Positions 1-64,000 of a stretch of DNA of 64,000 nt are shown in pieces (positions within the stretch are counted from its first letter, which is position 1; each line of letters starts with the position of its first letter). A model generated the notes under the pieces. That model did no database searches. It had not been told where the DNA came from and was given only the letters and a program-made list of their open reading frames with translations. This DNA comes from Massilia sp. R2A-15. Its GTDB lineage: Bacteria; Pseudomonadota; Gammaproteobacteria; Burkholderiales; Burkholderiaceae_D. The stretch spans positions 3,782,001 to 3,846,000 of the forward strand of contig NZ_CP131935.1 in NCBI RefSeq assembly GCF_030704305.1. Reading direction: 5' to 3'. A program made the position numbers and the translations under genes.

Positions 1-546
1 CATCGGCGCGATGACCTCGATCTCGCGCATGGTCTGGAACGGCCACAGGACCATGTCCCAGGGCGCTGCGCGCGCCAGCCCGGCGAGCGCCGGCGGCGCA
101 ATCCAGGAGTCCACCACGTTGAGCACCTTCACGCCCGCGGCCTCGATTTGGTACATCGAATCGACCTCCGCGTCGAGGGCCTCGCGCGGCGTAACCGTGA
201 ATGGCCCGACCGCCACCGCCTCGTCGGTGCGCAGCGGATGCACCTGCTCGAAACCGAGCTCGCGGATCATCGCGAACAGTTCGTCGAACTGGCAGTACAG
301 GTAGATTGGCGTTGCGCGGTCCAGCAGGTCGAGGCTCTCCAGCGAGCAGTGGTCGTCGTGGAAGTGGGAGATGAACACCGCGGCCAGGTCCAGCTTGCGC
401 ACCTGCTCCAGGTCGAAGCGCACCTCCGGGAAGGCGTGGCAGTTGCGGCTGAACGGATTTTCGAAGATCGGATCGAACGCGATGCGCGTGCCGCCGCACT
501 CGAACAAATAGCCGGCGTGGAGGATTCTGGAGATGGTCAGGGACAT
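1..546 (-). CDS. MBL-fold metallo-hydrolase, 3' end outside window
   Basis: Reading from the ATG at 546 to the window edge gives 182 codons with no stop, so the C-terminus is missing. The protein begins MSLTISRILHAGYLFECGG, and carries HFHDDH near residue 60, the HxHxDH zinc-binding signature of metallo-beta-lactamase-fold hydrolases. The opening residues resemble the L-ascorbate lactonase/RomA-like branch, where a substrate hairpin precedes the metal site. No signal peptide is visible, so it is probably cytoplasmic. It is divergent from the AI-2E permease with about 100 bp between them. The fold is well supported; the substrate cannot be named. Confidence 0.85.
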   Translation of the reverse strand, partial: MSLTISRILHAGYLFECGGTRIAFDPIFENPFSRNCHAFPEVRFDLEQVRKLDLAAVFISHFHDDHCSLESLDLLDRATPIYLYCQFDELFAMIRELGFEQVHPLRTDEAVAVGPFTVTPREALDAEVDSMYQIEAAGVKVLNVVDSWIAPPALAGLARAAPWDMVLWPFQTMREIEVIAPM

Positions 547-648
547 CCTGCCAGTATAGACGGTGCGTCCCTTGGAGCGGTAGCGCACAGATGCAGCCGG
601 GAAAACGGTGGATGCTGTCCTTACAATCCCACATTTAAGGCCGCCGCA

Positions 649-1920
649 ATGATCGACCCATCCACGAACAAGACCGATTCCGAAGTCGGCAGGCGCACGC
701 TTCGCATCGAGCTGGCGCCGAAAACCCTCTTCACCATCGTCGCGATGGTGGTGGCGGTGGCCCTGCTCACCCGGCTGGTCCCGGTCATCCTGGTGCTGAT
801 CGCGGCGCTGATGCTGGTCGGGACCCTCAATCCCACGGTCGAAGCGCTGGAGCGCCGCAAGATCAACCGCAATGTCGCGATCGGCGTGGTGTTCGCGGCA
901 ATGCTGGTCGTCCTCGGCCTGCTGGGAGTGTTCACCGTTCCGGCGCTGGTCGAACAGGTGGCAAGCCTGGTTCAGCAGGAGCCCAAACTGCGCGCGCAAC
1001 TGGTCAAGTTCCTGTCGTCGTATCCGCTGACCGGATCGCTGGCCGAGAGCCTGCGCAGCCTGAAATATGCGGCGCTGTTCAAATCGTACAGCGCCGAAGC
1101 GATGGCGCTGTCGAAAGACCTGTTCGAGATCGTTGCCTACGGCGCCGGCGCGTTCTTCCTCGCGCTGTACATCATGATCGACCGCGACCGCCTGCGCGGC
1201 GCGCTGTACGCGGCCATCCCGCGCGCGCACCACATCAAGCTGTCGCGCATCCTGCTCAATTTGGAGACCATCGTCGGCGGCTACGTGCGCGGCCAGGTCA
1301 TCACCTGCGCGATGATGGCGATCTTCCTGTTCGTCCTGCTGACCGCGTGCGGCGTGCCCAATGCGGTCGCGATCGCGGCGTTCGGCGGCATCGCCGACGT
1401 GCTGCCCTTCATCGGCATCTTCCTGACCATGATCCCGGCGGTGCTGGCGGCGCTGGCCACCAGCAGCTTTGCCGCCACCGTGGTGTTTGTCCTGCTGCTC
1501 TGCTACGAGGAATTCGAAAGCCGGGTGCTGATCCCGATCGTGTATGGCCGCGCGCTGCGGCTGCCATCGTCCATCGTGCTGTTCGCGCTGATTGCCGGCG
1601 GCACGCTATATGGTATCGCGGGCGCGCTGCTGGCATTGCCGGTCGCCGCGACGCTGCTGATGCTGATCGACGAGCTGAAAGTGGAAATGCCGGGCGAGAC
1701 GGCGCAGGCAAAGGACGACGAGATCGAAGCGGACGACGTGATCGGTGAAGAGGAATATTTGCGGCGCACGGACGGCATGCCGGCGGAAGCTGCCGCCGGC
1801 ATCGCGCTGGAGATATCGGAAGAGAAAAAGCTTCAGGAAGACGCCGCGCAAAAGGAAGATGGGGTCGGGTCCGCGGGACCAGACCCCGTGCCCGTCAGTT
1901 CTTCTTCATCACCAGGGTAA
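649..1920 (+). CDS. AI-2E family transporter (PerM/YdiK-type permease)
   Basis: The gene encodes 423 residues. An open frame extends upstream, but similarity to the family begins at the ATG at 649 (MIDPSTNKTDSEVG). Residues about 35-85 hold two hydrophobic segments, followed by a long amphipathic middle section and a C-terminal block of membrane helices including the LRLPSSIVLFALIAGG region. This is the UPF0118/AI-2E exporter layout (inner membrane, about 8 helices). Substrates of most members are unknown. The last 60 residues are hydrophilic, and the extreme C-terminus is encoded partly by a palindromic repeat (1861-1887), giving GVGSAGPDPV. The gene overlaps the convergent paaZ by 26 bp. 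Family assignment is firm; autoinducer export is not shown. Confidence 0.88.
   Translation: MIDPSTNKTDSEVGRRTLRIELAPKTLFTIVAMVVAVALLTRLVPVILVLIAALMLVGTLNPTVEALERRKINRNVAIGVVFAAMLVVLGLLGVFTVPALVEQVASLVQQEPKLRAQLVKFLSSYPLTGSLAESLRSLKYAALFKSYSAEAMALSKDLFEIVAYGAGAFFLALYIMIDRDRLRGALYAAIPRAHHIKLSRILLNLETIVGGYVRGQVITCAMMAIFLFVLLTACGVPNAVAIAAFGGIADVLPFIGIFLTMIPAVLAALATSSFAATVVFVLLLCYEEFESRVLIPIVYGRALRLPSSIVLFALIAGGTLYGIAGALLALPVAATLLMLIDELKVEMPGETAQAKDDEIEADDVIGEEEYLRRTDGMPAEAAAGIALEISEEKKLQEDAAQKEDGVGSAGPDPVPVSSSSSPG
1861..1887. repeat. Family A palindromic repeat inside the AI-2E permease C-terminus
   Basis: This is a 27-base palindrome of the form GGGGTCGGGTCC-GC-GGGACCAGACCCC. It matches the window-wide family A core with a few substitutions. 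It is read in frame as part of the AI-2E transporter C-terminus, so it has become coding sequence without breaking the frame. Its 3' edge is 8 bases from the stop codon of the convergent paaZ. Confidence 0.8.
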
Positions 1921-3946
1921 GAATGTCGTAGCTGGCCACCAGCTCGTCATTCTGGTTGGTGACCTGGACGTCCCAAGCCACCACGCCCTGCCCCACGCCG
2001 CGCTCGTCGGTGCGGTTGCGGTCCACCTTGCGCTTGCAGGTCAGGCGCGCGCGGATGGTGTCGCCGATCGCCACCGGCGTGATGAAGCGCAGGTTGTCGA
2101 GGCCGTAGTTGGCCAGCACCGGACCCGGCGCCGGCGAGACGAACAGGCCGGCCGCCGCCGACAGCACGAAGTAGCCGTGCGCGATGCGCTTGCCGAACTG
2201 CGAATCCTTCGCGGCGATCTCGTCGAAGTGCATGTAGAAGAAATCGCCCGAAATGCCGCCGAAGGACACGATGTCCGCTTCGGTCACGGTGCGGCGGTGC
2301 GTCAGCAGCGAGTCGCCCATCTTCAGGTCTTCGAAGTATTTGCGGAACGGGTGCAGGTCGCTTTCCTGCACCGCGGCGCCGCGCACATATTCGCCGGTGA
2401 CCGCTGCCAGCATTGTCGGCGAGCCCTGGAGCGCGGCGCGCTGCAGGAAGTGGCGCACGGCGCGCACGCCGCCCAGCTCTTCGCCGCCGCCCGCGCGACC
2501 CGGGCCGCCGTGCTTGAGCTGCGGCAGCGGTGAGCCGTGGCCGGTCGAATCGACCGCCGCCTCGCGGTCCAGCACCAGCACGCGGCCGTGGTACGCGGCC
2601 AGGCCCGGCACCGCGCGCGCGGCCACCATCGGATCTTTGGTGCACAGGGTCGACACCAGGCTGCCCTTGCCGCGCTTTGCCAGTTCGATCGCCTCGTCGA
2701 TGCCGGAATACGTCATCATCGTGCTGACCGGGCCGAACGCCTCGACGTCGTGGACCGCGTCGTTGTCCATCGCGTTCCGGCACAGCAGCAGGGTCGGCGA
2801 GAAGAACGCGCCTTCGGATGCGCCTTCGCCGAGGGGCGCGAAGCCGTCGCCGGCGCCGTACACGATCTCGTTGCCCTTGGCGAGCATGGCGACGCGTTCG
2901 GCGACGTCGCGCTGTTGGTCTTTCGAGGCCAGCGCGCCCATGCGCACGTTCTCCAGCTTCGGATCGCCGACGACGATCTTCGACAGGCGTTCGCGCAGGC
3001 GCTCGGCGACCGCGTCGACCTGAGTTTCCGGCACGATGATGCGGCGGATCGCGGTACATTTCTGGCCGGCCTTGCCGGTCATCTCGCGCGCCACTTCCTT
3101 GACGAACAGGTCGAACTCAGCGTCGTCGGGCGTCACGTCCGGGCCGAGGATCGCGCAGTTCAGCGAGTCCGCTTCGGCGGTGAACGGGATCGAGTTGGAC
3201 AGGATGTTCTTGTTCGAGCGCAGCTTCATCGCGGTGTCGGCCGAACCGGTGAAGGTGACGACGTCGGCGCCGTTCAGGCGATCGAGCAGGTCGCCGGTGC
3301 TGCCGATGACCAGCTGGATGGCGCCGTCAGGCAGCAGGCGCGACTCGTGCATCATGCGCACGACCGCCTCGGTCAGGTAGCTGGTGGCGGTGGCTGGCTT
3401 GCCGATGCACGGCATCGCGGCCAGGAAGCTGGGCGCGAATTTTTCGAGCAGGCCCCAGATCGGGAAGTTGAAGGCGTTGATGTGCACCGCCAGGCCGCCG
3501 CGCGGCACCAGGATGTGGGTGCCGGCGAAGCCGCCGCGCTTGCCCAGCGCCATGGCCGGGCCTTCGTGCAGCACGTTCGACGACGGCAGCTCGCGGCTGC
3601 CCATGCTGGCGAACGCGAACAGGGTGCCGATGCCGCCTTCGACGTCCACCCAGCTGTCCGGACGGGTGGCGCCGGTGTGGTTCGAGATCGCGTACAGCTC
3701 TTCCTTGCGCTCCATCAGGTACAGCGCCAGGGCCTTGAGCGTTTGCGCGCGTGTCTGGAAGTCCATCTGCATCAGGGCCGGCACGCCGGTGCGGCGGGCG
3801 TAGACCACCGCTTCCTCGAAGTCGATCTTCTCGGCGTGGGTGTGGTAAATCAGGCTGCTGTTGATGGCGCTGTGCAGCGGCATGTGCGGCTCGGCGCCGA
3901 GCCAGCGGCCACCGATCAGGCTTTGCAGGGTTGATACGTTGCTCAT
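1895..3946 (-). CDS. paaZ: PaaZ, oxepin-CoA hydrolase / semialdehyde dehydrogenase
   Basis: This 683-residue bifunctional enzyme opens the oxepin-CoA ring and oxidises the resulting aldehyde to 3-oxo-5,6-dehydrosuberyl-CoA. The N-terminal aldehyde dehydrogenase domain (about 1-515) has the catalytic cysteine C297 in GKAGQKC and the general-base glutamate E258 in FTAEAD. The C-terminal MaoC hotdog hydratase domain (about 530-683) has D568 and H573 in GDFFYMH, spaced as in the E. coli enzyme (D561, H566). Length equals that of the E. coli protein (681). It is the last gene of the paa operon, separated from paaY by 133 bp containing a REP-like element. RBS GGAGA precedes the ATG. The call is very secure. 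Confidence 0.97.
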   Translation of the reverse strand: MSNVSTLQSLIGGRWLGAEPHMPLHSAINSSLIYHTHAEKIDFEEAVVYARRTGVPALMQMDFQTRAQTLKALALYLMERKEELYAISNHTGATRPDSWVDVEGGIGTLFAFASMGSRELPSSNVLHEGPAMALGKRGGFAGTHILVPRGGLAVHINAFNFPIWGLLEKFAPSFLAAMPCIGKPATATSYLTEAVVRMMHESRLLPDGAIQLVIGSTGDLLDRLNGADVVTFTGSADTAMKLRSNKNILSNSIPFTAEADSLNCAILGPDVTPDDAEFDLFVKEVAREMTGKAGQKCTAIRRIIVPETQVDAVAERLRERLSKIVVGDPKLENVRMGALASKDQQRDVAERVAMLAKGNEIVYGAGDGFAPLGEGASEGAFFSPTLLLCRNAMDNDAVHDVEAFGPVSTMMTYSGIDEAIELAKRGKGSLVSTLCTKDPMVAARAVPGLAAYHGRVLVLDREAAVDSTGHGSPLPQLKHGGPGRAGGGEELGGVRAVRHFLQRAALQGSPTMLAAVTGEYVRGAAVQESDLHPFRKYFEDLKMGDSLLTHRRTVTEADIVSFGGISGDFFYMHFDEIAAKDSQFGKRIAHGYFVLSAAAGLFVSPAPGPVLANYGLDNLRFITPVAIGDTIRARLTCKRKVDRNRTDERGVGQGVVAWDVQVTNQNDELVASYDILTLVMKKN

Positions 3947-3970
3947 ATTCTCTCCGTAGTTTTCTAGATC

Positions 3971-4058
3971 GTCGTACCTGCGAAGGCAGGTACCTATACT
4001 GAATTCGCTTCCACTCTTCTACACGCTCAGCATGGGTACCTGCCTTCGCAGGTACGAC
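3971..4058. repeat. Family B REP/BIME-like inverted repeat between paaY and paaZ
   Basis: A 24-base arm at 3971-3994 (starting GTCGTACCTGCGAAGG) is repeated perfectly in inverse orientation at 4035-4058, giving an 88-bp element. Each arm is also self-complementary (TACCTGC/GCAGGTA), so either two small hairpins or one long one can form. It sits inside the paa operon transcript, upstream of paaZ. The same architecture recurs at 22882, 28276 and 31718. Confidence 0.9.
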
Positions 4059-4079
4059 ACTGAGGTGGTCATCCCCGTT

Positions 4080-4679
4080 TTATTGGTCTTTGGTCTTATG
4101 CATATCGAAGCCGAACTCGATCCGCTTGCGGTCCGGTTCCACTTCGTCCTTCGATTCGACTTCGCGCATGGTCTGCATCGATCTCACCGCGAGTTCGTGG
4201 TACTGCTTCGTGCCGAAACTTTTCCACGCGATTTCCTTGTCTTCCAGCTGGCGCACCACCTTGGCGGGCGATCCCATCACCATGCTGCGCGGCGGGATCA
4301 CCATGCCGGCCTTGATGAAGCTCATCGCGGCGATGATCGAGTCCTCCCCCACCACCGCCTGGTCCATCACAACGGCGTTCATGCCGACCATCGCGTTGCG
4401 CTTGATGCGGCAGCCGTGCAGCACGGCGCCGTGCCCGATGTGGCCATCGACTTCCACCACCGTGTCGTCGCCGGGGAAGCCATGCATCACGCAGCAGTCC
4501 TGCAGGTTGGCGCCCTCTTCCAGGATCAGCCGGCCGAAGTCGCCGCGCATCGACGCCAGCGGGCCGATGTAGCAGCGCGGGCCGACGATCACGTCGCCGA
4601 TCAGCACCGCGCTCGGATGCACGTACGCCGACGGGTGGACTACCGGGGTGACGCCGTTGATCTCATATACTTTGACCAT
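4080..4679 (-). CDS. paaY: PaaY, hexapeptide-repeat thioesterase of phenylacetate catabolism
   Basis: A 199-residue protein of the gamma-carbonic-anhydrase-like left-handed beta-helix superfamily. The imperfect hexapeptide repeats (for example YVHPSAVLIGDVIVG, VVEVDGHIGHGAVLHGC) cover residues about 15-150, and three histidines of the metal site type are visible. In E. coli, PaaY is a thioesterase that hydrolyses dead-end CoA esters formed when the oxepin intermediate is not processed. The product and position beside paaZ agree with that role. It follows livF with 16 bp between stop and start, so it is co-transcribed. The call is secure from sequence plus context; enzymatic role is by family. 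Confidence 0.93.
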   Translation of the reverse strand: MVKVYEINGVTPVVHPSAYVHPSAVLIGDVIVGPRCYIGPLASMRGDFGRLILEEGANLQDCCVMHGFPGDDTVVEVDGHIGHGAVLHGCRIKRNAMVGMNAVVMDQAVVGEDSIIAAMSFIKAGMVIPPRSMVMGSPAKVVRQLEDKEIAWKSFGTKQYHELAVRSMQTMREVESKDEVEPDRKRIEFGFDMHKTKDQ

Positions 4680-4695
4680 AAAATTCTCGATTGGT

Positions 4696-5424
<729 letters not shown>

Positions 5425-5434
5425 GGTCATTCCT

Positions 5435-6190
5435 TTACGCCGGCGCGCCAAGATAGGCGGCGATGACGTCGGGGTTGGCGCGCACTTCGGCGGCGGTTCC
5501 CTCGGCCAGCGTCTTGCCGTAATCGAGGACCAGGATGTGGTCCGACAGGTTCATCACCAGCTTCATGTCGTGCTCCACCAGCAGCACCGTCACGCCAGAC
5601 TGCGCGACCTTGCGGATCAGGTCCTCGATCTCGCCGGTCTCGGTGTGGTTCAGGCCCGCCGCCGGCTCGTCGAGCAGCAGGATCTTCGGGGCCGCCGCCA
5701 GAGCGCGCGCGATTTCGAGGCGCTTGAGCGCGCCGTACGGCATTTGGGTCGCGTCGGCGCCGAGGTATTTGCCCACGCCGACGAATTCCATCAGGCGCGC
5801 GGCTTCGTCACGGCACTCGGCGTCTTTGCGGCGCACGGCCGGCAGGCGCAGCATCGACGCGAACAGGTTCTGGTTCAGGCGCAGGTGCGAGCCGACCATG
5901 ACGTTGTCGATTGCGCTCATGTTCATGCACACCTGGAGGTTCTGGAATGTGCGGCTCAAGCCGCGCCGCGCCAGCGCATCCGGCGCCATGCCGGCGACGT
6001 TCTCGCCGTTGAACATGACCTTGCCGGTGGTCGGCGTGTAGATGCCGCTGACCAGGTTGAACAGCGTGGTCTTGCCGGCGCCGTTCGGGCCAATCACGGA
6101 GTGGATCGCGCCTTCGCGGACGTTGAAGCTGACGTCCTGCACCGCGTGCACGCCGCCGAAACTCTTGCTGAGGTGTTCGATCGACAGCAT
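5435..6190 (-). CDS. livG: Branched-chain-type ABC transporter ATPase LivG
   Basis: A 251-residue ATPase. Walker A GPNGAGKTT, signature YGALKRLEIARALAAAP and Walker B KILLLDEPAAGLNH are all intact, and the C-terminus carries the LivG-type extension ending VIAAYLGAPA. The start is the ATG at 6190 preceded by GGAGAGGG. It overlaps the livM stop by one base (TGATG), showing translational coupling. It pairs with LivF to form the ATPase heterodimer of the paa-linked transporter. Confidence 0.94.
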   Translation of the reverse strand: MLSIEHLSKSFGGVHAVQDVSFNVREGAIHSVIGPNGAGKTTLFNLVSGIYTPTTGKVMFNGENVAGMAPDALARRGLSRTFQNLQVCMNMSAIDNVMVGSHLRLNQNLFASMLRLPAVRRKDAECRDEAARLMEFVGVGKYLGADATQMPYGALKRLEIARALAAAPKILLLDEPAAGLNHTETGEIEDLIRKVAQSGVTVLLVEHDMKLVMNLSDHILVLDYGKTLAEGTAAEVRANPDVIAAYLGAPA

Positions 6191-7131
6191 CACCCTCTCC
6201 TTGCGCGCAGGCGCTGCGCGACGCTTGGCACCAGGCCGCGCGGCAGAAAGATCATGGTCGTCATCAGGATCACGCCGAACACCACCACTTCCCAGCCTTC
6301 GAAGGCCTGCAGCAGTTGCGGCAGGATGGTCAACAGGGCGGCGCCGATGATCGAGCCGAACACCGACGCCATGCCGCCCACCACCACCATCGTCACCAGC
6401 TCGATGGAATGGAAAAAGCCGGCCATGCCGGGCGTGATGAAGCCGATGTAGTGCGCGCTGATCGAGCCTGCGATGCTGGCGACGACCGCCGACAGCACGA
6501 ATACGCGCACCTTGAATTTGGTCGTGTCGACACCGGCGACGCGCGCGGCGATTTCGGAGCCGTGGATCGCCTGCAGCGCGCGGCCGACCGGCGAATCGAT
6601 CAGGTTCAGCGCCAGCCACGTCATCAACAGGAGCAATACCGCGGCCACCGCGTACCAGGCGGTTTCGCCGGCGACGGCGAGGCTGCCCAGCGTGAACGAC
6701 GACACCGCCATGCCGTCAGGGCCGCCGGTCCACTGCTGCTCGTTGTTGATGACGATGGAGATGATGATGCCCAGGCCCAGCGTCGCCATCGCCAGCGTGT
6801 GGCCCTTCAGTTTCAGCACCGGGCGCGCCAGCACCCAGGCGAGCACGCCGGTCGCGACGGCGCCGGCGGCCAGCGCGGCCAGCGGCGGCCAGTTGAAGTG
6901 CGTCGTCAGGCCGGCCGAAGCGTAGGCGCCAAGGCCATAGAAGCCGGCGTGGCCAAGGCTGATCTGGCCGGTATAGCCCATCAGAAGATTCAGCGCGATG
7001 ACCACGATGGCGTTGAGCGCGATACGGATCGCCACGTCCACATAAAAGCTGTTCGGCAGCACCAGCGGCAGCGCCGCCAGCACCACCGCCAGGATCAGCA
7101 GCCCGCTGTACCGGGATTGAAGCAGCTTCAT
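6190..7131 (-). CDS. livM: Branched-chain-type ABC transporter permease LivM
   Basis: A 313-residue inner-membrane permease starting MKLLQSRYSGLLILAVV. About eight hydrophobic helices are evident, and the LivM/LivH signature GYTGQISLGHAGFYGLGAY lies near residue 55. The ATG at 7131 overlaps the livH stop by 4 bases (ATGA), so the two permeases are translationally coupled. An open frame extends further upstream in the same phase but only shadows livH. Confidence 0.94.
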   Translation of the reverse strand: MKLLQSRYSGLLILAVVLAALPLVLPNSFYVDVAIRIALNAIVVIALNLLMGYTGQISLGHAGFYGLGAYASAGLTTHFNWPPLAALAAGAVATGVLAWVLARPVLKLKGHTLAMATLGLGIIISIVINNEQQWTGGPDGMAVSSFTLGSLAVAGETAWYAVAAVLLLLMTWLALNLIDSPVGRALQAIHGSEIAARVAGVDTTKFKVRVFVLSAVVASIAGSISAHYIGFITPGMAGFFHSIELVTMVVVGGMASVFGSIIGAALLTILPQLLQAFEGWEVVVFGVILMTTMIFLPRGLVPSVAQRLRARRG

Positions 7132-8003
7132 ACGCGCTCCGAGATCCTGGCGCCGAACAGGCCGCGCGGCATGAAGAACAGGATCAGCAGGATCAGCACG
7201 AACGGCACCGCGTCCTTGTACGAGGACGAGATGTACCCGGCCGTCATCGCCTCCGCGATGCCGAGAATCAGGCCGCCGGCAACCGCGCCGACGCCGCCGC
7301 CAAGTCCACCCAGCACCGCGGCGACGAAGCCCTTCAGCCCCAGCATGATGCCGGCGTCGTACGAGGTGTAGGTGATCGGCGCGACCAGGATGCCGCCCAG
7401 CGCGCCGAGCAGCGCCGACAGGCCGAAGGACATGAGCAGCACGCGGCGCGTGTTGATGCCGACCAGCTGCGCCGCCAGCTTGTTGTGCGAGGTCGCCAGC
7501 ATGGCCTTGCCGAGCAGGGTGCGGCCGAAGAACCAGGCCAGCGCGCCGACGATGGCGAGCGTGACGCCCAGCACCCACAGGCTTTGCGGCAGCAGGCTGG
7601 CGCCGAACAGCATGATTGGCGTATCGCCCGAAAACGGCGCCAGCGAATGCGTGCCCTTTCCCAGCCAGATCTGCACCAGCCCGCGGATCGTCAGCGACGC
7701 GCCGATGGTGATGATGATCAGCGTGACGACCTGCGCGTTCTGCGCGGGCTCGATCACCGCCTTTTCCATCACGAGGCCGACGATGGCGGTGGCAATGACG
7801 GCGCCGATGATCGCCAGCGGCAGCGGAACGCCTGCGCCGGCCATGACGGCGGCCAGCATGCCGCCCACCATGATGAACTCACCCTGGGCGAAGTTGATCA
7901 CACCGCTGGTGTTGTAAATGATCGTGAAGCCCAGCGCCGCGAGTGCATACGCGGAGCCGACCGTCATTCCCGAGTACAGGAACTGGAGGAATTGAGCGAG
8001 CAT
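7128..8003 (-). CDS. livH: Branched-chain-type ABC transporter permease LivH
   Basis: A 291-residue inner-membrane permease. The N-terminal segment MLAQFLQFLYSGMTVGSAY and the signature NTSGVINFAQGEFIMVGG are typical of LivH. Hydrophobic helices fill the length, ending in the family's FMPRGLFG motif. It starts 10 bases after the stop of the binding-protein gene and overlaps livM by 4 bases. Confidence 0.94.
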   Translation of the reverse strand: MLAQFLQFLYSGMTVGSAYALAALGFTIIYNTSGVINFAQGEFIMVGGMLAAVMAGAGVPLPLAIIGAVIATAIVGLVMEKAVIEPAQNAQVVTLIIITIGASLTIRGLVQIWLGKGTHSLAPFSGDTPIMLFGASLLPQSLWVLGVTLAIVGALAWFFGRTLLGKAMLATSHNKLAAQLVGINTRRVLLMSFGLSALLGALGGILVAPITYTSYDAGIMLGLKGFVAAVLGGLGGGVGAVAGGLILGIAEAMTAGYISSSYKDAVPFVLILLILFFMPRGLFGARISERV

Positions 8004-8012
8004 GGTGACGCC

Positions 8013-9164
8013 TTATTTGAGCTGAACCCAGTCGCCGTTCTTGACCTCGACCATGCGGAACGCGGACAGGTCCAGGCCCATGTGGTTGGTCGGCGACATA
8101 TTGAATACGCCGGTGGTGCCCACGAAGCCCTTGGTACTTTCCAGCGCCGCGCGCACCTTCTCGTGGTCGGGGCCGCCGGCGCGCTTGATCGCGTCGACCG
8201 ACAGGTTCAGCGCGTCGAGCGCGTAGCCGCCGAAGGTCGAAGGATCGACCTTGTACTTGTCCTTGTAGGCCCTGTCGTAGCCGGTCACGACGGCCTTCTG
8301 CGCATCGCCGGCGGCGAGCGAATTGGCGATCAGCAGCGCCGGCGTCGGCAGGCGCACGCCTTCCGCGGCCTTGCCCGACAATTTCAGGTACTCGTCGGAT
8401 GCGACGCCGTGCGACTGGTACATCGGCACCGCGGTCATGCCCAGCTGGCCGTAATTCTTGGTCACGACCGCAGGACCCTGGCCAAGGCCGAACACGAACA
8501 CGGCCTGCACGCCGGGCGTGCCCTTGATGCGGGTTAGCTGGGCGGTGATGTCGGTGTCTTTCGGGCCGTAGGTCTCGTCGGCCACCAGCGTGATGCCGTA
8601 CTTGGCGGCGACGGCCTGGGTCTCCTTGCGGCCCGAGGCGCCGAAGCCGCTGGTCTCGGACAGCAGGCCGACCTTGCTGATGCCGCGCTTCTTCATGTCC
8701 TCGAACACCTTCTCTGCCGCCATGCGGTCGGTGTGCGGCGTCTTGAACACCCATTTCTTGACCGGGTCGATCACCACCACGGCGCCGGCCAGCGAAATGA
8801 ACGGCAGGCTGGCTTTCTCGACCAGCGGCGCCATCGCCATCGTCGCGCCGGTGGTGGTGCCGCCGATCAGGACGTCGACCTTGTCGGATTCGATCAGGCG
8901 CTTGGTGAAGCTGTTGGCCTTGGCCGCGTCGCTGCCGTCGTCGTAGTGCACCAGTTCCAGCTTGCGACCGAGGACGCCGCCTTCGGCGTTGATCTTCTCG
9001 ATATACAGCTGCAGCGTTTTGAGTTCCGGGTCCCCGAGGAAGGCGGCCGGGCCGGATACCGACAGCACCGAACCGATCTTGATTGGATCGGCGGCCGATG
9101 CGCCGGCGGCGGCGACCGCCATGGCTGCAAACAGAACGGACTTCTTGAGCATCGTCTTGAACAT
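8013..9164 (-). CDS. Periplasmic substrate-binding protein of the paa-linked ABC transporter
   Basis: A 383-residue type I periplasmic binding protein (LivK/Peripla_BP_6 family). A Sec signal peptide of about 24 residues ends ASA-ADPIKIG, and the mature protein opens with the family motif IKIGSVLSVSGPAAFLGDPE. The ATG at 9164 is 6 bases after GAGGAG. It lies between paaJ and livH on one transcript. Homologues near aromatic-acid gene clusters in Burkholderiales are usually annotated as branched-chain amino acid binding proteins, but the context argues for an aromatic acid ligand, most simply phenylacetate. The ligand is inferred, not shown. Confidence 0.92.
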   Translation of the reverse strand: MFKTMLKKSVLFAAMAVAAAGASAADPIKIGSVLSVSGPAAFLGDPELKTLQLYIEKINAEGGVLGRKLELVHYDDGSDAAKANSFTKRLIESDKVDVLIGGTTTGATMAMAPLVEKASLPFISLAGAVVVIDPVKKWVFKTPHTDRMAAEKVFEDMKKRGISKVGLLSETSGFGASGRKETQAVAAKYGITLVADETYGPKDTDITAQLTRIKGTPGVQAVFVFGLGQGPAVVTKNYGQLGMTAVPMYQSHGVASDEYLKLSGKAAEGVRLPTPALLIANSLAAGDAQKAVVTGYDRAYKDKYKVDPSTFGGYALDALNLSVDAIKRAGGPDHEKVRAALESTKGFVGTTGVFNMSPTNHMGLDLSAFRMVEVKNGDWVQLK

Positions 9165-9194
9165 CTGTGTCTCCTCGGGGTGGTTATGTTTTTT

Positions 9195-10409
9195 TTAAAC
9201 GCGTTCGATGATCATGGCGATGCCCTGGCCAACGCCGATGCACATGGTGCACAGCGCATAGCGCCCGCCGGTGCGGTGCAGCTGGTTCACCGCGGTGGTG
9301 ACCAGGCGCGCGCCGGACGCGCCGAGCGGGTGGCCGATCGCGATCGCGCCGCCGTTCGGGTTGACGCGGGCGTCGTCGTCGGCCAGGCCGAGATCGCGCG
9401 TCACCGCCAGTCCCTGCGCGGCGAATGCCTCATTGAGTTCGATGACGTCCATTTGATCGATGGTCAGGCCGGCCATCGCCAGCACCTTCTTCGACGCCGG
9501 CGACGGGCCGAAGCCCATGATGCGCGGCGCCAGGCCGGCGGTCGCCATGCCGACGATGCGGGCGCGCGGCGTCAGGCCGAAGCGCTCCACGGCGCTGCCT
9601 GACGCGATCAGGACCGCGCATGCGCCGTCGTTGACACCCGACGCATTGCCGGCGGTGACGCTGCCGTCCGGCGTGACCACGCCCTTCAGCTTGGCCAGCA
9701 TCTCGATGGTGGTGTCGGGACGCGGATGCTCGTCGGTGTCGAACAGGCGCGCGTCACCCTTCTTCTGCGGGATCGACACCGGCACGATTTCGTCCTTGAA
9801 GAAGCCGGCGGCGTGCGCCGCGGCCCAGCGCTGCTGGCTGCGGATCGCGAAGGCGTCCTGGTCGGCGCGGCTGACGTTGAATTCGCGCGCGACGTTCTCC
9901 GCCGTCTCGGGCATCGAGTCGATGCCGTACTTCGCCTTCATCAGCGGATTGACGAAGCGCCAGCCGATGGTGGTGTCTTCGATCTTTGCGGCGCGCGAGA
10001 ACGCGCTGTCGGCCTTGCCCATGACGAAAGGCGCGCGCGTCATGCTCTCGACGCCGCCGGCGATGATCAGGTTCGCTTCGCCGGACTTGATGGCGCGCGC
10101 GGCAATGCCGACCGCGTCCAGGCTCGATCCGCACAGGCGGTTGATGGTGCTGCCCGGGACGTCGACCGGAATGCCGGCCAGCAGGCTCGCCATGTGGGCG
10201 ACGTTGCGGTTGTCTTCGCCGGCCTGGTTGGCGCAGCCGTAGTAGACGTCGTCGACCATCGACCAGTCCACGCCGGGATTGCGCGCCATCAGGGCGGCAA
10301 TCGGCAGCGCCGCCAGGTCGTCGGCGCGCACGGTGGAAAGGGCGCCGCCGAAGCGGCCGATCGGGGTGCGGATGGCGTCGCAGATGAACGCGTCGTTAAT
10401 TTGGGTCAC
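9195..10409 (-). CDS. paaJ: PaaJ/PcaF-type 3-oxoadipyl-CoA thiolase
   Basis: A 404-residue thiolase acting twice in the phenylacetate pathway, on 3-oxo-5,6-dehydrosuberyl-CoA and on 3-oxoadipyl-CoA. The nucleophile C93 is in NRLCGSS, the histidine H360 in GHPLGASGARL and the proton-shuttling C390 in CTMCIGVGQG. The start codon is GTG at 10409 with AGGAG 6 bases upstream. PcaF of the protocatechuate branch is near-identical in sequence; the position directly after paaK makes PaaJ the better name. Confidence 0.94.
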   Translation of the reverse strand: MTQINDAFICDAIRTPIGRFGGALSTVRADDLAALPIAALMARNPGVDWSMVDDVYYGCANQAGEDNRNVAHMASLLAGIPVDVPGSTINRLCGSSLDAVGIAARAIKSGEANLIIAGGVESMTRAPFVMGKADSAFSRAAKIEDTTIGWRFVNPLMKAKYGIDSMPETAENVAREFNVSRADQDAFAIRSQQRWAAAHAAGFFKDEIVPVSIPQKKGDARLFDTDEHPRPDTTIEMLAKLKGVVTPDGSVTAGNASGVNDGACAVLIASGSAVERFGLTPRARIVGMATAGLAPRIMGFGPSPASKKVLAMAGLTIDQMDVIELNEAFAAQGLAVTRDLGLADDDARVNPNGGAIAIGHPLGASGARLVTTAVNQLHRTGGRYALCTMCIGVGQGIAMIIERV

Positions 10410-10425
10410 TGGCTACTCCTGTTAG

Positions 10426-11739
<1,314 letters not shown>

Positions 11740-11770
11740 GGTTGTCTCTCCCTCGTTTCGAAACTGAAAA

Positions 11771-12202
11771 TCAGACTTCTGCGACCATCCCCGCGACCCG
11801 GTGCGACTTCCCGCGGAACAGCGCGATGGTGCGCCCTTCCTGGTTGTGCACTCTTATGTCATAGACGCCGGTCTTGCCGGACAGGGCCTGCTCGGTCGCC
11901 TCGGCGGTCAACAGGTCGCCTTCGCGGCCCGGCGCCAGGTAATCGATCGTGCAGCCTGCACCCACCGTGTTGTGGTTGTGCGAATTGCAGGCAAAAGCGA
12001 ACGCGCTGTCGGCCAGCAGGAAGATATAGCCGCCGTGGCAGGTCTGGTGGCCATTCAGCATGTCGCGCCGCACCGGCATCGTCATGCGCGCGTAGCCGGG
12101 CCGGATTTCGGCCAGCAGCATGCCCAGCGCCTGGCTGGCGGGGTCGCGCTCGAACATGGTCTTGCCGGCCAGTTCGGCCAGTGCCTGGGGATCTTTATGC
12201 AT
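11771..12202 (-). CDS. paaI: Hydroxyphenylacetyl-CoA thioesterase PaaI
   Basis: A 143-residue hotdog-fold thioesterase. The motif NGHQTCHGGYIFLLADSAFAFAC is the PaaI/YdiI signature, here spanning residues about 47-70. PaaI removes CoA from ring-hydroxylated phenylacetyl-CoA esters to protect the CoA pool. The ATG at 12202 (MHKDPQALAEL) overlaps the 3' end of paaH by 8 bases; a longer frame upstream lies within paaH and is discarded. Confidence 0.95.
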   Translation of the reverse strand: MHKDPQALAELAGKTMFERDPASQALGMLLAEIRPGYARMTMPVRRDMLNGHQTCHGGYIFLLADSAFAFACNSHNHNTVGAGCTIDYLAPGREGDLLTAEATEQALSGKTGVYDIRVHNQEGRTIALFRGKSHRVAGMVAEV

Positions 12203-13754
12203 GAAAGCGTGCTCCTGCCGGCGCGCCGGCGAGTTTGCGGCGCAGCAGCGGCGAGACGCGGTAGCGGTCTTCGCCATAGCCGGCGGCGAGGTTCGACAGG
12301 ACGGTGACGACCTGTTCGACGCCGATCGCGTCGGTCCAGGCCAGCGGGCCGCGTGGATAATTCACGCCCTTCTGCATGGCGGTGTCCACCGCGGCGGCGC
12401 TGCATACGCCTTGGTTCACGGCGTCGGCCGCTTCGTTGGCCAGCATCGCGACGGTGCGCATGACCACCATGCCGGGCACGTCGTCGATGCGGGTGACCGC
12501 GAAGCCGGCCGCCTGGAACAGGCCGACCACGGCGTTCCAGGCGTTGTCGCTGCACTGGTCGGCGCGCGCCAGCGCGATGCGCTTGGCGCCGGCGAAGTCG
12601 AGCACCAGGTCGTACAGCACGGTATCCGGATGCTTGTTGGCTTTGGCGCGCTCGGTCGCGCTGCGGCCGTCGGTCAGGAACACGGCGGCGCCGTTGCAGT
12701 GGAAGGCCGGCGCCTCATGCTCGCCCGCGCCCGGCAGTGGCTTGCGGTGCGTGACGTTGAAACCGGCCGCCTTGAGGCGCTGTTCCATCGGGTCGGTGAC
12801 CGGATGCAGCACGCCAGGCTCGATGCTGACGCTGACGGAGTCGGGCCTGGCCATCGCCGGCTCGGTCTGCGCCGTCTGCACGCTGGCGTCCTCGCCGTAG
12901 CGGTAGAAGCCGCGGCCGGATTTGCGGCCCAGGAAGCCGGCGTTGACCAGCTCCTGCTGCAGCACCGACGGCGTGAAGCGCGGGTCGCCGAAATAAGCCT
13001 GGTGAACTGTTTTGGTGACGGAAAAATTGACGTCGTGGCCGATCAGGTCCATCAGCTCGAAGGGACCCATGCGAAAGCCGCCGGATTCGCGCATGATGGC
13101 GTCGATCGTGGCCGGCTCGGCGGCCTGCTCCGACACCAGGCGCAGCGCCTCGGCGTAGAACGGGCGGGCAACGCGGTTGACGATGAATCCGGGCGTGGAC
13201 TTGGCGTGCACCGGGTTCTTGCCCCATGCAGCGGCGGTGGCGAACACGGTATCTGCGACCGACTGCTCGGTGGCCAGGCCGCTGACCACTTCGACCAGCG
13301 CCATCAGCGGAACCGGATTGAAGAAGTGCATGCCGACCAGGCGCTGCGGACGGCGCAACGGCGCGGCGATCGCCGTGACCGAGATCGCCGAGGTGTTGGT
13401 GGCGAGGATGCAGTCGTCGCCGACGATGGTTTCCAGTTCGGCGAACAGCTTGCGCTTGACGTCGAGGTCTTCGACGATGGCTTCGACGACGATGGCGGCG
13501 TCGCGCACGTCTTCCAGGCTGGCCGCCACTTGCAGCCGGCCGTTGGCGGCGTCCGCGTCGGCGCCGGTCATGCGGCCCTTTTCCACCAGCTTGCCGAACA
13601 CCTTGCCGATATCGGCGATCGCCTTGTCGGCGGCGCTTTCACGCGTATCGAACAGGATCACCGGATGTCCGGCGGCCGCTGCGATTTGCGCAATGCCCGA
13701 TCCCATTGCACCGCTGCCGATGACGGCGACCACACTGCCCTTGTCAAGCGCCAT
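12195..13754 (-). CDS. paaH: 3-hydroxyadipyl-CoA dehydrogenase PaaH
   Basis: A 519-residue NAD-dependent 3-hydroxyacyl-CoA dehydrogenase. The N-terminal Rossmann motif is VIGSGAMGSGIAQ, the catalytic His-containing motif is GMHFFNPVPLMALVEVV and the C-terminal domain has the duplicated helical half (RKSGRGFYRY) seen in long PaaH proteins. It converts 3-hydroxyadipyl-CoA to 3-oxoadipyl-CoA. It starts 3 bases after the paaG stop, RBS GGGAGA lying inside the end of paaG. Confidence 0.96.
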   Translation of the reverse strand: MALDKGSVVAVIGSGAMGSGIAQIAAAAGHPVILFDTRESAADKAIADIGKVFGKLVEKGRMTGADADAANGRLQVAASLEDVRDAAIVVEAIVEDLDVKRKLFAELETIVGDDCILATNTSAISVTAIAAPLRRPQRLVGMHFFNPVPLMALVEVVSGLATEQSVADTVFATAAAWGKNPVHAKSTPGFIVNRVARPFYAEALRLVSEQAAEPATIDAIMRESGGFRMGPFELMDLIGHDVNFSVTKTVHQAYFGDPRFTPSVLQQELVNAGFLGRKSGRGFYRYGEDASVQTAQTEPAMARPDSVSVSIEPGVLHPVTDPMEQRLKAAGFNVTHRKPLPGAGEHEAPAFHCNGAAVFLTDGRSATERAKANKHPDTVLYDLVLDFAGAKRIALARADQCSDNAWNAVVGLFQAAGFAVTRIDDVPGMVVMRTVAMLANEAADAVNQGVCSAAAVDTAMQKGVNYPRGPLAWTDAIGVEQVVTVLSNLAAGYGEDRYRVSPLLRRKLAGAPAGARFHA

Positions 13755-13757
13755 TGC

Positions 13758-14552
13758 TCATTCTCCCTTGAAGTGGGCCGGGCGTTTCGCGATGAACGCG
13801 GCGACGCCTTCCTTGTAATCGTGGCTGTAGCCCAGCTCGCGCATCATCTCGCCTTCCAGCTTCAGCTGCTCGGGCAGGGTGTTGGCGTAGCTGGCCTGCA
13901 GCGCCTTCTTGGTGAATGCCAGGCCCTTGGTCGGCGCCGACGCGAAGTGCTCGGCCATCGCCATCGCCTCGTCCATCAGCGCGGCGTCCGGGATGCACTT
14001 CCAGATCAGGCCCCACTGCTCCGCGGTTTCGGCGGGCAGCTTATCGCCCAGCATGGCAAGGCCGGTGGCCCGCGCGTGGCCGATCAGGCGCGGCAAATGC
14101 CAGGTGCCGCCGGTGTCGGGGATCAGGCCCAGCTTGCAGAACGCTTCGATGAAGTTCGCGGATTTTGCGGCCAGCACGATGTCGCAGGCCAGCGCCAGGT
14201 TGGCGCCGGCGCCGGCGGCCACGCCGTTGACCGCGCAGATCACCGGCATCGGCAGCGCCTTGAGCGACAGCACCAGCGGCGCGTAGTACTGCTCGACCGA
14301 GGCGCCGAGGTCCACGCCTTGCTGGCCCGGTTCGACGGCGCGGTCGCCCAGGTCCTGGCCGGCGCAAAAACCCCGGCCGGCGCCGGTCAGCACCAGCACG
14401 CGCACGGTCGGATCGGTCGCCGTCAGCGCCAACGCGTGGCGCACTTCGAGGTGCATCGCCTGGGTGAAGCTATTGAGTTTGTCGGGACGGTTCAGCGTCA
14501 GCTTGGCGATGCCGTTCTCGATCTGGAACAGGATGTTCTCGTAGTTGTTCAT
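13758..14552 (-). CDS. paaG: 1,2-epoxyphenylacetyl-CoA isomerase PaaG
   Basis: A 264-residue crotonase-fold isomerase that converts ring-epoxide to oxepin-CoA. The blocks TLNRPDKLNSF, GAGRGFCAGQDLGDR, CAVNGVAAGAGANLAL and KLGLIPDTGGTW match E. coli PaaG closely, including the aspartate in IPDTGGTW. It is clearly PaaG and not PaaF: the DLG.SVEQYY segment and GFCAGQDL are PaaG-specific. No second crotonase (paaF) is present in the window. Confidence 0.96.
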   Translation of the reverse strand: MNNYENILFQIENGIAKLTLNRPDKLNSFTQAMHLEVRHALALTATDPTVRVLVLTGAGRGFCAGQDLGDRAVEPGQQGVDLGASVEQYYAPLVLSLKALPMPVICAVNGVAAGAGANLALACDIVLAAKSANFIEAFCKLGLIPDTGGTWHLPRLIGHARATGLAMLGDKLPAETAEQWGLIWKCIPDAALMDEAMAMAEHFASAPTKGLAFTKKALQASYANTLPEQLKLEGEMMRELGYSHDYKEGVAAFIAKRPAHFKGE

Positions 14553-14567
14553 GCAGTCTCCGTATTC

Positions 14568-15644
14568 TTATTCTGCCTGGTCGAAGTCGACCACCACTTT
14601 GTCGGTCACCGGGAAGCTCTGGCACGACAGCACGAAGCCGCGTGCGATTTCGTAGTCTTCCAGCGCGTAGTTCACGTCCATATCCACCTTGCCCTCGAGG
14701 AGCTTGCAGCGGCAGGTCGAGCAGACGCCGCCCTTGCACGAGTAGCGCATGTCGATGCCGGCGCGAAGGCCCGCGTCGAGGATCGATTCCTTGTCCTTGT
14801 CCATCGTGAAGCTGGTGTGGTTGCCGTCCATGATGACGGTGACCTGGGTCTCGTGCGGCACGTCGGCGGCGATCGAGCGCGGCTTGTGCTGGTGCTTCGG
14901 AATGCTGGCGGCGAACAGCTCGACCTTGATGTCGTGCTTGGGCATGCCGGCTTCCTGCAGCGCGGCCGAGACGCCCAGCATCATGTCCTCGGGGCCGCAG
15001 ATGAAGGCGACGTCGATGTCCTCGACGCGGATCCAGTGCTTGAGCAGCTGCTCCGTCTTTTCCTTGGTGATCCGGCCGTTGAACAGTTCGATGTCCTGCT
15101 GCTCGCGGCTCATCACGTAGGCCAGCTGCAGGCGGTCCATGTAGATGTCCTTCAAGTCGGTCAGTTCCTCCTTGAAGATCACCGTGGACGAGGCGCGGTT
15201 ACCGTAGAACAGGGTGAAGCGGCTGTGCGGCTCGGTCGCCAGCGTGGTCTTGATGATCGACAGGATAGGCGTGATGCCGCTGCCGGCCGCAAAGGCGACG
15301 TAGTTGCGCGACTGCTCGGCGTTGAGCGGCACGTTGAAGTGGCCCATCGGCGGCATCACTTCGATGGTGGCGCCGGGTTTCAGCGTGTCGTTGGCCCAGG
15401 TGGAGAACAGGCCGCCCTGGGTGCGCTTGATCGCCACGCGCAGCAGGCTGTCGTGGACCGCGGAGCAGATCGAGTACGAGCGGCGCACGTCTTCGTCGTT
15501 GATCAGGGCGCGCAGGGTCAGGTGCTGGCCCTGCTGGTAGTGGAAGCTTTCCTTCAGCTCGGGCGGAACGTTGAAGGTGACGGCGATGGTGTCGCGCGTT
15601 TCGTTGTGAACCGCGGCGACCGACAATGGATAGAATTTGCTCAT
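14568..15644 (-). CDS. paaE: Phenylacetyl-CoA epoxidase reductase subunit PaaE
   Basis: A 358-residue NADPH:ferredoxin-type reductase feeding electrons to PaaA. The N-terminal ferredoxin-reductase domain has the FAD motif RRSYSICSA (residues 54-62) and the nucleotide motif AFAAGSGITPILS. The C-terminal plant-type [2Fe-2S] domain has C303, C308, C311 and C341 in CX4CX2CX29C spacing. The ATG at 15644 is chosen by homology; the frame extends upstream through paaD as a shadow only. Confidence 0.97.
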   Translation of the reverse strand: MSKFYPLSVAAVHNETRDTIAVTFNVPPELKESFHYQQGQHLTLRALINDEDVRRSYSICSAVHDSLLRVAIKRTQGGLFSTWANDTLKPGATIEVMPPMGHFNVPLNAEQSRNYVAFAAGSGITPILSIIKTTLATEPHSRFTLFYGNRASSTVIFKEELTDLKDIYMDRLQLAYVMSREQQDIELFNGRITKEKTEQLLKHWIRVEDIDVAFICGPEDMMLGVSAALQEAGMPKHDIKVELFAASIPKHQHKPRSIAADVPHETQVTVIMDGNHTSFTMDKDKESILDAGLRAGIDMRYSCKGGVCSTCRCKLLEGKVDMDVNYALEDYEIARGFVLSCQSFPVTDKVVVDFDQAE

Positions 15645-15652
15645 GATTGGCC

Positions 15653-16174
15653 TTAGTGGCACTTGAAATAATCGAAGGGCTCGCGGCAGTCGAGGCACTT
15701 GTACAGGGCCTTGCACGGCGTCGATCCGAACTGGCTGGTCAGCTCCGTGTGCGTCGAACCGCAGTTCGGGCAGGTCACGGTCAGCTTCGGCTGCAGGGCG
15801 CCGCGCTTGACGCCGGTGTGCAGGCCGCTGATGTCGATCACCTGCTGCGCCGGCGGCGCGATGCCGTAGCCTTTCAGGGCGACCTTGCCCGCGTCGCTCA
15901 TCCAGTCCGTGGTCCACGCCGGCGACAGCTGGTTCACCAGCCGCACGTTCGTCACGCCATGCTGCTGCAGCGCCTCGGTCACGGCTTCGGCGATCACCTG
16001 CATCGCCGGGCAGCCGGAGTACGTCGGGGTGATGGTGACGACGCATTCGTCGCCCTGCCACTCGACGTTGCGCACGATTCCCAGATCGACCACCGAGATC
16101 ACCGGGATCTCGGGATCGTTGACCTGGCCCAGCCAGTCCCAGACCTGGGCGGTGCTGACGGCCTGCGGGTTCAT
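15653..16174 (-). CDS. paaD: Phenylacetyl-CoA epoxidase assembly factor PaaD
   Basis: A 173-residue MIP18/DUF59-family protein, thought to help insert or repair the epoxidase metal centre. The N-terminal domain holds DPEIPVISVVDLGIVR and TPTYSGCPAMQ, typical of DUF59. The C-terminal 50 residues carry two CxxC pairs (CPNC near 123 and CLDC near 165) plus a third cysteine, consistent with a small zinc or Fe-S knuckle. The ATG at 16174 overlaps the paaC stop by one base (TAATG). Confidence 0.95.
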   Translation of the reverse strand: MNPQAVSTAQVWDWLGQVNDPEIPVISVVDLGIVRNVEWQGDECVVTITPTYSGCPAMQVIAEAVTEALQQHGVTNVRLVNQLSPAWTTDWMSDAGKVALKGYGIAPPAQQVIDISGLHTGVKRGALQPKLTVTCPNCGSTHTELTSQFGSTPCKALYKCLDCREPFDYFKCH

Positions 16175-16950
16175 TACCACTCCGCCCCGGGATAGGCGCG
16201 CTGCAGGAACTGCATCTCGGCCAGGATGTAGCCGAGGTGCTCGCTGTGCACGCCCTTCTTGCCGCCGCGGTGCATCCAGGCGTCGGCGGGCGGCATGGTC
16301 AGGGTGGCTTCGGCGAAGATCTCGGACACGTGCTCGATGAAGTGGGCGCGCAGCGTTTCCGCGGCGGGTGCGACACCCTCCGCCACCATCGCGAGGTCCA
16401 CCGCGTCGTAGATGAACATCTCGCCGGTGTAGGCCCACAGCTGGTTGGCCGCCGCTTGCGTCTTGGCGTGGCTTTCTGGCGTGCCGTCGCCGAGGCGCAC
16501 GATCAGGTCGCCGCTGCGGCGCAGGTGATAGGTCACTTCCTTGATCGACTTCTCGGCGATTTCGGCCACGCGCGCGTCAGTCGATTTGGTCAGCGCCAGC
16601 ATCAGGAAGTAGTGCCAGGTATCGAAGAAGAACTGGCGCATCATGGTGTCGGCGTAGTTCCCGTTCGGCTGCTCGACCAGCAGGCAGCAGCGCAGCTCCG
16701 GCGCGTCGCGCAGGAACGCGAGGTCGTCCTCGCTGCGGCCGCGGCCTTCGAGTTCGGCGGCGTAGGCGTACCACATGCGGGTCTGGCCCAGCAGGTCGAG
16801 CGCGACGTTGGTCAGCGCCATGTCCTCTTCCAGCGCTGGGCCTTTGCCGCACAGTTTGGAGAGCTGCTGCGACAGTATCAGAGCGTTATCGCCCTGGCGC
16901 AGCAAGTAATCGATCTTGTCCTGCGCAATCTTGTCGGCGGCGGTATTCAC
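16174..16950 (-). CDS. paaC: Phenylacetyl-CoA epoxidase structural subunit PaaC
   Basis: A 258-residue ferritin-like helical subunit that pairs with PaaA but lacks a competent di-iron site. The landmarks LCGKGPALEEDMALTNVALDLLGQ and QFFFDTWHYFLMLAL match E. coli PaaC. The start is GTG at 16950, overlapping the paaB stop (GTGA). Confidence 0.96.
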   Translation of the reverse strand: MNTAADKIAQDKIDYLLRQGDNALILSQQLSKLCGKGPALEEDMALTNVALDLLGQTRMWYAYAAELEGRGRSEDDLAFLRDAPELRCCLLVEQPNGNYADTMMRQFFFDTWHYFLMLALTKSTDARVAEIAEKSIKEVTYHLRRSGDLIVRLGDGTPESHAKTQAAANQLWAYTGEMFIYDAVDLAMVAEGVAPAAETLRAHFIEHVSEIFAEATLTMPPADAWMHRGGKKGVHSEHLGYILAEMQFLQRAYPGAEW

Positions 16951-17231
16951 AGGTTTTTCACTTCTTCAGGCATTGGGAAAAAGGTCGGGTGGCGATACAC
17001 CTTGCTGTTGGCCGGCTCGAACAGCGCGCCCTTGTCGGACGGGCTGGAAGCGACGATGTCGGTGGCGCGCACCACCCAGATCGACACGCCTTCGTTGCGG
17101 CGGGTGTAGACGTCGCGGGCGTTATTGACCGCCATTTCGGCGTCGGGCGCGTGCAGGCTACCGACATGCTTGTGCGCCAGGCCATGCTGGCTGCGGATGA
17201 ATACTTCCCACAGGGGCCATTCTTTGCTCAT
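16947..17231 (-). CDS. paaB: Phenylacetyl-CoA epoxidase subunit PaaB
   Basis: A 94-residue subunit, the usual length for PaaB, beginning MSKEWPLWEVFIRSQHGLAHKHVGSLHA. That opening is nearly invariant in the family. PaaB bridges PaaAC heterodimers in the epoxidase complex. RBS GGAG lies 6 bases before the ATG, and the stop overlaps the paaC start. Confidence 0.96.
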   Translation of the reverse strand: MSKEWPLWEVFIRSQHGLAHKHVGSLHAPDAEMAVNNARDVYTRRNEGVSIWVVRATDIVASSPSDKGALFEPANSKVYRHPTFFPMPEEVKNL

Positions 17232-17250
17232 TGCTTGCTCCGTTATGTAG

Positions 17251-18240
17251 TTATGCCGCGGCGCGCGACGCCGCTTTTTTCTCTGCGTGGGCGACCAGCG
17301 CCTCGCGGAACCAGGCGCCGTCTTCCCATGCGGTGACGCGGGTCTTGAGGCGCCCCTTGTTGCACGGGCCGTTCCCTTTGAGGACGTTGTGGAACTCGCT
17401 CCAGTCGATCTCGCCGAATTCGTAGTGGCCGGTTTCGGCGTTGAATTTCAGGTCGGGATCGGGGATCGTCAGGCCCAGAAATTCGGCTTGCGGGACGGTC
17501 TGGTCGACCATGCGCTGGCGCAGTTCGTCGTTCGAGAACAGCTTGATGCGCCACTGCGCCGACTGCGCGCTGTTGACCGACTCGGCGTCCGACGGGCCGA
17601 ACATCATCAGCGACGGCCACCACCAGCGGTTGAGCGCATCCTGCGCCATCGCCTTCTGTTCCGGCGTGCCCTTGGCGAGGCTCATCATGATGTCGTAGCC
17701 CTGGCGCGCGTGGAACGATTCTTCCTTGCAGACGCGGATCATGGCGCGCGCGTACGGACCGTAGGAGCAGCGGCACAGCGGGATCTGGTTGATGATGGCC
17801 GAGCCGTCGACCAGCCAGCCGATGGCGCCCATGTCGGCCCACGACAGGGTCGGGTAATTGAAGATGCTCGAATACTTGGCCTTGCCCGAGTGGAGGGCGG
17901 CGATCAGCTCGTCGCGCGACACGCCCAGCGTCTCGGCGGCGCTATACAAGTACAGGCCGTGGCCCGCTTCGTCCTGGATCTTGGCCAGCAGGATCGACTT
18001 GCGCTTCAGGGTCGGCGCGCGCGTGACCCAGTTCCCTTCGGGCAGCTGGCCGACGATTTCCGAGTGCGCGTGCTGCGAAATCTGGCGCACCAGGGTCTTG
18101 CGGTAGGCGTCGGGCATCCAGTCCTTCGCCTCGATCTTCACGCCGGCGTCGATGCGCGCCTGGAATGCGCGCTCCTCTTCGCCCATGTCGGCGATCGACT
18201 GGACTTTCTTGAGCCCGGTTTCAACCAGTTGTGCGTACAT
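17251..18240 (-). CDS. paaA: Phenylacetyl-CoA epoxidase catalytic subunit PaaA
   Basis: A 329-residue di-iron oxygenase subunit that epoxidises the aromatic ring of phenylacetyl-CoA. The family blocks [21 protein letters not shown] and [20 protein letters not shown] are present, as are the carboxylate/histidine ligand motifs DEAGH and EESFH. The ATG at 18240 (MYAQLVETG) follows GGAGAG and is preferred over an upstream ATG at 18273 that overlaps the promoter dyad. It is the first gene of the operon, 188 bp from divergent paaX. Confidence 0.96.
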
Positions 18241-18271
18241 CTCACTCTCCGTTTGCTGAATCTGAAAATCC

Positions 18272-18333
18272 ATAATACGATACAAAAAAACAGAAGTACA
18301 CAAAAATTTTGTGTCATATTTTTTTTCTGTATC
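18272..18333. promoter_or_regulatory. paaA/paaX intergenic operator: large A/T-rich dyad
   Basis: A symmetric element is centred on 18306: the inner palindrome ACACAAAA-A-TTTTGTGT is perfect (18298-18314) and the outer arms GATACA (18279-18284) and TGTATC (18328-18333) pair perfectly about the same centre. Overall 21 of 27 base pairs are symmetric. The paaA-side arm is adjacent to TATTAT (18277-18272, minus strand), a good -10 for paaA; its -35 is weak. The arrangement suggests a repressor (PaaX or a TetR-type PaaR) controlling both directions. It does not resemble the E. coli PaaX site as I recall it. Confidence 0.65.
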
Positions 18334-18428
18334 CTGTGGTCATTAACCCATGTCTGAAAATTAATCCTGCGCCGAACCGCCACTAAAGTAAACTGCGGCA
18401 AAGCCTGCCAAATGGACAATCTCCCGCT

Positions 18429-19349
18429 ATGAAACAACTGACCAGCACCGAATGGATCGCCCACTTCCTGGCCAGCGATCCGCCGCGCTCGAAGTCGCTG
18501 GTGATGACGATTTTCGGCGACGCCGTCGCGCCCCACGGCGGCACGGTGTGGCTGGGCAGCCTGATCGAGCTGCTGGCGCCGTTCGGCGTCAACGACCGGC
18601 TGCTGCGCACCAGCGTGTCGCGGCTGGCGCAGGACGGCTGGCTGGTGGCCAACCGCGACCGCCGCCGCAGTTCGTACTCAATCCTGCCGCAGGCGCTTCC
18701 GCGCTTCGAGCGCGCCAACCGCCGCATCTACGCGCCGCTGGAAGTGCACTGGGACGGCCAATGGACGCTGCTGCTGTCGGCCGGCGGCGCGATCGAGGCG
18801 CCGCTGCGCGCGGCGCTGCGCAAGGAGCTGCTGTGGGAAGGCTACGCGCAGATGTCGCCCGGCGTGTTCGGCCATCCGGCCGGCGACGCCGAGGCGCTGC
18901 GCGACATGCTGGTGCGCCTGGGCGCCGAGGGCAAGCTGTTTGTGTGCAGCGCGCGGGCGCTGCCGCAGGTGCCGGGCCGGCCGCTGCCGGAACTGGTGGG
19001 CGAAGGCTGGGACCTGTCGGAAGTGATCGCCGGCTACCAGCAGTTCATCGACCAGTTCGAGCCGCTGCTGGCGTTGAAGGATTCGGGGCTGCCGCCGGAG
19101 CAGGCGTTCGTGATCCGCACCCTGCTGATCCACGCGTACCGGCGCGTGCAGCTGCACGACCCGATGCTGCCGGTGGAGCTGCTGCCCGATCCGTGGCCGG
19201 GCGCGCGCGCCTACGAGCTGGCGCGCACGCTGTACCGGGCGATCTGCGGCGCGGCGGAAGAACACGTGGTGGCGGCGATGCGGCGCGAGGATCCGGATGC
19301 GCCGCTGGCGGACGCCGCCTTCTTCCAGCGCTTCGGCGGACTCGACTGA
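18429..19349 (+). CDS. paaX: Phenylacetate-responsive repressor PaaX
   Basis: A 306-residue GntR-like winged-helix regulator. The N-terminal block PRSKSLVMTIFGDAVAPHGG and the following LLAPFGVNDRLLRTSVSRL are the PaaX family signature (DNA-binding helix-turn-helix about 25-75); the C-terminal domain has FVIRTLLIHAYRRVQLHDP. In E. coli PaaX binds phenylacetyl-CoA and leaves its operators. It is divergent from paaA and probably also autoregulated through the shared dyad. No strong RBS precedes the ATG. Confidence 0.93.
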   Translation: MKQLTSTEWIAHFLASDPPRSKSLVMTIFGDAVAPHGGTVWLGSLIELLAPFGVNDRLLRTSVSRLAQDGWLVANRDRRRSSYSILPQALPRFERANRRIYAPLEVHWDGQWTLLLSAGGAIEAPLRAALRKELLWEGYAQMSPGVFGHPAGDAEALRDMLVRLGAEGKLFVCSARALPQVPGRPLPELVGEGWDLSEVIAGYQQFIDQFEPLLALKDSGLPPEQAFVIRTLLIHAYRRVQLHDPMLPVELLPDPWPGARAYELARTLYRAICGAAEEHVVAAMRREDPDAPLADAAFFQRFGGLD

Positions 19350-19356
19350 CGGTTCT

Positions 19357-19385
19357 GGGTCTGCCCCGCACTTCGGGTCAGACCC
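19357..19385. repeat. Family A-like hairpin after paaX
   Basis: GGGTCTG-C-CCCG...CGGG-T-CAGACCC forms an 11-bp stem with one mismatch and a 5-base loop, starting 8 bases after the paaX stop. It is a diverged member of the family A palindromes and could act as a 3' hairpin for paaX, although no U-tract follows. Confidence 0.6.
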
Positions 19386-19487
19386 TGGTGGCGGGCTTGA
19401 TTGGGCGCAAGCTAGTTTTCCTGCCGCGGGAACTGATGGGCCGGCGCGCGGTCAATATGATATGGAACGCGCAACCGGAGTCCCGCC

Positions 19488-19793
19488 ATGCACGACGACC
19501 TCGTACAGAAAATCGTTGCGAACCCGAGTTACCAGAAGCTGGTGCGGATTCGAACCTGGTTCGGCTGGACGCTCACCGCGCTGATGCTGATCGTGTACTA
19601 CGGCTTCATCCTGCTGATCGCGTTCGACAAGGAGCTGCTGGCCAAAAGAGTCGGCGACGGCGTGCTGACCTGGGGCATTCCCGTCGGCCTGTTCGTCATC
19701 GTGTTCACCGTCGTCCTGACCGGCATTTACGTGTGGCGCGCCAACAAGCAGTTCGATGACCTGACCGAAACCATCCGCAGGGAGGTGCTATGA
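19488..19793 (+). CDS. DUF485 membrane protein, partner of ActP
   Basis: A 101-residue protein with two membrane helices (about 23-47 and 60-85) and the motif [16 protein letters not shown], typical of DUF485 (YjcH). Such proteins almost always precede a solute:sodium symporter of the ActP type and are thought to assist it. GGAG precedes the ATG, and the stop overlaps the next start by 4 bases (ATGA), so the two are coupled. Confidence 0.93.
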
Positions 19794-21466
19794 AACCGCA
19801 CGTCGCACGCCGCTTCGTCCGATCCGCCGCCGCCCTGCTGTCGATGGCCGCGGCAGGCCTCGCCGGCGCCGCCGACGTGATCGGCCAGACCGAGCAGCAG
19901 CCCAGGAACTGGACCGCCATCGCCATGTTCGGCGGCTTCGTCGTGTTCACCCTGTTCATCACCAAGTGGGCGGCCAAGCGAACCAAGTCGGCCGCCGACT
20001 TCTACACCGCGGGCGGCGGCATCACGGGCTTCCAGAACGGCCTGGCGATCGCCGGTGACTACATGTCGGCCGCGTCCTTTCTCGGCATATCGTCGGCCGT
20101 TTTCCTGAACGGTTACGACGGCCTGATTTATTCGATCGGCTTCCTGGTCGGCTGGCCCGTTATCACCTTCCTGATGGCCGAACGCCTGCGCAACCTCGGG
20201 CGCTTCACCTTCGCCGACGTCGCCGCCTACCGCTTCGCGCAGACGCCGGTGCGCGCCTTCGCGGCGTCCGGCACGCTGGTGGTCGTCGCGTTCTACCTGA
20301 TCGCGCAGATGGTCGGCGCCGGCCAGCTGATCAAGCTGCTGTTCGGGCTGCAGTACTGGATCGCGGTGGTCATCGTCGGCAGCCTGATGATGGTGTACGT
20401 GCTGTTCGGCGGCATGACGGCCACTACCTGGGTGCAGATCATCAAGGCCGGCCTGCTGCTCTCCGGCGCCACCTTCATGGCGCTGGCGGTCATGGCGCAA
20501 TTCCATTTCAGCCCGGAGGCGCTGTTCGCCAAGGCGGTCGAGGTTCACCCGAAGAAGCAGACGATCATGGGGCCGGGGAACTTCATCACCGATCCGATAT
20601 CGGCCATCTCGTTCGGCATGGCGCTGATGTTCGGCACGGCCGGCCTGCCGCACATCCTGATGCGCTTCTTCACCGTGCCAAGCGCGAAGGAAGCGCGCAA
20701 GTCGGTGTTCTGGGCCACCACCTGGATCGCCTACTTCTACATCCTGACCTTCATCATCGGCTTCGGCGCGATCGTGCTGGTGGGTACCAATAAATCGTTC
20801 ATGGATGCGACCGGCAAGCTGTTAGGCGGTAATAACATGGCGGCGATCCACCTTGCCAACGCGGTGGGCGGGAATGTGTTCCTGGGCTTCATGTCGGCGG
20901 TCGCCTTCGCCACCATCCTGGCGGTGGTGGCCGGCCTCACGCTGTCGGGCGCCTCGGCCGTGTCGCACGACCTGTACGCCACCGTCTTCAAGAAGGGCAA
21001 GGCCACCAGCGTCAACGAGCTGCGCGTCTCTCGCCTGACCACGGTGGCGCTGGGCATCGTGGCGGTGGTGCTGGGCATCGTGTTCGAAAAGCAGAACATC
21101 GCCTACATGGTGTCGCTGGCGTTCGCGATCGCGGCGTCGGCCAACTTCCCGGTGCTGTTCATGTCGGTGCTGTGGAAGAACTGCACCACGCGCGGCGCGA
21201 CCATCGGCGGCTTTCTCGGGCTGTTCACCGCGGTCGGGCTGACCATCGTGTCGAAGTCGGTGTGGGTCGATGTGTTCCACAACAAGGCGGCCATCTTTCC
21301 CTATCAGTCGCCGGCGCTGTTTTCGATGACCGCAGGCTTCGTCGGGATCTGGCTGTTCTCGATCCTCGACAACAGCGAGCGCGCGCGCATCGACCGGGCT
21401 GGCTACGAGGCCCAGGAAGCGCGCTCCGAAACCGGCATCGGGGCCATCACGACGGCGAGCCATTAA
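19790..21466 (+). CDS. actP: ActP-type solute:sodium (acetate/monocarboxylate) symporter
   Basis: A 558-residue inner-membrane symporter of the SSS family, with a cleavable-looking N-terminal segment (about 1-27), then 13 or so helices. The motifs [21 protein letters not shown] and [17 protein letters not shown] are diagnostic of the ActP group. It transports acetate or other short monocarboxylates with Na+ or H+. Because it lies next to paaX, and the Pseudomonas phenylacetate permease PaaL/PhaJ belongs to the same SSS family, phenylacetate is a possible substrate. The gene shares its stop region with the convergent glucoamylase-family gene. Confidence 0.92.
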
Positions 21467-22767
21467 CGGCGGTCCAGCCAGCCGCCGGTGAACCCGGCGC
21501 GCCGCAGGCCGGCCAGGAGATACGGGCAGTCGCGCATCAGCTTCCACGGCAGCTCGCTGCGGAAGTTCTCGACCATCAGCACGACGGGTCCTTCGTTGAT
21601 CCCGTAGTGCCAGGGCGAGAGCCAGCCGTGCGGGTTGGCGCAATTGCGCGGGAAGGTCGCGTTGAAGGTCGATTTGAAGCCGTACGCATGGCCGGCTTTG
21701 AGGTCCAGTTCGTGCACCAGGTGGTCGATCGCCGGCAGCACGATCTCCGGCGCGAACGGCAGCGAGGCCACCGCCACCCACGGCGCGACGGTGCCGTCAT
21801 CCGGGCCGTGGGGCGCGCCGCGCGCGACGTAATCGTAGAATTCGCGCTTCCTGCCGTCGATGTCGAGGATGGCCGGGCCCGGCCCGTCGCTGGCCGTGAT
21901 GCCCCAGCAGCAGGAGCAGTAGCCGGCGAAGCCGAGCGGATTATCGATCGCGTACTCGCGCTGCACGTACGTGGCGCGCCGGCTGTTTTCGAAGTAGTCG
22001 ATGCCCTTGCCGCGCATGTAGGCGTCCTGGATGCCGCGAAAGTCGATCCAGATGTGCGACAGCTGGTGGGTGAACAGCGAGCCGCAGTAGAGATACTCGT
22101 GGCCGTAGCGGTGCTGCCACGAATAAGCCGCCACCCTGTCCTGGTAGCTGTCGGCCGACAGCGGGTGCGTCGGCGAGCCCAGTCCCAGGATGTAGAGCAG
22201 CATCGCCTCGTCGTAGCCCTGCCAGCGATACGGCAAGAAGCCGGTCTCCGGCGTCCATCCGAGCGCGACGGCGCCGCCGTCGACCTGCGCCCACGCCCAG
22301 TCGGCGCGCAGGTAAAGCGCTTCGGCCAGCTCGCGGATCTCCGCTTCATCGCCGGCGCCGCCGAAGTAGCTGGCCGCGGCCAGCGCGCCCGCCAGCAGGA
22401 AGGTCGAATCGATGGTCGACAGCTCGCACTGCCACGCGCGCCTGCCGGTCTGCATGTCAAGGAAGTGGTAGTAGAAGCCGCGGTAGCCGGTGGCGTCGGG
22501 CTCGGGGCCGTGCGGGCTGTTCCAAAAAAAGCGCAGCGTCGCCAGCACGCGCTCGATGGCGGCGGCGCGGGTGATGAAGCCACGCTCGACGCCGACGGGA
22601 TACGCGGCCAGCGCCAGGCCCACGGCGGCGATACTGGCGGGCCAGCCGGACGCGCACTTGTCGACCACAAGGCCGTTCGACGGATTGGCCTCCTGCATGA
22701 AATAGTGGAACGACTCGCGCTGGAGCATGTCCAGCTCGATGTCGGTTGACGGCGGTCTCCGGCGCAT
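21463..22767 (-). CDS. Glucoamylase-family (Glycoamylase domain) protein
   Basis: A 434-residue protein matching the Glycoamylase (DUF2329-like) family, an alpha/alpha-barrel glycosidase fold. Recognisable blocks are [19 protein letters not shown] at the N-terminus, [29 protein letters not shown] in the centre and [16 protein letters not shown] near the C-terminus. The ATG at 22767 is chosen because GGAG lies 8 bases upstream and family similarity begins there; a much longer frame continues upstream through a repeat and another gene. No signal peptide is visible. Its stop codon overlaps that of actP on the opposite strand (TTAA). Substrate specificity is unknown. Confidence 0.88.
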
Positions 22768-22881
22768 AGCACTACTCCACGTCTGGCCGCCCGGGAAGGC
22801 CAGGCCGGCGCGCCGATTATGAAATAGTTTGCGATTTCGTGCAGCACGCCTGCGGCAGCGTCCGTTTGCCAGCATTGGTCT

Positions 22882-22969
22882 GTCGTGCCTGCGAAGGCAG
22901 GCACCCATGCTGAGCATGCGCCGTCGATTGAGCAGATTCAGCATGGGTTCCTGCCTTCGCAGGAACGAC
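22882..22969. repeat. Family B REP/BIME-like inverted repeat
   Basis: An 88-bp element whose 32-base arms (22882-22913 and 22938-22969) are inverted copies. Left arm reads GTCGTGCC...GGCACCCATGCTGA; the right arm, reverse-complemented, GTCGTTCC...GGAACCCATGCTGA. Within each arm the inner stem changes on both sides together (GTGCC/GGCAC against GTTCC/GGAAC), so base pairing is preserved. Confidence 0.9.
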
Positions 22970-22973
22970 AGCT

Positions 22974-23234
22974 TCAGCAGTCGTGGTTGGCGCGCCCGTA
23001 TTCGCGCACCATCGGGCTGCGGATCGCCTCCAGCGACAGGTCGAGGTCGAGCGCGGGCCAGTACACCCGGCTGCCGCTGGCGCAAATCACATGGGTAATC
23101 TGGGCCACCGTGGCGTGCTCGAAGCGCGGGAATTCGGCGAACGCCAGGTACAGTTCCTCGTCGCCGAACTGCAGCCAGAAACCGAGCCGGCTGATGCTGG
23201 TGACCTCGGCATACGAAAAACAGATGGCGCTCAT
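22974..23234 (-). CDS. DUF2442-like small protein
   Basis: An 86-residue protein starting MSAICFSYAEVTSISRLGFWLQ, with GGAG 6 bases before the ATG. The pattern (two short strands, then LYLAFAEFPRFEHATVAQI and a C-terminal VYWPALDLDLSLEAIR) fits DUF2442, a domain of about 80 residues of unknown function found mostly in toxin-antitoxin-like or solitary settings. The stop is 5 bases from a REP-like element. No toxin partner is visible next to it. Confidence 0.72.
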   Translation of the reverse strand: MSAICFSYAEVTSISRLGFWLQFGDEELYLAFAEFPRFEHATVAQITHVICASGSRVYWPALDLDLSLEAIRSPMVREYGRANHDC

Positions 23235-23392
23235 TACGATCTCCACGAACTTGCCGGCCCCGCCCCGCGCGCGCCCGAAAATCAACGGTAGCAAAACGCC
23301 AGCATTGGCTATTTGACATAGCACAAGCGGCGCGGCCCGGCGGCATCTAGTATCATGCTGGGTTCACGCTTCTTCCATCCACGGGACTTACC

Positions 23393-24523
23393 ATGTCTAT
23401 CAAGATCAGCTGCCAGTTCGACGCCGGCGCTATCGATGTCGTCAGCGCCAAGAGCGCGGGCGCCATCGACCTGAACATCCGCAAGGATTCGCACGCCAAT
23501 ATCACCCAGTGGTTCTACTTCCGCCTGCAGGGCGCGCAGGGCGAGGCATGCACGATGCGCTTCCTGAACGCCGGCAAGACCGCGTATCCGGACGGCTGGA
23601 ACGACTACCAGGCGATGGCCAGCTACGACCGCGTGAACTGGTTCCGCGTGCCGACCAGCTTCGACGGCGAGGTCATGACGATCGAGCACACGCCGGGCAT
23701 GGACAGTGTCTACTACGCCTACTTCGAGCCGTATTCGTGGGAACGCCATCTCGAGCTGCTGGACCGCGCGCAGATGTCCGAGCACGTTCGCATGCTCGAC
23801 CTGGGCAGCACGGTCGAAGGCCGCGACATGAACCTGCTGGTGATCGGCGACCCGGCGGCGGCGAAAAAGGTATGGGTGATCGCGCGCCAGCATCCGGGCG
23901 AGACGATGGCCGAGTGGCTGGTCGAAGGCATGCTCGATGCGCTGCTCGACCCGGCCGATGCGTTCGGCCGCCAGCTGCTCAAGGAAGCCGTGTTCTACGT
24001 GGTGCCGAACATGAACCCGGACGGCTCGGTGCGCGGCAACCTGCGCACCAACGCGGCCGGCGCGAACCTGAACCGCGAGTGGAACACGCCGTCGATGGAG
24101 CGCAGCCCCGAGGTATTCCTGGTCAAGCAGAAGATGAAGGAAACCGGCTGCGACCTGTTCCTCGACGTGCATGGCGACGAGGGCCTGCCGTACGTGTTCG
24201 TGGCGGGCAGCGAAGCGCTGCCGAACTTCAGCGCCGAGCAGGCCGCGGCGCAGAAGCAGTTCTCGGACGACTTCAAGATCGCCAGCCCGGACTTCCAGGA
24301 CGTGCACGGCTATCCGCCGGCGCCGTACACCGACGAAGTGCTGACCATGGGTTCGCCGCATATCACCCACGCATTCGGCTGCCTGTCGCTGACGCTGGAA
24401 CTGCCGTTCAAGGACAACGCCAACGATCCGGATGCGCATACCGGCTGGGACGGCGCGCGCAGCGCGCGGCTTGGCGCGGCGGTGCTGCAGCCGATTCTGC
24501 ACGCGATTCGCCGGCTTAAATAA
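23393..24523 (+). CDS. M14 zinc carboxypeptidase, cytosolic CCP/Nna1-like
   Basis: A 376-residue M14 peptidase with an N-terminal beta-sandwich domain (about 1-115) and a catalytic domain. Zinc ligands are H167 and E170 in the HPGE motif and H260 in DVHGDE; NREW near 228 carries the substrate-binding arginine, and E336 in LTLELPF is the catalytic base position. No signal peptide is present, so it should be cytosolic, as for the AGBL/CCP subgroup. Those enzymes remove C-terminal glutamates or process tails of proteins in eukaryotes; bacterial substrates are unknown. A family A hairpin directly after the stop may terminate transcription. Confidence 0.93.
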   Translation: MSIKISCQFDAGAIDVVSAKSAGAIDLNIRKDSHANITQWFYFRLQGAQGEACTMRFLNAGKTAYPDGWNDYQAMASYDRVNWFRVPTSFDGEVMTIEHTPGMDSVYYAYFEPYSWERHLELLDRAQMSEHVRMLDLGSTVEGRDMNLLVIGDPAAAKKVWVIARQHPGETMAEWLVEGMLDALLDPADAFGRQLLKEAVFYVVPNMNPDGSVRGNLRTNAAGANLNREWNTPSMERSPEVFLVKQKMKETGCDLFLDVHGDEGLPYVFVAGSEALPNFSAEQAAAQKQFSDDFKIASPDFQDVHGYPPAPYTDEVLTMGSPHITHAFGCLSLTLELPFKDNANDPDAHTGWDGARSARLGAAVLQPILHAIRRLK

Positions 24524-24527
24524 AAAC

Positions 24528-24627
24528 GGGGTCAGGTCCGCTGGACCTGACCCCGGTTTTGGCGCCGACGCCTGCTATATGCGTCTACCGTTTCAACTTC
24601 GGTGTCAGGTCCCACGGACCTGACACC
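24528..24627. repeat. Family A palindrome pair, terminator-like first copy
   Basis: Two perfect hairpins, 12-bp stems and 3-base loops: GGGGTCAGGTCC-GCT-GGACCTGACCCC at 24528-24554 and GGTGTCAGGTCC-CAC-GGACCTGACACC at 24601-24627. The second differs from the first at one position on each side of the stem (G to T, C to A), keeping the pair. The first follows the carboxypeptidase stop by 4 bases and is followed by GGTTTT, so it may act as a terminator for that gene. Confidence 0.88.
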
Positions 24628-24635
24628 GACCCCTC

Positions 24636-26843
24636 TTAGAACTTCATTTCCATCAGCGCGCGCACCACGACGTAGGTCGGAGTGATCGTCGTTTCGCTGC
24701 GCCGGCCCTGCTCCGAATCGTCAAAGATCGACTGCTGCACATTTTGCTGATGCAGCGCGTTCGCCACCGAGACCCGCAGCTGGTTCTTCGGATTGAACTT
24801 CCAAAGCCCGTACATGTCGAGCGAGCGCTTCGGCACCGAGTAGGCGTACTGGTATTTCGCGATGCGCACCGGCCCGCCGTTCTGGAAGCTGTAGCTGCTG
24901 CCCAGCGTCAGCGGCAGCTTGTCGAGCTTCCAGTCGGCGCCGACGGTGCCGCTGAACGGCGTCTGCGAATCGATGCGGTTGTTCGGCCCCGCTACCGATT
25001 CCAGGCGCGACCAGTTGCGCGATACGTTGGCCCGGAAGTCGATGTTCGGCGCCGTCTTCCACATCGAACGCACCGGCAGCTTGGCCTCGAGTTCGATGCC
25101 ATGCGTGTTGGCGATGCCGTCGTTGACGGGCATCGATATGTACTTGCCGTTGACCGGCACCGGATCGGTCTTGTTATGAATGGCGTCCTCGATGCGACGC
25201 ACATAGGTGCTGGCCGTCAGCAGGCCGCCGCCTTCCAGGTAATGCTCGTACGCCAGGTCGAGGCCCCAGGCCAGCTCGGGCCTGAGCGCCGGATTCCCCT
25301 GGAAGTCAGGCGAGATCTCGCTGTTGTTGTTGGAGGCGAAACGGCGCGGGATCAGATTGTTGACCGCGGGCGCCTTGTAGGTGCGCGTCAGGCCAAGTCG
25401 CAACTGGTCGCTCTTGGAGCCGGGGATCTTCCACAGGGTCTGAAACAGCGGACTCCACACGCTCGACTTGTTGTCGATCGCCGCGTAGCCGTCGCCCTCG
25501 CTGCGCGTTTCGATGCCTTCCCAGCGCAAGCCGAAATACACCGACCAGCGCGGCGTGACCGTCCACTCGTCCTGCGCAAACAACGCCAGCCGGCGCACGT
25601 TCGCCTCGAATACCTGGTCGAGATTGTCGGCCTTCACTTTGGTCGAGCTCTCGCGCTGGATGCGGTCTTCGTTGCGCTTGTTGTAGGCGCCGTCCCAGCC
25701 GGCCGCCAGGGCGTGTCCCTCGAAGATCGGCGTCGAATATTTGCCGCTGGCGGTGAAGCCCTTGTCGACAACGCCGGACGTGATCAGGCGCTCGATCAGC
25801 AATTCGTCCTTCTCGTTGTAGTTGAACGAAGGCGCACGCGTATCCCGGTGGTTGTAGTTGACGCCGGCCTTGGCGTCGAGCTTCGCGCCCTCGGCCAGCT
25901 TGCGCGTCCAGCTTAGATCGCTGCGCACCAGCTCCGAATCCGACTTGATCAGCACGCGGGTGGCGCTGTACGGCGGCGCCGAGCCGACCAGCGTGTTCAC
26001 GTGTTCGGAATTATCACCGGTGAAGCGATTGATGTTGATGAAGCTTTGCGAGGTAATCACGTCGCCGGGACCCAGCGTCCAGTTCACGCGCGGCGAAACG
26101 TTGAACGCTTCGAAGTGCCCGCTGCTTCGTTCGTCCGCGCGGCGCAGCGTGTTCAGGGGGCCGGCCGGATCGTAACGTTCGGTGACGACTTCGGAAGGCC
26201 GCTCGAACTTCGCGTAGGTGACGGCGCCGCCGATCGCATACGACAACGGTCCCTTCTTGTCAGCCAGCTGGTAGTTGATGTTGGTGCCGTAGTGGCCGTG
26301 CTCTTCCTGGAAGCCGGCCTTGATCTCGCGCTGCGCCGTGACGATCGCGCGCTTCAGGACGATGTTGATGGCGCCGGCGATCGCCTGGGTGCTGTATTCG
26401 GCGGTGGCGGCGCGCATGATCTCGATCCGCTCGATCATGTCGGGCGAGAGCGAATCGAGCGAGAAGCCGGCCGGGGCAGGCTCGCCGTTGAGGAGGATCG
26501 AGGTATAGCCACTGCCGAGGCCGCGCATGCGGATGTCGCCGCCGCGGCCCTGCACGCCGCCTACCGTCACGCCCGGCAGGCGCTTGAGCACTTCGCCGAT
26601 GGTGGTGTCGCCGTTGCGCAGGATGTCCTCCTGCGAGACGACGATCTTGGTGGCGGTGTCGTTGCGGCGCGCGTCGTACGATGCCGCGGCGCCCTTGATT
26701 TCGACTTTCTGGATCGGGGCGGCCGGCTTGTCAGCGGGCGCCTTGATGGTGCTGTCTTGCTGGCCAGCGGCGTGTGCTGCGAACGCGCCGAAAATGGCCG
26801 GCGCCGCGAGCAGCAGGCGCAGGCAGAGGGATTGCTTGTGCAT
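24636..26843 (-). CDS. TonB-dependent outer-membrane receptor
   Basis: A 735-residue receptor with a signal peptide (about 1-26, ending AHAAGQQ), a plug domain (about 55-165, with ILRNGDTTIGEVLKRLPGVTVGG and SILLNGEPAPAG) and a C-terminal beta-barrel ending in aromatic MEMKF, the usual outer-membrane terminal signature. The sequence KIVVSQED could be the TonB box. The IEIMRAATAEYST and NIVLKR motifs mark the plug end. Ligand unknown: no siderophore or sugar genes flank it, and no anti-sigma/ECF pair is present. Confidence 0.92.
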   Translation of the reverse strand: MHKQSLCLRLLLAAPAIFGAFAAHAAGQQDSTIKAPADKPAAPIQKVEIKGAAASYDARRNDTATKIVVSQEDILRNGDTTIGEVLKRLPGVTVGGVQGRGGDIRMRGLGSGYTSILLNGEPAPAGFSLDSLSPDMIERIEIMRAATAEYSTQAIAGAINIVLKRAIVTAQREIKAGFQEEHGHYGTNINYQLADKKGPLSYAIGGAVTYAKFERPSEVVTERYDPAGPLNTLRRADERSSGHFEAFNVSPRVNWTLGPGDVITSQSFININRFTGDNSEHVNTLVGSAPPYSATRVLIKSDSELVRSDLSWTRKLAEGAKLDAKAGVNYNHRDTRAPSFNYNEKDELLIERLITSGVVDKGFTASGKYSTPIFEGHALAAGWDGAYNKRNEDRIQRESSTKVKADNLDQVFEANVRRLALFAQDEWTVTPRWSVYFGLRWEGIETRSEGDGYAAIDNKSSVWSPLFQTLWKIPGSKSDQLRLGLTRTYKAPAVNNLIPRRFASNNNSEISPDFQGNPALRPELAWGLDLAYEHYLEGGGLLTASTYVRRIEDAIHNKTDPVPVNGKYISMPVNDGIANTHGIELEAKLPVRSMWKTAPNIDFRANVSRNWSRLESVAGPNNRIDSQTPFSGTVGADWKLDKLPLTLGSSYSFQNGGPVRIAKYQYAYSVPKRSLDMYGLWKFNPKNQLRVSVANALHQQNVQQSIFDDSEQGRRSETTITPTYVVVRALMEMKF

Positions 26844-26970
26844 TGATCTTGATCTGTTTTGAATGGGCGGAATGGCCGATATTGACCACGGCCGCTATCA
26901 TCGCAGAACAAGCGCGGGGAATGGGGGAAATGCGACGGAATGCCGCATTTGTGTCGCGAAGTGCGCATAC

Positions 26971-27064
26971 GGGGTCTGGTCCTGCGGATCTGCCCCCATT
27001 TTCTGTCGGTCGTAAATACAAGATGGGGACCAGGCGTCCCCATCGTCCCGCAGGACCAGACCCC
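26971..27064. repeat. MITE-like composite bounded by family A inverted repeats
   Basis: A 94-bp unit whose ends are 17-base perfect inverted repeats: GGGGTCTGGTCCTGCGG at 26971-26987 and its reverse complement at 27048-27064. A second internal hairpin GGGGAC...GTCCCC occurs at about 27024-27041. The unit lies between the TonB receptor start and the convergent end of dctP, and fits the same family as 39447-39567. Confidence 0.85.
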
Positions 27065-27070
27065 GCTACC

Positions 27071-28168
27071 TTACTTGCCGCGGGTCGCGTTGATCAGGTA
27101 GTTCTGCATGCTGGCCTCAGCGACCGACGCCCAGGTGTTCTGCTCGCGGCGGAACACCTTCCACGGCTCGTAGATCTTCTTGAACTTGGCGTTCTTCGCA
27201 GCCTCTTCGTCCATCATTTCGGTCGCCGCCTTGTAGCCGGCGTCCATCATCTCTTTCGAGAAGAAGCGGACCTTGGCGCCGTTCTTGATCAGGCGCGCCA
27301 GCGCGGCCGGATTCTTGGCGTCGTAGTCGGCCTGCATGTAGACGTGCGCTTCGTACGTCGCCGTCTCGACCGCGGCCTGGTACTCCTTCGGCAGCTTCTC
27401 CCATTCCTTCAGGCCGATGTAGAACGACAGCTGCGGACCGGCTTCCCACCAGCCCGGCGCGTAGTAGAACGGAGCCACTTTGTAGATGCCGATCTTTTCG
27501 TCGTCGTACGGACCGACCCACTCGGCCGCGTCGATCGTGCCCTTTTCCAGCGACGGATAGATGTCGGCGGCGCCCAGCTGCTGCGTCACCACGCCCATGC
27601 GCGCCATCGTCTTGCCGGCCAGGCCGCTAATGCGCATCTTCAGGCCCTTCAGGTCGGCGACGGTCTTGATCTCCTTGCGGAACCAACCGCCCATCTGGGT
27701 GCCGGTGTTCCCGCCCATGAAGTTGATGATGTTGTAGTCCTTGAAGAACTCGCGCATCAGCTGCTTGCCGCCGCCGAATTCGAACCACGCGGTCTGCTGG
27801 CGCGAGGTCAGGCCGAACGGCACGGCGCAGTCGAACGCGAACGCGGGGTCCTTGCCGACGTAGTAGTAGGAGGCGGTGTGGCCCATTTCGACGGTACCGG
27901 AGCGGACCGCGTCCATCACTTCGAGCGCGGGGACGATTTCGCCGGCGGCGAAGGCGCGGATCTGGAATTTACCGCCGGTCAGCTCGGAGACGCGCTTGGT
28001 GAAGAGCTCGGAGGCGCCGAAGATGGTGTCGAGGTTTTTCGGGAAGCTGCTGGCGAGGCGCCATTTGATGGTCGGCAGGTCTGCCGCCTGCGCCAGGGTC
28101 GGCGCAACTGCTGCACCGGCCACGCCGGCGCTGACGGCCGCTTTCTTGAGGAAGGAACGACGTTCCAT
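27071..28168 (-). CDS. TRAP transporter DctP-type substrate-binding protein (orphan)
   Basis: A 365-residue extracytoplasmic binding protein of the DctP family, TakP-like branch. It starts MERRSFLKKAAVSAG, a twin-arginine (Tat-like) signal, with cleavage near AQA-ADLP. Family motifs FAFDCAVPFGLTSRQQ and GLKMRISGLAGKTMARMG are present. TRAP systems bring in carboxylates using a sodium gradient and need DctQ and DctM; neither is nearby. RBS AGGAGA lies 7 bases from the start. Ligand by family might be a 2-oxo or monocarboxylate, but this is not established. Confidence 0.9.
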   Translation of the reverse strand: MERRSFLKKAAVSAGVAGAAVAPTLAQAADLPTIKWRLASSFPKNLDTIFGASELFTKRVSELTGGKFQIRAFAAGEIVPALEVMDAVRSGTVEMGHTASYYYVGKDPAFAFDCAVPFGLTSRQQTAWFEFGGGKQLMREFFKDYNIINFMGGNTGTQMGGWFRKEIKTVADLKGLKMRISGLAGKTMARMGVVTQQLGAADIYPSLEKGTIDAAEWVGPYDDEKIGIYKVAPFYYAPGWWEAGPQLSFYIGLKEWEKLPKEYQAAVETATYEAHVYMQADYDAKNPAALARLIKNGAKVRFFSKEMMDAGYKAATEMMDEEAAKNAKFKKIYEPWKVFRREQNTWASVAEASMQNYLINATRGK

Positions 28169-28275
28169 TGCATTGTCTCCTGTTGGTTTTTATCGCGGAA
28201 TATGCCCGGGGCTAGTGTATTAGCGCGATGGAAACCTTGCAATGGAAAAATTTATTCACCGCTAACCGTTTCGCA

Positions 28276-28353
28276 GTCATTCCTGCGCAGGCAGGAATCC
28301 ATGCTGAAGATGAACTCCGGCTCAGTATGGGTTCCAGCCTCCGCTGGAACGAC
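28276..28353. repeat. Family B REP/BIME-like inverted repeat
   Basis: A 78-bp element with arms at 28276-28307 (GTCATTCCTGCGCAGG...) and 28322-28353. Reverse-complemented, the right arm reads GTCGTTCCAGCGGAGG, so the two arms are diverged but each remains self-complementary (TTCCTGC/GCAGGAA and TTCCAGC/GCTGGAA). The element lies between divergent/convergent ends of dctP and pmbA. Confidence 0.88.
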
Positions 28354-28361
28354 AGGCGGGG

Positions 28362-29714
28362 TCAGCTGCCCGCCACCACCATGTTTTCGATCAGGATCGA
28401 GCCGGTCGACTTGTTGCCGCGGATGAGGACGTCGTTGCCGATGCCGACGATCTGGCGGAACATGTCCTTCATGTTGCCGGCGATGGTGATCTCCTCGACC
28501 GGATACTGGATTACGCCGTTCTCGACCCAGAAGCCGGACGCGCCGCGCGAGTAGTCGCCGGTGACGTAGTTGGTGCCCTGCCCCATCAGCTCCGTCACCA
28601 GCAGGCCGCGGCCCATCTTGCGCAGCATGCCGGCGAAATCGTCGGCGCGCTTCGTTTCAGTAGACGTCATCGACAGGTTGTGCGAGCCGCCCGCGTTGCC
28701 CGTGGTTTGCATGCCCAGCTTGCGCGCCGAGTAGGTCGACAGGAAGTAACCCTGCACCACGCCATCCTTGACGACGTTGCGGCGCACCGTGCGCACGCCT
28801 TCCTCGTCGAACGGGGCCGAGCCGACGCCGCCGATCAGGTGCGGGTCTTCGAGAATCTGTATGTGCTTCGGGAACACCGACTGTCCCAGCGAGTCGAGCA
28901 GGAAGGTGGACTTGCGGTACAGCGCGCCGCCCGAGGTGGCCTGGACGAAGGCGCCGAGCAGGCCGGCGGCCAGCGGCGCCTCGAACAGCACCGGGCAGGT
29001 GCGGGTGTCGAGCTTGCGCGCGTTCAGGCGCGCCAGCGCGCGCTCGGCGGCGTAGCGGCCCACCGCTTCGGGCGATGCCATCTTGGACGCGTCGCGCACC
29101 GAGGTGTACCAGTCGTCGCGCTGCATCTTGGCGCCCTTGCCGGCGATCGGCGCCACCGACAGGGTGTGGCGCGAGAACGGATAGCCGCCCGAGAAGCCGC
29201 GCGAATTGGCCGACACGAAGTGCGACTGCTGCACGTGCACGCTGCCGCCTTCGCTGTTGGTGATGCGCGGATCGACATCGAACGCGGCGCCTTCGGCACG
29301 CTGCGCCAGCGCCACCGCTTCCTCGGTCGAAATCAGCCACGGGTAGCACAGGCGCAGGTCGCGCGGAGCCATTTCAAGCAGGTCGGCGTCGGCCAGGCCG
29401 GCGCAGTCGTCTTCGGCGGTGAAGCGCGCGATGTTGTAGGCCGCGTCGACCGTGGCGCGCAGCGCCGCCGGCGAGAAGTCCGAGGTGCTGGCATTACCGC
29501 GCTTCTGGCCGATATAGACCGTCACTCCCATGCCCTTGTCCTTGTTTTGCTCGATCGTCTCGATCTTCCCCCGTCGAACCGTCACCGCCAGCCCGCTGCC
29601 TTCGCTGATTTCAACCGCGGCATCGGTGCCGCCCTTTTCGCGCGCGAACGCCAAAACGTCGGCGGCGAGCTGTTTCAGCTGGTCCTGGGTATGGATAAAG
29701 ACGGATTCGCTCAT
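28362..29714 (-). CDS. pmbA: PmbA/TldE, regulatory partner of TldD metalloprotease
   Basis: A 450-residue TldE/PmbA protein. Blocks such as VTVYIGQKRGNASTSDFS, NSEGGSVHVQQSHFVSANSRGFSGGY and GMQTTGNAGGSHNLS are characteristic. Together with TldD it forms a heterodimeric peptidase that matures peptides (microcin B17, CcdA). TldD is usually elsewhere in the genome, as here. The ATG at 29714 is divergent from darP with 92 bp between. Confidence 0.95.
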   Translation of the reverse strand: MSESVFIHTQDQLKQLAADVLAFAREKGGTDAAVEISEGSGLAVTVRRGKIETIEQNKDKGMGVTVYIGQKRGNASTSDFSPAALRATVDAAYNIARFTAEDDCAGLADADLLEMAPRDLRLCYPWLISTEEAVALAQRAEGAAFDVDPRITNSEGGSVHVQQSHFVSANSRGFSGGYPFSRHTLSVAPIAGKGAKMQRDDWYTSVRDASKMASPEAVGRYAAERALARLNARKLDTRTCPVLFEAPLAAGLLGAFVQATSGGALYRKSTFLLDSLGQSVFPKHIQILEDPHLIGGVGSAPFDEEGVRTVRRNVVKDGVVQGYFLSTYSARKLGMQTTGNAGGSHNLSMTSTETKRADDFAGMLRKMGRGLLVTELMGQGTNYVTGDYSRGASGFWVENGVIQYPVEEITIAGNMKDMFRQIVGIGNDVLIRGNKSTGSILIENMVVAGS

Positions 29715-29806
29715 GGGGTGTTTTCTTCGTTTGGGCGCTAAAACAGTTATGATAGCAGTCGTTTACTGTTTTTACCGGTCGGCCGTGCGCCGTCTGGATC
29801 CATATC

Positions 29807-30418
29807 ATGCCAAATCCAAACCGCGGTGCCTGCGGGTTCCAATCCTCCGAATTCGAACAAGAGTACGAGCGTCCATCCAAGTCCGAGGCCAAGCGCCAGA
29901 GCCTCGAAGTCCAGAAGCTGGGCGAGGAACTGGTCAACGCGCCGCGCGACCGCGTCAAGCGCGTGCCGATGCCGGAGGACGTGATGGAGGCGATCCTGAT
30001 GTGCCAGACCATCACCAATCACGAAGGCCGCCGGCGCCAGATGCAGTTCGTCGGCAAGAAGATGCGCACCCTCGACGAAGAGGAAATCGCCGTCATCCAG
30101 CGCACCATCGAAGGATGGAAAGGCATGTCGAAGGCCGACACCGCGGCGCTGCACGCGCTCGAGCGCCGCCGCGACAAGCTGCTGGCCGACGACAAGGCGC
30201 TGACCGTGCTGCTGGAAGAGCATCCTGAACTCGACGTGCAGCACCTGCGCGCGCTGATCCGCAACGCGCGCAAGGAGCAGGCCGAGAACAAGCCGCCGAA
30301 AGCCTATCGCGAGATTTTCCAGATCCTCAAGGACCTGTCGAAGAAAGGCCAGGCGGCCAAGACTGACGACGAGGACCTCGACACCGACGCGGAAGACGAT
30401 GAGCACGACGACGAATAA
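29807..30418 (+). CDS. darP: DarP (YjgA), dual-action ribosomal maturation protein
   Basis: A 203-residue DUF615/DarP protein that binds the immature 50S subunit. It is almost entirely helical and highly charged; the family block RPSKSEAKRQSLEVQKLGEELV is followed by DVMEAILMCQTITNHEGRRRQMQFVGKKMR, with an acidic C-terminus (DDEDLDTDAEDDEHDDE). The pmbA-darP divergence is a widespread gene order in proteobacteria. Its 3' end overlaps mog by 20 bases. Confidence 0.94.
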   Translation: MPNPNRGACGFQSSEFEQEYERPSKSEAKRQSLEVQKLGEELVNAPRDRVKRVPMPEDVMEAILMCQTITNHEGRRRQMQFVGKKMRTLDEEEIAVIQRTIEGWKGMSKADTAALHALERRRDKLLADDKALTVLLEEHPELDVQHLRALIRNARKEQAENKPPKAYREIFQILKDLSKKGQAAKTDDEDLDTDAEDDEHDDE

Positions 30419-31016
30419 CACCGAACTGGTGATCGGACTGGTGTCGGTGTCCGACCGCGCCAGCGGCGGCGTGTACGAAGACAAGGGCATCCCGGCGCTG
30501 GCCGACTGGCTCAAGTCCGCGTTGACCACGCCGTTTCGCGTCGAGACGCGCCTGATCCCCGACGAGCGCGCCGAGATCGAGCGCACGCTGGTCGATCTGG
30601 TGGACACGCAGCGCTGCCACCTGGTCCTGACCACCGGCGGCACCGGCCCGGCGCGGCGCGACGTCACGCCCGAGGCGACGCTGGCGATCGGCACCAAGGA
30701 GATGCCGGGCTTCGGCGAACAGATGCGCCAGATCAGCCTGCAGTTCGTGCCGACCGCGATCCTGTCGCGGCAGGTGGCGGTGATCCGCGAGACACCGGAC
30801 CACGCGGCGCTGGTGATGAACCTGCCCGGCCAGCCGAAGGCCATCAAGGAAACCCTGGAAGGCCTGAAGGACGCCGACGGCAAGCAGCTGGTCGGCGGAA
30901 TCTTCGCGGCCGTGCCGTATTGCGTGGACCTGATCGGCGGGCCGTACATGGAAACCGATCCGGCCGTGTGCAAGGCGTGGCGCCCGAAGACGGCGCTGCG
31001 TCCGCAACCCAACTGA
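30399..31016 (+). CDS. mog: Molybdopterin adenylyltransferase
   Basis: A 205-residue MogA-family enzyme that adenylates molybdopterin before molybdenum insertion. It carries the MPT-binding motif TTGGTGPARRDVTPEA near residue 75 and GLVSVSDRASGG at the N-terminus. Its ATG lies within the end of darP (20-base overlap), implying translational coupling. Confidence 0.94.
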   Translation: MSTTTNNTELVIGLVSVSDRASGGVYEDKGIPALADWLKSALTTPFRVETRLIPDERAEIERTLVDLVDTQRCHLVLTTGGTGPARRDVTPEATLAIGTKEMPGFGEQMRQISLQFVPTAILSRQVAVIRETPDHAALVMNLPGQPKAIKETLEGLKDADGKQLVGGIFAAVPYCVDLIGGPYMETDPAVCKAWRPKTALRPQPN

Positions 31017-31028
31017 ATGGAAGACCGC

Positions 31029-31697
31029 ATGACCAAGCTGCTCGAAAATATCGAAATCGAAACCGCGCCGAATCCCACCGTCGCGATCATCTGGATGCAC
31101 GGCCTGGGCGCCGACGGCAACGACTTCGTGCCGCTGGTGCGCGAGCTGGACCTGGCCGGCCTGCCCGGCATCCGCTTCGTGTTTCCGCATGCGGACACGA
31201 TGCCGGTGACGGTCAACGGCGGCTACGTGATGCGTGCCTGGTACGACATCGTCCACTCGGACCTGGGCCGGCGCGAAGACGAAGGCGGCTTGCGCCGTTC
31301 GCAGGCGCAGGTTGAGGCGCTGATCGACCGCGAGAAGGCGCGCGGGATCAAGGCCGACCGCATCATCCTGGCCGGCTTCTCGCAGGGCTGCGCGATGGCG
31401 CTGCAGACCGGCTTGCGCCATCCGGAAAAACTGGCGGGCCTGATGTGCCTGTCCGGTTACGTGCCGCTGTCGGCCACGGTGCCGTCCGAGCGCAGCGAAG
31501 CGTCGATCGACACGCCGATCTTCATGGTGCACGGCCGCGCCGACGGCGTGATCCCGATTGCGCGCGCGGAACAGTCGCGCGACCTGCTCAAGTCGATCGG
31601 CTACCAGGTCGAGTGGCACGACTATCCGATGCAGCACTCGCTGTGCCAGGAAGAAGTCGACCACATCGGCGCCTGGCTCAAGAAGGTTCTGGCTTAA
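31029..31697 (+). CDS. Alpha/beta-hydrolase carboxylesterase (phospholipase/carboxylesterase family)
   Basis: A 222-residue esterase of the YtpA/Est-type carboxylesterase family. The nucleophile serine is in GFSQGCAMA, the aspartate in GRADGVIP and the histidine in MQHSLC, and WMHGLGADGNDF forms the oxyanion region. Two in-frame starts exist (31017 and 31029); GGAAG lies 4 bases before the ATG at 31029, so that is preferred. It starts 12 bases after the mog stop, probably in the same transcript. A REP-like element follows the stop. Confidence 0.92.
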   Translation: MTKLLENIEIETAPNPTVAIIWMHGLGADGNDFVPLVRELDLAGLPGIRFVFPHADTMPVTVNGGYVMRAWYDIVHSDLGRREDEGGLRRSQAQVEALIDREKARGIKADRIILAGFSQGCAMALQTGLRHPEKLAGLMCLSGYVPLSATVPSERSEASIDTPIFMVHGRADGVIPIARAEQSRDLLKSIGYQVEWHDYPMQHSLCQEEVDHIGAWLKKVLA

Positions 31698-31717
31698 GCA
31701 CTAATATCCTCAAGACC

Positions 31718-31796
31718 GTCATTCCCGCGCAGGCGGGAATTCAGACTGAGCGTGCTTCAATTACTCAGCATGGATTCCCGCCCGCGCGGGAATGAC
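31718..31796. repeat. Family B REP/BIME-like inverted repeat
   Basis: A 79-bp element with arms at 31718-31749 (GTCATTCCCGCGCAGG...) and 31765-31796. The first 9-11 bases of the arms (ACCGTCATTCCCGCG...) mirror the end AATGACGGT, and each arm has its own CCCGC/GCGGG stem. It follows the esterase gene by 20 bp and may stabilise or end its mRNA. Confidence 0.88.
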
Positions 31797-31880
31797 GGTT
31801 TTTGGGATAGCAATCTATCAAACGCCGCAAATTTCCTAGCGGGGTAAAATCCCCGAACTGCCTCACCCAGAAAGCATCAC

Positions 31881-32150
31881 ATGAAAAAAACCGACCTGGC
31901 CAAGAGCGACGCCAAAAAATTGATGGGCCAGATGACGATCCCGTCGGCCGCGGGCTTCGGCAACGCCGGCGCCACCGTGGCGATCGACCGCCGCGAGCAG
32001 CGCAAGCTCGACCAGGCCGCGGGACTGGTGCCGTTTGCCGTCAAGCTGAACAGCGACCTGGTCAAGCAGTTGCAGGAGCAGGCGAAGGCACGCGCGGTCG
32101 ACATGAATACGCTGGTCGCCGAACTGCTGGCCAAAGGCCTGGCGGCGTAA
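31881..32150 (+). CDS. Small protein with ribbon-helix-helix-like C-terminus
   Basis: An 89-residue protein with a basic N-terminus (MKKTDLAKSDAKKLMGQ) and a C-terminal block GLVPFAVKLNSDLVKQLQEQAKARAVDMNTLVAELL. That block has a strand followed by two helices with hydrophobic spacing of the Arc/CopG DNA-binding fold. It is 20 bp upstream of another small gene and may form an operon with it. The function is unknown; possible roles include a small transcription regulator. Confidence 0.7.
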   Translation: MKKTDLAKSDAKKLMGQMTIPSAAGFGNAGATVAIDRREQRKLDQAAGLVPFAVKLNSDLVKQLQEQAKARAVDMNTLVAELLAKGLAA

Positions 32151-32170
32151 ATTCGATCAAGGGGAACAAG

Positions 32171-32368
32171 ATGGCAAAGAAAGAAGAGCTGGACGAAGAG
32201 ACGATGGCACTGATTAACTGGTGCATCGAGGTGGAGAAGTTCCTCGTCGCCGGCGGCGCCACGCAGAAGGAGGCGCAGGATCATATCGAGGAGCAGGTCG
32301 AGTGGTTCACCGACCAGTTCTCCGACGGCCTGACGCCGGAAGAAGCGGCCAAGGAAGCGCTGGCCTAA
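32171..32368 (+). CDS. Small acidic protein of unknown function
   Basis: A 65-residue, strongly acidic protein (MAKKEELDEETMALINWCIEVEK...). It is probably all helical. A family A hairpin with a U-tract at 32413 sits 45 bases beyond its stop and would end its transcript. It directly follows the 89-residue RHH-like gene. RBS AAGGGGA precedes the ATG. No known family could be recognised. Confidence 0.6.
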   Translation: MAKKEELDEETMALINWCIEVEKFLVAGGATQKEAQDHIEEQVEWFTDQFSDGLTPEEAAKEALA

Positions 32369-32412
32369 GTAATCATCGCCCGTACAGCCTTGCAGGCGGC
32401 GGCGACCAAACC

Positions 32413-32446
32413 GGGGTCAGGTCCGACGGACCTGACCCCATTTTTT
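32413..32446 (+). terminator. Family A palindrome functioning as a rho-independent terminator
   Basis: A perfect 12-bp stem GGGGTCAGGTCC with loop GAC and arm GGACCTGACCCC (32413-32439), followed by A and TTTTTT (32441-32446). The U-tract after a strong stem is what intrinsic terminators need, so this copy probably ends the small-protein transcript on the plus strand. Confidence 0.75.
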
Positions 32447-32463
32447 CTGGCGCCGGCTTGCGA

Positions 32464-33018
32464 TCAGTCGGGAAGCATCCACGCCGATGACGGCGGCATT
32501 GCGGTCTGCGCGGCGTTCATCACCATCGCCAGGAAGGTGTAGTAGCCGTTGATGCCCATCAGGTCGACCACGCCGTGTTCGCCGAACAGCGCCAGCGCCG
32601 CGGCGTAAGTCGCATCGGTGACGCGCTTCTGCTGCTGCAGCTCGGTGCAAAACGCGTAGACCGCCGCTTCGTCGTCGCGCAACGCGGGCGGCGCGCGGCG
32701 TTCGGCGATCGCGTCGATGACGTCGCGCGCAATGCCATTCTGCTGCGCGAGCGGCGCGTGGATCGCCCACTCGACCTTCTGGTTCCACTCACGCGCGGTA
32801 ACCAGGATCGCCAGCTCCGACAGGCGGGTGCCGATCGCGCTGCGGTAGCGCAGGTGTTCTCCCATGCGCTGCGCATTCTCCATCAGCTCAGGACTGCGCA
32901 GCAGCGGCACGAACGGGCCGTAAAGCGCGCCGCGCGGCCCGTCGATGATGACCTGCGCCGCGCGGCGCTGCTCGTCGGTAATCTGGTCCGCGCCGAGCGG
33001 CCCGAGGCGATCCTTCAT
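32464..33018 (-). CDS. Carboxymuconolactone decarboxylase-family protein
   Basis: A 184-residue protein of the CMD/AhpD-like fold. The block SELAILVTAREWNQKVEWAIHAPLA is the usual signature (metal/His motif region), and RYRSAIGTRLSE precedes it. Members include 4-carboxymuconolactone decarboxylase and AhpD-like peroxiredoxin adaptors; the two-cysteine AhpD motif is not present, so it is not an AhpD. The ATG overlaps the preceding FAH-family stop by 4 bases. It ends the flavoprotein-MFS-FAH-CMD operon. Confidence 0.88.
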   Translation of the reverse strand: MKDRLGPLGADQITDEQRRAAQVIIDGPRGALYGPFVPLLRSPELMENAQRMGEHLRYRSAIGTRLSELAILVTAREWNQKVEWAIHAPLAQQNGIARDVIDAIAERRAPPALRDDEAAVYAFCTELQQQKRVTDATYAAALALFGEHGVVDLMGINGYYTFLAMVMNAAQTAMPPSSAWMLPD

Positions 33019-33863
33019 CGCGCGGCCTTCGATACGACCAGCTGCTGCTGTTCGCCCAGGCCGGCGATCCCGAGGCGCAGCTTGTCGCCGGCCTTGAGGA
33101 AGCGCTGCGGCTTGCGGCCGACGCCCACGCCGGGCGGGGTGCCGGTGGCGATGATGTCGCCCGGCTCGAGCGTCATGAAGCGCGACAGGTAGCTGACCAG
33201 CTGCGCGACGGTGAAGATCATCGTCTCGGTGCTGCCGGTCTGCATCCGCTTGCCGTTCAGTTCCAGGTAGAGGTCGAGCCGCTGCACGTCGAACACTTCG
33301 TCGCGCGTGACCAGCCACGGCCCGACGGGGCCGAAGGTATCGCAGCCCTTGCCCTTGTCCCACTGCGAGCTTTCGAACTGGTAGCCGCGCTCGGAAACGT
33401 CGTTGACGACGCAATAGCCGGCGACGTAGTTCAGGGCATCGGCTTCGCTGACGTACTGCGCGCGGGTGCCGATCACCACGCCCAGCTCCACTTCCCAGTC
33501 GCCCTTCTTCGCGCCCGGCGGCAGCACCACGTCGTCGTCGGCGCCGGACAGGCTGGAGATGGCCTTCATGAAGACGATCGGCTCTTTCGGGATTGCCATG
33601 CCGGTTTCGGCGGCGTGGTCGGCGTAATTGAGGCCGATGCCGATGAACTTGCCCACGCCGGTCAGCGGCACGCCGAAGCGCGGTTCGCCGCGCACCAGCG
33701 GCAGGCTGTCGGGATCGACCTTGGCCAGCTTGCGCAAGGCCTTGTCCGACAGGAGGGCCGGGCCGATGTCGTCGACAATGCCGGCCAGGCTGCGCAGCCG
33801 GCCGAATTCATCGATCAGGCCAGGTTTCTCTTTACCGGGACGGCCATAGCGGACCAGTTTCAT
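33015..33863 (-). CDS. Fumarylacetoacetate hydrolase-family enzyme
   Basis: A 282-residue FAH-fold enzyme (ring-cleavage-product hydrolase, ureidoglycolate lyase-like). Landmarks: VGKFIGIGLNYADHAAETGMAIPKEPIVFMK, the acidic metal site KGDWEVELGVVIG and the C-terminal PGDIIATGTPPGVGVG. Members hydrolyse C-C bonds of 2,4-dioxo acids or isomerise/decarboxylate aromatic ring-fission products. It lies between the MFS permease and a CMD-family gene, and its start is inside the MFS gene (32-base overlap). The exact substrate is unknown. Confidence 0.9.
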   Translation of the reverse strand: MKLVRYGRPGKEKPGLIDEFGRLRSLAGIVDDIGPALLSDKALRKLAKVDPDSLPLVRGEPRFGVPLTGVGKFIGIGLNYADHAAETGMAIPKEPIVFMKAISSLSGADDDVVLPPGAKKGDWEVELGVVIGTRAQYVSEADALNYVAGYCVVNDVSERGYQFESSQWDKGKGCDTFGPVGPWLVTRDEVFDVQRLDLYLELNGKRMQTGSTETMIFTVAQLVSYLSRFMTLEPGDIIATGTPPGVGVGRKPQRFLKAGDKLRLGIAGLGEQQQLVVSKAAR

Positions 33864-35049
33864 ATTCTGCTTTCGAAGGGATGCCAGGCTGGCATTTTAC
33901 CCGTTCGCGCAGAAGCGCAATGGCGGCGATGCAAAGCGCCGACAAGGCCAGCGCCGCGCTGCTCGCGACAAACAACAGCGCGTACGACTGGCGCGTGCTC
34001 ATGACCGACACCATGATGGCGGCGGCGCCGGCCTGCGCCAGCGAAAAGCCGCAGTTCATCGCGGTCCAGTTGCGCCGGTGCTCGCCGGCGCCGCCGATCT
34101 CCAGCGCGTAGCTCGATGCGGCGCCGACGATGCCGGGCGAGAAAAAGCCGACCAGCACCGACGACAGCAGCAGCGCCGCCCCGCCATCGGCCACCAACGG
34201 CAGCGCGACCCCGGCGGCTTTCAGGACGAACGCGATGAACAGCGTTGACGACAGGCCGATGCGGTCGGCGACGACGCCGGTCAGGTAGGGTCCGCAGGCC
34301 GCGCCGGCGCCGAAGCAGGCCCAGAAAAAGCCGGCCTGCGCCAGCGGGCGGTGCAGCTCGCGCGTGATGTAGTCGGCCCAGAACAGCGTGTGCGGCAGGT
34401 AGCCGACCGCATTGAGCGCATACGCGATGAGCAGCAAGGTGACCGGCGCGGGCAGGCGCCAGTTCAGCGCAAACGCCGGTTGCGGCGCTTCAGGCGCCTT
34501 GCCCCAGTAGTCCCAAGTGATGGCGGTAAGCAGCAGACAGATGGCGCCCAGCGTCATCCAGGTGGCGGTCAGTCCCTCGTGCAGCAGCGCGGGCACCACG
34601 GTGGCGGCGGCGACGATGCCCAGGCCCACGCCGGAGAAAATCAGTCCGCTGACGCGGCCGCGGCGTTCGACCGGCGTGCGCGGCAGGATCAGCACCGGCG
34701 CCTGCACCATCAGGATGGCCCCGCAGGCGCCGGCGACGGTGCGCCAGCCGAGGAACCAGGCGATGCCGCCGCCGCGCCAGGCGCAGCTGAAAAAGCTGAG
34801 GGCGCACAGCAGCATCGCCAGCTGCACCATGCGGCCGGCCGCCATCGAACGGGCGAGCCAGGCGGCGATGCCGATGCCCAGAAAGTAGCCGGTGAGGTTG
34901 GCGGCGCCCAGCCAGCCCGCCTCGGTGCGGCTGAACCAGGCCTGCTGCACCAGCAGCGGCAAGATCGCGACATACGCGAAGCGGCCGATACCGACCCCGG
35001 TCAGCGTGGCCGCCATGCCGCACAGCCCGGCCGGGATCGCGCGCTTCAT
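33832..35049 (-). CDS. YbfB/YjiJ-family MFS transporter
   Basis: A 405-residue membrane protein with about 12 helices. The N-terminal GVGIGRFAYVAILPLLVQQAWFS is the YbfB/YjiJ family (DUF1228) signature. It begins 1 base after the flavoprotein stop, and its own 3' end overlaps the FAH gene by 32 bases, marking tight coupling. Its substrate is unknown; the operon context suggests a small organic acid or aromatic compound. The last ~20 residues (SKAEYETGPLWPSR) are encoded within the overlap. Confidence 0.88.
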   Translation of the reverse strand: MKRAIPAGLCGMAATLTGVGIGRFAYVAILPLLVQQAWFSRTEAGWLGAANLTGYFLGIGIAAWLARSMAAGRMVQLAMLLCALSFFSCAWRGGGIAWFLGWRTVAGACGAILMVQAPVLILPRTPVERRGRVSGLIFSGVGLGIVAAATVVPALLHEGLTATWMTLGAICLLLTAITWDYWGKAPEAPQPAFALNWRLPAPVTLLLIAYALNAVGYLPHTLFWADYITRELHRPLAQAGFFWACFGAGAACGPYLTGVVADRIGLSSTLFIAFVLKAAGVALPLVADGGAALLLSSVLVGFFSPGIVGAASSYALEIGGAGEHRRNWTAMNCGFSLAQAGAAAIMVSVMSTRQSYALLFVASSAALALSALCIAAIALLRERVKCQPGIPSKAEYETGPLWPSR

Positions 35050-35050
35050 C

Positions 35051-37042
35051 TCAGCTCTGGACCATCGCGGCGGAGCTGCAATGGACGATTTCGGGCTCGG
35101 GTTCGGACACCAGGCGCAGCGCGACCGGTTCGAACGCTTCCTGCGCGGACACGGGCGCGGGCACGGGCTTGGCGCAGCGCTCGGCGATGGCGTCCATCAT
35201 CAGGCCGACCGCACGCCCGGCGTCGACCATGGTGGTGGAGTTGGCGCCAGGGCGCGGCAGCACGAAGGTGTAGAACTTGCAGCCTTCGACCAGGGTGCCC
35301 AGCGCCCAAAGCGTGGTCTGCGAGGAGCCGTCCTGCGCCACCACGTTCATGTTGCGGTCGACCGTGATGCCGCCCGGGTGGAACTGGCCGTTCGTGAAGG
35401 GCCGCACGATCCCGCGCTGCACCAGCTTGCGCATCAGCGGCGACTTGTCCTCCAGCGGGCCGGGCAGCGAAGCGCGGCCGCGCACCAGCACATTGGCGGT
35501 GACGGGATCGCCCTGCCAGTGACTATGCACCACGAAGCAGCCATTGCCTTCGTCGAGGGTGCTGTGCGCGCCCGGGCCGAAATCGGCGCGCACGGTGCCG
35601 GCGTCCATCAGCGCCAGCAGCTGGGCGATGCGTTCCTTCGGCGGGCCGACCGCGAGGCGGTTCATGATCGGCAGGAATTCGGACAGCACCCAGCGGTGCG
35701 AGTGTTCGTACAGGCCGCCGAAGTCGATCGCGCTGCGCACCACGTCGCGCACGTCGCGCAGCACGTCGCAGGCCGACTTGACCGGGCTATCGAGGTTTCC
35801 GCGCAGCGCGTGCTCGACGTCGCGCCACATGTGCCCGCGCAGCCAGTCGTCGAACTGGCGCCGGCTCTTGAGCGCCAGCGGCGGGATCGGGTCGACCAGC
35901 TTTTCCCACGACAGCTGCTCGCGGCGGTCGATGTGGCGGTCGATCAGCGCCTGGCGCGCCTTGCCGTTTTCGCACGCCATGAACTCGTTGCTGAACATGA
36001 GTGCGGCGATCTTGTCGCGCTTGTGGTGCAGGTAGGCGAAGTAGTAGGCGAACTGCATGTCGCACCACAGCAGCGGGATGATCTGCTTTTCGAAATCGAG
36101 CTGGCCGCCGCCGGACTCGCGGCGCAGCTGCTCTACCTTGGCGAAGGTGAGGAACTTCGGCTTGTACTGGCCGAACACGCCCTTCTGATTAACCGCGCGC
36201 GCCGTCAGCGGCAGCCCGGAGCGCGAGTACAGCAGGATCTTCGGTTCCTGGCCCGACGGGCGGTAGCGCAGGCGCGCCGCCGGCTCCATCTTGCCGCAGG
36301 ATTCGAACTTGCCGCCGCGGCCGGCCGTCAGCTGCGAGATCAGGTCGAAGCTGGTCAGGCCCATGCCTTCGATGGCGATGGTGTCGCTGGCGGTCACGCT
36401 CGACACCGCATTGCGGATCGGGTAAGGCTCGAGCACCAGCTGCAGGCGCGCATTGCGGCTGCGCGCCGCCTCGACTTTCGCGGTCAGCGCGCGCTCCGGC
36501 TCGGAGAGGACCTTGCGCGCGTGACCGGTGGTGAGGAACACGAAGTCGGCGGGATAGCCGCAGCCGTCGTACGAGACGGTCCAGCGCTCGCCTTTCCATT
36601 CGAGGTCGTCGACGCCGGCGTAGTTATGCAGGAAGATCGTCATGTGCGGCGGCGCCAGCTTCTTCAGGTACTCGAAGCCCCAGCGCAGGTAGTCGCCGAA
36701 CAGCGCGCGCGAATAGTAGCCGTTGCGGTCGATCTCCTCCTTGGGGCCGATGCCGCTCATGCTGTTGCGGCTGGCGAGCCAGTCGGCGAACGACGGGCCG
36801 TACAGCAGCGGGCCGGCGCCGCGCACGGTGTCGTCGGAAAACTGGGTCATCTGGCAGGCCACCGTGTTGACCAGCAAGTGGTCGGCCTGGTCGGTCGTGT
36901 GGCAGCCCGGGCCGAACTCCTTGCTGTCGAACAGGTACAGTTCGAGCGGCGTCGCGCTGGCGTCGTTGCGCGCATAGGCGATGATGCGGTCGAACACTGA
37001 AATGCCACGCGGCCCGAGGCCGATTATCGCAATTTTGACCAT
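35051..37042 (-). CDS. FAD/NAD(P)-binding flavoprotein (NAD_binding_9 type)
   Basis: A 663-residue flavoprotein beginning MVKIAIIGLGPRGISVFDRI, a Rossmann motif of the FAD/NAD(P)-binding type. A second nucleotide motif appears near residue 215 (IAIEGMGLTSFDLISQL). The start at 37042 has AGGA 5 bases upstream and is preferred to an ATG 12 bases earlier. This protein family is poorly characterised and includes N-hydroxylating or Baeyer-Villiger-like monooxygenase homologues; the reaction here is not known. It is the first gene of the MFS/FAH/CMD operon. Confidence 0.8.
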   Translation of the reverse strand: MVKIAIIGLGPRGISVFDRIIAYARNDASATPLELYLFDSKEFGPGCHTTDQADHLLVNTVACQMTQFSDDTVRGAGPLLYGPSFADWLASRNSMSGIGPKEEIDRNGYYSRALFGDYLRWGFEYLKKLAPPHMTIFLHNYAGVDDLEWKGERWTVSYDGCGYPADFVFLTTGHARKVLSEPERALTAKVEAARSRNARLQLVLEPYPIRNAVSSVTASDTIAIEGMGLTSFDLISQLTAGRGGKFESCGKMEPAARLRYRPSGQEPKILLYSRSGLPLTARAVNQKGVFGQYKPKFLTFAKVEQLRRESGGGQLDFEKQIIPLLWCDMQFAYYFAYLHHKRDKIAALMFSNEFMACENGKARQALIDRHIDRREQLSWEKLVDPIPPLALKSRRQFDDWLRGHMWRDVEHALRGNLDSPVKSACDVLRDVRDVVRSAIDFGGLYEHSHRWVLSEFLPIMNRLAVGPPKERIAQLLALMDAGTVRADFGPGAHSTLDEGNGCFVVHSHWQGDPVTANVLVRGRASLPGPLEDKSPLMRKLVQRGIVRPFTNGQFHPGGITVDRNMNVVAQDGSSQTTLWALGTLVEGCKFYTFVLPRPGANSTTMVDAGRAVGLMMDAIAERCAKPVPAPVSAQEAFEPVALRLVSEPEPEIVHCSSAAMVQS

Positions 37043-37232
37043 GTGAGTCCTCATCTGGTGGGAATGCACGCGGAATAAATCATTTCCGAAGGGGAATGAT
37101 AGGTTCGGATGCCAATGGGCAAGTTGCGGCATCGCAATCACCGGTGTGCGAGCCATGCTTTTGAGAAAGCGCAAACGGCGTTTCCGGGCGGGCGGTACAG
37201 TAGATACCGTCAACGAATTTCCCGGAGGAAAT

Positions 37233-37682
37233 ATGAAACTGCTTACTTGCGCCGTACTCACCGCCGCCCTCGCCTGGGCCCCTTGCGCCTTTGCCGAGCC
37301 CTCCGAAAAGGACGCCATCTCGATGGTCGAGAAAGGCGCCGCGTTCATGAAGTCGAGCAGCAAGGAGGAAATGATCAAGCGCATCAACGCCAAGGATCCG
37401 GACTATGTGCAGGGCGCGCTGTACCTGACCATGCGCGACGCCAAGGGCGTGATCCTGGCCAATCCGGTCAACTCCGCGATGATCGGCAAGGACCTGGTGG
37501 ACGTGCCCGACGCCGACGGCAAGCTGTTCCGCCGCGAGATCCTCGAACTGGCCAAGAAAAAGGGCAAAGGCTGGGTCGACTACAAGTTCAAGAACCCTTC
37601 CAGCGGCAAGGTCGAAGCCAAGACCACCTACATCCAGCTGGTCGGCGACGTGACGCTCGAGGCGGGCATCTACAAGAAATAG
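37233..37682 (+). CDS. Stand-alone periplasmic Cache-domain protein
   Basis: A 149-residue protein with a Sec signal peptide (1-21, ending AFA) and a single Cache domain: [37 protein letters not shown] and the diagnostic [25 protein letters not shown]..., close to sCache_2. It has no transmembrane or output domain, so it is a soluble periplasmic ligand sensor. RBS GGAGG is 5 bases from the ATG. It precedes the chemoreceptor at 37730 by 47 bp. Confidence 0.9.
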
Positions 37683-37729
37683 GGACTCGGCGTCCCGCGG
37701 CGTTTGAATCATCACTGGCAGGAGTCGGC

Positions 37730-39421
37730 ATGCTGAAAAAATTACGCATTGGTCCCAAGTTGCTGTTGGCCCCGGGACTGGTCCTGATCCTGCTGATCGT
37801 CACCGCCGGCAGCGCCTATTACGGCATGGTGCGCCAGAACGCGTCGCTGGAGAACCTGGTGCAGGTGCGGGCGGCGCGTTTGAAAGCGGCGGCCGACGTG
37901 TCGGGCGACGCCAAGTACGCCCACGCCAACATCTATCAGCTGCTGGCGTGGATCAACGGCAGTTTCGCCAAGGCGCGGGTCGATGCGCTGACCGCCGACA
38001 TCGGCCGCAAGCACACGGCGATCGCCGCACAGCTGGCGGCGATGGCGGCGGTGGCCGATCCGGCCGAGCGCAAGATCATCGACGCGTCCGGCGCCGCGCT
38101 GGTGGGCTACCGCAAAAGCGTGCAGCAGACGATCGAGCTGGCGCAGGTGGACCAGTCGACCGCCACCGCGTCGATGAGCAAGGCCGAGAAGGAGTTCGGC
38201 GTGCTCAATAGCCAGCTGGGGCAACTGTCGGCGCTCGAGCGCGCGCTCTCCGAGCATGCGTTCGCCGCGGCGAAGTCCGAGTTCCGTACGCTGGTGATGA
38301 CGATGGCGCTGCTGGTGCTGCTGTCGATCGGCCTGTCGATGCTGGCCACCTTCCTGGTGCGGCGCGCGATGCTGGGCGATATCCGGGCGATCGCCGACGT
38401 GGTGGGCGAACTGGCCGAGGGCCGCCTGGTGGGCGGCGCCGGCACCGACGGGCGCGACGAAATCGCCGCCACTTCGCGCGCGCTGGACCACACCATATCG
38501 CGCCTGACCGACAGCCTGCGCAGCATCCTGTCGTCGGTGCGCTCGATCGACACGGCGTCGCAGGAAATCGCCACCGGCAACCTGGACCTGTCGACCCGCA
38601 CCGAGATGCAGGCCGGCTCGCTGGAACAGACCGCCAGCGCGATGGAGACCTTGACCATCGCGGTCAAGGACAACGCCAACAACGCGCGGCTGGCGACCGA
38701 ACTGGCGGCGTCCGCGGCGACGCTGGCGGCCAACGGCGGCAAGGCGGTCGACCGCGCGGTGACGACGATGGAGTCGATCAAGGCCAGTTCACGCAAGATC
38801 GTCGAGATCATCGGCGTGATCGACGGGATCTCGTTCCAGACCAATATCCTGGCGCTGAACGCGGCGGTCGAGGCGGCCCGCGCCGGCGAGCAGGGACGCG
38901 GCTTCGCGGTGGTGGCGTCGGAAGTGCGCACGCTGGCGCAGCGCTCGGCGGCGGCGGCCAAGGAGATCAAGGCGCTGATCGCGGCGTCGGTGGCGATCAT
39001 CGACGGCGGCAGCGCGTCGGTCAACGAGGCCGGCAGCAGCATGGGCAACATCGTCGCCTCGGTCCAGCAGGTCAACGACATCATCGCGCGCATCAGCGTG
39101 GCCAGCTCGGAGCAGGCCGAGGGCATCGCCGAGGTCAATCACGCGGTGGGCCAGATGGACGACATGACGCAGCAGAACGCCGCGCTGGTCGAAGAAGCCG
39201 CGGCGGCGGCGGCCAGCCTGCACGAGCAGACCATCAACCTGGCGCAGGCGGTGTCGATCTTCAAGATCGATGGCGACGAGACGGCGATGCAGGAACCGGA
39301 GCCGGAGCCGGAGCCCGACAGCTTCCGCGATCCGCAGGAACGGCGGGCGCCGGGCAGCGGCATGCGCGGGACGCCGCCGAGGGCGCTCGGACATCGTCCG
39401 ACGGGCCGCAAGCAGGGCTAG
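37730..39421 (+). CDS. Methyl-accepting chemotaxis protein
   Basis: A 563-residue chemoreceptor: N-terminal membrane helix (about 10-32), periplasmic four-helix-bundle-like region (about 35-190), second helix (about 192-212), HAMP (about 213-265) and signalling domain with the conserved hairpin [42 protein letters not shown]. The ATG at 37730 follows AGGAG. The C-terminal tail is proline- and acid-rich ([10 protein letters not shown]) and lacks the usual CheR pentapeptide. The adjacent free Cache protein may report a ligand to it. Confidence 0.94.
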
Positions 39422-39446
39422 CCGAATCAGTAGCGCGCGCATCGTC

Positions 39447-39567
39447 GGGGTCTGGTCCTGCGGACCTGACCCCATGTTGCAAATCCCGGGCGACACCGCG
39501 ATTACACACTGTGCTCTTTGGGGCCTGGCGAAATCAAAATGGGGTCAGGTCCGCAGGACCAGACCCC
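39447..39567. repeat. 121-bp element with 27-base perfect inverted family A ends
   Basis: The left end (39447-39473) is GGGGTCTGGTCC-TGC-GGACCTGACCCC; the right end (39541-39567) is its exact reverse complement. The 67-base spacer begins ATGTTGC and ends AATCAAAAT. Each end is itself nearly palindromic with a single mismatch (T opposite T). The arrangement is that of a miniature inverted-repeat element and matches the composite at 26971-27064. It sits between the chemoreceptor and the 3' end of mpg. Confidence 0.92.
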
Positions 39568-39600
39568 GTTTCTGCGAGCCGCACCATTTGCACTCTAAAC

Positions 39601-40167
39601 TCAAAACGGCCGGCTGACGAAGCGCGAGCCGGCCAGCCCGAAGCGCCACAGCGTCTCCTTCGCCTTCGAGATGCCAATGCGCGGACCGGCCACCACTTCC
39701 ACCGGCGCCGCGCCCGGCGCCAGCTCGAACGGCGGCAGCGCCAGCGCCATGCCGTTATGCTCGCGCGTCACCGCCAGCGCCTGGCACAACTTGCCGGGAC
39801 CGGAGCACAGCAGGCGCGCGTCATCGAGGCCGCGGCGCGCGCGCATCACGTCCAGTCCCGCCAGCGGCTCGAGCGCGCGGATCAATACCCCGGCGCCGTG
39901 GCCCTCCTCGCGGCAGACGAAATTGAGGCACCAGTGGATGCCGTAAGAACGGTACACATAGGCGTGCGCCGGCGCTCCGAACATGGCGCGATTGCGCTCC
40001 GTCGGCCCGGAATAACTGTGCGAGGCCGGATCCTCGCGGTCGTAGGCTTCGGTTTCGACGATGCGCCCGCCAACGCCGTCCACCAGCACCAGCACGCCGA
40101 TCAGCTGGCGCGCCACCTCGTGCGAGGGCGCGCGAAAGTCGATGCCGGCCACAATCGATTTATTCAT
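39601..40167 (-). CDS. DNA-3-methyladenine glycosylase (Mpg/AAG family)
   Basis: A 188-residue alkyladenine DNA glycosylase. The block [30 protein letters not shown] contains the catalytic glutamate region (VETEAY, residues 37-42), and [16 protein letters not shown] is the family's second signature. It removes alkylated and deaminated purines in base-excision repair. It is transcribed away from the HDOD gene with 134 bp between. Confidence 0.93.
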
Positions 40168-40301
40168 ATAGCAATTTTATAACGGACGTCCACCTTGTTC
40201 AGTTCGGAATGCCACAGATTGCGTGGAACGAGTGCGGCCCGCGCGGCGCTGGTTTATCATGTCGATTAGTTCCCAAAAGCAATGAAATCGTTAGTTGATC
40301 C

Positions 40302-41159
40302 ATGAACAACCTTGCAGTACTCGCGCAGCCGGACGCCGACCCGGTCGACGCCTTGATCAAGTCGATCCGGATCCCGCCCCGTCCCAGCCTGCTCGCCGAC
40401 CTGCAGCGCGAGCTGGCCTCGCACGAGCCGTCGCCGGCGGCGATCGGGCGCACCATCGCCAGCGATGTCGGCATGGCCGGCGCCCTGCTCAAGCTGGCCA
40501 ACTCCTCGTTCTACGGCGGCAAGCGCCAGGCCAAATCGGTCGACCAGGCCATCGCTTTCCTCGGCATCAACCAGGTCGCCGCGCTGATGGCCGGCCTGCT
40601 GGCGCGCCAGGCGATCGTCTCGGGCAACGTGTCGCTGGCGGCGTTCTGGGACCTGTCGACCCGGCGCGCGCAGGCGATGGTGTTCCTGTCGCGGCGCCTG
40701 CGCATCGGCGCACCCGACGTGGCCCATACCTTCGGCCTGTTCTGCGACACCGGCGTGGCGCTGCTGCTGGACCGCTTCGACGGCTACGGCGTCACCTTCG
40801 ACATCGCCTGCGCCGACGACGCGCGACGCTTTACCGACATCGAGGACGAGCGCCACAGCACCAACCACGCTGCGATCGGCTGCCTGCTGGCGCGCAACTG
40901 GGGCCTGTCGGCCAACGTCGCGTGGGCAATCCTGCATCACCACGATTACAGCGTCATCGACGATCGCGCCAGCGACGACGCGGTGCGCTCGCTGGTGGCG
41001 CTGTCGCTGCTGGCCGAGCGCGCGCTGCAGGCCTATCAGGGCCACGTCCAGTCGCTCGAGTGGGAAAAGGGCGGCGCGCGCGCCTGCGCCTACCTTGGCC
41101 TCGCCGAGGACGAAGTGACCGACCTGGTCGACCAGCTGCTGGACGCCTTCAGCCACTAA
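40302..41159 (+). CDS. HDOD-domain signalling protein
   Basis: A 285-residue protein built of a single HDOD domain (about 20-215) with the hallmark LLKLANSSFYGGKRQAKSVDQAIAFLGINQV. The HD-type metal residues are degenerate (HHHDY occurs near 210), as expected for HDOD proteins, which act as regulators and not phosphohydrolases. It is divergent from mpg and is followed after 46 bp by a GNAT gene. The function (chemotaxis, stress or c-di-GMP signalling) is not determined. Confidence 0.9.
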   Translation: MNNLAVLAQPDADPVDALIKSIRIPPRPSLLADLQRELASHEPSPAAIGRTIASDVGMAGALLKLANSSFYGGKRQAKSVDQAIAFLGINQVAALMAGLLARQAIVSGNVSLAAFWDLSTRRAQAMVFLSRRLRIGAPDVAHTFGLFCDTGVALLLDRFDGYGVTFDIACADDARRFTDIEDERHSTNHAAIGCLLARNWGLSANVAWAILHHHDYSVIDDRASDDAVRSLVALSLLAERALQAYQGHVQSLEWEKGGARACAYLGLAEDEVTDLVDQLLDAFSH

Positions 41160-41205
41160 GCTTCGCGCCGCGTACTACAATCGCGTTTTCACCTGGCGGC
41201 GCGAC

Positions 41206-41892
41206 ATGGAACGAAACCGGCTTCTCGACGATATTTTCTGGAACACCCTCACCGGCCCGCATGCGCAGTTTGCCAGCGGGTTCGGCGGCGCGCGCCGCTA
41301 CGCCAAGGGCTTCTCGCCGATCCTGGCGTTTGCCGATCCCGGGGACCCCGACTTCGCGTCGCTGGCGCCGTTCTGCGAGAAGGGCGAGCACTTCTACTGC
41401 GACAGCTGGACCGGCGCCGCGCCGGAAGGCTGGCGCATCGACGCCGAGGCCACGATGTTCCGGATGGTGTGGAATGCGGCGCTGCCGACCGCCGACGAAG
41501 CGCCGGATGCGGTCGCGCTGGGACCGGAACATGCGGACCAGGCGCTGGCGCTGGCGACGCTGACCAAGCCGGGACCGTTCGGTCCGCGCACCATCGAGCT
41601 GGGCGAATACTTTGGCTATTTCGACGGCGACCGGCTGATCGCAATGGCGGGCGAGCGGATGCACGCGCCGGGCCTGCGCGAGATCAGCGGCGTATGCACC
41701 CATCCCGACTACCAGGGCCGCGGCCTGGCGCGCAAGCTGATGGCCAGGCTGGTGCACCGCCAGGTGGCGCGCGGCGAAGCGCCGTTCCTGCACGTGATGC
41801 GCACGAACGAGGCGGCGCATCAGCTGTATCTGCGGATGGGGTTCGAGGATTACCTGGAGACCGTCGTGCGAGTCGTGGCGCGGGCGGATTGA
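41206..41892 (+). CDS. GNAT-family N-acetyltransferase
   Basis: A 228-residue protein. Its C-terminal half is a GNAT domain with the acetyl-CoA loop VCTHPDYQGRGLARKLMARLV near residue 165; the N-terminal 90 residues form a poorly conserved extra domain. The acceptor substrate is unknown. The C-terminus (VVRVVARAD) agrees with the expected domain end. Confidence 0.88.
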   Translation: MERNRLLDDIFWNTLTGPHAQFASGFGGARRYAKGFSPILAFADPGDPDFASLAPFCEKGEHFYCDSWTGAAPEGWRIDAEATMFRMVWNAALPTADEAPDAVALGPEHADQALALATLTKPGPFGPRTIELGEYFGYFDGDRLIAMAGERMHAPGLREISGVCTHPDYQGRGLARKLMARLVHRQVARGEAPFLHVMRTNEAAHQLYLRMGFEDYLETVVRVVARAD

Positions 41893-41963
41893 CGAATCGC
41901 GGTTGCGGAGCACTGCTGTTGGCACTAGAGTGTGTATAACCGGGCAAGGGAGAAAACGAGATC

Positions 41964-42224
41964 ATGTCTTTCACATCATTAGAACTTCCCGATGAGCTCG
42001 AAGAGCGAGTCGCTCATGCGGCTCAAAAGTTGGGAATCAGCACCGATACATTCATGATCGACGCCATCCGACACGCTGCCAATGCTACCGGCACTGAGAG
42101 ATCCAGAGAGATGGATGCTGGAGAGGATTGCGAATGGAATGTAAGGCACGCCAGTGTCATTTCCGTCTATAACTGTCAGGTAGAAGCCGAAGGAGTGGCG
42201 CTGCAGGAATGGCGCGCACTTTGA
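41964..42224 (+). CDS. Ribbon-helix-helix (CopG-like) protein, orphan
   Basis: An 86-residue protein whose first 45 residues, MSFTSLELPDELEERVAHAAQKLGISTDTFMIDAIR, fit a ribbon-helix-helix fold (strand, then helices with LEERVAHAAQKLG). Such proteins are commonly DNA-binding antitoxins, but no toxin gene lies directly downstream. RBS AAGGGAG precedes the ATG. The gene looks less GC-rich than its neighbours, suggesting recent acquisition. Its C-terminal 40 residues are not recognised. Confidence 0.68.
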   Translation: MSFTSLELPDELEERVAHAAQKLGISTDTFMIDAIRHAANATGTERSREMDAGEDCEWNVRHASVISVYNCQVEAEGVALQEWRAL

Positions 42225-42243
42225 TTCGGCGCCTATTGATCGA

Positions 42244-42789
42244 CTATTTGAGGAAACGGGATGGACCAGTCGCTTTTACAATCTGGCGTAAGGCTGCCCA
42301 TCGCTCCAATTTTTCCAAATACGGCTTTGTGTGGGCTGGGCTGCTGGACGGAAGGTCAAGCAGTTGATAACGCGAGCCGTGTTCACCAAGCACCCTAACG
42401 CCGAGCCTGAAGGCTGTCCCGCCATTGAATGCGATCGAATCAATTGCCGGAAAACGCGCAAGTAGCCCGAGCAGATCGTTGTCATCTCGGTTCCGAATGT
42501 CGCTGTCGAGGCTTCCAGGACGATGCGCTTCCGCCACAACGTCCCACAATCCGACCCCGTGCAGCAGCAATGTCTGCAGGCGCGAAGCGTAATCCAGCGG
42601 CACCAGCTCCACGTCGATCACTTCGGACATCAACATCCAGAATTGATTCTGGCGGTTGCCGTAGTACTGCTGAATGGCAAGTGACTTCTCGCCTGGCAGG
42701 CTGCCCAGGATGAGCAATCGGGTTCGATCGTCGACGACGGGATCGAAGCATCGCTTTCTCAACAGTGGATCCGGGATTGGCTCGGTCAT
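42244..42789 (-). CDS. DNA-deoxyinosine glycosylase (UDG superfamily)
   Basis: A 181-residue member of the hypoxanthine-DNA glycosylase branch of the UDG superfamily. The active-site region reads LLILGSLPGEKSLAIQQYYGNRQNQFW, and the second motif SSSPAHTKPY is near residue 150. It probably removes hypoxanthine (deaminated adenine) from DNA. The ATG at 42789 matches the family start; the longer frame upstream is without support. The gene sits in the same slightly A/T-richer patch as the RHH protein. Confidence 0.88.
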   Translation of the reverse strand: MTEPIPDPLLRKRCFDPVVDDRTRLLILGSLPGEKSLAIQQYYGNRQNQFWMLMSEVIDVELVPLDYASRLQTLLLHGVGLWDVVAEAHRPGSLDSDIRNRDDNDLLGLLARFPAIDSIAFNGGTAFRLGVRVLGEHGSRYQLLDLPSSSPAHTKPYLEKLERWAALRQIVKATGPSRFLK

Positions 42790-42904
42790 CCGATCGATTT
42801 TACCGGACGCTGCGACAAGGCGGCTGGCGGAAAGATCCGGCCAGCATCGCCCGGTGTAGAATCGTCCCGCAAGACCAACATCACAACAACAAACGGAGAG
42901 CACC

Positions 42905-43351
42905 ATGCCAGAGACGGGACACGCGCGCGACATCGATGCGCTGCTGGCCAAATACGGCGAGAGCCACCTGAACCACACGAACGAGCTGATCCACATTGTG
43001 TGCGTGCCGGTGATCGTGTTTTCGCTGCTCGGCATCCTGTGGGCGATCCATCCGCTGGTGGCGCTGGCCGTCAGCGTGGCGTCGCTGTGGTATTACTTCA
43101 AGCTGTCGCGCCCGTTTGCCGTCGGCATGCTGGTCATGACGGCGCTGATCCTCGGCCTGCTGCGCGCGCTGCCGCCGGCGACCGTGCTGCCGCTGTCGAT
43201 CGCCATCTTCGTGCTGGCCTGGGTGGGCCAGTTCATCGGCCACAAGATCGAAGGCAAGAAGCCGTCCTTCCTGGAGGACCTGCGCTTCCTGCTGATCGGC
43301 CCGCTGTTCGTACTCAGCTTCCTGTACCGCCGGCTGCACGTGGCGTACTGA
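42905..43351 (+). CDS. Mpo1-like (DUF962) membrane protein
   Basis: A 148-residue protein with about four membrane helices. The pattern ID..LAKYGESHLNHTNELIHIVCVPVIVFS and VGQFIGHKIEGKKPSFLEDLRFLLIGP has the conserved histidines (H21, H24, H31-like positions and GHKIEGK) of the Mpo1/DUF962 family. Yeast Mpo1 is a 2-hydroxy-fatty-acid dioxygenase; bacterial members are presumed similar but untested. GGAG precedes the start. Confidence 0.88.
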   Translation: MPETGHARDIDALLAKYGESHLNHTNELIHIVCVPVIVFSLLGILWAIHPLVALAVSVASLWYYFKLSRPFAVGMLVMTALILGLLRALPPATVLPLSIAIFVLAWVGQFIGHKIEGKKPSFLEDLRFLLIGPLFVLSFLYRRLHVAY

Positions 43352-43363
43352 TCCGGCCACTGC

Positions 43364-43495
43364 TCATTCCGGCTCCTCCACGGACGCCTGCGCGGACTGC
43401 GCGGGGCCGTCGGCCTGTTCGACCAGGACCAGCGCGGTGCACAACACGACGTAGCCCAGCAAGATAAGGATGCGAAGTCGGAGCGACGGTTTCAT
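43364..43495 (-). CDS. Small single-span membrane protein, 43 aa
   Basis: The ATG at 43495 opens a 43-codon frame, MKPSLRLRILILLGYVVLC...; residues about 8-25 form one hydrophobic span, with a basic N-terminus and an acidic tail (QSAQASVEEPE) giving an N-in orientation. GAGG lies 7 bases upstream. It is converging on the Mpo1-like gene. Such short frames can arise by chance; the positive-inside topology and RBS make it plausible but unproven. Confidence 0.45.
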   Translation of the reverse strand: MKPSLRLRILILLGYVVLCTALVLVEQADGPAQSAQASVEEPE

Positions 43496-43652
43496 GGGAG
43501 GGCCTCTGCGCAGTTGGAATCCATGATACCGGCCCGGATGGCCGCCCAGCGCAGTTTACGGGGCGCCTTGTTGCGCCTCAAACGTGGCGCAGATGGCTGT
43601 CGTTTCGACGCCATGGCTGACAAGAAACTTCGAAAGCCCGTATACTTCCGCG

Positions 43653-44591
43653 ATGTCCTCCCCCCTCCTGTTTACTATCTGCTCGCTGATCTGGGGCTCG
43701 ACCTTCTGGGCCATCACGCTGCAACTGGGCGAGGTGGCGCCGGCGGCGTCGGTCGCGTATCGATTCGGCATCGCCGCGGCCACCCTGTTCGCCTGGTGCC
43801 TGATGCGCGGCGACCGCCTGCGCCTGCCGTGGCGCGCCCAGCGCTGGGTGATGCTGCAAGGCTTCCTCAGCTTCGGCCTGTCGTATGTGTGCACCTACGG
43901 CTCAGAGCAGTACCTGGTCTCCGCGCTGGTGGCGGTGCTGTTCGCGCTGATGGTGTTCTGGACGCCGATCTGCGCGCGCCTCCTTTTCGGCGCCCCGATC
44001 GGCGCGCGCACCTGGTCGGCCGGCGCCGTCGCGACCGCCGGCGTCGCGCTGCTGTTTTCCCGTTCGATCGGCGCCGCCTGGCACGACCTCCAGTTCGGGG
44101 GCAGCGGCCACTTCCTGCTGGGCCTGGCGCTGGCGCTGGTGGCGACCATTTCCAGTTCGGCCGGCAGCGTGATCGTCGGCAAGGTGCGCGAGCAATCGTC
44201 GAACCTGCTGCTGACCATGGCCTGGTCGATGTTCTGGGGCACCGCGCTGGTGCTGGCGTGGATCGCGCTGACGGGGCAGTCGCTGACGGCGCCGGCCGCG
44301 CCCCGTTACTGGTTCGGCTTGTTCTACCTGTCGATTTTCGGCTCGGTGATCGCCTTCATGGCCTACTTCACCCTGATCAACCGGATCGGCTCGCAAAAGG
44401 CCGTGTACATCGGCGTCGTCACGCCGGTCATTTCGGTGCTGCTGTCGATCCGGCTCGAACAATACCGGCCCGGCCCGCTTGAATGGCTGGGCATGGTACT
44501 GTGCCTGGCCAGCGTCGCCTGGGCGGTTCGCGCTCCGGCGCCGCGCCCTGTATCCCGTGTTTCCTCCACTCCTGTTTTAGAGACTCCATGA
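43653..44591 (+). CDS. EamA/DMT-family permease
   Basis: A 312-residue inner-membrane protein with ten predicted helices in two EamA repeats: the first begins MSSPLLFTICSLIWGSTFWAI and the second has FYLSIFGSVIAFMAYFTLINRIGSQKAVYIGVVTPVISVLLS. This is the drug/metabolite transporter (YdcZ/RhaT-like EamA) family; the substrate is unknown. The start at 43653 fits the family; the frame extends upstream but has no homology. The stop overlaps the next start by ATGA. Confidence 0.9.
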   Translation: MSSPLLFTICSLIWGSTFWAITLQLGEVAPAASVAYRFGIAAATLFAWCLMRGDRLRLPWRAQRWVMLQGFLSFGLSYVCTYGSEQYLVSALVAVLFALMVFWTPICARLLFGAPIGARTWSAGAVATAGVALLFSRSIGAAWHDLQFGGSGHFLLGLALALVATISSSAGSVIVGKVREQSSNLLLTMAWSMFWGTALVLAWIALTGQSLTAPAAPRYWFGLFYLSIFGSVIAFMAYFTLINRIGSQKAVYIGVVTPVISVLLSIRLEQYRPGPLEWLGMVLCLASVAWAVRAPAPRPVSRVSSTPVLETP

Positions 44592-45085
44592 CTGTATCCC
44601 CTGCTTTCTCCGTGCGTCCGGCCCAGCCGTCCGACGTTGCCCACATCCACGCCATGATCGTCGAACTGGCGGTCTTCGAAAAACTCGAACACATGGTGGT
44701 GGCGACCGAAGCGTTGCTGCACGATGGCCTGTTCGGCGCGCGTCCGACGTGCGAGGCGATCGTCGGCGTCGAGGGTGACGAAGTGGTGTGCTTCGCGCTG
44801 TTCTTCCACAATTTCTCGACCTTCCTCACGCGCAAGGGCCTGTACCTGGAAGACCTGTACGTCAAACAAGTCCACCGCGGCAAGGGCTTCGGCCGCCAGA
44901 TGCTGGTCAAGCTGGCCCAGATTGCCGTCGAGCGCGGCTGCGGCCGTTTCGAATGGTCGGTCCTGGACTGGAACGAGCCGGCGATCCAGTTCTACAAGGG
45001 CGTGGGCGCCGACGTGATGCCCGACTGGCGCATCTGCCGCGTGACCGGCGATGCGCTGACCCAGCTGGCCAGCAACGCACGCTGA
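44588..45085 (+). CDS. SSAT-like diamine/polyamine N-acetyltransferase (GNAT)
   Basis: A 165-residue GNAT enzyme with LEDLYVKQVHRGKGFGRQML (acetyl-CoA loop) and WSVLDWNEPAIQFYKGVGAD, a pattern close to spermidine/spermine N1-acetyltransferase-like proteins. The acceptor might be a diamine, but this is by family resemblance. Translationally coupled to the EamA permease (ATGA overlap), suggesting joint handling of a small amine. Confidence 0.88.
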   Translation: MTVSPAFSVRPAQPSDVAHIHAMIVELAVFEKLEHMVVATEALLHDGLFGARPTCEAIVGVEGDEVVCFALFFHNFSTFLTRKGLYLEDLYVKQVHRGKGFGRQMLVKLAQIAVERGCGRFEWSVLDWNEPAIQFYKGVGADVMPDWRICRVTGDALTQLASNAR

Positions 45086-45099
45086 CCTTCAATTCCCGG

Positions 45100-45134
45100 A
45101 AATAAAAAACCCACGGGGAGGATCACCGTGGGTT
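45100..45134 (-). terminator. Intrinsic terminator for the hut operon strand
   Basis: The stem AACCCACGG (45108-45116) pairs with CCGTGGGTT (45126-45134) with a 9-base loop. On the minus strand the hairpin is followed by a U-rich run (complement of AAATAAAAA), so it fits an intrinsic terminator for leftward transcription from the OpuC-like gene, whose stop is at 45320. On the plus strand there is no U-tract. Confidence 0.6.
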
Positions 45135-45259
45135 AAACCCATTTGTCTAGGATGGGAGGGGAGACTCGGATACGCGGAACAGCGAATCTGTGCAACCGTT
45201 GCTTCCATAATTATCCGGCTGGAAAATTTCGGGTTGATGCGAATCAATTGTTCTGCACC

Positions 45260-45297
45260 GGGGTCAGACCAGTTGGTCTGACTGCTTGGTCTGACCC
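45260..45297. repeat. Diverged family A palindrome
   Basis: GGGGTCAGACCA and TGGTCTGACCC arms repeat in a 38-base block: TCAGACCA/TGGTCTGA form a perfect inner stem, and a third arm (45287-45297) pairs with the first as well, allowing alternative hairpins. It lies just downstream of the OpuC-like stop and may help end the transcript. Confidence 0.75.
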
Positions 45298-45319
45298 AGA
45301 ATTCACAGAATTTACGATG

Positions 45320-46816
45320 TTATCGCAGGGCAGTTCGGCGTCGCGCCAACAGCCATTCGACAGTCTCGAATGCGCCTTGCGTCAGCAGGGCCAGCACCGC
45401 CGCGGGAATCGCGCCGGCCAGCAGCATGTCGTTGTCGTTAAGCGCCAGGCCGATCGTGATCCGCTCGCCGTAACCACCCGCGCCGATGAAGGCGGCGATC
45501 GTAGCCGTGCCCACGCTCATCACCGCCGCCGTCTTCACGCCCGCCAAAATCACGGGCAGCGCCAGCGGCAAGTCCACGTTCACCAGGCGATCGCGCCGCT
45601 CCATCCCCAGCGCCAGCGCGGCCATCCGCAAACCGGGCGGCACCTGCAGCAAACCGGTGCAGGTGTTGCGCACGATCGGCAACAGCGCATACACGAACAG
45701 CGCCACCAGCGCCGGCACCGTGCCGATCATCCCGAGCAAAGGGATCAGCATCGCCAGCAGCGCCAGCGACGGCACCGTCTGCAGCACGCCGGTGAACGCC
45801 AGCACCGGCTGGCGCAGGCGCGGAACGAAAGCGGCCAGCACGCCGAGCGGGATGCCGCCCAGGCAGGCCAGCGTCACCGACAACAGCACCAGCGTGATGT
45901 GCTCGCGCGTGAGCTTCCACAGGTTCGCGTCGAACATCCTGGCCATCAGCGCGCTGCGCGGTCCTGTCTTGGCCTGTCCGCCCGCCAGCCAGTTCGACGC
46001 GACCTTCGCGAAACTCTGGCCCTCCAGTTCCACCGCGGCGTTCATGGCGATCATGTTGGCGGGCGAGATGCGCCCTTCCAGCTGTTCGATCGCGCGCCAC
46101 GCCTCCGGAAATCGCTTCGGCGCGTCGAGCCGGTACAGCAGCACGGCGTCGTAACGCGGAAAGTAGTGCAGGTCGTCGTCCAGCACGCGCAGCCCGTACT
46201 GGCGAATTTTCGCGTCGGTCGAGTAGATGTCGATCACGTCCACCTGGCGCTGCGCCAGCGCTTCGTACGCAATGCCGTGATCGAGCCCGCGCGGCTGCTG
46301 CGGCAAGCCATACCGCGTGGCCAGCCCCGGCCAGCCATCGGCGCGCCCGATGAATTCGTGCGACAGCCCCAGCTTCAGTTCGGGATGCTGCGCCAGCGAA
46401 GACAGAGCGGCCAACTTGCTGTCCCCGCGCACGGCCAGCGCGTAGGTGTTGTTGAAGCCGAGTGGCACGCCAACTCCAAGCCCCATCTTCGCGAGCGCCG
46501 CGCGAATCTGCGCAAGCGACGTCGGCTTGTCGTTCTTGAGGATCTCGAGGTCGATGGTGCCGAGATATTCGGGATAGACGTCGATGCTGCCGCCCTGCAG
46601 CGCGGCGAGGACGATGGCGGTGTTGCCCAGGCCCTGGCGGTGTTCAGCCTTGCCGTGCGCGGCAGCGGTCTGCGTCAGCACTTCGCCGAGAATGTACGAT
46701 TCGGTGAAGCGCTTCGAGCCGACGCGAAGCGCACCCTCGCCGGCAGAGGCGCTGGCGCAGGCCGCAATCATCAGAACCGCTAGCCAGCGGCGGACCGCGT
46801 CAAGTCTGGTGCGCAC
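45320..46816 (-). CDS. OpuC-like binding-protein/permease fusion in the hut operon
   Basis: A 498-residue protein. The signal peptide (about 1-25) precedes an OpuAC/ProX-type substrate-binding domain (about 28-285: LRVGSKRFTESYILGEVL, GSIDVYPEYLGTI) fused to a C-terminal OpuBB/OpuCB permease domain (about 295-495, with QTVPSLALLAML and GVKTAAVMSVGTATIAAFIGAGGYGERI). The start is GTG at 46816 with GGAG 5 bases upstream, 18 bp after the hutI stop. No ATPase is linked. The ligand may be a quaternary amine or, by its operon, histidine or urocanate; untested. Confidence 0.85.
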   Translation of the reverse strand: MRTRLDAVRRWLAVLMIAACASASAGEGALRVGSKRFTESYILGEVLTQTAAAHGKAEHRQGLGNTAIVLAALQGGSIDVYPEYLGTIDLEILKNDKPTSLAQIRAALAKMGLGVGVPLGFNNTYALAVRGDSKLAALSSLAQHPELKLGLSHEFIGRADGWPGLATRYGLPQQPRGLDHGIAYEALAQRQVDVIDIYSTDAKIRQYGLRVLDDDLHYFPRYDAVLLYRLDAPKRFPEAWRAIEQLEGRISPANMIAMNAAVELEGQSFAKVASNWLAGGQAKTGPRSALMARMFDANLWKLTREHITLVLLSVTLACLGGIPLGVLAAFVPRLRQPVLAFTGVLQTVPSLALLAMLIPLLGMIGTVPALVALFVYALLPIVRNTCTGLLQVPPGLRMAALALGMERRDRLVNVDLPLALPVILAGVKTAAVMSVGTATIAAFIGAGGYGERITIGLALNDNDMLLAGAIPAAVLALLTQGAFETVEWLLARRRTALR

Positions 46817-46834
46817 GCACTCTCCAGGGTGTTG

Positions 46835-48061
46835 TCAATCGCGCCAGCTTACCACCGGCGCGCGCAACACGCCCGCATTGACGACGCCGCGGCAGGGATT
46901 GAAGCCCATCGCATACGACAGGTCGGCCGGACGCGCGATGTCCCACAGCGCGAAGTCGGCGCGCTTGCCCACTTCAATGGTGCCGATGTCGGCCTGGCGG
47001 CCCAGCGCGCGCGCCGCGTTGACCGTGCAGCCGGCCAGCGCTTCTTGCGGTGTCAGGCGCCACAGGGTGCAGGCCATGTTCATCGCGAGCAGGATCGATG
47101 TCAGCGGCGAGGTCCCGGGATTGCAGTCCGTCGCCACCGCCATCGGCACGCCGGCCGCGCGCAGCTGCGCCACCGGCGGCGGCGTGGTGTCGCGCAGGAA
47201 GTAGTAGGCGCCGGGCAGCAGGACCGCCACGGTGCCGGCCGCCGCCATCGCCGCCACGCCCTCTTCGCTCAGGTGTTCCAGATGGTCGGCCGACAGGCCG
47301 CCGAAGCGCGCCACCAGCTGCGCGCCGCGCTGGTCCGACAGCTGCTCGGCGTGCAGCTTGACCGGCAGGCCGAGCTTGCGCGCGGCCTCGAACACGCGCT
47401 CGGTCTGGGCGTTGGAGAAGCCGATGCGCTCGCAGAAGGCGTCGACCGCGTCCACCAGCCCCTGCGCCGCCAGTTGCGGCAGCATCTGCTCGCACACCGC
47501 GTCGATGTAGTCGTCCGCCCGCCCGACATACTCCGGCGGCAGCGCGTGGGCGCCGAGGAAGGTCGTCGCGACATCGACCGGCACCACACCGCCGATGCGC
47601 CGCGCGGCGCGCAGCATCTTCGCTTCCGTGTCGAGGTCGAGCCCATAGCCGGATTTGACTTCGATTGTGGTGACGCCTTCGGCCAGCAGGCTGGCCACGC
47701 GCGGCAGGCTTTGATCGATCAGCTCCTGCTCCGACGCGGCGCGGGTGGCGCGCACGGTGGACATGATGCCGCCGCCGGCGCGCGCGATGTCCTCGTAGCT
47801 GGCCCCGTTCAGGCGCGCCTCGAATTCGCCGCTGCGGTTGCCGGCATGGACGATGTGCGTGTGGCAGTCGATCAGGCCGGGCGTGAGCCAGCAGCCGCCG
47901 CCGTCGACGATGGTCGCGCCCTCCATGGGCGCCTGTGCGCGCGGGCCGACCCACACGATGCGGCCCTCTTCGACGCGCACCGCGCCGTCGCGCAGCTCGC
48001 CGTAGCCGTCGGCCATCGTGGCCAGGTGCAGGTTAGTGAAGACGGTGGCGCCCGCCGTCAT
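46835..48061 (-). CDS. hutI: Imidazolonepropionase
   Basis: A 408-residue amidohydrolase that opens the imidazolone ring to N-formimino-L-glutamate. The metal site begins [12 protein letters not shown], the HAEQLSDQ motif follows near 250, and the catalytic aspartate is in [12 protein letters not shown]. Length fits HutI. Overlaps hutD start by 4 bases (ATGA). It is followed after 18 bp by the OpuC-like gene. Confidence 0.97.
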
Positions 48062-48648
48062 GGCTTGCCGGATCCGAGGAAGATGTCGACGATGAAGATG
48101 GTGGCCTCGGTCGCTTCGAGCGTCCAGACGGTTTCGGTGTCGAATACGATGGCGTCGAAGCGCACCAGGCCAATGCGCTCGTCGTCGCTGCTGACCGACA
48201 GGCTCTCGCCTTCAGCCAGGAAGAGTACCGTGCGGTCGCCCCGCGGCGCGAACACCGAGCGGCCCTCAAGGCGCCGGCGTCCGAATTTGTGATGGCAGCT
48301 TGCTCGCCGTGTCATCACATTGAAGTCGATGGTCGGTCCGCCGTTCAGGGTCGCCTGCACCGCGGCCTCGCCGGCGAACTCGATCACCGTGTCCTCGTCG
48401 CCCAGCACGAAGCGGCGGCACTCGTCGATGTCGAGCAGCAGGCCGGGTCCTTCGACCAGCGCAAGCGTGCGATCAATGCCGGGAAACAGCGAGAACGGGC
48501 CGTCCTGCGACACCGTCGCAAGGCTGATGCGCCAGTCGAAATCGTGGAACTGCGATTCCGGCGGTTCGACCGTGATCTCGGTCGTGCTGCCGCCGCCGTT
48601 CTTCCACGGCACCGGCGCAAGGCTGGCAAACGGAATGAGCATGGTCAT
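48058..48648 (-). CDS. hutD: HutD family protein
   Basis: A 196-residue HutD, a cupin-like protein of the histidine operon with a probable role in limiting hut expression at high histidine flux (shown in Pseudomonas fluorescens). The conserved [14 protein letters not shown] motif near the N-terminus and [14 protein letters not shown] are visible. Translation is coupled to hutF upstream and hutI downstream by 4-base overlaps. Confidence 0.95.
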
Positions 48649-50027
48649 GAGCGGAACTCCCGCAGTTCGGCAAGGGCCTGTTTATAGCGCCGCGCGATGG
48701 CGTCCTGGTCGACGTGCCGCCCGCCCTGCACTACCCAGCGTCCGCCCGCCAGCACATCGCGCACCAGGTTGTCGTTCCCGGCGAAGATGAAGGCGCCCAT
48801 CACATCGTCGCTTGCCGCGCCGTCCAGATTCGGATGCTCGCTGTCGAGCACCAGCAGGTCGGCGCGCAGCCCAGCCGCCAGCGCGCCTACCGGCCGGCCG
48901 CTGGCCTGCGCGCCGCCCTGCAAGGCGCCCTGCCAGAGGAATTCGGCGACCCGGCGTTGCGTGTGCGAGACCGCGACGTTGCGCCGCTGGTGCTGCAGGC
49001 GCTGGCCGTACTCCAGCCAGCGCAGCTCTTCGACCGGGCTTTGCGACACGTGACTGTCGCTGCCGATGCCGAATCGTCCGCCCGCGTGGATGAACTGCTC
49101 CAGCGGGAAGATGCCGTCGCCCAGGTTCGCTTCAGTGGTCGGACACAGGCCGGCGACGGCGCCGCTGTCGGCGATGCGGTCGACTTCATCGGCGTCGATA
49201 TGGGTGGCGTGCACCAGGCACCAGCGCGCGTCGAGCGCGATGTGCTCGGACAGGTAGCGAAGCGGGCGCATGCCGGAAAATTCGAGGCAGCCGAGCACTT
49301 CGGCCTGCTGTTCGGCGATGTGGATATGGAGCGGGCGGCCGGCCGGCAGCGCCTGCGTCAGTTCGAGGATCTGGCTGACCGAGGCCGCCCGCAGCGAATG
49401 GGGCGCCGCGCCCACTTCGAACTGGCCGCCGCGCAGCGGTTCGAGCGCTTCGACGATGCGCAGCACCTGGTCGGGATCGGTGCGAAAGCGCTGCTGGTCG
49501 CTGCCCAGCGCCAGTTCGCCGAAGCCTGCGTAACTGTACAGCACCGGCAGCATGGTCAGGCCGATGCCGGCCGCCCGCGACGCCGCCGCAACGCGTTCGG
49601 CCGTTTCCGCCGGCCGCGCATAGAGCGAGCCGTCCGGCGCACGCTGCACGTAATGAAACTCGCACACCGACGTGTAGCCGTGCCGCAGGCATTCGGAAAA
49701 CAGCTGCGCCGCGATCGCTTCGATCTGCTCCGGCGTGATGTTGCGCGCGAAGCGGTACATCAGTTCGCGCCAGGTCCAGAAGCTGTCCGGATTGTCGCCG
49801 GCGGTTTCGGTCAGCCCGCCCAACGCGCGCTGGAAGGCGTGCGAATGCAGGTTCACCATGCCGGGCAAGACCAGCTCCACGGTCCGCGGGGTCTGGTCCT
49901 GCGGACCTGACCCCGACGACCCGGGCGTCACTGCGGTCAGCACGCCGGCGTCGTCCCATTCGATCAGGACGTCAGCCGCCCATCCCTGGGGCAGCAGCGC
50001 CCGGCGGGCGAACAGCCAGCCGCTCAT
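48645..50027 (-). CDS. hutF: Formimidoylglutamate deiminase HutF
   Basis: A 460-residue amidohydrolase-superfamily deiminase that turns N-formimino-glutamate into N-formylglutamate. The metal motif is NLHSHAFQRAL; the later motifs (HIHIAEQQAEV, GIGSDSHVSQSP) are the family's. The start at 50027 overlaps the hutG stop (ATGA) and is preferred to an in-frame TTG at 50039. An extra palindromic insert (SGSGPQDQTPR) occupies residues about 38-48, in a loop just before the metal-binding strand. Confidence 0.96.
   Translation of the reverse strand: MSGWLFARRALLPQGWAADVLIEWDDAGVLTAVTPGSSGSGPQDQTPRTVELVLPGMVNLHSHAFQRALGGLTETAGDNPDSFWTWRELMYRFARNITPEQIEAIAAQLFSECLRHGYTSVCEFHYVQRAPDGSLYARPAETAERVAAASRAAGIGLTMLPVLYSYAGFGELALGSDQQRFRTDPDQVLRIVEALEPLRGGQFEVGAAPHSLRAASVSQILELTQALPAGRPLHIHIAEQQAEVLGCLEFSGMRPLRYLSEHIALDARWCLVHATHIDADEVDRIADSGAVAGLCPTTEANLGDGIFPLEQFIHAGGRFGIGSDSHVSQSPVEELRWLEYGQRLQHQRRNVAVSHTQRRVAEFLWQGALQGGAQASGRPVGALAAGLRADLLVLDSEHPNLDGAASDDVMGAFIFAGNDNLVRDVLAGGRWVVQGGRHVDQDAIARRYKQALAELREFRS
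49888..49914. repeat. Family A palindrome inserted in frame in hutF
   Basis: A 27-base copy (stem GGGGTCTGGTCC / GGACCTGACCCC) inside hutF. Because 27 is divisible by three and no stop appears in the reading phase, it adds about nine residues (SGSGPQDQTPR including edges). The insert lies between the N-terminal beta strands and the metal-binding motif, a tolerant loop. Confidence 0.9.
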
Positions 50028-50806
50028 GGCCGCACCCAATCGGCAGCGGCCGCGATCATGTCGCGCAGCGCGGGCTGCACTTCGCTGGCGAGATCGCGCC
50101 GGTACGCGAACGGCGCGCTCTCATCCATGTACAGGCACTGGCACATCTCGAGCTGGATAGCATGGATGTTCGATGCGGGCTGGCCGTAATTGCGCGTGAT
50201 ATAGCCGCCCTTGAAGCGGCCATTGACGGCGACGCTGAACCTCTTGGGTACCTGCGCGATGACGGCTTCGGTCAGCGCGGGAGCGCACGAGGCGCCGCTG
50301 GCCGTGCCGAAGTTCAGGTCAGGCAGCCGGCCTTCGAAAAAGCGCGGCACCCTCGATGCGATCGAATGGGCGTCCCACAGCACCACCCTGCCGTGCAGCG
50401 CCAGCAGGCGATCGAGTTCGGCGCGCAGCTGCCGATGGTAGGGCCGCCAGTAGGATTCGAGCCGGCGCGCGATTTCAGTTTCGGACGGCGCGCGTCCCGG
50501 CAGGTACAGGCGCTCGCGGCCGAAGGTATCGACCGGGCACAGGCCGGTGGTGTCCATGCCGGGATACAGGTTGGTGTCTTCCGGCGGGCGGTTCAGGTCG
50601 ATGACGTAGCGCGACCAGCGCGCGGCAATGGTCGAGGCGCCCATCTCGCCGAGGAAGCCGTACAGCTCCGGCAGGTGCCAGTCGGTGTCGGCCCGCTCCA
50701 GCGCGCAGGGCGCGAGCTGCGCTGCGATGTCGTCCGGGATATCGGCGCCGGCGTGCGGCATCGACACGAGGATCGGAAGACTGCCGGCCTTGAACTCGAA
50801 ATCCAT
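50024..50806 (-). CDS. hutG: N-formylglutamate deformylase HutG
   Basis: A 260-residue FGase-type amidohydrolase that releases formate from N-formylglutamate to make glutamate. The N-terminal ILVSMPHAGADIPDD and the internal DLNRPPEDTNLYPG and LWDAHSIASRVPRFF motifs match. It is the FGase branch (HutG of the formyl route, found with hutF), not the formiminoglutamase of other hut systems. The stop overlaps hutF. Confidence 0.97.
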   Translation of the reverse strand: MDFEFKAGSLPILVSMPHAGADIPDDIAAQLAPCALERADTDWHLPELYGFLGEMGASTIAARWSRYVIDLNRPPEDTNLYPGMDTTGLCPVDTFGRERLYLPGRAPSETEIARRLESYWRPYHRQLRAELDRLLALHGRVVLWDAHSIASRVPRFFEGRLPDLNFGTASGASCAPALTEAVIAQVPKRFSVAVNGRFKGGYITRNYGQPASNIHAIQLEMCQCLYMDESAPFAYRRDLASEVQPALRDMIAAAADWVRP

Positions 50807-50819
50807 CGCCTCTCCTTCC

Positions 50820-52354
50820 TTATTGGTGAAGCGCCGTGAACAGCTCCTTGCACGACGCGCTCAGCGTCCCCTTGATCACCATCTGCTTGGCCGCTTCGAT
50901 GTCGGGCGCGAAGAAGCGGTCGGCCTCGAAGAACGGCACCTGGCGGCGCAGCTGCTCATGCACGTGCTCGAGGTGGCCGGAACTGGCCAGCGGGCGGTGG
51001 AAGTCGATGCCCTGCGCCGCGGCCAGCAGTTCAATGCCGATGATGACAGCTGTATTGTGCGCCATATCGTCAAGCCGGCGCGCCGCGAAGGTGGCCATGC
51101 TGACGTGGTCTTCCTGGTTGGCCGAGGTCGGCAGGCTGTCGACGCTGGCCGGATGCGCCAGCGACTTGTTCTCCGACGCCAGCGCTGCCGCGGTGACGTG
51201 GGCGATCATGAAGCCGGAATTGACGCCCGGCTCGCGCACCAGGAACGGCGGCAGGCCGGACAAGGTGGCGTCGATCAGCAGCGCGATGCGGCGCTCGGCC
51301 AGGCCGCCGATTTCGGCGATCGCCAGCGCCAGCGTGTCGGCCGCGAAGGCGACCGGCTCGGCGTGGAAGTTCCCGCCCGAGATGATCTCGCCGCCGAAGA
51401 TCAGCGGATTGTCGGTCACGGCGTTCGCTTCGATCAGCAGGGTGCGGCCGGCGTTGCCGATGATGTCCATGACGGCGCCCATCACCTGCGGCTGGCAGCG
51501 CAGGCTGTACGGGTCCTGCACACGCTCGTCGCCGACCAGGTGCGAGGCGCGGATTGCGCTGCCGGCCACCAGCTCGCGATAGATCCTGGCGGTGGCGATC
51601 TGGCCGGGCTGGCCGCGCACCTCGTGCACGCGCGCGTCGAACGGCGCGTCGCTGCCCTTGGCGGCATCCAGCGACAGGGCGCCGGCGACGATCGCCGCCT
51701 CCAGCAGGCGCTCGGCCATGAACAGGCCGTGCAGCGCCAGCGCGGTCGATACCTGGGTGCCGTTGATCAGCGCCAGGCCCTCTTTCGCCGCCAGCACGAC
51801 CGGCGCGATGCCGGCCCCGGACAGCGCTTCGGCCGCGTCGGCCAGTTCGCCGTTGACGCGCACCTGGCCGACGCCGAGCATCGCCAGCGTCATGTGCGCC
51901 AGCGGCGCCAGGTCACCCGACGCGCCGACCGAGCCCTTGGCCGGAATCGCCGGCATGATGCCCGCGTTGTACAGCGCGACCAGCGTTTCGACGATCACCG
52001 GGCGCACGCCGGAGAAGCCGCGCGCCAGGCTGCCGATCTTCATCAGCATGACCAGGCGCACGACGGCGTCCGACAGCAGTTCGCCGGTGCCCACCGAATG
52101 CGACAGGATCAGGTTGCGCTGCAGCTGTTCGAGCTGGTCGTCGGGAATGCGCGACTTGGCCAGGATGCCGAAGCCGGTGTTGATGCCGTAGGCCGCGTCG
52201 CCCTTCGCGACGATCGCGCGCACGGATGCGGCGGAGGCTTCGATGGCCGGCCAGGCGCTGTCCGCCAGCTTGATCGGCGCCGGACGCTCCCACACGTTGC
52301 GCAAATCGGTCAGCGTCATCGCGCCGGGAGTCAGGGTCCACATAGAATTCGTCA

Positions 52355-52358
<4 letters not shown>
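50820..52358 (-). CDS. hutH: Histidine ammonia-lyase
   Basis: A 512-residue lyase that makes urocanate from histidine. The MIO prosthetic group forms from A146-S147-G148 in [13 protein letters not shown], and [16 protein letters not shown] near the C-terminal third is another fingerprint. The start at 52358 overlaps the hutU stop (ATGA). A second ATG follows immediately. Confidence 0.97.
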
Positions 52359-54055
<1,697 letters not shown>

Positions 54056-54087
54056 GACAGCTCCTGGGGTGGGTGAAGTTAGCTGAA

Positions 54088-54116
54088 AGTCTAGGTTGTC
54101 TATACAAGCCAGTCAA
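54088..54116 (-). promoter_or_regulatory. hut promoter with HutC operator in its spacer
   Basis: On the minus strand TTGACT (54116-54111) and TAGACT (54093-54088) are separated by exactly 17 bases, a good sigma-70 promoter. The spacer contains TTGTATAGACAA (54107-54096), a near-perfect inverted repeat resembling the HutC operator core (TGTA-N2-TACA type) described in Klebsiella and Pseudomonas. HutC bound here would block RNA polymerase. The expected transcript start lies about 30 bases before the hutU start codon. Confidence 0.85.
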
Positions 54117-54147
54117 CCTTTTTCGGCGCCTCCACCCCGCTTACCTA

Positions 54148-55806
54148 TCACTTCTTCGGGTAAACCTGGCGCCCGGCGACCCAGGTTTGCAGCACCACCG
54201 TCTTGCGGATGTCGGACGCCGGGATGGTGAACAGGTCGCGGTCGACGACGATGAAATCGGCCCACTTGCCCGCTTCCAGCGAGCCGACCACGTTTTCCTG
54301 GTGGGCGGCGTAGGCCGCGTCGAGCGTGAAGCAGCGGAACGCCTCGCGCACGTTCATCGCCTGGTCGGCGTGCCAGCCGGCGGCCGGCTGGTTCTTCGCA
54401 TCCTGGCGGGTGACGGCGGCGTGGATGCCGTAGAACGGATTGGGCGCCTCGACCGGGAAGTCGGAACCGCAGGCGATGTGCGAGCCCTGCTTGAGGAAGG
54501 TGCGCCAGGCGTAGGCGCCCTTGATCCGCTCGGCGCCGACGCGCTGTTCGGCCATGTTCATGTCGGACGTCGCGTGGGTCGGCTGCATCGACGGGATGAT
54601 GCCGATGTCGCGGAAGCGCGGGATGTCGGCAAGCGCCACCACTTGCGCGTGCTCGATGCGGTGGCGCAGGCCGGACGTCGCGGTCTTCGGCACCAGCTGC
54701 TCGAAGCCCTCCAGCACCTGATGGTTGCCCGCGTCGCCGATGGCGTGAACGTTGACCTGGTAGCCCTTCTTCATCGCCTTCTGCATCATCGCGCGCAGGT
54801 CGGCGTCGGTGTGGAACAGCAGGCCGTGCGAGGTTTTCTCGTCGCTGTACGGCTCCAGCATCGCCGCGCCGCGGCTGCCCAGCGCGCCGTCGGAATACAG
54901 TTTCACCGCGCGCAGCGCGTACATGTCGTCGGCGTAGCTTTTCAGCGGACCTTTTTTGGAGAGCTGGTCGAAATCGCGCTCGGTGCCGCCGATCATGGCG
55001 TAGATGCGGGCCGTGAGCTTGCCGTGGTCGGCGTAGTCGCGGAACAGCGCGTCGTTGCCGACTTCGATGCCGGCGTCGTGCACGCTGGTCAGGCCGACCC
55101 GCGCGATCTCCGCCAGCGAACGGTCGAGCGCAATGCGCGCTTCCGCCTCGCCCTGCTTCGGCAGCACTTTCTCGACCAGGTCCTTGGCCGCGTCGACCAG
55201 GACGCCGGTGGCGTTGCCGCTGGCGTCGCGCATGATCTTGCCGCCGGCGGGGTCCGGCGTCGATTTGGTGATGCCGGCCAGTTGCAGCGCGCGGCTGTTG
55301 GCCCAGCCGGCGTGGCCGTCGACGCGCGCGAGCCACATCGGGCGGTCGGCCACGGCGCCATCGAGCTCCGCCGCAGTCGGGAATCGTCCCAGCTTCCAGA
55401 TCTCCTGGTTCCAGCCGCGCCCGCGCAGCCATGCCTGGCTCGGATTGGCCCTGGCGTAGGCGGCCGCCGCCTTCAGCGCGTCCGCGAGCGAAGTCGTGCC
55501 CGAGAGGTCGAGCTGGGTCAGCATGTCGCCCAGACTGAACACGTGGCCATGGGCGTCGATCAGGCCCGGCAGCACGGTCTTGCCCTGCATGTCGATGTGG
55601 CGTGCTTTGGGCGCCTTGGCCGCCACTTCCGGCGCGCCGCCGAGGGCGATGATCTTGCCCTTGTCGTCGAAGGCGAGCGAGACGAAGTGCACCAGTTCTC
55701 CCTTGCTGTTAAGTGTGTAGCCGTTGGCGCGGTCGATGACGGTATCGGCGTGGGCGGCGGACAAGGCGCCGAGGGAAGCGAGGGCGAACAGCGTGGACAG
55801 GCGCAT
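54148..55806 (-). CDS. YtcJ-like exported amidohydrolase
   Basis: A 552-residue amidohydrolase of the YtcJ/AepA type. A Sec signal peptide (1-20, ending AHA) directs it to the periplasm. The metal site is PGLIDAHGHVFS, then RIEHAQVV, and the terminal DFPVEAPNPFYG. Substrates of this group are mostly unknown (amides or N-acyl compounds). Its stop is 93 bp upstream of hutU, so the hut promoter is separate from it. Confidence 0.88.
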   Translation of the reverse strand: MRLSTLFALASLGALSAAHADTVIDRANGYTLNSKGELVHFVSLAFDDKGKIIALGGAPEVAAKAPKARHIDMQGKTVLPGLIDAHGHVFSLGDMLTQLDLSGTTSLADALKAAAAYARANPSQAWLRGRGWNQEIWKLGRFPTAAELDGAVADRPMWLARVDGHAGWANSRALQLAGITKSTPDPAGGKIMRDASGNATGVLVDAAKDLVEKVLPKQGEAEARIALDRSLAEIARVGLTSVHDAGIEVGNDALFRDYADHGKLTARIYAMIGGTERDFDQLSKKGPLKSYADDMYALRAVKLYSDGALGSRGAAMLEPYSDEKTSHGLLFHTDADLRAMMQKAMKKGYQVNVHAIGDAGNHQVLEGFEQLVPKTATSGLRHRIEHAQVVALADIPRFRDIGIIPSMQPTHATSDMNMAEQRVGAERIKGAYAWRTFLKQGSHIACGSDFPVEAPNPFYGIHAAVTRQDAKNQPAAGWHADQAMNVREAFRCFTLDAAYAAHQENVVGSLEAGKWADFIVVDRDLFTIPASDIRKTVVLQTWVAGRQVYPKK

Positions 55807-55865
55807 CTACAAATCTCCGGAAGAATTTTATCTCGTGAGTGTAGCTGAACCCGGGCCTGAGCCGC

Positions 55866-55999
55866 GGGGTCAGACCCTTTAAACAATGGGGTCAGACCTG
55901 TTTAAAAGTCGGGCAGAAATATAAAAAGCCTTATAAAAAGCGGGTCCGCCCCCAATTTGCTCGGCAGCAAACCTGGGTCTGACCCGCGGGGTCAGACCC
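55866..55999. repeat. Cluster of diverged family A palindromes
   Basis: GGGGTCAGACC cores recur at 55866 and 55888, and a full GGGTCTGACCC-GC-GGGGTCAGACCC hairpin lies at 55975-55999. A longer stem, GCGGGTC (55940-55946) with GACCCGC (55981-55987), can enclose an AATTTGC/GCAAA inner stem. The cluster separates the amidohydrolase start from the 2OG-oxygenase stop. Confidence 0.8.
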
Positions 56000-56008
56000 G
56001 TTGCCAGC

Positions 56009-56695
56009 CTACGTCGCGTCGTGGAAGATGATGCCGAGGGTGTGGCGCAGACCGGAGCGCAGCCGGCTCACGCCATGCCGCATCGCGACGCGGTACGGTC
56101 CGCGCGCACCGTTCACCGGCCGCAGGTTGACCGGGAAGATCACGGCGTCGCCCTGCTGCAGCGGCACCGCTTCGACGCGCGACTGCATCCGCGGCCGCTG
56201 CTCGGTCAGCACGAATTCGCCGCCGCTGAAGTCTTCGCCGGGCCGCGACAGCAGCACCGCCACCTGCAGCGGGAACACGTGCTCTCCATACAGGTCCTGG
56301 TGCAGGCAGTTGTAGTCGCCCTCGCGGTACTGCAGCAGCAGCGGCGTTGGGCGCAGCTGGCCGGCCGCATGACAGCGCACGATGAATTCGTCATGCTGCG
56401 CAGGGAACCGCGTTTCGATGTCGAGCGCCTGGTGCCAGCGGTTGGCGATGACGGCAAGCGGCGGATACAGCTCGCGCCGCAGCTGCGCCAGCCCGTCCGG
56501 CAGCGGATATGCAAAATATCGATACTCGCCGCGCCCGAAACCGTGGCGCTCCATCACCACCCGGCTGCGAAACAGGTCCGGCGATGCATAGCTCGCCGCG
56601 TAGGCAGCGCATTGCGCGGGCGTCAGCAATCCCGGCGCCACCGCGCATCCGTGTTCATCGAGTTCCGCGGCGATGCGCTCCCAGTCGAGCCTCAC
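56009..56695 (-). CDS. 2OG-Fe(II) oxygenase coupled to Ada
   Basis: A 228-residue dioxygenase (PF09859-type 'Oxygenase-NA'). The facial triad is H132 and D134 in CLHQD with H207, followed 10 residues later by R217, the 2-oxoglutarate-binding position. The start is a GTG at 56695 overlapping the ada stop (GTGA). The family is often found beside Ada and is thought to act on nucleic-acid bases, as AlkB does, but direct proof is limited; a repair role here is inferred from coupling. Confidence 0.85.
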   Translation of the reverse strand: MRLDWERIAAELDEHGCAVAPGLLTPAQCAAYAASYASPDLFRSRVVMERHGFGRGEYRYFAYPLPDGLAQLRRELYPPLAVIANRWHQALDIETRFPAQHDEFIVRCHAAGQLRPTPLLLQYREGDYNCLHQDLYGEHVFPLQVAVLLSRPGEDFSGGEFVLTEQRPRMQSRVEAVPLQQGDAVIFPVNLRPVNGARGPYRVAMRHGVSRLRSGLRHTLGIIFHDAT

Positions 56696-57750
56696 GCGCC
56701 GCTCTCGCGCTTGAGCAGCGCGGCCTTGCGCTCGACGCCCCAGCGGTAGCCGGAGATCGATCCATCCTGCCGCACCACGCGGTGGCACGGAATCGCCACC
56801 GCGACCGGATTGGCCGCGCAGGCGCCGGCGATCGCGCGCGCGCCCTGTGCGATGCCGACGCGCTCGGCCAGCTCGGCGTAGCTGACCGTTTCGCCGGCCG
56901 GTATCGCGCGCAGCGCCTGCCACACGCGCTGCTGGAACGCGGTGCCGCGCACGTCGAGCGGCAGGTCGAGGCCGATCGCCGGATGCTCGACGAAGCCGAC
57001 CACCTTGGCCACAGTCTGTTCGAAATCGGCCTCGGCGCCGCGCAGTTCGGCGCGCGGGAAGCGGTCCTGCAGGTCGCGCGCCAGCGCATCGGGGTCGTCG
57101 CCGATCAGGATCGCGCAGATGCCCTTGCCGGTAGCGGCGACGAGGATCGCGCCCAGCGAGCAGGCGCCGATGGCGAACCGGATCGAGGCGCCGCTGCCGC
57201 CGGCGCGGAACGCCTTCGGGCTCATGCCGAGCACCGCGTCGGTGGCTGCGTAGAAGCGCCCGCTCGAGTTGAAGCCGGCCGCGTAGATGGCGTCGGTGAC
57301 GCTCGGCGCCGCGGCCACCTCCTGCTGCATGCGCCGCGCGCGCCGCGCCGCCGCGTAGGCTTTCGGCGTGATCCCTGTGTGCGCCTTGAAGATGCGGTGG
57401 AAGTGGAAGCGGCTCATGCCGCAGGCCTGCGCCAGGCTGTCGAGGTCCGGCGCGTCTTCGCTCGCATCGATCAGGCGGCACGCCGCGGCCACCGCCTGCG
57501 CGTGCCGCTCGGCCAGCGGCGGCTGGTCCGGCTTGCAGCGCAGGCAGGGCCGGAAGCCCGCCTGCTCGGCGCTGGCGCAGCTGTCGTGGAAGGCGACGTT
57601 CTTGCGCAGCGCCGGCCGCGCGCCGCAGGAAGGCCGGCAGTAGACGCCGGTGCTGCTGACCGAATACCAGAACTGGCCGTCGGCCTGCGCGTCGCGCCGC
57701 TGGACCGCGTCCCAGCGCGCCGCGTCGCTCGTGTAGTGTGATGCTGTCAT
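56692..57750 (-). CDS. ada: Ada bifunctional DNA repair protein/regulator
   Basis: A 352-residue Ada. The N-terminal zinc site is C38, C42, C69 and C72 (GVYCRPSC...RPCLRC), the same positions as in E. coli Ada, with C38 the methyl acceptor from phosphotriesters. A central AraC-type helix-turn-helix (about 95-175, GMSRFHFHRIFKAHTGITPKAY) follows, and the C-terminal methyltransferase domain has the IPCHRVV motif with C322 as O6-methylguanine acceptor. RBS GAGG is 7 bases before the ATG at 57750. Expected to activate its own transcript and the coupled oxygenase. Confidence 0.96.
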   Translation of the reverse strand: MTASHYTSDAARWDAVQRRDAQADGQFWYSVSSTGVYCRPSCGARPALRKNVAFHDSCASAEQAGFRPCLRCKPDQPPLAERHAQAVAAACRLIDASEDAPDLDSLAQACGMSRFHFHRIFKAHTGITPKAYAAARRARRMQQEVAAAPSVTDAIYAAGFNSSGRFYAATDAVLGMSPKAFRAGGSGASIRFAIGACSLGAILVAATGKGICAILIGDDPDALARDLQDRFPRAELRGAEADFEQTVAKVVGFVEHPAIGLDLPLDVRGTAFQQRVWQALRAIPAGETVSYAELAERVGIAQGARAIAGACAANPVAVAIPCHRVVRQDGSISGYRWGVERKAALLKRESGA

Positions 57751-57838
57751 CGTGTTGCCTCTGTTGGTTCGTGCCTGAACCATCATGCTGCGCCCGGCGG
57801 CCGATCAAGTCACCCCGGGTCTTGCTTTTGAATTCAAG

Positions 57839-57847
57839 TGCTAGAAT
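57839..57847 (+). promoter_or_regulatory. Extended -10 promoter of hutC (candidate)
   Basis: TGC-TAGAAT at 57839-57847 fits an extended -10 (TGN-TATAAT, one mismatch), 32 bases before the hutC start codon. No convincing -35 is seen, which is common for extended -10 promoters. The region is shared with divergent ada. Confidence 0.4.
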
Positions 57848-57878
57848 CGAATTTTGGGACCGTCCTTCGGAGAGTAGT

Positions 57879-58598
57879 TTGGAAGACCAGATCGCGCAAG
57901 AGAGCACGCCCATTTTCCAGCGTATCAAAGACTACCTCACCGGCGAGATCGCCGCCGGGCGCTGGAAGGAAGGCGAAGTGGTCCCGTCGGAGCAGGCGCT
58001 GGTGCGCCAGTTCGGGGTCTCGCGCATGACCGTCAACCGCGCCGTGCGCGAGCTCACCGCCGAACAGGTGCTTACGCGCCGCCAGGGCTCGGGCACCTTC
58101 GTCGCGCCGAAAAAATACCAGGCCACGCTGGTCGAGATCAAGAGCATCGCCGACGAGATCCGCGCGCGCGGCCATGTCCACGCCAGCAGCCTGCGCCTGC
58201 TGGAGCAGTCCCGGGCGAGCGAGGCGCTGGCGCACCAGTTCGAGCTGGCGCCGGGCAGCGCGCTGTTCCATTCGGTGATCGTCCATTTCGAGAACGCCGT
58301 GCCGATCCAGGTCGAGGACCGCTGGGTCAACCCGGCCTGCGCACCGCGCTACCTGGAGCAGGACTTCGCCGCCATCACGCCCAACGAGCACCTGATGGAG
58401 GCCGCGCCGCTGCAGGGCGCCACCTACAGCATCGAGGCGCTGGCCGCGCCGCGCGAGGTGGCCGAGATGCTGGCGATCGCGCCGCACGGCAGCTGCCTGG
58501 TGCTCAAGCGCCGCACCACCTCGATGGGCCGGGTCGCCTCGGTGGTCACGATGTGGCATCCCGGCGCGCTGTATCAATACACCGGCAGCGTCGGATAA
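57879..58598 (+). CDS. hutC: HutC, GntR-family histidine-utilisation repressor
   Basis: A 239-residue GntR/HutC protein with an N-terminal winged helix (about 10-75: IFQRIKDYLTGEIAAGRWKEGEVVPSEQALVRQFGVSRMTVNRAVREL) and a UTRA ligand domain (about 90-230) that binds urocanate. No ATG is available between the repeat-free upstream region and the start; TTG at 57879 with GGAGA 5 bases upstream is chosen. It lies 3.8 kb from hutU, separated by three unrelated genes. An earlier in-frame ATG at 57738 would overlap ada and is rejected. Confidence 0.92.
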   Translation: MEDQIAQESTPIFQRIKDYLTGEIAAGRWKEGEVVPSEQALVRQFGVSRMTVNRAVRELTAEQVLTRRQGSGTFVAPKKYQATLVEIKSIADEIRARGHVHASSLRLLEQSRASEALAHQFELAPGSALFHSVIVHFENAVPIQVEDRWVNPACAPRYLEQDFAAITPNEHLMEAAPLQGATYSIEALAAPREVAEMLAIAPHGSCLVLKRRTTSMGRVASVVTMWHPGALYQYTGSVG

Positions 58599-58881
58599 GG
58601 TTCCCGCAACCCGGCCCAGGATCGGCGCCGCGCAAGGACGCTTGCACAATACTTAACTTTTCATGCAAAGCGACGCCCCTTTTTGGGAAAATAGGTTATT
58701 ATTTCGTCTAATTCCCCGCCTGACGCCCCCTTGTCACTCCCCACTTATTGAATTTGCGCACTCCGTCGCCACCATAAGTGTTGCAAGAACAGGAAGCTGG
58801 CTGGCATGCCGTCATCAAGTCCGCGATCGGACCGGGCAAGCCAAGGCGTAATTTGACCCCACCCTCTGTTGAGGAAAGAAT

Positions 58882-59208
58882 ATGAGCGAAAATATCAAAC
58901 ACATCAGCGATGCATCTTTCGAGGCCGACGTGCTCAAGTCCGAGCGCCCGGTACTGGTCGATTTCTGGGCCGAGTGGTGCGGTCCGTGCAAGGCGATCGG
59001 CCCGATCCTCGAGGAAGTGGCCAAGGAATACGACGGCAAGATCCTGGTCGCCAAGATGGACGTCGACGCCAACCAGGCCGTGCCGGCCAAGTTCGGCATC
59101 CGCGGCATCCCGACGCTGATCCTGTTCAAGAACGGCGTTGCAGCCGCGCAGAAGGTGGGCGCCATGGCCAAGGGCCAGCTGACTTCCTTCATCGACAGCA
59201 ACATCTGA
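58882..59208 (+). CDS. trxA: Thioredoxin 1
   Basis: A 108-residue thioredoxin with the active site W32-C33-G34-P35-C36 in [14 protein letters not shown] and the cis-proline in [11 protein letters not shown]. Length and motifs equal E. coli TrxA. GAGG with an 8-10 base gap precedes the ATG. It precedes rho, a gene order common in proteobacteria. Confidence 0.97.
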
Positions 59209-59217
59209 TATGATGCC

Positions 59218-59244
59218 GGCGGCAGCGCGCCCGCGCTAGCCGCC
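59218..59244 (+). other. GC-rich hairpin between trxA and rho
   Basis: GGCGGC-AGCGC...GCGCT-A-GCCGCC forms an 11-bp stem with a single bulged A, starting 10 bases after the trxA stop. It lacks a U-tract, so it is a weak terminator at best but could be part of a rho leader that mediates autoregulation. Confidence 0.45.
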
Positions 59245-59348
59245 TGATCCGGCCGGGAAGAGAACCAGCCCTCGTTTGACTCCTTCCCCCTTGATTAACC
59301 CACGTAACTCCCTCCCCTACCTTTAATTCCCGTCACGGGACTCAACTC

Positions 59349-60611
<1,263 letters not shown>

Positions 60612-60630
60612 GGCCACCGAAAGCATCGAC

Positions 60631-60656
60631 AAAGGGACGCTTCGGCGTCCCTTTTT
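60631..60656 (+). terminator. Intrinsic terminator after rho
   Basis: AAAGGGACGC-TTCG-GCGTCCCTTT, a 10-bp stem with a UUCG tetraloop followed by more T residues, 20 bases beyond the rho stop. Confidence 0.9.
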
Positions 60657-60740
60657 AGTTCCGGGCGCACGATAGGCGCAGGTCAGGGTGGAATCGATAG
60701 CTCATGCGACAGTCGAGTATTCCGACCAACTATCGCTGCC

Positions 60741-61040
60741 ATGAGCGCACCTTCCGATGTTCCAGAGCCTGAGCTTGCAAACAGCGAGCCGCCTGCCTAC
60801 TATCATAAGATGGATAGGCGATTGATCATCCTCGAAACACGTTTCGATGTAATTTTGCCAACGATCGCGACAAAGTCCGACCTTATCGAGTTGCGCTCCC
60901 AGCTTGATGCGCGTATTTCGAAGCTCGAAGTCGACATGCATAAATCATTCACTACGATGACCCACTGGATGGTGGGAGTTGCGGTCAGCCTCCTGATCGG
61001 TTTCGCGGGAGTTATTGCCGCGGTGCTAACCAAAATCTGA
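60741..61040 (+). CDS. Small coiled-coil membrane-anchored protein
   Basis: A 99-residue protein. Residues 24-70 look like a coiled coil (RRLIILETRFDVILPTIATKSDLIELRSQLDARISKLEVDMHK), and residues about 76-97 form one membrane helix (MVGVAVSLLIGFAGVIAAVL), placing the coiled coil in the cytoplasm. The family resembles DUF1640-like proteins. It interrupts the usual rho-rpmE2 order and has lower GC than its neighbours. No function known. Confidence 0.7.
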   Translation: MSAPSDVPEPELANSEPPAYYHKMDRRLIILETRFDVILPTIATKSDLIELRSQLDARISKLEVDMHKSFTTMTHWMVGVAVSLLIGFAGVIAAVLTKI

Positions 61041-61200
61041 TTTGGCAGCTTGCTGGACGGTTCGGATTGCCTCAATCCTCCAACTGGCTTATAATCGCCG
61101 GTTGCAGTAACTAACCCCTGGCAAGTGATCGGCAATCGGGTCAAGAGGCAAGACGACCGACGAAGTGCAGTTTGGCTACCAACACTCAAGAGGCAAGACC

Positions 61201-61470
61201 ATGCGTAAAGATATCCACCCAGATTACCGCGATGTTGTGTTCCACGACGTTTCGTGCGACTTCAAATTCATCTCCCGTTCGACCATCCAGACCCGTGAGA
61301 AAATCACCCACGAAGGTCAGGAGTACCCACTGGTCAAGATCGAGGTGTCGGCTGAATCGCACCCGTTCTACACCGGCAAGCACAAGATCGTCGACACCGC
61401 TGGCCGCGTCGAGAAATTCCGCCAGAAATTCGGCGCTGTCGGTTCGAAGACTGCAGTCGCCAACGGCTAA
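61201..61470 (+). CDS. rpmE2: Ribosomal protein bL31 type B
   Basis: An 89-residue L31 of the zinc-free B type: [23 protein letters not shown], then [28 protein letters not shown]. It has one cysteine only and lacks the CxxC pairs of type A L31. GAGG lies 7 bases before the ATG at 61201. Zinc-independent L31 is usually favoured when zinc is scarce, though many betaproteobacteria use it constitutively. Confidence 0.95.
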
Positions 61471-61487
61471 GTTTTCCGCAGCACGTG

Positions 61488-61515
61488 AAAAAAGCAGCTA
61501 CGGCTGCTTTTTTTT
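61488..61515 (+). terminator. Intrinsic terminator after rpmE2
   Basis: AAAGCAGC-TACG-GCTGCTTT (61491-61510), with flanking A and T runs extending the stem and providing a U-tract (61511-61515). It sits 21 bases after the rpmE2 stop. Confidence 0.9.
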
Positions 61516-61561
61516 CGCGGATACTACGCACTAAGCAAATTAAGGGCTGTGCCCGCTACCA

Positions 61562-63331
61562 ATGTTATCGATGAAGCCAGTCCGCCTCCCCGCCGCCGCC
61601 ACCCTCGCCTTGCCACGCTGGGCCATCTTCGGCCTCGGCCTGCTGTACATCCTGCCAGGCCTGATCGGGCGCGATCCATGGAAGGACGACGCCGCCAGCT
61701 TCGGCATCATGTGGACCATGGCGCACGGCGGCATCAACGACTGGCTCATGCCCAATATCGCCGGTCTGCCCGCGGCCGAAGAAGGCCCGCTGGCATTCTG
61801 GCTCGGCGCCCTGTGCATCAAGCTGTTCGGCTGGCTGCTGGGCGACGTGATGGCCGCTCGCGTATCGACCATCGGCATCTTCGTCACCGGCGCGCTGTCG
61901 GTCTGGTACACCGCCTTCCACCTGGGCCGGCGCGCCGACGCCCAGCCGCTGCGCCTGGCCTTCGGCGGCCAGCCCGAACCGAACGACTACGGCCGCACCC
62001 TGGCCGACACCGCCACCCTGATCTACCTCGGCTGCCTCGGCCTGTTGTTGCATAGCCACGAAACCCTGGCCGTCACCCTGCAAGGCTCACTGCTGGCCTA
62101 TTTCCTCTACCGCGCCGTGCGCTACGTGGAGGCGCCCGGCCCGCGCAATGCCGTGCTGATCGGCGTGGCGCTTGGCACGCTGACGCTGACGCGCGGCTGG
62201 CTGTCGCCCGTCACGCTGACGCTGGCGCTGGCGCTGTGCACCCATTTTCTCGACATGCCCATGGCGCGCACGCTGCGCGACCTGGCCACGGCCGTGCTGG
62301 TGGCGCTCTTGATCACGCTGATCTGGATCGTGCCGTCGGCCGTGCTGCATCCGCTGAACCTGTCGCCGGTCGAATCCTGGATGGCCTGGAACTTCAGCCA
62401 GATCGGGCTGCCGTCGTGGGACTCGCTCAAGGCCTTCTTCAAGGTGGGCATCTGGTTCTTCTGGCCGGCGTGGCCGTTTGCGCTGTGGGCGATCTACGCC
62501 TGGCGGCGCCAGCGCCACCTGCTGCACATCGTGCTGCCGCTGTCGTTCGTCGGCGCCCTCACGCTGCTGATCCTGTTCGATCCGTCGCCGGAAAACGGCG
62601 ACCTGCTGAAACTCTTGCCGCCGCTGGCCATCATGGCCGCCTTCGGCCTGCCGGCGATGAAGCGCGGCGCCATCAACGCGATCGACTGGTTCTCCGTGAT
62701 GGTGCTGACCATGATCGCCGCCGTGACCTGGCTGTGGTGGATCGCCACGCTGACCGGCTGGCCGCACCAGCTGGCCAAGAACGCCGCACGCCTGCTGCCG
62801 GGCTTCCACGCCGAGTTCGGCCTGCTGTCCTTCCTGGTCGCCGCCGCCGCCACCATCGGCTGGTTCGTGCTGGTGCACTGGCGCATCTCGCGCCAGCCGG
62901 CCGTGCTGTGGCGCGCGGTGGTGCTATCCTCGGGCGGCCTGATCCTGTTCTGGGTGCTGTTGATGACGCTGCTGCTGCCGCAGCTCAATTTCGGCAAGAG
63001 CTACCGCGCCGTCGCGCAGCAGATCGTAGCCCACGTGCCGGAAGGCAGCGACTGCATCGCCACCAATGTCGGCCCGGCGCAGCGCGCCTCGTTCGCCTAT
63101 TACGGCCCGCTGGCGTTCGCCGGCGCCGGCGTCACCCAGTGCAACCTGCTGCTGCTGCAAGACAGCGTGGACCTGAAGGACGACCGCGAAATCCAGCCGG
63201 CGTTCCGCGGCAAGCAATGGTCGCTGCTGTGGGAAGGCCGGCGCGCGATCGACCGCCGCGAGCGCTTCCGGCTGTACCGGCGCGTCAGCGGCGTGCCGAC
63301 GCCGCCAGCAGCAGCAGCCCCGGCACGATGA
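61562..63331 (+). CDS. ArnT-like glycosyltransferase (GT83/PMT family)
   Basis: A 589-residue membrane glycosyltransferase with about 12 helices. The motif GLIGRDPWKDDAASFGIMW, with acidic residues in the first periplasmic loop, and the following NIAGLPAAEEGPLAFWLGAL are typical of ArnT/PMT-type enzymes using polyprenyl-phosphate sugars. The C-terminal soluble domain is about 480-589. The sugar/acceptor are unknown. The start at 61562 gives a good N-terminal helix; a second ATG is three codons downstream. The 3' end overlaps a convergent gene by 47 bp. Confidence 0.85.
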   Translation: MLSMKPVRLPAAATLALPRWAIFGLGLLYILPGLIGRDPWKDDAASFGIMWTMAHGGINDWLMPNIAGLPAAEEGPLAFWLGALCIKLFGWLLGDVMAARVSTIGIFVTGALSVWYTAFHLGRRADAQPLRLAFGGQPEPNDYGRTLADTATLIYLGCLGLLLHSHETLAVTLQGSLLAYFLYRAVRYVEAPGPRNAVLIGVALGTLTLTRGWLSPVTLTLALALCTHFLDMPMARTLRDLATAVLVALLITLIWIVPSAVLHPLNLSPVESWMAWNFSQIGLPSWDSLKAFFKVGIWFFWPAWPFALWAIYAWRRQRHLLHIVLPLSFVGALTLLILFDPSPENGDLLKLLPPLAIMAAFGLPAMKRGAINAIDWFSVMVLTMIAAVTWLWWIATLTGWPHQLAKNAARLLPGFHAEFGLLSFLVAAAATIGWFVLVHWRISRQPAVLWRAVVLSSGGLILFWVLLMTLLLPQLNFGKSYRAVAQQIVAHVPEGSDCIATNVGPAQRASFAYYGPLAFAGAGVTQCNLLLLQDSVDLKDDREIQPAFRGKQWSLLWEGRRAIDRRERFRLYRRVSGVPTPPAAAAPAR

Positions 63332-63662
63332 AGATGGCGGTGAACGGCTGGTAGCCCGTCGCCACCAGCTCGAACAGGCCGAACGCCAGGTAGCCGGCGC
63401 CGATCGCCGGCACCACCAGCGGCGGCAGCGGGCGCCCCAGTTGCGCCGCGCGGAACAGCGCGATCACGATCGCGCCAAACACCAGCATCGCCATGCCCCC
63501 GAAGTACCACGCCATTTGCATGCCTTGCACTAGGTCGGGCGACGCCGCCGACCTGGCCAATTCGGCGCGGATGCCCGGCCATCCCATCAGCGTATGCGCC
63601 ACGCTGCTCAGCACGAGGATCGCGCCGCCGAGGTAGCCGAGGAAGATGCGGGTCTTGTTCAT
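63285..63662 (-). CDS. Small four-helix membrane protein
   Basis: A 125-residue protein starting MNKTRIFLGYLGGAILVLSS, with four hydrophobic segments. The start at 63662 is chosen because upstream codons contain a non-hydrophobic, GC-skewed stretch with no homology. The last 15 codons overlap the convergent glycosyltransferase. It may belong to a small uncharacterised membrane-protein family (DoxX-like topology); function unknown. Confidence 0.72.
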   Translation of the reverse strand: MNKTRIFLGYLGGAILVLSSVAHTLMGWPGIRAELARSAASPDLVQGMQMAWYFGGMAMLVFGAIVIALFRAAQLGRPLPPLVVPAIGAGYLAFGLFELVATGYQPFTAIFIVPGLLLLAASARR

Positions 63663-63870
63663 GGTTCCGGTTCGAAAAAGGATGGGATCGCCAGCATACG
63701 CAGTTGCCGCGGCCCGCGCCAGCGCTGGATTTACCCCGATTGCATAAACGCACTGCGCCGGGCTCCGGTTGGGGCCGGCACCGTCCTGCGGCTTGAGAAA
63801 TATCAATTCATTATCGGGCTTGGCGTCGAGAATGAAGGCTGGCTAACCGGTTCCCTTTCAGGAGCACATC

Positions 63871-64000
63871 ATGAAAAGCGTATCGCTGTCGCAGGTCGTC
63901 AGGTCCAACGAGTCCTACCGTGCGCTGGGCCCGGTACAGTCGTGGCGCGAGACACTGTCGCTGGCGCTCACGCTGGCGGTCGGCCTGACCCTGATCGCCG
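63871..64000 (+). CDS. Unidentified protein, 3' end outside window
   Basis: From the ATG at 63871 (RBS AGGAG 7 bases upstream) the frame reads MKSVSLSQVVRSNESYRALG and then a hydrophobic segment starting at about residue 28 (TLSLALTLAVGLTLIA). Only 43 residues are seen, too few for identification. It is likely an inner-membrane protein. Confidence 0.55.
   Translation, partial: MKSVSLSQVVRSNESYRALGPVQSWRETLSLALTLAVGLTLIA

Follow-up and report, generated by a model that had tools for sequence, protein, structure and literature searches.

A probable REP/REPIN population in Massilia sp. R2A-15 and the RAYT gene located between its repeats

At positions 39447-39567 of the analyzed stretch of the Massilia sp. 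R2A-15 chromosome (64,000 nt, contig positions 3782001-3846000, here referred to as the window) two copies of one palindromic sequence face each other, which raises the question whether they form a mobile element and what moved it. An earlier note on this DNA had claimed perfect inverted ends of 27 nt. Indeed, 39447-39473 and 39541-39567 are exact reverse complements around a 67-nt spacer. According to our homemade gene caller the structure is located between the convergent genes 37730-39421 (+) and 39601-40152 (-).

The repeat unit, here named family A, consists of a 27-nt hairpin, GGGGTCTGGTCC-TGC-GGACCTGACCCC, followed by an ATYTT tail. It starts with GGGGTCAG, which represents the GGGGWSAS motif. 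The exact consensus GGGGTCTGGTCCTGCGGACCTGACCCC or its complement was present in 46 of 109 copies sampled from the genome. This form contains a T.T mismatch in the stem and thereby has a direction (F). In 83 oriented copies the five tail positions were A (90%), T (90%), T/C (91%), T (89%) and T (82%), respectively; the complete ATYTT was exact in 55 of them and carried at most one mismatch in 74. The motifs GTAG, GTGG, GGAG and CGTC were found 0, 1, 1 and 3 times in these 83 copies with both feet counted. The folding energies as single-stranded DNA were -12.3 kcal/mol (z -6.3) for a single REP and -45 kcal/mol (z -8.95) for the complete structure at 39447-39567.

A covariance model based on 22 family A copies from the genome and applied to the window with a limit of E < 1e-3 matched nine sites (1861, 24528, 24601, 26971, 27020-27064, 32413, 39447, 39541 and 49888). 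The core pattern at up to 3 mismatches was found at 8 sites of the window compared to none in 100 shuffles, and an Rfam scan of the window gave no match at gathering scores. At least ten sites of one family had been proposed before. The nine stand, while 45260 and 19357 did not match the family A model up to E 1 and the cluster at 55866 yielded one doubtful match (55975-55999, E 0.013). The sites 19357 and 45260 and the larger part of the 55866 cluster represent other types of repeats.

The structure at 39447-39567 is a REPIN by sequence, model and single-stranded fold, that is, two inverted REPs with the tails inward: one at 39447-39478 (+), orientated F with an ATGTT tail (E 1.2e-17), and one at 39536-39567 (-), orientated R on the plus strand with an ATTTT tail (E 8.5e-19). 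A degenerate REPIN spans 26971-27065 with a left REP at 26971-27002 (+; E 3.2e-16) and a diverged right half at 27020-27064 (-; E 8.2e-05). Here inverted ends of 17 bases had been described for 26971-27064; the perfect inverted repeat exists but comprises 18 nt (26970-26987 and 27048-27065). Another pair is formed by a REP with a symmetric stem at 24523-24554 (-; E 7e-15), which is terminator-like on the minus strand, and a symmetric copy changed on both sides (GGTGTC/GACACC) at 24601-24627 (E 8.8e-07). Single REPs were located at 32413-32444 (+; pattern match and model), terminator-like and with an ATTTT tail, and at 1856-1887 (-; model and gene caller), 33 nt before the 3' end of gene 1-1920 (+).

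The genome consists of one contig of 5.03 Mb. Using the pattern GGGGTCWGGTCCNNNGGACCWGACCCC, 693 family A sites were found when up to 3 mismatches were allowed and 659 with a limit of 2, and a reversed control pattern gave no site in the genome. Since the pattern is its own reverse complement, forward and reverse counts represent identical sites. The sampled copies mentioned above derive from 40 stretches of 20 kb and the window (864 kb), which contained 109 sites at up to 4 mismatches.

Within this sample 30 neighbouring pairs had starts less than 400 nt apart. Both members were oriented in 26 pairs, and all 26 were inverted, the tails pointing inward in 15 and outward in 11 of them; the other four include a symmetric copy. 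Palindromes without paired inverted ends had been named as a sign of non-mobile copies, and inverted pairing was found instead. The spacers ranged from 14 to 90 nt in 29 pairs, with 333 nt in the remaining one. In 60 random placements between genes a mean of 11.25 pairs (largest 19) was closer than 130 nt, compared to the 29 observed. Paired copies were more alike than single ones (0.944 for 57 copies versus 0.858 for 52; 0 of 1000 permutations), and singlet REPs were common (52 of 109). The strand of single REPs relative to the replichore showed no bias (Fisher p 0.71), but only 32 copies were oriented and the GC skew was noisy.

Two Y1_Tnp genes are present in the genome, at 4.060 and 4.219 Mb. 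Both lie outside the window (3.782-3.846 Mb), and for the Y1 type the earlier note was thus right in seeing no transposase there. The gene at 4.219 Mb, 373 kb outside the window, is an IS200-like/RAYT gene encoding 195 aa (here named P0001). Its frame is open and contains the HuH motif NHYH, FQ (VFQAR) and YVVLNP. The sole domain found was PF01797 (Y1_Tnp; 43.2 bits, cut-off 23); the NCBIfam model REP_Tyr_transpos was missed by 0.3 bits (79.7 bits, cut-off 80), and a domain search found no C-terminal helix-turn-helix (HTH) in the 195 aa.

An exact family A REP follows P0001 4 nt past the stop codon (L002:1242-1268) and is therefore located behind the gene and not in frame. Upstream, 59 nt before the start, there is a REP with one stem pair changed (L002:1920-1946), and one further, truncated family A repeat lies beside the gene. 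Two repeats flank the RAYT gene in the same tails-inward arrangement as at 39447-39567. A RAYT-type transposase with matching repeats, as suggested for follow-up, was hence found, and since P0001 lies between family A repeats, the transposase not seen in the window is located in the same chromosome.

The second gene, P0002, is very distant from P0001 and flanked by other palindromes, GGGTCAGACC..GGTCTGACCC (L001:1128-1213 and 1963-1983). The palindromic repeat at 45260-45297 of the window resembles these and does not belong to family A. A strict pattern for this repeat type gave one copy in 864 kb, namely the one at 45260-45297.

Of 392 genomes of the family, 277 contained relatives of P0001 (E ≤ 1e-20). 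Family A itself was found at up to 2 mismatches in only four of the 392: 659 sites in the own genome, two in G225 and one each in G203 and G295, the latter two being of the GTGGTC form. G225 belongs to another genus and is 86% complete; its two copies (L215:807-833 and L216:720-746) may represent transfer or contamination. In the whole genomes of four congeners, here named G001 to G004 (G004 82% complete), no family A site was found at this limit.

This absence is based on the whole-genome pattern count and on alignments of the flanks. For 24528, 26971 and 39447 both flanks aligned to G001 and G002 with no family A in between. For 32413 both flanks aligned in G002, again without family A, and in G001 the right flank aligned only 600 nt further. 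With a 19.9-kb query G001 and G003 aligned through 24528, the contigs of G004 being fragments. That the alignments are broken at all four REP places in all congeners could be ruled out, as G001 and G003 are continuous through 24528. With flanks of 75-91% identity the intergenic DNA of the congeners is too diverged for insertion ends to be read. In the same gaps as 24528 and 26971, G003 has pairs of its own repeat (L161:1473-1500 and 4014-4041), which suggests that the repeats of both genomes arrived independently in the same slots.

Three of the congeners carry other repeats beside their RAYTs. The RAYT of G003 lacks the HTH, comprises 202 aa and is 60% identical to P0001. Its repeat, GGGGACTGGCGCCGTAGGTGCCTGTCCC-ATGTT, is located upstream and a second copy lies inside the 3' end of the gene, where the in-frame REP is seen in the DNA (L155:1026-1054). 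G003 contained 84 forward and 85 reverse matches to this repeat, many of them sites on both strands and thus roughly 85 sites, and the other four genomes contained none. G001 and G004 possess RAYTs with HTH and a plain TIR, GGGGTCAGGTCTGACANTCGGACATTT, with 94+99 and 102+110 sites, respectively, and none in the other three genomes. This TIR folds weakly in G001 (-2.3 kcal/mol versus -12.3 for the family A REP). A 64-nt miniature of two plain TIRs facing each other was observed in G001 (L144). G002 lacks all three repeat families and has two RAYT relatives.

In four of the five genomes repeats and RAYTs change together, without cross-occurrence at the mismatch limits used. Each of the three repeat families adjoins a RAYT of its own genome; in G001 and G004, which have several Y1 genes each, the pairing of family and gene rests on the flanks. 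A hairpin REP together with its RAYT was seen at the DNA level in two genomes only. Loss of the HTH alone as the cause of a high copy number is weakened, since G001 and G004 with their HTH-bearing RAYTs hold about 193 and 212 TIR copies.

The RAYT genes of the own genome and of G003 are located between the same two neighbours, judging by their translations presumably TonB-receptor and dinB genes. The G001 gene (L071, with HTH) adjoins the same presumed TonB-receptor gene, and dinB lies about 2.2 kb beyond. The RAYTs of the own genome and G003 point in opposite directions (L002:1242-1984 versus L155:1000-1673), as if inverted between the flanking inverted repeats.

Taken together, family A represents with a probability of roughly 85% a REP/REPIN population, most likely moved by P0001. 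The claim of the earlier note that the structure is a non-autonomous mobile element is supported in a RAYT-dependent form because family A flanks the RAYT, all oriented pairs are inverted, four congeners lack family A, and repeat and RAYT are matched in the congeners.

The gene context of the copies gives some reason to regard them instead as intrinsic terminators which were multiplied by chance or selection and are not mobile. Based on approximate gene positions (homemade caller, coding fraction 84%), 104 of the 109 sampled copies were located outside genes, 50 in tandem, 46 in convergent and 8 in divergent gaps, and five inside, three of them within 33 nt of a gene 3' end and two deep inside. 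Convergent and divergent gaps provide 17% (21,547) and 29% (35,844) of the intergenic bases, tandem gaps 67,872. Furthermore, 24528 and 32413 are terminator-like and the region 24000-40500 contains 21 terminator-like sites compared to 11.2 (sd 3.2). However, terminators need no sequence identity, whereas family A occurs nearly identical at hundreds of places and is absent in the four congeners; its inverted pairing and the presence of the same sequence around a RAYT speak against this explanation as well. We consider it very unlikely, although termination may be a side-effect of the REPs. Regarded alone, 39447-39567 with its perfect inverted ends and short spacer looks like a classical MITE moved by a DDE transposase, the 27-nt ends being terminal inverted repeats. 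Target-site duplications, which the earlier note had proposed to search for, were not clearly in excess, neither in 29 pairs (mean longest direct repeat 0.48 versus 0.30 after re-pairing of the flanks, a value reached by 14% of the shuffles) nor in 83 single-REP flanks (0.64 versus 0.63). Moreover, the narrow range of spacers in 29 of 30 pairs, the fact that each end is itself a hairpin and the occurrence of both tail-in and tail-out pairs argue against a MITE, and the one DDE-type IS found at the REPs has other ends (TGAGATG) and uses the REP as a target. Such an origin is highly improbable. Since there is no clear duplication excess and single REPs are common, REP/REPIN is the better description.

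Family A might also have been spread once by a RAYT and now consist of immobile relics, i.e. fixed host sites (protein-binding, supercoiling, terminator) or landing pads of an IS. P0001 is the sole gene of its kind in the genome, the singlets are diverged as well as common, and REPs harbour all ten copies that were found for an IS3-family element. On the other hand, the 46 copies with the exact consensus suggest recent copying or strong constraint, and the frame of the RAYT is open with its HuH and Y motifs present. We regard the relics as unlikely, if worth keeping in mind, and prefer the REP/REPIN population moved by P0001.

The IS3-family element mentioned above is 1257 bp in size; rve and HTH_21 were present in the one copy scanned. 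The ten copies, found by the left end (L224-L233; G000:C1:239817, 646557, 1009357, 2501371, 3084413, 3604845, 3883465, 3886094, 4352083 and 5017935), all interrupt the family A REP at the identical position and are bordered by a 4-bp GACC duplication; in all nine copies where this could be told the element is orientated in the same direction as the REP. It is an IS dedicated to REPs, by analogy with IS1397. IS1397, ISKpn1 and ISPsy8, as presented in the part of Tobes and Pareja 2006 (PMC1525189) used here, are likewise of the IS3 family and site-specific in REPs, whereas both the REP sequence and the IS are different in our case. The element represents a natural REP-targeting IS with a fixed target.

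To place P0001 among its relatives, 17 loci from Massilia, Duganella, Pseudoduganella, Janthinobacterium and one unnamed Pseudomonadota bin were translated. Fifteen of the products had 277-296 aa, and all 15 contained an HTH-like segment. Exact TIRs of at least 15 nt holding GGGGTC were present in 12 of the 15 full-length named relatives. In general most relatives of P0001 had 277-306 aa and an HTH-like segment, with Pfam HTH scores below the cut-off in three; the Pfam entry for L071 was based on a truncated reference and is uninformative on its HTH. In the HTH-bearing relative L046 the gene ends inside its right TIR.

An automatic hairpin screen covered the RAYT flanks of 46 loci, leaving out L061, L063, L064, L065, L067 and L095; its regular expression for the HTH missed some proteins of 278-292 aa. 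The screen flagged the own flanks, missed the G003 repeat and found short GGGGTC hairpins beside two HTH-bearing genes (L059 and L096). The split between hairpin and plain repeats is thus not perfectly clean.

Trees were calculated without rows of less than 190 aa (L062 and L066, cut by contig ends). The RAYTs of the own genome and G003 were sisters (100/97), and the enclosing clade additionally comprised G001 L071, G004 L069 and L047 of M. eurypsychrophila (96/89). After the addition of 16 short database proteins 18 HTH-less rows were placed on one side of a branch (100/99.9). When the tree was based on the first 185 residues, the HTH-less RAYTs with 221-226 aa fell outside the clade of those with 183-209 aa. 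From these sequences a second loss of the HTH appears likely, a single origin being found in 5% of the bootstrap trees.

The C-terminal tails were compared in the best 120 of 7876 matches, which include all 27 proteins with 183-226 aa other than P0001. Of the 27 short relatives among these best 120, 15 carried the form G[VD]R...P[VD]P; the 40 proteins with 270 aa or more that were compared (34 different) all lacked it. If the codons are chosen accordingly, 14 of these 15 tails, as read from the protein, could encode a perfect 12-3-12 hairpin. The tail of P0004, GVRSAGPDP, could on the same protein reading be family A itself, GGGGTCAGGTCC-GCA-GGACCTGACCCC. All 15 tails combine a V at one end with a D at the opposite end, and 14 show full pairing of the third arm codon (P/G, S/G, H/V). 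The 12 short proteins without this form comprise P0026, P0034 and P0037, which have MGQAP in another frame, and nine with partial, diverged or no tails. Nine-residue windows outside the last 60 residues reached a perfect palindrome score in 0.02% of 12,914 cases; depending on the protein, 2 to 11% of the shuffled tails gave the top score, and in P0006 the top score came from an unrelated stretch. The nine-residue test is coarse, and the evidence comes mainly from the recurring G[VD]R...P[VD]P form and from the DNA of G003.

An AlphaFold2 model of L046 (65% identical to P0001; pLDDT 75) had 4er8 as its sole PDB match at E ≤ 0.001 (E 1.7e-05, TM 0.67 by target, 18% identity over the alignment). 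The sequence of P0001 matched 4er8 weakly (E 0.0016). The best solved fold for the predicted structure is thus that of TnpA-REP with a bound REP hairpin.

Concerning the mechanism, two inverted units would form a longer hairpin in single-stranded DNA. P0001, as a Y1 enzyme of the HuH type, would bind the single-stranded family A hairpin and cut beside it, and the cut hairpin would be joined elsewhere without target duplication. The Y1 domain most likely recognizes the hairpin together with an A/T foot (AARAT on the 5' side, in the place of GTAG in described REPs) and probably moves REP pairs during replication. This view of recognition, cutting and strand choice follows the analogy of IS608, ISDra2 and TnpA-REP. 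The part of Quentin 2018 (PMC6006769) consulted provides a further basis for this analogy.

The lineage of P0001 presumably descends from a TIRYT-type element that possessed an HTH and was flanked by TIRs, its repeat having turned into a full palindrome in the course of the HTH loss. In HTH-bearing relatives the right-end repeat already overlaps the gene end, which would be the starting point of an in-frame fusion. As a tentative joint reading, which we rate somewhat short of an even chance, a REP system was born here from an IS-like element: a deletion fused the Y1 part in frame to the right-end repeat, the HTH was lost, and the repeat turned into a complete hairpin recognized by Y1 alone. 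The tail would then be the protein's own substrate, both would change together with stem changes in one half of the tail compensated in the other half, and about 700 copies would have resulted in the own genome. If true, the matching REP of such a RAYT could be read from the protein sequence alone. One genus contains both HTH-bearing RAYTs with plain TIRs and HTH-less RAYTs with hairpins, with the same chromosomal neighbour in G001, the own genome and G003, which allows a direct comparison of the steps leading from an IS end to a REP.

RAYT groups are reportedly defined in Bertels 2017. Family A resembles the TIRYTs of Di Nocera 2013 (PMC3733652), there described in part as moderately abundant TIR families with the GGGGWSAS motif, and RAYTs of subclass 2.1 in the start of the repeat, in the motifs NHYH, FQ and Y--LNP of P0001 and in a repeat family beside the gene. 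The overlap of the gene end with the flanking repeat, as in L046, is a TIRtron-like feature. Compared by eye, the Y motif of subclass 2.1 (YIELNP or Y[IV]HLNP; Table 1 of PMC6006769) differs from YVVLNP in the third letter. In contrast to TIRYTs, family A forms a full hairpin instead of a plain TIR, is present in hundreds of copies, and P0001 lacks the C-terminal HTH. Nevertheless, the passages of Di Nocera 2013 used here mention a TIR family of S. maltophilia that is self-complementary, besides some TIRs with partial or complete self-complementarity, so that the step from TIR to hairpin has a precedent. Searches reported in the consulted sections of Quentin 2018 found no REP-like sequences beside subclass 2.1.

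Inverted hairpin doublets that are more alike than single copies and mostly extragenic have also been described in the parts considered of Bertels and Rainey 2011 (PMC3116915) for REPINs and RAYTs of Pseudomonas and of Nunvar 2010 (PMC2817692) for gammaproteobacterial REP/RAYT, and there as well RAYTs are flanked by the same repeats, each with its own. According to Nunvar 2010, as far as drawn on here, RAYTs with abundant REPs occur in gammaproteobacteria only, besides a transferred case in Thauera. Unlike the GTAG/CGTC-tagged REP super-families in Di Nocera 2013, again consulted in part, family A has no such foot and its conserved flank is ATYTT. Described REP-linked proteins have W-Q/E whereas P0001 has FQ, and no GTAG guide accompanies family A, which suggests that a REPIN population can do without the GTAG guide presumably read by TnpA-REP. 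No published description of the family A repeat was found in the open-licence literature. The system falls among the types already described; within the literature searched, however, a hairpin REPIN population of about 700 copies without GTAG beside an HTH-less member of the subclass 2.1 branch is a new form of them.

Two observations concern single places. The two REPs deep inside genes keep the frame and both encode GSGPQDQTP: the copy at 49888-49914 (+) of the window (model and translation) in gene 48645-50027 (-), presumably deiminase-like, and L102:3766-3792 in a gene which we take to be a TonB receptor. The congeners have linkers of similar length at both places, so these REPs are not clean inserts. 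At 55848-56009 the window contains a cluster of GGGGTCAGACC(C) repeats which are partly palindromic and by the model not family A. TIR-like pairs resembling this cluster are present in G001 (about L141:13985-14190).
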